A stretch of DNA of 28,709 bases from a virus: the IMG/VR virus record IMGVR_UViG_3300024343_000087, positions 1 to 28,709 of that record; one strand, written 5' to 3'. Positions 1 to 28,709 of the stretch are shown one piece after another. Position 1 is the first letter of the stretch; every line of letters starts with the position of its first letter. The notes under the pieces are model-generated. The model was not told the origin of the DNA. It saw only the letters and a list, made by a program, of their open reading frames with translations, and searched no databases. A program made the translations under genes and the position numbers.

Positions 1-227
1 TGAACGACACTATCAAAGAATTAACTGTTACAAAATCACTCAAACTTCTGTGCGATGGTTTCAAGAATGACTTTGCCCAATATGTGTTTGCCGAAATTCA
101 AAATACGGATCTGTTTGAACAAATTGCAAGTGAGTTTGTGATGGAAAACATTCCTGTGGTTGATGAGGAAACCCAGATGGAACTTTCGGGAATGCTGTTG
201 GAATCTCTGGACATTGTTGCACGATGA
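1..227 (+). CDS. Small hypothetical protein; start codon cut by window edge
   Basis: The frame is open from the first base and stops at TGA 225-227. The window begins with TG followed by in-frame AACGAC, so the start codon probably lies one base upstream, giving a 75-residue protein beginning (M)NDTIKELTVTKSL. It is acidic and probably helical (QYVFAEIQNTDLFEQIASEF), with no signal peptide or membrane segment. I do not recognise the family. The stop overlaps the next start (ATGA at 224-227), so the two genes are likely translationally coupled. Confidence 0.75.
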   Translation, partial: NDTIKELTVTKSLKLLCDGFKNDFAQYVFAEIQNTDLFEQIASEFVMENIPVVDEETQMELSGMLLESLDIVAR

Positions 228-409
228 CTGAAGAACAAATCCTACAACTTGCCGAAAAGTTCAAATTCTGTCTTCGTGATGAAGATTGCATTAGGGATTG
301 GAAAATAACTCCCTCTCTTATACTTGAATTTGCCCGAGCAATGTATGATAATGGATACGATGAAGGTTACTCAAATTGTTCTCTTGATATGGGAGATGAA
401 AATGTATGA
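224..409 (+). CDS. Small acidic hypothetical protein (61 aa)
   Basis: It begins MTEEQILQLAEKFKFCLRD and overlaps the preceding gene by four bases (ATGA). The sequence looks helical and acidic, with a tyrosine/glycine-rich stretch (MYDNGYDEGYSNC) near the C-terminus. Its stop lies one base from the 3' end of the convergent HNH gene, so the homing-endonuclease gene abuts this ORF directly. The function is unknown; it resembles the short early-region proteins of cyanomyoviruses. Confidence 0.75.
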   Translation: MTEEQILQLAEKFKFCLRDEDCIRDWKITPSLILEFARAMYDNGYDEGYSNCSLDMGDENV

Positions 410-410
410 C

Positions 411-905
411 TTACTCTAACCTCTTGCAAGTATAACCTCTATGTTGTCTATGAATACCTTTACCAACTAAACACATTTTGTTTGGTAGTAAGTTATTCTC
501 TCTACAAAACTTTTTGAGATTTGATACTTCTAAAGTTTCTCCATTTGGTGTAGTTACAATCCATTTTTGTTCTGCGATTGTTCTACCTTCACTCTTAAAC
601 TTTTCTCTTTGAGATTTGTTGCCTTTTATTCCATTCTCTTTAACTTTATTTGGATTTTTTTCTCTCCACTTTCTTCCACCCTCCTGGATAACATCCTTAA
701 ATGCTTTATTTCTTGCCCTCCTAAACTCTGGATTTTTAACATCACCTAAAATCATTTTATAAGCACAGAAATCTTTATAATCTCCCCACAACTTCCATTC
801 ACAAAAATGAAACATAGCGTGTTGAGTTGGTGTTATCTCTACAAGATTTGATGGGTCATCAGTTCCACCTCTATGCTTGGGAATGATGTGATGTTTATGT
901 TTCAT
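411..905 (-). CDS. HNH homing endonuclease (free-standing)
   Basis: The 164-aa protein starts MKHKHHIIPKHRGGTDDPSN. Residues 5-33 form an HNH nuclease motif: paired His5-His6, an IIPKHRGGTDD turn, Asn20 in NLVEIT, and His29 in TQHAMFH. The middle (about 65-112) is very basic. The C-terminal 50 residues (VTTPNGETLEVSNLKKFCRE, then a GKGIHRQHRGY segment) resemble the NUMOD/IENR-type DNA-binding repeats of phage homing enzymes. Enzymes of this kind cut a specific site in related genomes and spread their own gene. It is the only confident minus-strand gene in the window and sits between two small plus-strand genes, with no intron evident. A CTAAATA late-type box lies 23 bp upstream of its ATG. 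The HNH call is firm; the C-terminal assignment is tentative. Confidence 0.88.
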   Translation of the reverse strand: MKHKHHIIPKHRGGTDDPSNLVEITPTQHAMFHFCEWKLWGDYKDFCAYKMILGDVKNPEFRRARNKAFKDVIQEGGRKWREKNPNKVKENGIKGNKSQREKFKSEGRTIAEQKWIVTTPNGETLEVSNLKKFCRENNLLPNKMCLVGKGIHRQHRGYTCKRLE

Positions 906-927
906 CTTTAACCAAAGTTACCAGTAT

Positions 928-934
928 TATTTAG
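928..934 (-). promoter_or_regulatory. Late-type promoter box for the HNH gene
   Basis: On the minus strand this reads CTAAATA, with AATAC following, about 23 bp upstream of the HNH start codon. It matches the core of T4-type late promoters (TATAAATA), recognised by the phage late sigma factor gp55. The spacing would give a leader of roughly 15 nt. It points away from the surrounding early genes. Assigned by motif only. Confidence 0.5.
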
Positions 935-1052
935 TACAATGACACTTGATTTTGCAACCTCCAATCTATCAAAAATAAAACCAAAGTTCAGGACTTCAGG
1001 TAACATTTCACAACCACGAAGAAAGGCAGGTTCTACATTGAATGAGATTGGA

Positions 1053-1202
1053 ATGAGCACCAAAGAAACAATTAAATGCGCAACACAAGATGAGTATTTG
1101 ATTCGACTGTATCATGCTTTTGATAACACTACCGACTCTAAACTTCGTCAGTTCATTTATACAGAGATTCGCAAAATCCACGTCCAAAGAGGAACTTGGT
1201 AA
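1053..1202 (+). CDS. Small hypothetical protein (49 aa; longer start at 939 possible)
   Basis: The ORF is open from ATG 939, but I prefer ATG 1053 (MSTKETIKCATQDEYLIRLY). The upstream part (MTLDFATSNLSKIKPKFRTS) is basic, unlike its neighbours, and lies in the segment next to the homing-endonuclease cassette. The preferred product is helical and ends RKIHVQRGTW. Unlike most single genes here it lacks the 37-bp repeat upstream, possibly because the HNH gene inserted there. Function unknown. Confidence 0.6.
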   Translation: MSTKETIKCATQDEYLIRLYHAFDNTTDSKLRQFIYTEIRKIHVQRGTW

Positions 1203-1208
1203 CAGGAA

Positions 1209-1245
1209 ATTAAAGTTACTCACCTCCAAAGTGTCCTAGTAGTAT
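1209..1245 (+). promoter_or_regulatory. 37-bp early promoter/leader repeat, copy 1
   Basis: This is a consensus copy. It starts ATTAAAGTTACTC, carries the imperfect dyad CACCT-CCA-AAGTG, and ends CCTAGTAGTAT. The last six bases (TAGTAT) resemble a sigma-70 -10 box; no convincing -35 is visible. The ATG formed at 1244 is the start of the following ORF. Ten almost identical copies precede genes or operons in this window. Confidence 0.8.
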
Positions 1246-1492
1246 GACCAACACTACCGACCGCAAGTTTCACAACATCTCCCTTGAAGATCGTGAAATG
1301 TTTGCCTACAACGCCGCTTATGAGCGTCGTCAACAACAACTCGCTGCAGTTGCACCCGAACTGCGTATCAAATACTGCTTCGAGTTCCTGAAAGGTTACG
1401 TTGCTGAAGGTGACTCTGAAATGGCAAAGCGTTGCTATGATGGTATCGCTAAGTACAGCGAAGTTCTTGACACTTCTGAGGCACACTTCTGA
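1244..1492 (+). CDS. Small hypothetical protein (82 aa)
   Basis: It begins MTNTTDRKFHNISLEDREMF and then AYNAAYERRQQQLAAVAPEL. The protein is helical, with a positively charged first half and no membrane segment. The ATG lies inside repeat copy 1; the next in-frame ATG is at 1298 (MFAYNAAYERR). The coherent sequence before that Met favours 1244, making this the best case for the repeat's ATG being a real start. The stop overlaps the next ATG (TGATG), so it heads a four-gene operon (1244-2014). Function unknown. Confidence 0.75.
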   Translation: MTNTTDRKFHNISLEDREMFAYNAAYERRQQQLAAVAPELRIKYCFEFLKGYVAEGDSEMAKRCYDGIAKYSEVLDTSEAHF

Positions 1493-1659
1493 TGAAAACC
1501 TATCGTATGCTGATTGAGTATTGGGTTCCTGATGAAGATGAGAATCTCTATGAGGAAAAGATTATCCAATCTCGTTCATCTTGTGGTAAAATCGCTGACG
1601 ATTATCTAGCACAAGACCGCACAAATCTTATCCGTTCCGTTGAAGTTACCCCTGTTTGA
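1492..1659 (+). CDS. Small hypothetical protein (55 aa)
   Basis: It starts MKTYRMLIEYWVPDEDENLY and ends LIRSVEVTPV. The ATG overlaps the preceding TGA by one base, as expected for translational coupling. The composition suggests a small beta-alpha fold: a beta strand (TYRMLIEYWV), an acidic linker, a helix (GKIADDYLAQ) and a final strand. The family is not recognised; it resembles the short conserved early proteins of cyanomyoviruses. Confidence 0.72.
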   Translation: MKTYRMLIEYWVPDEDENLYEEKIIQSRSSCGKIADDYLAQDRTNLIRSVEVTPV

Positions 1660-1661
1660 TT

Positions 1662-1820
1662 ATGATTAACCGAACTGAACTTGAGTTCTTTTTGAATGAG
1701 AGGTGTCGTGAAGATACTGACCTTCTCGCTACAGCTATCAGCGAATATGTTTGGGGTTTAGATACAACCAAACTCGCTGAACTTGAGGACTTTCTTGCTA
1801 ACAACTTTGGAGACGATTGA
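1662..1820 (+). CDS. Small acidic hypothetical protein (52 aa)
   Basis: It starts MINRTELEFFLNERCREDTD and ends LAELEDFLANNFGDD. It lies two bases after the previous stop, and its TGA overlaps the next ATG (TGATGA at 1818-1823). The product is acidic, entirely helical in appearance, with no known motif. The tight spacing on both sides supports it as a real gene in the 1244-2014 operon. Confidence 0.7.
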   Translation: MINRTELEFFLNERCREDTDLLATAISEYVWGLDTTKLAELEDFLANNFGDD

Positions 1821-2014
1821 TGACTGACGGTTACACTTTCAATCGCGTTAAGTTCACCAAAGATGAGGAAACTTGCATACTGCGTTTGTTATATCAAGCA
1901 CGAGATTGTGAGCACTCTGGTATTGATGAAGAATGGAAACCATTGTGTAATGATCTAATCACCAAATACTACAATTCTAACATCAAAGAAGCACAAGACT
2001 GGCAAACCCTCTGA
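1820..2014 (+). CDS. Small hypothetical protein (64 aa)
   Basis: The start is ATG 1820, overlapping the preceding stop; an in-frame TTG at 1817 is a less likely start. The protein begins MTDGYTFNRVKFTKDEETCI and continues with a helical region (LRLLYQARDCEHSGIDEEW, then LCNDLITKYYN). No catalytic motif is apparent. It is the last gene of the operon that begins at repeat copy 1, and is followed by a 137-bp gap containing a 12-bp inverted repeat. Confidence 0.75.
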   Translation: MTDGYTFNRVKFTKDEETCILRLLYQARDCEHSGIDEEWKPLCNDLITKYYNSNIKEAQDWQTL

Positions 2015-2076
2015 ATCTCGTCTGAGACTCGCTGAGAACCCAGTCCACCACTCAAGCAAAAACCTGATTTTTCTGC

Positions 2077-2121
2077 AATTTCACTGCACACGGGTCAAAG
2101 GTCATCCACTGCAGTGAAATT
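2077..2121. repeat. 12-bp perfect inverted repeat
   Basis: The arms are AATTTCACTGCA (2077-2088) and TGCAGTGAAATT (2110-2121), separated by 21 bases that contain GGTCAAAGGTCA, a short direct repeat. A T6 run begins about nine bases after the right arm. It could act as an imperfect terminator for the operon ending at 2014 or as an operator for the gene at 2152. The wide loop and displaced T-run make a standard intrinsic terminator doubtful. Confidence 0.55.
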
Positions 2122-2151
2122 ACCGATTTTTTCCAAAGTACAAACAAACCT

Positions 2152-2295
2152 ATGAAGTACATCGTTGAACTCTACGTTGGTGGCAAAGTCTTTAAGGAGG
2201 AAGTGTATGCTAACTCCCCCAAAGATGCACGCGAGACAGCAACAGCAAGAAATCCTACAGCAAAGGTAGTAGGAGTGAACGTAACTTTCAAGTAA
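2152..2295 (+). CDS. Conserved small protein (47 aa)
   Basis: It starts MKYIVELYVGGKVFKEEVYA and ends RNPTAKVVGVNVTFK. The pattern is a beta hairpin (KYIVELYVGGKVFKEEV), a helix (SPKDARETATARNP) and a final strand (KVVGVNVTF). I recall similar short proteins in cyanomyoviruses, function unknown. The stop codon TAA (2293-2295) ends on the first base of repeat copy 2. This gene has no 37-bp repeat of its own; the inverted repeat at 2077-2121 lies upstream. Confidence 0.75.
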   Translation: MKYIVELYVGGKVFKEEVYANSPKDARETATARNPTAKVVGVNVTFK

Positions 2296-2331
2296 TTAAA
2301 GTTACTCACCTCTAAAGTGTCCTAGTAGTAT
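2295..2331 (+). promoter_or_regulatory. 37-bp early promoter/leader repeat, copy 2
   Basis: It is identical to the consensus except at position 19 of the element (C to T), in the centre of the CACCT/AAGTG dyad. It ends TAGTAT at 2326-2331. The ATG formed at 2330 is in frame with the gene ATG at 2348, 18 bases downstream. Confidence 0.8.
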
Positions 2332-2347
2332 GACCACACTTCAAACC

Positions 2348-2596
2348 ATGATTGAGTTTCCCACTCTTCAGTCTAAAGATGGCACAATGCTGGTAGGTTT
2401 CTATCCTATTGAAGATTGTTCCAACTATACTCTCAAGGTTCTATCTTGGAAGGGTATTGATACCATCTCTCAAAAGTGTATCACCAAGAAAGATGCAATC
2501 CGCGAGATCAATGAGCGTCTTGCAATGGATTATCTTATCACTGGTGATAACATTAACCTGGTGCAAGAATACAACTTTATGGCAGGTGCAGTTTGA
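2348..2596 (+). CDS. Small hypothetical protein (82 aa; or from 2330, 88 aa)
   Basis: The preferred product begins MIEFPTLQSKDGTMLVGFYP. An in-frame ATG at 2330, inside the repeat, would add MTTLQT. The body looks like a small alpha/beta protein (TLKVLSWKG strand, TKKDAIREINERLAMDYL helix) without catalytic motifs. The TGA overlaps the next ATG (TGATG at 2594-2598). It is the first gene of the operon 2348-3027, driven by repeat copy 2. Function unknown. Confidence 0.75.
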   Translation: MIEFPTLQSKDGTMLVGFYPIEDCSNYTLKVLSWKGIDTISQKCITKKDAIREINERLAMDYLITGDNINLVQEYNFMAGAV

Positions 2597-2775
2597 TGTT
2601 TGTCTACGGAGTTTATGCCCGTCTTGATGAATACGAACCTGATGAACTTTATGGTTTGTATGCTAACGAAGAAGACGCATATCGTCGTGCAGAAGAGATG
2701 AAACAAGAATACAACGAAGAGTATAAAGACTCTCAGTATTGCGACGTTCAAGTTCACCAACTCAAGGTTCAGTAA
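2596..2775 (+). CDS. Small acidic hypothetical protein (59 aa)
   Basis: The start is ATG 2596, overlapping the preceding TGA (an in-frame TTG at 2593 is less likely). The sequence MFVYGVYARLDEYEPDELYG is followed by a strongly charged helix (NEEDAYRRAEEMKQEYNEEY) and a final strand (CDVQVHQLKV). It is tyrosine- and glutamate-rich. Similar beta-alpha-beta mini-proteins recur in this region. Function unknown. Confidence 0.73.
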   Translation: MFVYGVYARLDEYEPDELYGLYANEEDAYRRAEEMKQEYNEEYKDSQYCDVQVHQLKVQ

Positions 2776-2808
2776 CTAATGATTTCTCTTCCTAATCCTA
2801 CAAACAAA

Positions 2809-3027
2809 ATGACACTTACTCAAGACCAACTTTACAAACTCACTCTCATGTATGCCGAGCGAGTTGTTGATAACATGGACATGCGCGATTTGTGTGCATT
2901 GGCTATCGACACGATTGTTGACAACATGAATGACTATAAAGAGTCCGAATTGATGGAAGAATTGTCGCACTATTATGATGATGATGAACTGCAAGAATTG
3001 GTAGAAAGTGTAACACAAGAGAGTTGA
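2809..3027 (+). CDS. Conserved small acidic protein (72 aa; or from 2779, 82 aa)
   Basis: Two in-frame ATGs are possible. I prefer 2809, giving MTLTQDQLYKLTLMYAERVV, because the ten residues from 2779 (MISLPNPTNK) look like leader sequence and the MTLTQDQL start resembles cyanophage relatives I remember. The protein is helical and very acidic (MDMRDLCALAIDTIVDNMND, then SHYYDDDELQELVESV). Function unknown. It is the last gene before repeat copy 3. Confidence 0.75.
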   Translation: MTLTQDQLYKLTLMYAERVVDNMDMRDLCALAIDTIVDNMNDYKESELMEELSHYYDDDELQELVESVTQES

Positions 3028-3064
3028 ATTAAAGTTACTCACCTCCAAAGTGTCCTAGTAGTAT
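3028..3064 (+). promoter_or_regulatory. 37-bp early promoter/leader repeat, copy 3
   Basis: A consensus copy. Here the ATG at 3063 is not in frame with the downstream gene: it opens a seven-codon ORF (MSTNHNA, stop at 3084-3086) that overlaps the ATG at 3079. This is one of two copies where the repeat's ATG is out of phase. Confidence 0.8.
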
Positions 3065-3078
3065 GAGCACTAACCACA

Positions 3079-3711
3079 ATGCCTAAACTAACAACAAACG
3101 AAGTATTTGCCAAACTCAAAGTAACTGATTTCAGTGTATTTGAGAAACCTGGTAAAAACAAAGGTGCTCGTGGGCAACTGTTAGAAACTGCCCTGGGAGT
3201 TCCTAACTCTTCCGACCTTCAAGATTTGGAGGATGGAGAGATTAAGACTTTCACTGTTGGTGAATCTATTGCTGCCACACAGTTGAAGCATTGTCTATCT
3301 GAAATCATCGAAGATGCAGTGTCGTTTGATGATAGTAAGGTTGGGCAGAAACTGAAGCAAACTCTCTACGTTGGTTTCACCCGTGAAAACGATTATGTGG
3401 GTTGTGAGATTCTGAATGAGGAAACTCATCCCAAACATTATCAAGAATTGCGTGAGGATTATGAGTTCATTTGTGAGCAGATTCGCACTGCGTTTGAGCG
3501 TGGTGTTGAACTTGACCAACTAGGATTTGTGAATCGTAAGGGTGAACCTTCACACACAATTACAGGTCCAAATGGATTGTTGCAGATTCGCACGAAAGCA
3601 TCTAAAACCAAGCGCAACGATTATACACCTTTGACCTTTACAGATGTGACTTTCAATAACAAAGGAATGGCGTTCTATTTGTGTGGTTCATTCGGTCGCA
3701 ATCTGTTCTGA
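3079..3711 (+). CDS. Probable MutH/Sau3AI-like endonuclease
   Basis: The 210-aa protein begins MPKLTTNEVFAKLKVTDFSV. Residues 26-58 carry a pattern typical of the MutH/Sau3AI branch of the PD-(D/E)XK nucleases: GARGQLLETALG (Glu36), an acidic stretch SSDLQDLEDG (Asp46 or Asp49), then GEIKTFTV with the Glu54-x-Lys56 pair. MutH has the equivalent Glu...Asp...Glu-x-Lys metal-binding set and nicks or cuts at GATC. About 210 residues fits the MutH length. The C-terminal half (ITGPNGLLQIRTKASKTKRN, then a FTDVTFNNKGMAFYLCG ending) would supply DNA contacts. No MutS, MutL or methylase gene is nearby, so a role in host-DNA degradation or exclusion is more likely than mismatch repair. The family call is from motif and length only. 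Confidence 0.6.
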   Translation: MPKLTTNEVFAKLKVTDFSVFEKPGKNKGARGQLLETALGVPNSSDLQDLEDGEIKTFTVGESIAATQLKHCLSEIIEDAVSFDDSKVGQKLKQTLYVGFTRENDYVGCEILNEETHPKHYQELREDYEFICEQIRTAFERGVELDQLGFVNRKGEPSHTITGPNGLLQIRTKASKTKRNDYTPLTFTDVTFNNKGMAFYLCGSFGRNLF

Positions 3712-3748
3712 ATTAAAGTTACTCACCTCCAAAGTGTCCTAGTAGTAT
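3712..3748 (+). promoter_or_regulatory. 37-bp early promoter/leader repeat, copy 4
   Basis: An exact consensus copy, beginning one base after the MutH-like gene's stop codon. The ATG at 3747 is in frame with ATG 3771, 24 bases downstream. The leader (CCAACACACAAACC) is almost the same as at copies 8 and 9. Confidence 0.8.
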
Positions 3749-3770
3749 GACCAACACACAAACCACCAAG

Positions 3771-3989
3771 ATGACTGCTTCCATCAAAAAGCAACAGCAA
3801 ATTAAAGAAATTGTAGGTGAGATTGGTGAATTGTTTGGGCAATTGATTGGTAGTCTAATTGCCACCACAATCATCTCGGGTATTTTGTATGCAATTCTTC
3901 ACTTTCTGATTGGTGCAAGCATCACTTATCTGCAGGTGTTTGGTGCACTTCTGGTTCTTGATTTTATCAAAAACTTTCTCAAAAAGTAA
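3771..3989 (+). CDS. Small membrane protein (72 aa; or from 3747, 80 aa)
   Basis: It begins MTASIKKQQQIKEIVGEIGE. A basic/amphipathic N-terminal segment is followed by hydrophobic stretches at about residues 21-43 (QLIGSLIATTIISGILYAIL) and 45-64 (IGASITYLQVFGALLVLDF), then a basic tail (IKNFLKK). Two transmembrane helices with a short loop are likely, with the basic ends in the cytoplasm. The size and charge layout could suit a small membrane-perturbing or holin-like protein, but nothing specific supports that and there is no endolysin nearby. The in-frame ATG at 3747 would add MTNTQTTK. Confidence 0.75.
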   Translation: MTASIKKQQQIKEIVGEIGELFGQLIGSLIATTIISGILYAILHFLIGASITYLQVFGALLVLDFIKNFLKK

Positions 3990-4012
3990 TTAAGTTCCGA
4001 TTCTAGTAGTAT
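3989..4012 (+). promoter_or_regulatory. Shortened copy of the 37-bp repeat, copy 5
   Basis: ATTAAG is followed by TTCCGATTC and then TAGTAGTAT, so both ends of the repeat are kept but about 13 internal bases, including the CACCT-N3-AAGTG dyad, are missing. The triplet at the ATG position is ATT. It still lies 17 bases upstream of a gene start (4029) and keeps the multiple-of-three distance (18) from that triplet to the ATG. It may be a decayed promoter or one lacking the dyad-dependent control. Confidence 0.6.
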
Positions 4013-4028
4013 TACCCCTGACTTGAAG

Positions 4029-4367
4029 ATGCTTTACACTTCTGGCACGAAACAAAAGAAACAACTTGCATCTCAAGTCTTTGACTGGTTTGCATCACAA
4101 ACTGATTTGGCGAATGTGAATGTTGAAGTATTCCACACAAATCTAGTTAATGATGGTGTATTTGGTTGGTGTGAACAATCAGACGATGATGAGTTTCTGA
4201 TTTCAATTCACAACAACTTGAGCGTGTCTGATTATATTATCACCCTGCTACATGAGTTGGTTCATGTTACACAAACTCTTCGTGGGATGTTTGATGACGA
4301 AGAGCGTGAGCAAGAGGCACACGAACTAGAGCACACACTATTTGTTAAGTATTGTCTGGGCAATTAA
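4029..4367 (+). CDS. HEXXH metallopeptidase-like protein
   Basis: The 112-aa protein begins MLYTSGTKQKKQLASQVFDW; an in-frame TTG at 4023 is an inferior start. Near residues 74-79 lies IITLLHELVHVTQ, an HEXXH zinc-binding site (HELVH) in a helix, followed about 20 residues on by EREQEAHELEH, which could supply the third zinc ligand (Glu or His). This is the arrangement of short SprT-like or ImmA/IrrE-like minimal metallopeptidases. Expression as an early gene suggests a host-directed target, which is inference. The motif is clear; the family and activity are not established. The stop (TAA) is inside repeat copy 6. Confidence 0.68.
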   Translation: MLYTSGTKQKKQLASQVFDWFASQTDLANVNVEVFHTNLVNDGVFGWCEQSDDDEFLISIHNNLSVSDYIITLLHELVHVTQTLRGMFDDEEREQEAHELEHTLFVKYCLGN

Positions 4368-4399
4368 AGTTACTCACCTCCAAAGTGTCCCAGTAGTAT
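4363..4399 (+). promoter_or_regulatory. 37-bp early promoter/leader repeat, copy 6
   Basis: It differs from the consensus only at position 29 (CCCAGTAGTAT in place of CCTAGTAGTAT), the single substitution among ten full copies that is not at positions 18-19. It overlaps the stop codon of the metallopeptidase-like gene. The ATG at 4398 is in frame with ATG 4425. Confidence 0.8.
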
Positions 4400-4424
4400 G
4401 AGCACCACTGAAACCACAAAAACA

Positions 4425-4622
4425 ATGAACTATTACAAAGTAACTGAAATCGAGTTCGATTTCGACTATGAAGATCTCACTCAAGAAGAGAAAGATGAGA
4501 TTGTAAGTGAAACTAAATCCTGTCTGTGGGATTCACCTGATGGAGAGGAATCTCTTGCAGATGTTATCACTAACAACACTGGTTGGTGTATTAAATCTCT
4601 TGCATACAATGTCATCAATTGA
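4425..4622 (+). CDS. Conserved small acidic protein (65 aa; or from 4398, 74 aa)
   Basis: It begins MNYYKVTEIEFDFDYEDLTQ and ends NTGWCIKSLAYNV. The N-terminal strand with TEIEFDFD, an acidic helix and a C-terminal strand with GWCIKSL match a small protein family I remember from cyanomyoviruses, whose members start at this Met. That favours 4425. The ATG at 4398 inside the repeat is in frame and would add MSTTETTKT. Function unknown. Confidence 0.78.
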   Translation: MNYYKVTEIEFDFDYEDLTQEEKDEIVSETKSCLWDSPDGEESLADVITNNTGWCIKSLAYNVIN

Positions 4623-4677
4623 TTAGTTTTTCACTGCTCGCATCTGTCCTACTTCGTTATCACTTTCACCACTGATT

Positions 4678-4827
4678 ATGCTTGAGATTCTGTTAGCATC
4701 CACAATCATCGGAGCAACTGAAATCGCACCGAATGTGTTGCAAATTGACTATCTAACTCCAACACAGCAAATTGTAACTGTTCTGGACAATGTTGAACTT
4801 CAAGGTGGAGAAATTGACCATGATTGA
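4678..4827 (+). CDS. Small protein with hydrophobic N-terminus (49 aa)
   Basis: It starts MLEILLASTIIGATEIAPNV and ends NVELQGGEIDHD. The first 15 residues are hydrophobic and could be a membrane anchor or signal-like segment, although no basic residues precede it. The rest is polar and acidic (QIDYLTPTQQIVTVLDNVE). It overlaps the next gene by eight bases, which supports both being real. No 37-bp repeat precedes it; it may be cotranscribed with the gene at 4425. Confidence 0.62.
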   Translation: MLEILLASTIIGATEIAPNVLQIDYLTPTQQIVTVLDNVELQGGEIDHD

Positions 4828-4960
4828 AACTGAGTTCTATATTCTTTCCCAGGAACAATACCAAGAAAATCTACAGTTTGCAAATGAACTTGGTGTTAGT
4901 ATTGATTACTTTCTTCTAGAGTTTTGTGAAATCGAAGGACCATATGTAACGTCCAATTAA
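4820..4960 (+). CDS. Small acidic hypothetical protein (46 aa)
   Basis: It begins MIETEFYILSQEQYQENLQF and ends EFCEIEGPYVTSN. The sequence looks helical, with a YEN/FANELGVSIDYF segment resembling a short helix-turn-helix, but it is too short to call. The start overlaps the previous stop, and the TAA lies inside repeat copy 7. Function unknown. Confidence 0.65.
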   Translation: MIETEFYILSQEQYQENLQFANELGVSIDYFLLEFCEIEGPYVTSN

Positions 4961-4992
4961 AGTTACTCACCTCGAAAGTGTCCTAGTAGTAT
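4956..4992 (+). promoter_or_regulatory. 37-bp early promoter/leader repeat, copy 7
   Basis: Consensus except position 19 (C to G) at the centre of the dyad. It overlaps the preceding stop codon. The ATG at 4991 is in frame with ATG 5015, 24 bases downstream. Confidence 0.8.
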
Positions 4993-5014
4993 GACCAAGA
5001 CTGAAACCCCCAAA

Positions 5015-5350
5015 ATGACTGCTCACTTCGCAAATCTCTTCGCTCAGAATACTGATCTCACTGCCGAGTTTGTGACTGATTTCACCCGTACTTTCAAGTC
5101 TTCCATCTTTGACAAGTACACCCGAAATGACGGGAAAGTGTATATCAAGCACAGTGTAGATCGTAACACAAAAGGTGATGTATTCTCTGTCGAAGCAATG
5201 ATTTATGAATACAAAGGTTGCTGGTGTGGTAATCAGAAATCCTTCGGTAGTTTCAATAACTTTGCTGATGCAATCTCCTGTGCTCGCAATGTCAAACTGT
5301 CTGAGGATAGCATCAGTGAGAATGATGCACTTTCTCTGATGCGTAACTGA
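5015..5350 (+). CDS. Hypothetical protein (111 aa; or from 4991, 119 aa)
   Basis: It begins MTAHFANLFAQNTDLTAEFV. The N-terminal third is helical; the middle alternates beta-like segments with charged turns (GKVYIKHSVDRNTKGDVFSV, then MIYEYKGCWCGNQKSF); the end is a helix (NFADAISCARNV). The CWCG pair of cysteines is the only possible metal or disulfide motif. No family is recognised. The in-frame ATG at 4991 in the repeat would add MTKTETPK. It is followed by degenerate repeat copy 8. Confidence 0.75.
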   Translation: MTAHFANLFAQNTDLTAEFVTDFTRTFKSSIFDKYTRNDGKVYIKHSVDRNTKGDVFSVEAMIYEYKGCWCGNQKSFGSFNNFADAISCARNVKLSEDSISENDALSLMRN

Positions 5351-5378
5351 AACCACCTCTAAACTGTTCTAATAGTAT
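5350..5378 (+). promoter_or_regulatory. Degenerate copy of the 37-bp repeat, copy 8
   Basis: The right-hand part of the element is present with substitutions (ACCACCTCTAAAC, then TGTTCTAATAGTAT), while the ATTAAAGTT left end is missing. TAGTAT is intact at 5373-5378. The start-like triplet is ATC, 21 bases upstream of ATG 5398. The leader after it (CACCAACACTGAAACC) matches those of intact copies. Confidence 0.65.
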
Positions 5379-5397
5379 CACCAACACTGAAACCAAA

Positions 5398-5580
5398 ATG
5401 ACATTCACTGATGCACTTATCGCTTCTGGTTATTTCTTCCAACCTGAAACTGGTGCCTTTTGGAAAGAAGATTGCAACGACAATGTTCACTCTTATGTTG
5501 AACAAACTGATGGAACTTGGTCTTATGAAAAGTATAATCAAGATTCCCAACTTGTGACTTGTAAAGTATTCTCTCTGTAG
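5398..5580 (+). CDS. Small hypothetical protein (60 aa)
   Basis: It begins MTFTDALIASGYFFQPETGA and continues FWKEDCNDNVHSYVEQTDG. Aromatic- and acid-rich, probably a small beta-sheet protein. The start is clear because the repeat triplet upstream is ATC rather than ATG. The body begins directly after the shared leader, which supports downstream ATGs being the true starts at other copies. Function unknown. Confidence 0.73.
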   Translation: MTFTDALIASGYFFQPETGAFWKEDCNDNVHSYVEQTDGTWSYEKYNQDSQLVTCKVFSL

Positions 5581-5585
5581 TCGCA

Positions 5586-5622
5586 ATTAAAGTTACTCAC
5601 CTCCAAAGTGTCCTAGTAGTAT
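5586..5622 (+). promoter_or_regulatory. 37-bp early promoter/leader repeat, copy 9
   Basis: An exact consensus copy. The ATG at 5621 is in frame with ATG 5639, 18 bases downstream. The leader (CCAACACACAAACC) is identical to that at copy 4 for the first 14 bases after TAGTATGA. Confidence 0.8.
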
Positions 5623-5638
5623 GACCAACACACAAACC

Positions 5639-5887
5639 ATGAAACTCTACATCCTCAAAGAAGTCCTCTACGATTATACTGATGGCATGGCAGTTATCGC
5701 TGCTGAATCTATGTCTCAATGTGAACAACTCTTTATGGAAAAGTTTGGGTATTTCACTAATTGTAATGGTGAAAGAGTGAAGGATGAAAAAGTACAAAAA
5801 GAGTTCAACAATGCTCAAGTTACTGTCATCGAATCTGTAGGAATTGATAAAGCAGGTGTTGTAGAATATGTGTATGGTGGAAGTTAA
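5639..5887 (+). CDS. Small hypothetical protein (82 aa; or from 5621, 88 aa)
   Basis: It begins MKLYILKEVLYDYTDGMAVI, typical of short phage proteins with an N-terminal strand (KLYILKEV), a second strand (GMAVIAAES), a helix (MSQCEQLFMEKFG) and a C-terminal pair of strands (AQVTVIESVG, then GVVEYVYGG). The natural beta-strand start favours 5639 over the repeat ATG at 5621. The family is not named; function unknown. It is followed after three bases by a GTG-start membrane protein. Confidence 0.76.
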   Translation: MKLYILKEVLYDYTDGMAVIAAESMSQCEQLFMEKFGYFTNCNGERVKDEKVQKEFNNAQVTVIESVGIDKAGVVEYVYGGS

Positions 5888-5890
5888 TCA

Positions 5891-6043
5891 GTGGCAACCA
5901 AGAGATTAACATTCAAGTCCCCATCTAAAGTGAAAACAATTCTGTTAATCTTTGCTGTTGCGTTTATACTCTCACCTGGAGTTCGCAACACCACCAGCAG
6001 CACATTATACACTGTTGCTGACATCATCTCTCCGAGTAATTAA
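5891..6043 (+). CDS. Small membrane protein, GTG start (50 aa)
   Basis: The GTG start gives (M)ATKRLTFKSPSKVKTILL. A basic N-terminus is followed by one hydrophobic helix at about residues 15-29 (KTILLIFAVAFILSPG) and a polar tail (RNTTSSTLYTVADIISPSN). This is a single-pass or signal-anchor layout. I recall similar short proteins in marine cyanophages. The stop codon is within repeat copy 10. The GTG is the only start in frame that includes the basic segment. Confidence 0.68.
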   Translation: MATKRLTFKSPSKVKTILLIFAVAFILSPGVRNTTSSTLYTVADIISPSN

Positions 6044-6075
6044 AGTTACTCACCTCCAAAGTGTCCTAGTAGTAT
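6039..6075 (+). promoter_or_regulatory. 37-bp early promoter/leader repeat, copy 10
   Basis: An exact consensus copy across all 37 bases, but the next base is C, so the usual ATG is ATC. The element is therefore conserved independently of the start codon. The ATC is still 21 bases, in frame, upstream of ATG 6095. Confidence 0.8.
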
Positions 6076-6094
6076 CACCACTGAGTTTTCAACC

Positions 6095-6412
6095 ATGCGC
6101 ATCATCGAACGTCAAATGAATAAGGCAATCTGTGATTGCAAAGACTGGAAGAATGACAACACTAAAGTCACCTATTCCCCTGAACGTGACGCAAATTATG
6201 TTTATCTGCACGGCAATCATATTGCAACGATTGGTGATACCTTCCTTGAACTTTACACCTGTGGGTATAAAACTCCAACCACCAAATCACGTCTCAATTC
6301 TATTCTGAAAGTTCACGGAAATGGTGCCCGTATCTTTCAACGTGACTTTGAATGGTTTGTGATTGATAATGGCAACACAGTTCCTTTCACTGAAGGTATG
6401 GTGCTTAACTGA
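6095..6412 (+). CDS. Conserved cyanophage small protein (105 aa)
   Basis: It begins MRIIERQMNKAICDCKDWKN and continues with NYVYLHGNHIATIGD, GYKTPTTKSRLNSIL and FEWFVIDNG segments. The pattern helix, then YLHGNxIA strand, then TPTTKSRLN is one I associate with a widespread family in cyanophages and other marine phages, of unknown function. The start is unambiguous since the repeat triplet is ATC. The TGA overlaps the next ATG (TGATGA). Localisation is presumably cytoplasmic. Confidence 0.8.
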   Translation: MRIIERQMNKAICDCKDWKNDNTKVTYSPERDANYVYLHGNHIATIGDTFLELYTCGYKTPTTKSRLNSILKVHGNGARIFQRDFEWFVIDNGNTVPFTEGMVLN

Positions 6413-6639
6413 TGACTGATACTCAAAAGATTGAAGCACTGACTGAACTTTTGAAAGACGTGATGCACACTCTTGAGATGAAACAATATGAGATTGAAGA
6501 TGCAACTCAGTCTCATCAATGTGAGGTAGAAGCAGATGAGTATCACCAGAAGATGATGGATATTCTTTATAATGAAGCATATACAGAAACGTTTTTCGGT
6601 ACACCTATCACTCAAGAACAGGTAGGTGATTCTAACTGA
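6412..6639 (+). CDS. Small acidic coiled-coil-like protein (75 aa)
   Basis: It begins MTDTQKIEALTELLKDVMHT and is predominantly helical and acidic, with heptad-like spacing of Leu/Ile/Met through the first 30 residues. A His/Cys/Glu-rich stretch follows (SHQCEVEADEYHQKMM), then TETFFGTPITQEQ. The start overlaps the preceding stop. It is the second gene of the copy-10 operon. Function unknown. Confidence 0.73.
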   Translation: MTDTQKIEALTELLKDVMHTLEMKQYEIEDATQSHQCEVEADEYHQKMMDILYNEAYTETFFGTPITQEQVGDSN

Positions 6640-6647
6640 GCGCATCA

Positions 6648-6684
6648 ATTAAAGTTACTCACCTTCAAAGTGTCCTAGTAGTAT
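6648..6684 (+). promoter_or_regulatory. 37-bp early promoter/leader repeat, copy 11
   Basis: Consensus except position 18 (C to T) at the dyad centre. The ATG at 6683 is in frame with ATG 6698, 15 bases downstream, the shortest spacing of the set. Confidence 0.8.
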
Positions 6685-6697
6685 GAGCAACTCCACA

Positions 6698-6955
6698 ATG
6701 ACCTTTCCCTACATCCACATCGAAACTAGCACTCTTGCTAATCATTCTTCTACTTTCTTCAAGGTGAGTGCTGATACTCAAGACGCATGGATTAACAATA
6801 TCTTCCATAATTCACGCTATGGAATTTTCTGTCTTGCTGATGGTAAACTGGAACTGATTAGCAAAGGATTGAATACTACTAAGTTCCGTAAGTGTAAGTG
6901 CAATGATGAAGAAACTGCACTGACTAAGATTCAACAATGGATCGAAAAGTTCTGA
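6698..6955 (+). CDS. Small hypothetical protein (85 aa; or from 6683, 90 aa)
   Basis: It begins MTFPYIHIETSTLANHSSTF. Beta-rich N-terminal half with a GIFCLADGKLELIS hairpin, then a basic Cys-containing turn (KFRKCKCNDEE) and a C-terminal helix (TALTKIQQWIEKF). CKC could be a metal site but two cysteines are not enough to call one. The ATG at 6683 would add MSNST. The TGA overlaps the next ATG. Function unknown. Confidence 0.74.
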   Translation: MTFPYIHIETSTLANHSSTFFKVSADTQDAWINNIFHNSRYGIFCLADGKLELISKGLNTTKFRKCKCNDEETALTKIQQWIEKF

Positions 6956-7137
6956 TGAATTACCAAGAACAAATTAACATTCTCATCGCACAAACTCTTG
7001 AGAAAGTTCAACATCTAAATCCTGAACTTTATGGTCAATGGTATAGTAAACTGTATCATCCCAAGGGTGACAATAATTACTGGAATGTAGAGACGCTTCA
7101 TATACTCGAACAACTCATTCTTGATTATACACAGTGA
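6955..7137 (+). CDS. Small hypothetical protein (60 aa)
   Basis: The preferred start ATG 6955 overlaps the previous stop (TGATGA) and gives MNYQEQINILIAQTLEKVQH; an in-frame ATG at 6937 would overlap the upstream gene by 19 bases. The product is helical with an aromatic middle (PELYGQWYSKLYHPKGDNNY) and ends LEQLILDYTQ. It is the last gene of the early block, and its stop codon forms part of the terminator stem that follows. Confidence 0.74.
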   Translation: MNYQEQINILIAQTLEKVQHLNPELYGQWYSKLYHPKGDNNYWNVETLHILEQLILDYTQ

Positions 7138-7160
7138 CCCTACTTATGGGGTCTTTTTTT
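7136..7160 (+). terminator. Rho-independent terminator ending the early gene block
   Basis: GACCC (7136-7140) and GGGTC (7149-7153) form a GC-rich stem with an 8-base loop, immediately followed by seven T. The stem begins in the stop codon of the gene at 6955. The five-pair stem is short, but the position and T-run are typical. Confidence 0.72.
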
Positions 7161-7269
7161 ATGCTTATTTGCTAAAAAAACGTTTTTTTATTAATTAAAT
7201 GTGTTTTTAAATGTATATGAGTTTTCAACATGTCTGTGGAAAAGTGTATTAAAACTGTGGAATAATACT

Positions 7270-7316
7270 CTTTAAATCCTTCTAGACCCCTGTACTTGTG
7301 TCCTTTAAATCCTTCT
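7270..7316. repeat. 14-bp direct repeat pair
   Basis: CTTTAAATCCTTCT occurs at 7270-7283 and again at 7303-7316, 33 bp apart (about three helical turns). Such spacing places both copies on the same DNA face. No function can be assigned. Confidence 0.7.
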
Positions 7317-7421
7317 GGGTCTTGTTATCTTTGCCTGCAAGATATCACAAACCCGCAAAAATGTCAAGCGCCCCGTCACAAAACCCCCACAATCCCCCCA
7401 CAAAAACACACAGACCCCTGA

Positions 7422-7434
7422 TAAATACCCCCAG
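7422..7434 (+). promoter_or_regulatory. Late-type promoter box in C-rich context
   Basis: GATAAATA followed by CCCCCAG matches the T4-type late box with one mismatch to TATAAATA. The 13-mer TAAATACCCCCAG recurs exactly at 7724-7736. It sits just upstream of the sigma-70 promoter at 7439, so the gene at 7494 may have both an early and a late promoter. Confidence 0.55.
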
Positions 7435-7438
7435 ACCA

Positions 7439-7467
7439 TTGACATCCACGCCCACAAGTCTTATAGT
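7439..7467 (+). promoter_or_regulatory. Sigma-70 type promoter
   Basis: TTGACA (7439-7444) and TATAGT (7462-7467) are separated by exactly 17 bases. This is the best host-type promoter in the window, with a perfect -35 hexamer and five of six -10 positions. Transcription would start near 7474, leaving a 20-base leader with a Shine-Dalgarno AGGAG (7482-7486). Confidence 0.78.
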
Positions 7468-7493
7468 ACCTCTATACACACAGGAGCGCACTT

Positions 7494-7667
7494 ATGTCCG
7501 TTGCATACAATCAAGCACAGAAGGTTCGTTATCGTATTACTCTAGACATTTCTGCGTTTCCTGACTTTGACCCCCATCAAATTGACTGGGAAAAACTATT
7601 CAGACTGGAACCTGCAGAAAAGTGTGATGCTTACGTTGAAGACCTAAGTACACCTGATAGATGGTAA
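7494..7667 (+). CDS. Small hypothetical protein (57 aa)
   Basis: It begins MSVAYNQAQKVRYRITLDIS and ends EDLSTPDRW. The start is well supported: AGGAG lies seven bases upstream and a consensus sigma-70 promoter precedes that. The product is a small soluble protein with a strand (KVRYRITLDI), an aromatic acidic loop (FPDFDPHQIDWEKLF) and a helix (PAEKCDAYVEDL). The family is not recognised. It is one of the few genes here with a classical promoter and ribosome-binding site. Confidence 0.75.
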   Translation: MSVAYNQAQKVRYRITLDISAFPDFDPHQIDWEKLFRLEPAEKCDAYVEDLSTPDRW

Positions 7668-7682
7668 TTTGGTAGCAATTTA

Positions 7683-7690
7683 TACTAAAT
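7683..7690 (+). promoter_or_regulatory. Possible late-type promoter box
   Basis: ACTAAATA lies 63 bp upstream of the ATG at 7753 and about 40 bp before a second TAAATA box at 7724. It matches the late core by motif only. Confidence 0.4.
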
Positions 7691-7699
7691 AAGGTGTTT

Positions 7700-7753
7700 T
7701 AGTTTTGATAGCATAACCCCCCCTAAATACCCCCAGTTATGCTATCAAAACTA
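7700..7753. repeat. 18-bp perfect inverted repeat with a late-promoter box in its loop
   Basis: The arms are TAGTTTTGATAGCATAAC (7700-7717) and its exact complement (7736-7753). The 18-base loop is CCCCCCTAAATACCCCCA and carries a TAAATA late-type box at 7724-7729. The right arm ends on the A of the ATG of the following gene. Transcripts started from the loop box would carry only the right arm; read-through transcripts would carry the whole hairpin. The symmetry is exact over 36 bases. Confidence 0.9.
7724..7736 (+). promoter_or_regulatory. Late-type promoter box (second copy of 13-mer)
   Basis: TAAATACCCCCAG is an exact repeat of 7422-7434. With the core 24 bases upstream of ATG 7753, transcription would start around 7736-7740 and give a leader of about 15 nt. 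It lies in the loop of the 18-bp inverted repeat. Confidence 0.6.
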
Positions 7754-7929
7754 TGAGACCACTAAAGTATAAGAATCTAGGGTATGGAGTGATGATACGA
7801 GTACCTGAAAGTGTCACTGCTATCCTACCTCAACTGCAAGACGTTATGCAACAGTTAGAGGAGAACGGTGAGGATAGTCGTGAGGTCATCTTACAGGTCC
7901 TCAGTGATATTGAAGGACGCATCAATTAA
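7753..7929 (+). CDS. Small hypothetical protein (58 aa)
   Basis: It begins MRPLKYKNLGYGVMIRVPES and continues as a helix-rich acidic protein (ILPQLQDVMQQLEENGED, then EVILQVLSDIEGRIN). The start codon overlaps the end of the inverted repeat and there is no Shine-Dalgarno sequence. The stop TAA lies within repeat copy 12. The C-terminal helices have a coiled-coil look. Function unknown. Confidence 0.68.
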   Translation: MRPLKYKNLGYGVMIRVPESVTAILPQLQDVMQQLEENGEDSREVILQVLSDIEGRIN

Positions 7930-7961
7930 AGTTACTCACCTTGAAAGTGTCCTAGTAGTAT
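7925..7961 (+). promoter_or_regulatory. 37-bp early promoter/leader repeat, copy 12
   Basis: Consensus except positions 18-19 (TG in place of CC) at the dyad centre. It is the only full copy beyond the terminator at 7136-7160. The ATG at 7960 is followed by GGGGGGG and is out of frame with the gene at 8010, 50 bases downstream; it would open a 22-codon ORF overlapping that start. Confidence 0.8.
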
Positions 7962-8009
7962 GGGGGGGCAAACAAACCACTCCTCACTAACACTCAAGAG
8001 AACCACTAA

Positions 8010-8213
8010 ATGTCTCAAACTGTCCTGAACTTCGCTATCGAGAATGCCTTTCAAGTTCTTGCTGCTCAGAGTATGGAACTGTTCGACGCCTGGTATGAGC
8101 GTCTGCACGATGTTCAGATGATTGGTGACATTGAGCACACGACAGAAATCGAATCTGAGTGGACAGAATCCAACTGCGAATTGATGCTCCAAGGTGTTAT
8201 GCCCGCCGCCTGA
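8010..8213 (+). CDS. Small acidic hypothetical protein (67 aa)
   Basis: It begins MSQTVLNFAIENAFQVLAAQ and ends ESNCELMLQGVMPAA. It is helical and acidic (SMELFDAWYERLHDVQMIGD). Its leader (CTAACACTCAAGAGAACCAC) resembles that of the gene at 8501, suggesting that the small genes here share upstream sequence. Its GC content and codon use are higher than in the late genes. Function unknown. Confidence 0.75.
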   Translation: MSQTVLNFAIENAFQVLAAQSMELFDAWYERLHDVQMIGDIEHTTEIESEWTESNCELMLQGVMPAA

Positions 8214-8270
8214 TTATCAGTCTTAAGTAACACTCACTGACCAACACTTTACTGCACTTTTGACCGCATT

Positions 8271-8408
8271 ATGTCCAAGCAAGTTATCCTTTCGATGCTC
8301 TCACAAGGTAACACCGGTGACGAACTTTTGTCCATCCTCGATGTTATCGTCGCCGACATTGAAGAGGAGGGTATTAATAGTTGCGCTGAGGTGTTTGCAG
8401 TTAACTAA
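8271..8408 (+). CDS. Mini-protein, paralogue A (45 aa)
   Basis: It begins MSKQVILSMLSQGNTGDELL and continues SILDVIVADIEEEG. The pattern xxSxLxxxNTGxELxxILD is shared with the gene at 8501, and both genes are followed by related sequence (ACTGCACAGTT, then TAACA and TCATGAC). This makes a diverged tandem duplication likely. The product is helical, with an acidic second helix and a single Cys. Function unknown; mini-proteins of this type can bind host proteins, but that is speculation. Confidence 0.68.
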   Translation: MSKQVILSMLSQGNTGDELLSILDVIVADIEEEGINSCAEVFAVN

Positions 8409-8428
8409 CAACTGCACAGTTAACATTC

Positions 8429-8453
8429 ATGACCCTATGAATTTGGGGGTCAT
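8429..8453. repeat. Short hairpin between the two paralogues
   Basis: ATGACCC (8429-8435) and GGGTCAT (8447-8453) are exactly complementary with an 11-base loop. No T-run follows (ATTAAAC), so it is not a standard terminator on either strand. It may be an mRNA processing or stability hairpin. Confidence 0.55.
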
Positions 8454-8500
8454 TAAACATACCCAATTCACTCACAGTTACTAACACACAAGAACACACA

Positions 8501-8641
8501 ATGCCTAACTCTGCCATCATCTCTCTGCTGGATAGTGCTAACACTGGCACCGAACTTATGCAGATTCTTGATAGTCTGACCAACGACAATCAGCAGGCAG
8601 TTGCTTATGCTGAACCCACTGCAGATAGCATCGAGTTCTGA
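8501..8641 (+). CDS. Mini-protein, paralogue B (46 aa)
   Basis: It begins MPNSAIISLLDSANTGTELM and continues QILDSLTNDNQQAV, ending TADSIEF. Aligned with the protein at 8271, the conserved core is S-x-L-xxx-NTG-x-EL-xx-ILD; the C-terminal tails have diverged completely. The leader contains CTAACACACAAGAACACAC. It is followed directly by a strong 17-bp hairpin. Function unknown. Confidence 0.68.
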   Translation: MPNSAIISLLDSANTGTELMQILDSLTNDNQQAVAYAEPTADSIEF

Positions 8642-8645
8642 TACT

Positions 8646-8691
8646 AACTGTGCAGTCCTTGTGTATAAGACAAGGACTGCACAGTTTCTTA
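8646..8691 (+). terminator. Strong hairpin terminator-like element
   Basis: AACTGTGCAGTCCTTGT (8646-8662) is exactly complementary to 8670-8686, with a 7-base loop (GTATAAG). The right arm ends in TT and is followed by TCTTATG, so the T-run is weak. The stem is the second-longest perfect one in the window. It lies five bases after the stop of the gene at 8501 and probably ends that transcript or protects its 3' end. Confidence 0.65.
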
Positions 8692-8890
8692 TGTTAACAC
8701 TCATGACTGATTGATTCTTTATACCTACAATCGTGATTTGACAGTGTTAAGAATTAGCAGTTAATTTATGTTGTTTGTTATTGTTTATAGCGGGCGTTGC
8801 GTATATAAAAACGCCCCACTACCCTAACCTACAGAGGTGACAAATCGACCTCTAACTATCACTCTTATAAAAATTTTCCGGAGTAAAAAA
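8692..8890. other. Non-coding leader region with promoter-like motifs
   Basis: No gene is evident. TTGACA at 8738-8743 with TAATTT at 8762-8767 (18-base spacer) is a possible sigma-70 promoter. GGGCGTT (8792-8798) and AACGCCC (8810-8816) form a hairpin with a TATATAAA-containing loop. AGAGGT (8833-8838) and ACCTCT (8848-8853) form a second small hairpin. TATAAAAA occurs at 8804-8811 and 8866-8873 and differs by one base from the late box TATAAATA, so either could drive the genes starting at 8891. Confidence 0.45.
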
Positions 8891-8974
8891 ATGAGTGTAA
8901 AATGGATTCATTCAAACAACCATTCACGTCCAGATAAAAGGACTTTAAAGAAAGGTGGTAAGAAGAAAAAATAA
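8891..8974 (+). CDS. Very small basic protein (27 aa)
   Basis: It begins MSVKWIHSNNHSRPDKRTLK and ends in a lysine/glycine tail (KGGKKKK). The start is supported by a CCGGAG Shine-Dalgarno-like sequence nine bases upstream (8878-8883). It is extremely basic, as for a nucleic-acid-binding or virion peptide. The next gene starts within it in another frame. I remember comparable short basic proteins in cyanomyoviruses, so I treat it as real despite its length. Confidence 0.58.
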   Translation: MSVKWIHSNNHSRPDKRTLKKGGKKKK

Positions 8975-9107
8975 TCGCCCCTATTGGAATTTCTGGAAGG
9001 TTGTCTTTGCAGGATGGTTAATAAGGTATCCACGGCAGTGCTTTACGATATTCGGAAGTATTGCTGCATTTTTATTTGTACTGATATATAATGCGGCAAC
9101 AAAATAA
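8955..9107 (+). CDS. Small membrane protein with GTG start (50 aa)
   Basis: The GTG at 8955 gives (M)VRRKNNRPYWNFWKVVFAG, then WLIRYPRQCFTIFGSIAAFL, ending VLIYNAATK. Basic and aromatic residues precede a hydrophobic helix at about residues 29-45, so a single-pass membrane protein with its N-terminus inside is likely. It overlaps the 3' end of the basic gene by 20 bases in a different frame, which points to coupled translation. No ATG is available in frame upstream of the aromatic segment. The amphipathic WNFWKVVFAGW section is unlike random sequence. Confidence 0.66.
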   Translation: MVRRKNNRPYWNFWKVVFAGWLIRYPRQCFTIFGSIAAFLFVLIYNAATK

Positions 9108-9139
9108 AAAGCACTGAAAAAATTTCCGGAAATATTTTT

Positions 9140-9334
9140 ATGACTGAAAAAGTTTATCACATTTATGCAAAGGGTCAGTGCATATATCACAACTTATCAG
9201 AGATTAAATTTTCTGAAACCTGGGAGATGATGCACAGAATGATTGATCTTCTTGATTTAGATCTTACAAAAGAGGATTTAAGTTATGAAGAACTTTGTGT
9301 GAATAAGGAAGTAGTATTGAACTCTTCTCATTGA
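9140..9334 (+). CDS. Conserved small protein (64 aa)
   Basis: It begins MTEKVYHIYAKGQCIYHNLS and continues with an acidic helical region (FSETWEMMHRMIDLLDLDLT, then KEDLSYEELCVNKEVV). I associate the YHIYAKGxCIYHNLSExxF start and LSYEEL motif with a widespread cyanophage protein of unknown function. The start follows a 12-bp palindrome (ATTTCCGGAAAT, 9122-9133) that also carries the GGAA ribosome-binding candidate. Confidence 0.78.
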   Translation: MTEKVYHIYAKGQCIYHNLSEIKFSETWEMMHRMIDLLDLDLTKEDLSYEELCVNKEVVLNSSH

Positions 9335-9383
9335 CAAAAGCATATATAGACTGATAAAATTGATCTGAAGGTTAATTTCACTT

Positions 9384-10151
9384 ATGGCAAAAGGATTTAC
9401 GATTAAAGCAAATGCACCTAAACCCAAAGAGCAAGAATGGGATTATGATGCAATTAAAGAACGAATGAAAGGCAAGTCAATTGTTTTTTGTCTTCCAGGT
9501 AGAGGATGCTCATTTATTTTTCTAAAAGCATTTGTACAACTTTGTTTTGATCTTGTACAAAATGGAATGAGTATTCAGATTTCTCAAGATTATTCTTCGA
9601 TGGTTAACTTTGCACGATGTAAAGTACTTGGTGCAAATGTACTTCGTGGACCAAAGCAAATTCCTTGGGATGGTAAACTAGAATATGATTATCAACTTTG
9701 GATTGACTCGGATATTGTCTTCAACACAGAAAAGTTCTGGCAACTCTGTGATATGGCACTGAATGAGGAAGGGGAAGAAAAGGAAGTTGTTGCTGGTTGG
9801 TATGCTACAGAAGACGGTCACACAACTTCAGTAGCACACTGGTTGGAAGAAGATGATTTCCGCAAAAATGGTGGTGTGATGAATCATGAAACCGTTGATT
9901 CTATTTCAAAGCGTAGAAAGCCTTTCACTGTTGATTACACTGGATTTGGTTGGGTATTGATTAAGAATGGTGTTTTTGAGAATCTTGAATATCCTTGGTT
10001 TGCTCCAAAGATGCAAGTTTTTGAATCTGGTGCAGTTCAGGATATGTGTGGTGAAGATGTTTCATTCTGTCTTGATGCTAAAGATGCGGGTTTTGAGATT
10101 TGGTGCGATCCTCGTATTAGAGTTGGACATGAAAAAACTCGCGTAATCTAA
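9384..10151 (+). CDS. GT-A fold glycosyltransferase-like protein
   Basis: The 255-aa protein begins MAKGFTIKANAPKPKEQEWD. The core has an N-terminal strand (KSIVFCLPGRGCS), a helix (FLKAFVQLCFDLVQNG), then LWIDSDIVF with a DxD metal-binding motif (Asp108-Ser109-Asp110). The acceptor-side GEDVSFCLDAKDAGFEIWC is followed by DPRIRVGHEK. The ED pair in GEDVSF and the final His in RVGH are classic in family-2-like GT-A transferases, where they give the catalytic base and the last metal ligand. It likely transfers a sugar from a nucleotide-sugar to a phage or host target; the substrate cannot be deduced. It overlaps the next gene by one base. Confidence 0.75.
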   Translation: MAKGFTIKANAPKPKEQEWDYDAIKERMKGKSIVFCLPGRGCSFIFLKAFVQLCFDLVQNGMSIQISQDYSSMVNFARCKVLGANVLRGPKQIPWDGKLEYDYQLWIDSDIVFNTEKFWQLCDMALNEEGEEKEVVAGWYATEDGHTTSVAHWLEEDDFRKNGGVMNHETVDSISKRRKPFTVDYTGFGWVLIKNGVFENLEYPWFAPKMQVFESGAVQDMCGEDVSFCLDAKDAGFEIWCDPRIRVGHEKTRVI

Positions 10152-10312
10152 TGAGTACTTTTTACAATCTTTTATACAGAGGGCGTAAAATTTATACCAA
10201 TCTCACTATAGAAGACTGTAGTGAGATTTTAGAAAACTTCTCAGAGCGTTATTTCTCGGGAGAAGACATTGATCCAAATGAATTAGAAATGGAGGAAATT
10301 GCAAATGGCTAA
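10151..10312 (+). CDS. Small acidic hypothetical protein (53 aa)
   Basis: It begins MSTFYNLLYRGRKIYTNLTI and ends LEMEEIANG. The basic N-terminus and acidic C-terminal half (GEDIDPNELEMEE) suggest a small two-part protein. It overlaps both neighbours: ATG on the last base of the upstream TAA, and an 8-base overlap with the basic gene at 10305. This tight packing supports it as real. Function unknown. Confidence 0.72.
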   Translation: MSTFYNLLYRGRKIYTNLTIEDCSEILENFSERYFSGEDIDPNELEMEEIANG

Positions 10313-10445
10313 AGGTGGATCGAATAAGACTATTTTTGAACCTGGTGCACCAAAGAAGACTCGTCAAGGACGTTCTCCTCGTACACTACTGAGTCCAACA
10401 TCTCGTAATGGACGAAAGAAAAGGTATCGAGGACAGGGTAAATAA
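10305..10445 (+). CDS. Small highly basic protein (46 aa)
   Basis: It begins MAKGGSNKTIFEPGAPKKTR and ends RNGRKKRYRGQGK. Very basic and Gly/Ser/Pro-rich, with no hydrophobic core, so it probably binds nucleic acid or a virion surface. GGAGG (10292-10296) lies eight bases upstream, a strong ribosome-binding site inside the previous gene. I recall close relatives in cyanomyoviruses with the same arrangement. The terminator at 10455 follows. Confidence 0.75.
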   Translation: MAKGGSNKTIFEPGAPKKTRQGRSPRTLLSPTSRNGRKKRYRGQGK

Positions 10446-10454
10446 TATAGATAG

Positions 10455-10479
10455 AGCAGGGAGACATCCCTGCTTTTTT
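10455..10479 (+). terminator. Rho-independent terminator
   Basis: AGCAGGGA (10455-10462) pairs exactly with TCCCTGCT (10467-10474) around a GACA loop, and six T in total close the element. It ends the 8891-10445 gene cluster and separates it from the gene at 10491. It is the best intrinsic terminator in the window. Confidence 0.9.
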
Positions 10480-10490
10480 ATTATCAACTT

Positions 10491-11132
10491 ATGGCATATT
10501 TAAATCATAATCTACCTACAATCACTTGTTATATTCGCAATGAGTTCCTTTATAATCACAAAAAAGGTCATGGTGAAGTAACTTTATGCGACGTACATAC
10601 TGTAGCGTCCTTAGAGAAGCACGTACCCCTCTTTGAGGCGTTTTTAGAGAATGGGGTGAACTGGACTCGAAGACCAATTCATGCATTTTGTTGGAAACCT
10701 GATGCACCGGCACCTAAACTAGAAGAGTGTATGTGGTGGGATTGTTTTTCCCCTTATATTGATGTTCAAGTTCGCTCTAGATTATCAAATTTGCGTGCAG
10801 AACTAATCAATTATCGTGGAGAAAAAAATGAAGGTACATATATGTTTACTCTGGATTGGTCATGGGAATCAAAATCAACCTTAAATACTAATTTTAGTGA
10901 GACACCAGAGCATAAATGTGCTCATTTTTTCAAAATGGATAATGGAAATTTCTATGCATATCCTAATAATAAAATTTTATGGTATGATGATGCATGGACT
11001 AAGAATAGAATTACTCAAAATCCAGGGTATGAAATTGATTTGACCGAATATTCAGTGGAAAATCGTCGTAAAATTGAAACTTCCGATGATTTTATGTATG
11101 AAATTGTCAAATTAGGGATAGCAACCCCGTAA
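10491..11132 (+). CDS. Conserved phage protein of unknown function (213 aa)
   Basis: It begins MAYLNHNLPTITCYIRNEFL. Recognisable segments are YNHKKGHGE near residue 21, the CMWWDCFSPYIDV block near residue 80, EGTYMFTLDWSW, and the FKMDNGNFYAYPNNKILWYD stretch near residue 147. These match the layout of a protein I recall in many cyanophages and other marine phages (a GHGE motif, WDCFS, EYLFT, LDNGQFALQPNNR), for which no function is known. It sits between a strong terminator and the gp25 operon. No membrane or signal sequence is visible. Confidence 0.78.
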   Translation: MAYLNHNLPTITCYIRNEFLYNHKKGHGEVTLCDVHTVASLEKHVPLFEAFLENGVNWTRRPIHAFCWKPDAPAPKLEECMWWDCFSPYIDVQVRSRLSNLRAELINYRGEKNEGTYMFTLDWSWESKSTLNTNFSETPEHKCAHFFKMDNGNFYAYPNNKILWYDDAWTKNRITQNPGYEIDLTEYSVENRRKIETSDDFMYEIVKLGIATP

Positions 11133-11138
11133 AAAGTT

Positions 11139-11159
11139 CTGATTTTAACAAATCAGGAG
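11139..11159 (+). promoter_or_regulatory. Hairpin overlapping a Shine-Dalgarno sequence
   Basis: CTGATTT (11139-11145) pairs with AAATCAG (11150-11156) over a 4-base loop; the AGGAG ribosome-binding site (11155-11159) begins within the right arm. ATG 11166 follows six bases later. The stem is AT-rich and weak, so at most it would partly hide the site. Confidence 0.5.
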
Positions 11160-11165
11160 CAAGCA

Positions 11166-11423
11166 ATGACTAAAAAAGTCGATAAAGATCAAGATTTTAT
11201 GAAAAATGAATGGGGAACTCAATATTTAAGTAGTGAATATGGTTGGGAGAGTCAAATTGAAAAGCAAAAAATGCTTCGTGAAATTGCAAATGATGAATTA
11301 ACTCCCAAAAAACACGATTTTTACCATCAAAATGAAATTCACTCAAAAATTCGCAATGATGAAGACTATGATGACTGGGGATATGGAACAGAACCTCTTT
11401 ATGAATCTAAAAAACCCGAATAA
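11166..11423 (+). CDS. Small charged hypothetical protein (85 aa)
   Basis: It begins MTKKVDKDQDFMKNEWGTQY. Almost entirely hydrophilic, with mixed charge (ESQIEKQKMLREIANDE, then an acidic DEDYDDWGYGTEP section) and no hydrophobic core. It may be a partly disordered scaffold or linker protein. It has one of the few good Shine-Dalgarno sequences here (AGGAG at 11155-11159). Its stop codon TAA is part of the TAAATA late box for gp25. Function unknown. Confidence 0.72.
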   Translation: MTKKVDKDQDFMKNEWGTQYLSSEYGWESQIEKQKMLREIANDELTPKKHDFYHQNEIHSKIRNDEDYDDWGYGTEPLYESKKPE

Positions 11424-11426
11424 ATA
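11419..11426 (+). promoter_or_regulatory. Late promoter for the gp25 baseplate operon
   Basis: AATAAATA differs from the T4 late box TATAAATA by one base. It lies 22 bases before the gp25 ATG (11448), predicting a leader of about 15 nt. It overlaps the stop of the gene at 11166. Confidence 0.65.
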
Positions 11427-11447
11427 ATACAGATTTTATACATTTTT

Positions 11448-11849
11448 ATGCCTGTAGAGCGGGTCAATAGCGGATTTAAGGACCTGAGTATGACATTTCA
11501 GGCCAATCCTATCAATTATGATTTAATTGCTCTGAAAAATGAGACTGCTATTGCTCGCTCTATTCGAAATTTGGTACTTACTTATCCTGGAGAAAGATTT
11601 TTTAACGAAAATCTAGGTTCAAAAGTAAGTCGTTCTCTTTTTGAAAATATTGATGAAATGTCTGCATCAATTGTTAAAGATGAAATTGAGACAACTATCC
11701 AGAATTATGAACCAAGAGTAGATTTAATTGATGTGATAGTAGTTCCTAATTATGATAACAATGAATTTAATGTTACTGTTAATTATAAAATTATCGGAAT
11801 TAATGTTCTTCCGCAACAATTATCATTTGCACTTCAGCCAACACGATAA
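11448..11849 (+). CDS. 25: Baseplate wedge protein gp25
   Basis: The 133-aa protein begins MPVERVNSGFKDLSMTFQAN. The IARSIRNLVLTYPGERFFNE segment and the following LGSKVSRSLFE are the classic conserved signature of T4 gp25 (132 aa). These also match the gp25-like sheath-initiator proteins of contractile systems such as type VI secretion TssE. gp25 sits in the inner baseplate wedge and helps nucleate sheath assembly. Its stop directly abuts the gp6 ATG (TAAATG). The late box upstream and the gp6-gp7-gp8 genes downstream confirm the assignment. Confidence 0.95.
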   Translation: MPVERVNSGFKDLSMTFQANPINYDLIALKNETAIARSIRNLVLTYPGERFFNENLGSKVSRSLFENIDEMSASIVKDEIETTIQNYEPRVDLIDVIVVPNYDNNEFNVTVNYKIIGINVLPQQLSFALQPTR

Positions 11850-13760
11850 ATGGCACTAGTTAATTTTACAAATCTAGATTTCGACCAAATAAAAAGTTCA
11901 ATTCGCGAATACTTAAGAGCGAATTCGAATTTTACTGATTATGATTTTGAAGGATCTAATCTTTCAACTCTAATTGATGTTTTAGCATATAATACGTACA
12001 TTACCTCATATAATGCTAACATGGTTAGTAATGAGGTTTTTATTGACAGCGCAACATTAAGAGAGAATGTCGTCTCTTTAGCAAGAAATATTGGATACGT
12101 TCCAAGATCAAAAACATCTTCAAGAGCAAACATTTCTTTCTTTGTTGACACAACTGGTTTTACCACAAAACCAATTACTTTGACTTTAAAAAAAGGGACA
12201 GTTTGTACATCCAATAGTTCTTTTGGTAATCAGAATTATTCATTTACAATCCCAGAAGATATCACTAAACCTGTCGTAAATGGAATTGCTTTATTTGAAA
12301 ACATAAACGTATATGAAGGAACGTTTTTAGTCAAATCTTTTACAGTTGATTCTAATAATCCTAATCAAAAATTTATTTTAGATAATTCTGACATTGATAC
12401 GCAGTCTATATCAGTAACAGTTCGGAATACTCAATCTAGCACAGTAAAAAGAAAGTTTACTTTATCTTCAAGTCTTTTGGATGTTGTTTCAACATCTAAC
12501 GTGTTCTTTATTCAAGAAATTGAAGACCAAAGATATGAACTAATTTTTGGTGACGGTGTTTTTGGTACTAAACTGGATAGTCAAAATTATATTGAGGTTT
12601 CTTATATAACTTCGTCTGGACAGGATGCAAATGGTGCTTTTGCATTCAACTTTAGTGGAAGAATAGTCGATAATAATAATCGTGTTGTTAACACCGGTAT
12701 TTCTCTAATCACAACAAATACTGAGGCAAGAGGTGGTGAAAATATAGAGTCAGTAGATTCTATAAAAAAATATGCACCAAGAATCTATGCAGCACAAAAT
12801 AGAGCAGTAACTGCTACTGATTATGAAACGATCATACCTATGATTTATCCAGAAACAGAGTCAATATCTGTTTTTGGTGGTGAAGATTTAAGTCCACCAA
12901 GGTATGGAAAGGTTTTTATATCAATTAAACCAATTAATGGAACATTTGTCTCAACTCAAGTTAAAGACAATATCAAAAATAGTTTGAAAAAATATAGTGT
13001 AGCGGGGATTGTACCAGAAATTCTAGATTTAAAATATCTTTATGTTGAGTATGATTCTTCAGTATATTATAATGTGAACTCTGCTCCAAGTTCTGATTAT
13101 TTAAAAACAATAGTTTCCCAAAATATTAATTCTTATACCAACTCTACAGAATTAAATAAATACGGCGCAAGATTTAAATATAGCAAATTTTTGAAATTGA
13201 TTGATGATAGTCATGTATCAATTACCTCTAATATTACAAAAATTATTATTAGAAGAGACTTAAGACCGTTATTAAATCAATTTGCCGACTATGAAATTTG
13301 CTATGGAAATGCATTTCACATTAATAAGATGAATGGATATAATATTAAATCATCTGGGTTTAGTGTTGGTTCTGTAGCAGGAACTCTTTATATGTCAGAT
13401 ATTCCAAATTCAGATGGAAAAACCGGAAGAATATTCTTCTTTAGAATAACTTCTAATAATAATCCAATAGTTGTAAGAAACAACGTTGGAACAATTAATT
13501 ATGAAAGGGGAGAAATTATTCTAAACCCAGTCAATATTACTTCGACTAAAAAATCAATCGGAGGAGAACCAATTATTGAAATTTCAACATCGCCAAAATC
13601 AAATGATGTTATTGGGTTGCAAGATTTGTATCTACAATTGGATGCTTCCTCTAGTGTGTTAAATATGGTATCAGATGATATATCTTCAGGATCTGATATT
13701 TCAGGATCATCATACACAGTAACTTCAAGTTATTCAAACGGAGACCTCGTAAGAATATAA
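11850..13760 (+). CDS. 6: Baseplate wedge protein gp6
   Basis: The 636-aa protein begins MALVNFTNLDFDQIKSSIRE; T4 gp6 has 660 residues. The N-terminal block has DYDFEGSNLSTLIDVLAYNT near residue 30, then an FIDSATLRENVVSLARNIGY segment, typical of gp6 and related to the baseplate J family. The region RIYAAQNRAVTATDYETIIP (about 307-326) is also a baseplate_J-like signature. In T4 gp6 dimers link neighbouring wedges into the continuous ring around the hub. It is directly adjacent to gp25 and one base separates it from the gp7-like gene. The C-terminal residues are Ser/Gly-rich and phage-specific. Confidence 0.95.
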   Translation: MALVNFTNLDFDQIKSSIREYLRANSNFTDYDFEGSNLSTLIDVLAYNTYITSYNANMVSNEVFIDSATLRENVVSLARNIGYVPRSKTSSRANISFFVDTTGFTTKPITLTLKKGTVCTSNSSFGNQNYSFTIPEDITKPVVNGIALFENINVYEGTFLVKSFTVDSNNPNQKFILDNSDIDTQSISVTVRNTQSSTVKRKFTLSSSLLDVVSTSNVFFIQEIEDQRYELIFGDGVFGTKLDSQNYIEVSYITSSGQDANGAFAFNFSGRIVDNNNRVVNTGISLITTNTEARGGENIESVDSIKKYAPRIYAAQNRAVTATDYETIIPMIYPETESISVFGGEDLSPPRYGKVFISIKPINGTFVSTQVKDNIKNSLKKYSVAGIVPEILDLKYLYVEYDSSVYYNVNSAPSSDYLKTIVSQNINSYTNSTELNKYGARFKYSKFLKLIDDSHVSITSNITKIIIRRDLRPLLNQFADYEICYGNAFHINKMNGYNIKSSGFSVGSVAGTLYMSDIPNSDGKTGRIFFFRITSNNNPIVVRNNVGTINYERGEIILNPVNITSTKKSIGGEPIIEISTSPKSNDVIGLQDLYLQLDASSSVLNMVSDDISSGSDISGSSYTVTSSYSNGDLVRI

Positions 13761-13761
13761 A

Positions 13762-16700
13762 ATGAAAGAAACAAGAATCAAAATTAGTTCGGTTATCGAA
13801 AATCAACTTCCAGAGTACGTAAAAATCGAGTTTCCTCTCGTATCAGAATTTTTAAAGCAATATTATTTGTCTTTAGAAACTCAAGGGGCTTCTTATGATC
13901 TAATACAAAACATTGATGATTATATAAAAGTTGATAGATTAACAAATTTAGTAGATTCTACAGTACTTACATCAAATATTTCATTTTTTGATACTACTAT
14001 TAATGTGGTTTCTACCTCTGGATTTCCAGATTCTTATGGTCTCCTTTTAATTGATTCTGAAATAATTACATACACAGAAAAGACACCCACATCTTTTATT
14101 GGATGCGTAAGAGGATTTAGTGGGATAACTTCTCTAGATAAGACATTTACTTCAAATGACTTAATTTTTTCAGACTCTTTGTCAGCAGAGCATACTACTC
14201 AATCCAAAGTAAATAATCTTAGTATTTTATTTCTTCAAAAGTTTTTTAAGAAATTAAAAGTTCAGTTTACTCCTGGATTTGAAGATAGAGAGTTTTATTC
14301 TTCTTTAAATGAAGGATTGTTTCTTAAACAGGCAAAAGACTTTTATTCTTCAAAAGGGACAGAAGGATCTTTTGAAATTTTATTCAGGTCTTTATATGGA
14401 AAAGACGTTGAGGTTATTAGACCTCAAGACTATTTGATTCAACCATCAGACGCTCAATATAAAATAACAAAAGACCTAGTAGTTGAATCAATTGAAGGAG
14501 ATATTTTAAGTTTATTAAATGGAACAATATATCAGGATCAAAATTCTTTCTTATCAAAAGCAAGAGGAACAGTAACCCAGATTGAAAAGATTCAAAGAGG
14601 AGAAAAAGAATATTATGTTATTAGTTTAGATGCAGGATATCAAAGAGACATTGACGTTGAAGGAACTGTTTTTGGAGAATTTTCAATTCATCCCAAAACA
14701 CTATTAATTACAAACATTACCAATACTGAAATAAATTCTGATACATTTTCTCCAAGTTCAACATCTCTTGACGTTGATTCTACTGTCGGATTTCCTCAAT
14801 CAGGAAAACTTTTAGTAGATTTGGAGAATGGAACTCAACTCACAATTACATATGATGATAAAACTCTCACACAATTTTTAAATTGTTCAGGAATCATTCA
14901 AGCGATTCCGATGGGTTCTGAAATTAAGTCCGATGCTTATGCATATGGTTTTAATGGTTCCAATGTTATTAAGTTTAGAATAACGGGGGTACTCTCTGGT
15001 TTAGAAGTATTAGATAAAAATTCGGAATTTTCTTCAGGAGATCCTATTGTTATTAAAACTTTAGGAGACTCTTTGGGTGAGCATAAATTTAACAACTGGT
15101 TCTTCAATTTATCAACAACATACCAATCAGAGTCTGTACAATTATTAGATTCTTCTAACAATTCTTATATAATTAATTTTTACGATGAACACTCTTTTGT
15201 TATTGGGGATAATATTTCGGCTCTTCCATCATATGGAAGACCAGGAACAGAAGTGTTTGCAACAGTTGTATCTTTTAATAATAAAAAATCAATAGTAGTA
15301 TCCAGTCAAACAACTCTTGATTTAACTGCCAATTATGATGTAAGAAAAATATTATCAAGATTAGAGTCAAATAATTATCCAAATTTAATAGAATATACCA
15401 CAAACGTTCAAAATGTCTACGCAGACGACCAAAAATCTCTTTATGTTGCTGCACCATCTCTTCCAACATATTTAAATCAAAAGATTAATGTAAATGATAA
15501 GTCAGTATTCTTTTCAGGGACTTTTGATGGAACTGATTTAAATATTGGGATACATCCCTTTTATACAGGGGATCAAGTATTTTATAGGTCGAGCACAGGT
15601 TCTGGATCTCTTTCTGGAATAAGCGACGGATTTTATTTTGTAAAAAAGGTCAATCAAACAACCATTAGAATTTCAAAGAGTAGACCAAATTTATATTCAA
15701 ATAAATTTTTATCAATATCTGGAACAGCACAAAATCATAAATTAGAATTTGGTTCTTTTGTTTCTGAAGGTTCTTTGCAGACTAAAGAATTAGAACCACA
15801 AAAACTTGTAAGAAAAATATCAAATCCATTAGATACTAATGACCAGGATTATAAAACTAATTTTGGATCAACTGGAATTTTGGTAAATGGTGTTGAAGTT
15901 CTTAATTATAAATCAAAAGACAGCATTTACTATGGTTCATTAGAATCTATTTCTCCAATATCTTCTGGATCGGGTTATGATATTATAACTCCACCTGTTC
16001 TACAAATACCCGATGCAATAGGATCAGGAGCAACAGCACATTGTTCTGTTAAAGGATCTTTAGAAAGAATTGATATTGTTTATGCTGGATTTGATTATTT
16101 AAATGAGCCCTCTATATCAATTTATGGTGGAAATGGATTTGGTGCTAAGGCTAAAGCAAATTTAATTTCATTTGACCATTATTCAGACATAAACGCCAAT
16201 CAAACTTCTGGTGCTATTAATTCATCCAATTCGACCATAATTTTTATTGAAGATCACAAATTCAGAGATTATGAGCAAGTTGTATATGATCCACAAGGAC
16301 AAACTGTTGTTGGTGGTCTTTCGACAAATTCTTCATATTATGTTTCTATTATTGACTCCAAAAAAGTTAAACTTCATAGAACATATTCCGATAGTATTTT
16401 AGGAATAAACACAATATCTGTTACCAATACAGGAAACGGAATTCATAGATTTAAATCTACAAATAAAAAGAAAAAAATAGGTTCAATATCAATAATTGAT
16501 TCTGGAATTAATTACGAAAATAAGAAAACAACAACAATTTCTTCTGGGATTGACACTGCATCAAATACCATAAGAATTACTAATCATGGATACAAAAGTG
16601 GTGAAATTGTAACATATGATTATACAAACAACCCAATCGTTGGATTATCTACCGCTTCTACTTATTATGTAACAAAAATAGATGATGATAATTTTAAATT

Positions 16701-19700
16701 ATCTTTGGTAGGTATAGCAACAACTCAAGCAAAAGACATTAATTATAAAACTCAAGAGTATGTAAACTTTACTGATTCCGGAAATGGCACGCACATATTT
16801 AACTATGAACCAATTTCGGTTGTTGTATCCGGAGCTATTGGAATTTCTACATTAGTAAATCAAAATTTTAATGCAGTTTTACAACCAATCTTTAGGGGAA
16901 GTATTGAATCTGTTCATATTCAAGATGGTGGGGCATCTTATGGATCGGAAGAAATTTTAAATTATAATAGACAACCAGAATTTTTACTTCTAAATGGCGA
17001 AGGAGCTCAATTGACTCCGATTGTTAACAATGGAAGCATTGTTGATGTGATTATTAATAATCCAGGAAGTAATTATAATTCATCACCAAATCTAGTAATT
17101 AATGGATCGGGTGGTGGAGCAATATTAACTCCAATAGTTTCAAATGGAGCAATATCCTCGGTTAAAATAATATCTGGAGGAATTGGGTATTTAAATTCCA
17201 ATACAACTATTGATGTTTTATCTGCTGGACTAGGAGCAAAATTTGAAGCAAATATTAAATCTTGGAATATTAATTTAGTAGAAAGATATTTACAGACAAA
17301 TCAAATTACAGATGATGATGGTATTTTAGATGAAAGTTTTTCTAACTTTGGGTTGCAATATTTCCACGCATACTCTCCAAGAAAATTAAGATCATCTGTA
17401 TTAGCAAGAAGATATAAAGATGGTGAAGTTTTTTATGAACCCGATTTAATATTTGATAATGGGAAAGAAACAACTTCAATATCACATTCTCCCATTATTG
17501 GATGGGCTTATGATGGAAATCCAATTTATGGTCCATATGGGTATTCTGATATAACTGGAGGACCCATTAAATCAATGGTCTCGGGTTATAAATTAAAATT
17601 ACAATCAAAAAGACCAAGTACTTCAATATATCCAATAGGAACTTTTGTTGAGGATTATGAATATGTTGGTGGAGGAGATCTTGATGAATATAATGGAAGA
17701 TTTTGCATAACTCCCGAATATCCAGATGGAATATATGCGTATTTTACAACTATCAATACCTCTGTAGAATCTACAGGTGCATTTAAAAACTATAAATTGC
17801 CATATTTTCCATATTTTATTGGAAATTCTTATAAGTCAAAACCAATAGAATTTAATTTCCTTAAATCATCCAATCAAACAGTAATCAATGTAAATGAGTC
17901 TGGTTGGGTTAGAAATACGACACCATACAATATTACAAAATCTACTAGTGGATATCAATTTTTATACGATCCCAATAAAGTTAGAACACAGATTTCTCAA
18001 GCAAAATCAGTTTCTAAAGGACAAATATCCTCTATAGGGATTGTTACTGGTGGAAAAGACTATCAGGTAAATGATAAGATAATTTTTAAAGATGCGGATA
18101 TTTCATCTAGAAAGCCAAGAGCGAGTGTATCTTTCTTAAAAGGAAAAGAAATAAACTCCGTTAGTGTATCTTCAACTCAAATTTCTAATGCAGAATTTTA
18201 TCCAATATCTTTAAGTGGCGGAAATTATGTTGCATTTTCGACATCTGTACACAACTTTAGTAATTTAGATACCATTATCATTAACTCTAATTTTGAATCA
18301 GAAAAAATATCTAAAGTTTCAAAAAGTGTTAATATTTTATATTCTTCGGCAGGAATAGGATCAACTAACTACACTGGTTTGGTCACATATTTTAATGTAT
18401 CAGGTAATCTTCAAGACACTTTTATAAGAGAAAATGATATATATCAGATTGGAAATGAACAAGTTAAAATATTAAATATTGATCTACTTTCCTCAAGGGT
18501 GAGAGTTCTTAGAAACCAAAATGGAACTTTAGGAATTTCTAGTTATTCTGTTGGAACTGCTTTAACAGAAGTTAGTAGGAAGTTATATTTTACATATAGT
18601 GTTGAAAATGAGTATAATCATAAATTAAATAAAGAACTTTATTTTAATCCTGTCGAGTCTCTGGGAATAGGAACAACAGCAGGTCCTGGGATATCTACTA
18701 CTTTAATTTTCTCAAATCCCGGAGTTGGTGCAACCCAGATATCGATTCCAACAAAATCGATTTATATTCCAAATCACAAATTGGAATCAGGTGATGAACT
18801 CATTTATTCATTTAATGGTGGTTCATCGATATCAGTGTCTGATAATGGAATTACTCCATATTCCTTATCAAATAACTCCATAGTCTATGCAACCAAATTA
18901 ACTTCCGATCTTATTGGAATTAGCACATATCCTGTTGGACTTGGAACGACAGGATCTTACGTTGGTATTGGATCAACTGCAAGTCTTCTATACTTTACTG
19001 GTGTTGGTTCTGGTCAGAATCACAGTTTTAGAACAAATTACAAAAACATTCTTACTGGAGATATTAGTAAGAATGAAGTGACAGTTTCTACAGCAACAAC
19101 TCATGGGTTAAAATTAAATGATTTTGTTAAAATAGAGGTAATTCCTGGAATTTCTACGCAAATTTCCGTTTCTTATAACGAATATAATCGTAGAATGGTA
19201 GTTGGGGAGAAACAGTTTGTAAATTCTGACGTGAATATCTCCGATGATACAATTACTTTAAAAAATCATGGATTATATACAAGTCAAAAGGTCATTTATA
19301 AATCAGCGTCTCCTTCTGGCGGATTACAAAACGAAGGAATTTATTATGTGGTTGTTGTAGATAATGATACAATAAAATTATCAAATAGTTACTACTATTC
19401 TTCCAGAAAAGAAAGAAATATAGTAAATATAACTACAACTTCTTCTGGTTCTATTCTTCCGGTAAACCCCCCAATAGAATTAGTAAGCAAAAATACATTA
19501 GTTTTTGATCTTTCAAGTTCATCGCTTTCATTTACAAATAATGGAATTTTATATTCAGCTTTTGATTTTGATTTTTATACTGATTCCGATTTTAAACATA
19601 AGTTCAATTTTACAAATTCAAAGAACATTGAAGTTGTAAAAGAAGGAAGAGTTGGAATTGACACAAATGCTAAAGTTTCTTTAAGACTAAATGATTCGAC

Positions 19701-22700
19701 ACCACAAAAACTTTATTATAAGTTAACACCAATAAATCTCAATAATCTTCCTTCCATCAAACAACAAATTATTATTGATGATGAAGTTTTTGATAGAAAT
19801 TCAATCAGCGTTACACAAAGTTCGTATAGTGGTGAACATACTGTTGCTGGAATTTCTTCAAGTTCTTTTAATTATATTTTAAATACTTTGCCAGAGAAAT
19901 CAAACTATGATAAAACTAATGCAAAGTTAAGTTACATCACAAATTCTACAAACGCTTATGGGGAAATTAATAGAATTAATGTTGATTATGTCGGATTTAA
20001 CTTAACTTCAATACCAGAAATTGATAGAATATCGTCAAAAATTGGCAATGGTAGTATATTAGAGGTTAAATCTAATAATATCGGAAATGTTTTAAAAACG
20101 AAAATAGATGATATTGGATTTGGTTATTCAAATGATTATTCTATAAAACCAACGGCAAAACTTCCAGATATTTTAAAAATACTTCCACAATCATCATTTA
20201 AAGCAATCGGCGTTACTTCTGTCGGTAAAGGATATTCTACATCTCCAGATTTAGTTGTTTTGGATGGACTCACTGATAGATTGATTTCTGATGTTGACAT
20301 TAGATATGATATTAACACCAAAACAGTTAAAATTGTTAAAAATACAAAAGGGTTAAACAATAAAACGCCAAAAATAATACCAGTTAATAATACAAATGGA
20401 ATCAAAATTAATTCTATATCTTTTATTCCGTCATCTAAAGATGTAGTTGTGACATTGGGTGCAAGTTTTAGTAATGCAAGTGATTTTCCTTTCCAAATAG
20501 GTGATAAAGTTTTAGTTGAAAACGTTAGCGTTGGAGTTGGTACAACTGCAAAAGGTTATAATTCGTCGAGTTATAATTATACCTTGTTTACTATAGTAAA
20601 CACTGACCCCAACATTGGGGGAGTAGGTGCAACCGTATCTTATAATCTTTCAAATTATCTTTCGAATGGGGAAGTCCCTGGAACTTTTAATTCTGAAATT
20701 TCTTCAGGAAAAATTATACCAGAAAAATATTTTCCAATATTTGATATAACTTTAGAAAAAAATACATTTAACATCGGAGAAAAAGTTTCTTCTGGGGCAA
20801 TAACTGGAACCGTTATTGATTGGAATAAAGATACCGAGACATTAAAAGTTTCTTCAAGAGAATCTTTTGAAGAAGGAATCGAAATAGTTGGAGAATCTTC
20901 GTCTTCTAGAGGAATTATTTCCAATGTCACTTCATCAAACTGCAGTTACATTGTTGGATCATCTTCGACAGTAAGTAAAGGTTGGCAAAAAGAAACTGGA
21001 TTCTTAGATAATCAGTTCCAAAGAGTTCATGATAACGATTATTATCAATATTTTTCATATGCTTTAAGATCCGAAGTACCATTGGATAATTGGGAAAATG
21101 CTGTAGGCAATCTCAACCATACAGCAGGATTTAAAAAATTTGGTGATTTGATTATTGAATCATCTTCAACTATTTCTGGTATGAGTACAGAACAGAATTT
21201 GGGAGATATTTCTGGAATTGCAGATCTTTCTGAAGTAATTGATTTAAATTGTGTATATGATTTTGATATTGTTAAAGAAAACAATTTCAATATTGATAAT
21301 CAAGTCAAATCCGATGAAATAATATTCAACTCTCGTATCATTCAAGATTATATTGAGTCTATTGGTAATAGAGTTTTGCTAATAGATGATATTAGTGATG
21401 AATTCAATAGTGAACCAAGACCCACGCAATTTAGTGTTGTTGATAGTTTTTCCTTAGATTCAAGATCAATCAAATACTTAACTTTCGTCGAAGATACAAG
21501 ATATACTTCTCAAAAGCAAGTATCTTTAGTTTCTCTCATTCACGACGGAACAAATGCATATATCAATCAATATGGAGTAAATAACACCTATTATGATATG
21601 GGTTCCTTTGATTTCTCAATTATCGGAAATGAGGGAAATCTCTTGTTCTATCCGACAAAATCTAGAATTAACAATTATAATGTAAGTCTAACTTCTTTTG
21701 ATATTAGAGATACTATAACTTCTATTGGTTCAACAAACCTTGGAAATTCTGTTTTTATTGGATCTGCGACAACTAGCATTGCTTCAGGAATTTCTTCCTC
21801 AATTACTATCGTTGGAATAGCATCTACATATAGGTCTTCAAAAGTTCTTGTTCAAATTGGAGCAACAAATTCCACATATAATGAATTTAATGAATTTACT
21901 CTGATTCATAATGGGTCTGAAGTTATATTACAAGAATATGGACAATTAAATACATCAAGTTTGACATCATACTCTTCTGTTGGAATTGGTACATATCATG
22001 CATATTATTCTGGAAGTAATATCAACATCGACTTAATTCCATATAGTTCTACAACTACACAATATAATATAAATTCGGTAAGAGTTTCGATTGCAAATAC
22101 TCTCTCCACTGGTATTAGAACAGAATCGTTTAATAATTCAACTTTATCTTCTCATTATACTTCAATTGGTTCTTCAGCAACACCTGGAATATCGACAATT
22201 GCCTCTTATAATACATTAGTTCATAATGGGGCATATTATATTGTAAGCATTGAAGATTTAACAAATAATCAATATCAAGTATCAGAAGTTGTTGTTGCAA
22301 ATGAAGTATCTGAAGTATATGTATCTGAATTTGGAATTATTCAAACAAACTCTTCTATTGGTTCAATTGGTGCAACAATTACTTCTGGAGGAAATGTAAG
22401 TCTCTTATTCACACCAAATGCAAATATTGATGTCCAGGTAAGAACCTATCAAAATGCTATAGGACTTATTAACGCTTCAGTTCCTTACAAAGAAATTGAT
22501 TTTACAAATAGTTTTATTAGAACTGGTTATGGATTCTATACGGGTTCAGAGATTGATGTAAAGAGACAATTCTCCCTAACTCATAAGAAAAATCCAATAT
22601 TTGAAAGATATTTCATTGGAAATAGTCAAAGTGTTGTAGATGTTGGTGACGATACGATTACTATTCCAGATCACTTTTTTGTGACTGGTGAAAAAATTGA

Positions 22701-25700
22701 ATATAAATTTGCAGGAGCAGGAACAGAACAAGCAATAGGAATAGCAACAACATCAATTGCTGGTGTTGGTACAACTGATAAGTTACCATCCACTCTCTAT
22801 ATTGTCAAAGATAGTGATCTAAAAGTTAGAGTTGCTGCTTCTGCTTCTGATGCACTTCTTGCAGTTCCAAAAACTTTAGATATTACCAATGTTGGAGTAG
22901 GAACAGTACATAGGTTCGTAGCAACTAATCAAAATGCAAGAGTTTTGATTAGTATTGACAATTTAATACAATCTCCAATAGTTTCAACATCAATTACCTC
23001 AAAAACAACCAAAAATATTTCTCTTGCCGATCAGGAAATTATTTTCTCGGGAACTGTTTCATTTTTTGGTGGAGATTTAATTAAAGTTGATAATGAAATT
23101 ATGAGAATTGATTCCGTAGGCGTTGGATCGACTAATGCTGTTCTTGTGGAAAGAGCTTGGATGGGAAGTGGTATATCTACTCATGCAATCAATTCAACTA
23201 TAGTTAAAGTTGCCGGCGATTATAATATTGTTGATAATGATATACACTTTATAACTGCGCCATATGGTCCAACTCCAATTGGGTCAACTACAAATCCACC
23301 AGATAGTATAGATTTTGTTGGAATTGAAACTCATTCAACTTTCAGTGGAAGATCCTTCATAAGATCTGGAATTAGTGGTGGAAATGAAGATGCATATTCC
23401 AAAAATTATATCTTTGACGATATTTCAAATAATTTTAATGGTATTTCCACATCTTTCACATTAAAATCGAATGGATCTAATATTTCTGGAATTTCAACAA
23501 GTAATGCAATAGTTCTTATTAATGATATTTTCCAAGGTCCAGTAAGACTTGGTGCAATAAGTGTTCCTAGTGATTATGATTTGTTAGAAAACTCAGGAAT
23601 AAGTTCAGTAACATTTACGGGAACTATATCGTCCACATCTTATGATATTAATTCGGGTAGTGTTCCTCGTGGTGGTGTAATTCTATCCGTAGGATCCACT
23701 GCCGGATTTGGTTATCAACCTTTAGTTTCTGCAGGGGGAACTGCTATAGTTTCTTCGGGAGGAACCATCCAATCAATTAGTATTGGAAATAGTGGGTCTG
23801 GTTATAGGTCAGGTGTACAAAATATAGTAAATGTTGGAGTTGCAACTTCTAGCACTGGTATTCCAAACATAGAATTTATTGGAACAGCATCAATTAGTGG
23901 TGGACATATTGTAAGTGTAGCAATCACAAATCCAGGAACTGGATATACGTCATCAAATCCTCCATTAGTAATATTCGATGACCCGCTATCATATTCAAAT
24001 ATTCCTTTAGTATACAGCTCTACGTCAAGTGGAGTTGGTACGGAGGCAACTATTGATATTGTTGTTGGGCAAGGGTCAAGCGTAGTTTCTTTTGAAATCA
24101 AAAATACGGGATATGGTTATGACCAAGATGAAGTTCTTACCGTTGCTATTGGGGGAACTGTAGGAATTCCGACAAACACCTCATTGACTTTCTCTGAATT
24201 CCAAGTAGCAATTGAAAAAACATTTGATGATGAGTTTAAAGGATGGTCTATTGGAGATCTTCAAGTTATAGATTCTATAGATTCTTTATTTGATGGAAAG
24301 AGAGTTTCTTTCCCAATTAGAATTAACGGAGAGCAAACTACTATTAGGTCTAGAAGGGGATCAAATGTAGAGGTAAAATCAAACTTACTTATATTCATCA
24401 ATAATATTCTCCAAGTTCCAGACCAGTCATATTTCTTTAATGGTGGAAGCATAATTACATTTAGTGATGCACCAAGACCAGGAGATTTGTCCAAAATTCT
24501 TTTCTACAGAGGAAGTGGTGACGTTGATACATTAAATGTCGATGTACTAGAAAGTGTTAAAGAAGGTGACACTTTACGAATCAATAGTGATATTGAAAGA
24601 TTGAAACAAACTTCTAGACTCGTTACAGACGTTGTTTCGACAGATATTGTGGAAACTAATGTTTATGCGGGTTCTGGGGTAACTGAAGATGAAACTTTAT
24701 TGAGACCAGTTATTTGGTGCAGACAAACAGAGGATAAAATTATTAATGGTCAGCAAATAACAAAAGATAGAATTCTATATGAACCATTGATTAATCCATT
24801 TACAAATATTATACAGAATATTTCAGTTGGTTCAACTCAAATTTTTGTAGAGAGTGTAAAAACATTCTTTGACAGTGCCGACGAGTATTTGCAAGATGGA
24901 ACCACGGAAAAACCACAAAAGAAAATTATCATCATCTCTCAAGATCAACTAGTGTCTGCCGCAGCAACCGCAGTTGTTTCTGTAGCGGGAACTATTTCTT
25001 CTGTTGTAATTTCTGATGGTGGAGTTGGATATACAACAAATCCAAGTGTTATTATTGAAAACCCTGTTGGTCTTGGAACAACTCAAAGAGCAACAGCAAC
25101 TTCAGTAATATCTGTTGGAGGAACTGTTTCTACAATATCAATATCAAGTCCAGGAACTGGATATACTATATCATCTCCCCCAGGTGTTTTAATTGATTCT
25201 CCTAAGATAGTAAAGGAAATAGTTGATAATGTTTCATATGAAGGTGATTTTGGTATTATTAGTGGAATAAGCACAGTTTCTGTGGGGGTTGCATCGACTG
25301 GTTTAGTATTTGATTTCTTCATTCCAAAGAATTCATTCTTAAGAGACACTGCGATAAACAACGTTGGAATAGCAACTACTGGAATTAGTGGAATACAAAC
25401 TGGATACTATTTTGTTGTATATAATTCAAATGTTGGCAATGGACTTACCTCAATTAACCAAAGCGGTTCTGTTGTAGGTTTGGGAACCACTTTTATAGAT
25501 AATGTATATCAGGTTGCTGCAGTTTCTATTGCACAAACACACGCGGTTGGCGTTGGTTTAACATATGTTGCTAGAGTAACCGTTAGTGTTCAAGGATATA
25601 ATAATTTGAGTGGAATTGGATATAGTAATTTTTATGGAGAATACAGTTGGGGAAGAATATCTATCCCAGCTAGAACTAATCCAAAGTCGTTTAATTCTTA

Positions 25701-25782
25701 TAATAATGGTCTTGTTGGTATATCGACTTCTGCAAAGATTCAAAGATACAATCCACTCAAATACCAAAATTATGCTTCATAA
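13762..25782 (+). CDS. 7: Giant gp7-like baseplate protein with YHYH domain (4006 aa)
   Basis: The 4006-aa ORF lies exactly where T4 has gp7 (1032 aa). Its N-terminus resembles the C-terminal third of T4 gp7: FLKQYYLSLETQGASYDL (about 31-48) and, near residue 193, FYSSKGTEGSFEILF with LYGKDVEV, against FYSTKGIEASYKFLF and LYNEEVEI in T4. A YHYH-type domain spans about 1165-1365 (GWAYDGNPIYGPYGY near 1246, YNGRFCITPEYPDG near 1309). The rest is beta-rich repeats: GSGY or GGxGY motifs from about 737 to 3800; HxxxxGxxVxY modules near 598, 832, 942, 1672, 1836 and 2971; and three HNG/EYG modules in 2569-2903. It probably extends the wedge outwards as a fibre or adsorption structure. The gp7 identity of the first 300 residues is fairly secure; the role of the rest is inference. 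Confidence 0.88.
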   Translation: MKETRIKISSVIENQLPEYVKIEFPLVSEFLKQYYLSLETQGASYDLIQNIDDYIKVDRLTNLVDSTVLTSNISFFDTTINVVSTSGFPDSYGLLLIDSEIITYTEKTPTSFIGCVRGFSGITSLDKTFTSNDLIFSDSLSAEHTTQSKVNNLSILFLQKFFKKLKVQFTPGFEDREFYSSLNEGLFLKQAKDFYSSKGTEGSFEILFRSLYGKDVEVIRPQDYLIQPSDAQYKITKDLVVESIEGDILSLLNGTIYQDQNSFLSKARGTVTQIEKIQRGEKEYYVISLDAGYQRDIDVEGTVFGEFSIHPKTLLITNITNTEINSDTFSPSSTSLDVDSTVGFPQSGKLLVDLENGTQLTITYDDKTLTQFLNCSGIIQAIPMGSEIKSDAYAYGFNGSNVIKFRITGVLSGLEVLDKNSEFSSGDPIVIKTLGDSLGEHKFNNWFFNLSTTYQSESVQLLDSSNNSYIINFYDEHSFVIGDNISALPSYGRPGTEVFATVVSFNNKKSIVVSSQTTLDLTANYDVRKILSRLESNNYPNLIEYTTNVQNVYADDQKSLYVAAPSLPTYLNQKINVNDKSVFFSGTFDGTDLNIGIHPFYTGDQVFYRSSTGSGSLSGISDGFYFVKKVNQTTIRISKSRPNLYSNKFLSISGTAQNHKLEFGSFVSEGSLQTKELEPQKLVRKISNPLDTNDQDYKTNFGSTGILVNGVEVLNYKSKDSIYYGSLESISPISSGSGYDIITPPVLQIPDAIGSGATAHCSVKGSLERIDIVYAGFDYLNEPSISIYGGNGFGAKAKANLISFDHYSDINANQTSGAINSSNSTIIFIEDHKFRDYEQVVYDPQGQTVVGGLSTNSSYYVSIIDSKKVKLHRTYSDSILGINTISVTNTGNGIHRFKSTNKKKKIGSISIIDSGINYENKKTTTISSGIDTASNTIRITNHGYKSGEIVTYDYTNNPIVGLSTASTYYVTKIDDDNFKLSLVGIATTQAKDINYKTQEYVNFTDSGNGTHIFNYEPISVVVSGAIGISTLVNQNFNAVLQPIFRGSIESVHIQDGGASYGSEEILNYNRQPEFLLLNGEGAQLTPIVNNGSIVDVIINNPGSNYNSSPNLVINGSGGGAILTPIVSNGAISSVKIISGGIGYLNSNTTIDVLSAGLGAKFEANIKSWNINLVERYLQTNQITDDDGILDESFSNFGLQYFHAYSPRKLRSSVLARRYKDGEVFYEPDLIFDNGKETTSISHSPIIGWAYDGNPIYGPYGYSDITGGPIKSMVSGYKLKLQSKRPSTSIYPIGTFVEDYEYVGGGDLDEYNGRFCITPEYPDGIYAYFTTINTSVESTGAFKNYKLPYFPYFIGNSYKSKPIEFNFLKSSNQTVINVNESGWVRNTTPYNITKSTSGYQFLYDPNKVRTQISQAKSVSKGQISSIGIVTGGKDYQVNDKIIFKDADISSRKPRASVSFLKGKEINSVSVSSTQISNAEFYPISLSGGNYVAFSTSVHNFSNLDTIIINSNFESEKISKVSKSVNILYSSAGIGSTNYTGLVTYFNVSGNLQDTFIRENDIYQIGNEQVKILNIDLLSSRVRVLRNQNGTLGISSYSVGTALTEVSRKLYFTYSVENEYNHKLNKELYFNPVESLGIGTTAGPGISTTLIFSNPGVGATQISIPTKSIYIPNHKLESGDELIYSFNGGSSISVSDNGITPYSLSNNSIVYATKLTSDLIGISTYPVGLGTTGSYVGIGSTASLLYFTGVGSGQNHSFRTNYKNILTGDISKNEVTVSTATTHGLKLNDFVKIEVIPGISTQISVSYNEYNRRMVVGEKQFVNSDVNISDDTITLKNHGLYTSQKVIYKSASPSGGLQNEGIYYVVVVDNDTIKLSNSYYYSSRKERNIVNITTTSSGSILPVNPPIELVSKNTLVFDLSSSSLSFTNNGILYSAFDFDFYTDSDFKHKFNFTNSKNIEVVKEGRVGIDTNAKVSLRLNDSTPQKLYYKLTPINLNNLPSIKQQIIIDDEVFDRNSISVTQSSYSGEHTVAGISSSSFNYILNTLPEKSNYDKTNAKLSYITNSTNAYGEINRINVDYVGFNLTSIPEIDRISSKIGNGSILEVKSNNIGNVLKTKIDDIGFGYSNDYSIKPTAKLPDILKILPQSSFKAIGVTSVGKGYSTSPDLVVLDGLTDRLISDVDIRYDINTKTVKIVKNTKGLNNKTPKIIPVNNTNGIKINSISFIPSSKDVVVTLGASFSNASDFPFQIGDKVLVENVSVGVGTTAKGYNSSSYNYTLFTIVNTDPNIGGVGATVSYNLSNYLSNGEVPGTFNSEISSGKIIPEKYFPIFDITLEKNTFNIGEKVSSGAITGTVIDWNKDTETLKVSSRESFEEGIEIVGESSSSRGIISNVTSSNCSYIVGSSSTVSKGWQKETGFLDNQFQRVHDNDYYQYFSYALRSEVPLDNWENAVGNLNHTAGFKKFGDLIIESSSTISGMSTEQNLGDISGIADLSEVIDLNCVYDFDIVKENNFNIDNQVKSDEIIFNSRIIQDYIESIGNRVLLIDDISDEFNSEPRPTQFSVVDSFSLDSRSIKYLTFVEDTRYTSQKQVSLVSLIHDGTNAYINQYGVNNTYYDMGSFDFSIIGNEGNLLFYPTKSRINNYNVSLTSFDIRDTITSIGSTNLGNSVFIGSATTSIASGISSSITIVGIASTYRSSKVLVQIGATNSTYNEFNEFTLIHNGSEVILQEYGQLNTSSLTSYSSVGIGTYHAYYSGSNINIDLIPYSSTTTQYNINSVRVSIANTLSTGIRTESFNNSTLSSHYTSIGSSATPGISTIASYNTLVHNGAYYIVSIEDLTNNQYQVSEVVVANEVSEVYVSEFGIIQTNSSIGSIGATITSGGNVSLLFTPNANIDVQVRTYQNAIGLINASVPYKEIDFTNSFIRTGYGFYTGSEIDVKRQFSLTHKKNPIFERYFIGNSQSVVDVGDDTITIPDHFFVTGEKIEYKFAGAGTEQAIGIATTSIAGVGTTDKLPSTLYIVKDSDLKVRVAASASDALLAVPKTLDITNVGVGTVHRFVATNQNARVLISIDNLIQSPIVSTSITSKTTKNISLADQEIIFSGTVSFFGGDLIKVDNEIMRIDSVGVGSTNAVLVERAWMGSGISTHAINSTIVKVAGDYNIVDNDIHFITAPYGPTPIGSTTNPPDSIDFVGIETHSTFSGRSFIRSGISGGNEDAYSKNYIFDDISNNFNGISTSFTLKSNGSNISGISTSNAIVLINDIFQGPVRLGAISVPSDYDLLENSGISSVTFTGTISSTSYDINSGSVPRGGVILSVGSTAGFGYQPLVSAGGTAIVSSGGTIQSISIGNSGSGYRSGVQNIVNVGVATSSTGIPNIEFIGTASISGGHIVSVAITNPGTGYTSSNPPLVIFDDPLSYSNIPLVYSSTSSGVGTEATIDIVVGQGSSVVSFEIKNTGYGYDQDEVLTVAIGGTVGIPTNTSLTFSEFQVAIEKTFDDEFKGWSIGDLQVIDSIDSLFDGKRVSFPIRINGEQTTIRSRRGSNVEVKSNLLIFINNILQVPDQSYFFNGGSIITFSDAPRPGDLSKILFYRGSGDVDTLNVDVLESVKEGDTLRINSDIERLKQTSRLVTDVVSTDIVETNVYAGSGVTEDETLLRPVIWCRQTEDKIINGQQITKDRILYEPLINPFTNIIQNISVGSTQIFVESVKTFFDSADEYLQDGTTEKPQKKIIIISQDQLVSAAATAVVSVAGTISSVVISDGGVGYTTNPSVIIENPVGLGTTQRATATSVISVGGTVSTISISSPGTGYTISSPPGVLIDSPKIVKEIVDNVSYEGDFGIISGISTVSVGVASTGLVFDFFIPKNSFLRDTAINNVGIATTGISGIQTGYYFVVYNSNVGNGLTSINQSGSVVGLGTTFIDNVYQVAAVSIAQTHAVGVGLTYVARVTVSVQGYNNLSGIGYSNFYGEYSWGRISIPARTNPKSFNSYNNGLVGISTSAKIQRYNPLKYQNYAS

Positions 25783-25785
25783 ATA
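25778..25785 (+). promoter_or_regulatory. Late promoter for gp8
   Basis: CATAAATA matches the T4 late box at seven of eight positions and lies 18 bases before the gp8 ATG (25803). It overlaps the stop codon of the gp7-like gene. An internal late promoter after the 12-kb gene would secure gp8 expression. Confidence 0.65.
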
Positions 25786-25802
25786 ATTAAAAACTTCTAG
25801 AA

Positions 25803-27356
25803 ATGTCTGCAATAATAACTGATCAGTTAAGAATTTTAAATGCAAAGAATTTTGTTTCGACAGCAACCTCGTCTACAAATTCTTACTATGCTTTTGTGGG
25901 ATTACCAAACGCAACTGATTATTCTTCGACTTGGGATGTTACTCCTCCTGCACCGAAAGATAATTTTGATAATGAAGATGATTATTGGGACACGATGATT
26001 GCTCTTAAAAAAATTGGAGAGGATGATATTAAACAGGTTGTCCGTAAAGTTCAATGGACAACCGGAACAACATATGATATGTACCGTCATGACATTAGCA
26101 GAACAAATCCATCAAAACCATCTGGTGCAGTAAGTTTATATTCTGCAAATTATTATGTTGTAAATAGTGATTATCAAGTTTATATTTGTTTGTATAATGG
26201 AACCTCTCCAGAAAACCCAGAAGGAAGACCTTCTCTAGATGAACCAACATTCGTCGATCTTGAACCAAGGTCTGCAGGGACTAGTGGAGATGGGTATATT
26301 TGGAAATATTTGTATACAATTAAACCAAGTGATATTATTAAATTTGATTCTATTAATTTTATTCCGGTACCAAAGAAATGGGAATCTAACACCGAAAATT
26401 CGGTAGTCAGGAATAATGCTTCAACAAGTGGGCAATTAAAAATTGCAACTATCAAAAATCGTGGAGTTGGATTAGGAACTGCAAATCAAACTTATACACG
26501 AGTTCCAATTAAAGGAGATGGGAGTGGGGCAGAATGCACAATAACAGTTAACAATGATTCCAAAGTAGATTCTATCACAGTAACAAAAGGTGGTTCTGGA
26601 TATACTTACGGTACTGTAGATATTAATTCCGGCAATGTCCCTACAGGAAGCACATCCCCATCTTTTGATGTTATTATTCCCCCTCAAGGCGGACATGGTG
26701 CAGATATCTATAGAGAATTGGGTGCTTATAATGTAATTATATATTCTAGAATTGAGAATGATTTAGAAAATCCAGACTTCATCGTTGGAAATCAAATTGC
26801 TAGAGTGGGAATAGTAGAAAACCCCAAAGCATATAATTCATCTTCTCTTCTGTCTCTAGATAAAGCAAGTGCGGTCTATGCTTTAAAATTAACAGGTATT
26901 GGATATAGCAGTGCATCATTTCCCGCAGATAGTAGAATCACCCAAACAGTAGGAACGGGAGTAACATCTATTGGTAGAGTGGTATCTTACGACCAAAATA
27001 CAGGGGTTTTAAAATACTGGCAAGATAGGTCACTTGTTGGATTTAATACTGATGGTTCTGCGAATACAACTCCGACATATGGATTTAATCTGAATAGATT
27101 TACTACTAATGTAAGCACCGGAGGAACAACAGTTGTTATTGGAACTAACAATTCACTTTCAATAGACACAAACTTTACAGGTATATCAACTGTAATAAAT
27201 AATAGAACATACTACCTGGGTCAGTCATTTACAAATGGTATATCAAATCCAGAAGTCAAGAAGTATTCTGGAAATGTTATTTACGTTGATAACAGACCTT
27301 CGATAACTAGATCATCAAATCAAAAAGAAGATATCAAAGTCATTTTGCAATTCTAA
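25803..27356 (+). CDS. 8: Baseplate wedge protein gp8
   Basis: The 517-aa protein begins MSAIITDQLRILNAKNFVST. Features matching T4 gp8 (334 aa) from memory are YRHDIS in the first quarter, the GDGYIWKYLYTIKPSD block near residue 162 (T4 GDGYVWEYLFEI), FIPVPKKW just after it, and the C-terminal VIYVDNRPSITRSSNQKED followed by IKVILQF (T4 MIYMENRPPI, EEINILFTF). gp8 dimers form part of the outer wedge in T4. The extra length comes from a middle section containing VTKGGSGYTYG, a repeat of the kind found in the giant upstream protein. It has its own late box; no clear Shine-Dalgarno. Confidence 0.93.
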   Translation: MSAIITDQLRILNAKNFVSTATSSTNSYYAFVGLPNATDYSSTWDVTPPAPKDNFDNEDDYWDTMIALKKIGEDDIKQVVRKVQWTTGTTYDMYRHDISRTNPSKPSGAVSLYSANYYVVNSDYQVYICLYNGTSPENPEGRPSLDEPTFVDLEPRSAGTSGDGYIWKYLYTIKPSDIIKFDSINFIPVPKKWESNTENSVVRNNASTSGQLKIATIKNRGVGLGTANQTYTRVPIKGDGSGAECTITVNNDSKVDSITVTKGGSGYTYGTVDINSGNVPTGSTSPSFDVIIPPQGGHGADIYRELGAYNVIIYSRIENDLENPDFIVGNQIARVGIVENPKAYNSSSLLSLDKASAVYALKLTGIGYSSASFPADSRITQTVGTGVTSIGRVVSYDQNTGVLKYWQDRSLVGFNTDGSANTTPTYGFNLNRFTTNVSTGGTTVVIGTNNSLSIDTNFTGISTVINNRTYYLGQSFTNGISNPEVKKYSGNVIYVDNRPSITRSSNQKEDIKVILQF

Positions 27357-27362
27357 AGAATT

Positions 27363-28709
27363 ATGCCACAGGAAACTAACCTCAACGTCTCTCCATATTT
27401 TGACGATTTTGATCCTCAAAAAAATTATTACAAGGTTTTATTTAAACCTGGATATCCTGTTCAGGCTCGCGAATTAACTGGATTACAATCAACTCTTCAA
27501 AATCAAATTGAACAGTTTGGTAATCATATCTTCCGAGAAGGATCGGTTGTTATTCCTGGAGGAATTAATTATCTAAGGCAAGTTCCCGCAGTTATTGTCG
27601 AAAATACTTTCAATAATGTAGATGTAGATGCATATATTGATAATCTTCTTAACAAAGTTATTGTAGGTCAGGATTCTGGAGTTAAAGCAAAAGTAATTTA
27701 TATTTTAAAGAAAAATAACGCAGATAACAATAATACAAATACAGTACTTTATTTAAATTATTTAAATACCAGTGAAAATGGCAATAGTCTCTTTAGTGAT
27801 GCTGAAAATTTATTAACTGAGGAAACTGTATCTCCGGGATTTTCCGAAATAACTCCGATACAAGCAAATCAAGCATTTGCAACCACAATAAACACTCAAG
27901 CATCTATTTCAGGATCGATGGTAATCCTGTCTGAAGGTGTTTATTTCTTAAGAGGTACGTTTGTTAATGTAAATTCTCAAACATTAATACTCGATCATAA
28001 TTATAATTTTTCCACTTATAAAGTAGGACTTAGAATATTTGAAGAGATTGTAAATTCTGACATTGACGATTCTTTAGTTGATAACGCTAAAGGATTTTCA
28101 AATTATGCAGCTCCTGGCGCAGATAGATTAAAAATTACAGCAAATCTAGAAAAATTATTTATTAGTGATACTAATACTGATAATTTTGTAGAACTTTTGA
28201 GAATAGAATTTGGGCAAATATCTAGAAAAAATACAAATACTCAATATAATGAGTTATCCAATGAATTTGCAAGAAGAACATATGATGAGTCTGGAGACTA
28301 TTACGTAAAACCATTAAAAGTCCAAATTAAAAATTCACTCAACGATAGAAAAAGTAATGATGGAATTTTTAATGAGGGTCAACTAACATATCAAAATAGT
28401 GTCCCTTCGGATAATCTTGGTTGTTATAAAGTATCTCCAGGAAAAGCCTATGTTAAGGGTTATGAAGTAGAATTATCGTCTTCTACTGTAGCAGATTTTG
28501 AAAAACCAAGGACTACAAAAACTCTCAATACCCAAAGTATTATATACTCTACAGGCGCAACTTACTCTTTAAATAGAGTATATGGATCACCTTCTGTTGG
28601 AATTTCTACATTTACTGTCAGTTTAAGAGACAGTAGATTAGGAATTAACACATATTCTTCTTCTGGAAAAGAAATCGGTGTTGCTAGGGTATATGATTTT
28701 GCCCTAGAA
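27363..28709 (+). CDS. DUF4815-like virion structural protein (3' end missing)
   Basis: The frame is open from ATG 27363 to the window edge (449 codons). It begins MPQETNLNVSPYFDDFDPQK and continues YYKVLFKPGYPVQARELTGL, followed by QNQIEQFGNHIFREGSVV. This start (NVSPYFDDFD, then PGYPVQARELT and FGNHIF.EGS) is typical of the DUF4815 family of phage tail/baseplate proteins. Other pieces are GVYFLRGTFVNV near residue 196 and CYKVSPGKAYVKGYEVE near 355. By position it is equivalent to the gp9/gp10 connector region of T4, but I would not equate it with either. It lies seven bases after gp8, so it is cotranscribed. Confidence 0.85.
   Translation, partial: MPQETNLNVSPYFDDFDPQKNYYKVLFKPGYPVQARELTGLQSTLQNQIEQFGNHIFREGSVVIPGGINYLRQVPAVIVENTFNNVDVDAYIDNLLNKVIVGQDSGVKAKVIYILKKNNADNNNTNTVLYLNYLNTSENGNSLFSDAENLLTEETVSPGFSEITPIQANQAFATTINTQASISGSMVILSEGVYFLRGTFVNVNSQTLILDHNYNFSTYKVGLRIFEEIVNSDIDDSLVDNAKGFSNYAAPGADRLKITANLEKLFISDTNTDNFVELLRIEFGQISRKNTNTQYNELSNEFARRTYDESGDYYVKPLKVQIKNSLNDRKSNDGIFNEGQLTYQNSVPSDNLGCYKVSPGKAYVKGYEVELSSSTVADFEKPRTTKTLNTQSIIYSTGATYSLNRVYGSPSVGISTFTVSLRDSRLGINTYSSSGKEIGVARVYDFALE

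Follow-up and report, generated by a model that had tools for sequence, protein, structure and literature searches.

The closest described systems are intergenic promoters that recur through a phage genome. In T4-type phages, PeSL cassettes consist of a promoter with or without a stem-loop terminator and are repeated at gene boundaries (Arbiol 2010 and Comeau 2014, as cited in PMC4503421). In halovirus HF2, a class of near-identical repeats between genes of the early/middle arm has been shown to consist of promoters (PMC8707807). The T4-like cyanophages are described, in PMC5780444 (citing Doron 2016 and Thompson 2016), as having no T4-like middle promoters and as lacking motA and/or asiA, and their promoters have been predicted with sigma-70, T4-late, Pho and NtcA motifs (Sullivan 2010, PMC3037559, available part). 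That part of Sullivan 2010, a study that includes phage S-SM2, does not mention the element considered here, which may have been described earlier in Doron 2016, Arbiol 2010 or Comeau 2014.

The element resembles the PeSL cassettes, as far as that citation describes them, in being repeated at gene junctions of a variable (hyperplastic) region of small genes whose neighbourhoods change there, and to this extent the comparison drawn in the preliminary description of this DNA is borne out. It departs from them in that it does not read as a sigma-70 early promoter, is conserved over 38 bp or more, includes a start codon and is mostly without a stem-loop. The HF2 repeats are archaeal TATA/BRE promoters of 58 and 29 bp, unrelated in sequence and host. 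Unlike the T4 middle promoters (MotA/AsiA), in which a MotA box (TGCTT core) at about -30 goes with TATAAT, the consensus has no TGCTT, and unlike the T4 late promoters (gp55) it has no TATAAATA, but it would share with both a phage-specific recognition that goes beyond the host sigma-70.

The repeated element and its setting

The window, a stretch of 28,709 nucleotides, belongs to a T4-like cyanophage (Kyanoviridae), in which the ORF at 13762-25782 encodes the gp7 baseplate initiator of T4-like cyanophages, with gp25 and gp6 upstream of gp7. It contains ten copies of the 38-mer AATTAAAGTTACTCACCTNNAAAGTGTCCYAGTAGTAT, all on the plus strand and all at gene boundaries, for which 100 dinucleotide shuffles give a chance expectation of 0. 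Positions are numbered 1-38 on the 38-mer, so that AATTAAAG occupies 1-8, TAGTAT occupies 33-38, and the end triplet, including the next base, is 37-39 (ATG37 where it reads ATG). The features are as follows.

1208..1245, plus strand: element copy 1; ATG 1244 opens ORF 1244-1492 (phrog_15469), the next ATG coming only at codon 19
2294..2331, plus strand: element copy 2; ATG 2330 opens ORF 2330-2596, and a second ATG lies in the same frame
3027..3064, plus strand: element copy 3; ATG 3063 is out of frame with gene 3079-3711 (exception)
3711..3748, plus strand: element copy 4; ATG 3747 opens ORF 3747-3989
3988..4012, plus strand: degenerate copy, AATTAAG...CTAGTAGTATT; only the 3' half is left, ATT replaces ATG; precedes the metallopeptidase-like ORF 4023-4367
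4362..4399, plus strand: element copy 5; ATG 4398 opens ORF 4398-4622
4955..4992, plus strand: element copy 6; ATG 4991 opens ORF 4991-5350
5348..5379, plus strand: degenerate copy, accacctctaaactgttctaatagtatcacc; ATC replaces ATG
5585..5622, plus strand: element copy 7; ATG 5621 opens ORF 5621-5887
6038..6075, plus strand: element copy 8; ends in TAGTATC, the gene using its own ATG 6095
6647..6684, plus strand: element copy 9; ATG 6683 opens ORF 6683-6955
7924..7961, plus strand: element copy 10; ATG 7960 is not in frame, gene 8010-8213 using its own ATG
11448..13760, plus strand: baseplate genes gp25 and gp6, where the small-gene region has its downstream limit in all relatives

The preliminary description correctly gave ten near-identical copies with six differences per 370 positions (C20T, T30C, C20G, C19T and C19T+C20G); each copy is one base longer at its 5' side than given there. 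The degenerate copies near 3988 and 5350, which it also noted, are real. Its statement that the copies precede genes also holds, since every one of the ten stands directly in front of an ORF, which ATG37 itself opens in seven. The gene behind the degenerate copy at 3988 has an ortholog in contig L050, and there the copy in front of it is still good enough to score as an element. In most copies of the related contigs, the stop codon of the upstream gene overlaps the first bases of the element.

Distribution among viruses

The exact 38-mer pattern was found in 52 stretches of IMG/VR viral contigs, which hold about 324 copies at no more than 8 mismatches, a level at which the reversed-sequence control gave none. 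Searching related cyanophages, as had been proposed, also brought up diverged copies in cultured phages; megablast of window positions 1-9000 against the named phages gave no match. There are 12 copies with AAGGGGGGTCGCCTAAAGYGTCCCTATAGTATGAG in S-SM2 (site GGGGGGTCG), 13 with GTTAGTTACCTCTAAATTGA...TTAATG in P-TIM68, 14 in S-B05 (12 plus 2 on the other strand; site version ATTACTCACCT) and about 12 diverged copies in SynMITS9220M01, and the cultured phage S-B43 also bears diverged elements. The single-cell virus AG-345-O18 carries about nine copies with AAGGGGGGTCGCCTAAAGYGTCCCTATAGTATGAG. All 37 contigs that were found through a capsid-targeted basic protein discussed below, and not through the element, carry versions of it, which are often lineage-specific (AAAGTGGACC, CACATTGTCC, AAACTGCC and AATAGCTCACC).

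In the window, as at the equivalent location in the named relatives, the elements occupy the region of small genes upstream of gp25-gp6-gp7. All 15 copies of one 222-kb record fall within 45-61 kb on a single strand, the copies of S-SM2 and P-TIM68 are likewise clustered on one strand, and no opposite-strand copies occur within a cluster. Two suggestions of the preliminary description fare less well here. The class is old and common to divergent Kyanoviridae, which does not fit a recent amplification, although the copies within one genome are nonetheless kept alike; and the bacterial and archaeal genomes searched hold no exact host copy, which lends no support to mimicry of a host sequence.

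Other phages carry other promoter-like repeats in the homologous region, several per genome, namely TATAAT... in S-SSM7, GTGTAT..AGAGTCAAAGG in Syn9 and Bellamy, and TATAATGACTTCAG in S-PM2. These differ from the element in having ordinary -10 hexamers and, in the copies seen, a start codon about 20-30 nt downstream. Further repeated promoter-like families with ordinary -10 boxes are present there in S-CAM9 and S-SCSM2R. Further upstream, such repeats often have a CAGTT-n-AACTGGCACA block, which almost none of the phages with the element possess. This region is thus served by two or more promoter systems, the element class among them, and at least two changes fall on the gp6 tree.

Conservation and concerted evolution

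The comparison set comprised 402 unique element copies. Conservation amounts to about 65 bits over 38 bp, with near-invariant positions at 2-18, 21-27 and 30-38 when weighted by ortholog group; T36 is present in 400 of the 402 copies, a purine at 37 in every one, and A43 is conserved in the consensus. Within the upstream coding sequence, one helical turn ahead of AATTAAA, there is a recurrent AA at -11/-10 and a recurrent TT at -8/-7. Copies from the same genome differ by 4.1 of 38 positions and copies in front of the same gene in different genomes by 6.4, a relation that none of 500 permutations reached and that indicates concerted evolution, each phage lineage having its own homogenised version of the element. 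This is as expected for many sites that are read by one factor and/or homogenised by recombination. In S-SM2 and AG-345-O18 the 3' half is shared with other versions and the 5' half has been exchanged; a swapped 5' half in S-SM2 would fit, as expected, reading by a lineage-specific factor. The length of the conserved site, its lineage-specific homogenised versions and the swapped half together uphold the earlier view that this is not an ordinary sigma-70 family and that a larger protein contact is implied.

Homogenisation of copies within a genome and the change of upstream neighbours at the elements could also be read as the traces of a mere mobile repeat, spread by recombination and with no regulatory role. 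We consider this very improbable, because the element keeps a fixed distance and frame relation to the genes and a strict orientation, with no other-strand copies within a cluster, and because it is conserved at the level of single bases across divergent phages.

Evidence for a promoter

The elements are co-directional with the genes behind them, and a downstream gene keeps its element while many different sequences and neighbours are found upstream. In four unrelated sequences from related contigs, a strong intrinsic terminator ends 5-7 nt before the element (GGACTC..GAGTCC-T7, GAGAGGG..CCCTCTC-T7, AGGTGTCC..GGGCACCT-T6 and AGGTGCC..GGCACCT-T6). The element and its gene follow the terminator directly, an arrangement that makes little sense unless the element is a promoter. 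Most copies have no upstream terminator. The claim that the cassettes lack a stem-loop terminator therefore stands for the ten copies of the window, as far as these were scanned, and fails in the related contigs, where the four terminators lie immediately upstream.

These terminators also weigh against an element that acts at the RNA level in polycistronic messages, either as a processing signal (cut between U36 and R37) or as a translation-initiation signal or ribosome-recruiting leader. Such a role would suit an element that is flanked by a stop and a start codon, is always sense-oriented and has a near-invariant T36 and purine at 37. It is nevertheless quite unlikely, since the modules vary independently between lineages with no compensation visible by inspection, the A/T block within the upstream gene keeps helical phase, which suggests that the signal is read as DNA, and Rfam contains no structured-RNA match for the element.

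The element is most likely a class of cyanophage promoter, as judged from sequence comparison, that is used repeatedly in the small-gene region. Its general kind, the repeated intergenic phage promoter, is most likely a known one, the new features being the long conserved site, the exchangeable 5' half and the built-in start codon. We give a probability of about 0.65 to the whole of the preferred reading, in which this promoter class is combined with a transcription start at or just before position 37 and with a phage-encoded or phage-modified specificity factor. Binding of the polymerase would be helped by the upstream A/T blocks (AAnTT, which precedes AATTAAA by one helical turn), and the lineage-specific block at positions 8-18 would be read by the specificity factor.

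Proposed position of the transcription start

Among the 402 unique copies, ATG37 is in frame with a nearby ATG of the gene itself in 116 cases and out of frame in one. In copies without ATG37 the distances to the gene ATG are distributed 83/21/53 over the three frames, i.e. 83 in frame versus 74 out of frame. The strict frame relation of ATG37 places it within the translated message. In fifteen ortholog groups (79 copies), some copies at least are followed by no ATG, GTG or TTG in the next 12 codons, and in codons 4-12 of these groups there are 589 third-position differences versus 238 at first and 169 at second positions, a coding-like pattern. Nine of the genes that have only ATG37 stand alone between two elements, and if transcription began 6-8 nt after TAGTAT, the elements of these nine would express no gene. 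Translation from ATG37 and the stand-alone genes together suggest that transcription starts at position 37 or a few bases ahead of it. The start 6-8 bases after TAGTAT that had been predicted is accordingly disfavoured: TAGT-ATG yields the start codon of many genes, and the message must include it.

The host RNA polymerase would thus start at position 37 or no more than a few bases ahead of it (candidates 31-37), and messages probably begin at or just before ATG37, as far as the sequences allow this to be judged. Where ATG37 is present the message would be leaderless or nearly so, and where it is absent the leader would be about 15-20 nt long. Hairpins at the 5' end of messages with the proposed start showed no significant excess over shuffled tails when counted by ortholog group, and for this reason hairpins were not used as evidence. 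Striking individual 5' hairpins exist, for example ATGAGAACGCC..GGCGTTCTCAT in contig L052.

The main rival to a start at or before position 37 invokes read-through messages. TAGTAT/TATAGT at 31-38 resembles a -10 hexamer, and in the usual geometry, such as T4 early promoters have, transcription would start past the ATG, at 43-45; the element would then be a promoter of sigma-70 type, and ATG37 would be used only on messages reading through from upstream. A canonical promoter with TATAGT does occur in the window (7439-7467, TTGACA-17-TATAGT), A43 is conserved, most units are co-directional with no obvious upstream terminator, and for a start at 45 the hexamer would be accompanied by a UP-like geometry, with AAnTT and AATTAAA at about -55 and -42. 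On the other side, for genes that have only ATG37 and no companion gene between their two flanking elements, their own promoter would be useless, and ATG37 is in frame 116:1. One P-TIM68 copy has an SD-like GGAG at 41-44 that a start at 43-45 would cut, the Shine-Dalgarno positions in P-TIM68 being suggestive only. There is also no TTGACA-like -35: a consensus sigma-70 scan of the window listed no copy's TAGTAT as a -10 and found no TTGACA with the copies. We therefore regard this alternative as unlikely. The same scan gave a match at 6018-6046 that ends in the first bases of copy 8. With the preferred start at or before 37, TAGTAT/TATAGT would lie too near to serve as an ordinary -10, and no -35/-10 pair fits a start at 31-37.

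Candidate recognition factors

Seven phage genomes gave no match to sigma-70 region 4 (PF04545), which was matched in 14 of 14 controls; a divergent sigma of the gp55 type would be compatible with this result. The T7-family polymerase (PF00940) also had no match in the seven genomes, and the control genomes for this family were without a match as well.

A basic protein of 190-225 residues is encoded in ten phage records, of which nine are element-bearing phages and the tenth is AG-345-E15, a 16.8-kb fragment in which the element cluster was not found. Its N-terminus, MKTFxxFxxE, resembles a T4-like capsid targeting sequence, and by analogy with T4 Alt it could be an injected early modifier. 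The protein looks disordered and non-specific. Both it and the element are missing from Bellamy, which the gp6 tree places as sister to S-SM2. Shared ancestry explains much of the co-occurrence. S-B43 has elements and no gene for the basic protein in its record, which contradicts the profile and makes the protein a lead only. This conflict holds unless the S-B43 record is incomplete around position 177 kb. The capsid-targeted basic protein is thus only a candidate for the factor, proposed from its phyletic profile.

An acidic protein of 80 residues was rejected as the factor: besides S-B43 it is present in P-SSM2, S-SRM01, DSL-LC02 and S-SCSM2R, in which the region is without the element. The last ten residues of the query used for it were wrong (the real tail is ESAVVESFTT), which should matter little.

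Implications for cyanophage gene regulation

With T4-like middle promoters and motA and/or asiA reported missing, the element bears on how T4-like cyanophages order the expression of their genes. It provides a precise, searchable signal at about ten or more sites per genome in the cultured phages S-SM2, P-TIM68, S-B05 and SynMITS9220M01. It also predicts the point at which messages begin and narrows the search for its factor to a few candidates. With versions homogenised by lineage and a swapped 5' half, it offers a natural case in which to follow how a regulator and its sites evolve together, and its location at the joints of changing gene neighbourhoods bears on the evolution of hypervariable phage regions. 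More tentatively, it may represent a new class of phage promoter, in which a phage-encoded and perhaps virion-injected factor co-evolves with 10-16 sites per genome and transcription starts exactly at the start codon or beside it, which would leave most messages of the small-gene region leaderless; we hold this fuller proposal to be possible but doubtful. If the leaderless reading is true, promoter and start codon would form one conserved unit.

Hairpins and a promoter within the window

A textbook promoter, TTGACA-17-TATAGT, lies at 7439–7467 of the window as a neighbour of the non-canonical elements, and downstream of it the ORF at 7494–7667 is preceded by a Shine-Dalgarno sequence. A 25-nt inverted repeat (88% complementary) spans positions 7693–7760, with its right arm overlapping the start of the ORF at 7753–7929. 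This arrangement resembles T4-style leader hairpins, by which translation is blocked. A very strong terminator-like hairpin of 17 pairs is found at 8646–8686, 3' of the ORF at 8501–8641. The window gene array also includes an HNH endonuclease ORF on the strand opposite to the array:

411–905, minus strand, HNH endonuclease ORF (PF01844)

Comparison with other cyanophages

In three of the viral sequences compared (L029, L036 and L061, at position 8418 in the last), uvsW-like genes have a leader in which a strong, conserved hairpin comes after the element, the pair lying 5' of the UvsW helicase gene. The hairpin arms are AGCACGCTT..AAGCGTGCT and AGCACCCTT..AAGGGTGCT.

A basic protein of low complexity, whose N-terminus resembles a capsid-targeting sequence, was found only in element-bearing phages and one fragment:

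L090, 815–1420, basic low-complexity protein
L100, 9522–10103, the same
L086, 10039–10653, the same
L124, 2660–3322, the same
L165, 16208–16885, the same

Near 177.1 kb of the S-B43 record (MN018232) the alignment to S-B05 breaks off abruptly, and the small-gene region gives way in one jump to tail/UvsY genes, possibly by deletion or through an assembly join.

Several non-bearing cyanophages (S-SSM7, Bellamy and Syn9; early regions L085, L063 and L068) share a conserved block, CAGTT-n(3-7)-AACTGGCACA, located about 20–45 bp 5' of the -10 boxes of their repeated promoters. Strict matches numbered 8 in S-SSM7 and 0 in reversed controls, and the block is possibly an operator or activator site.
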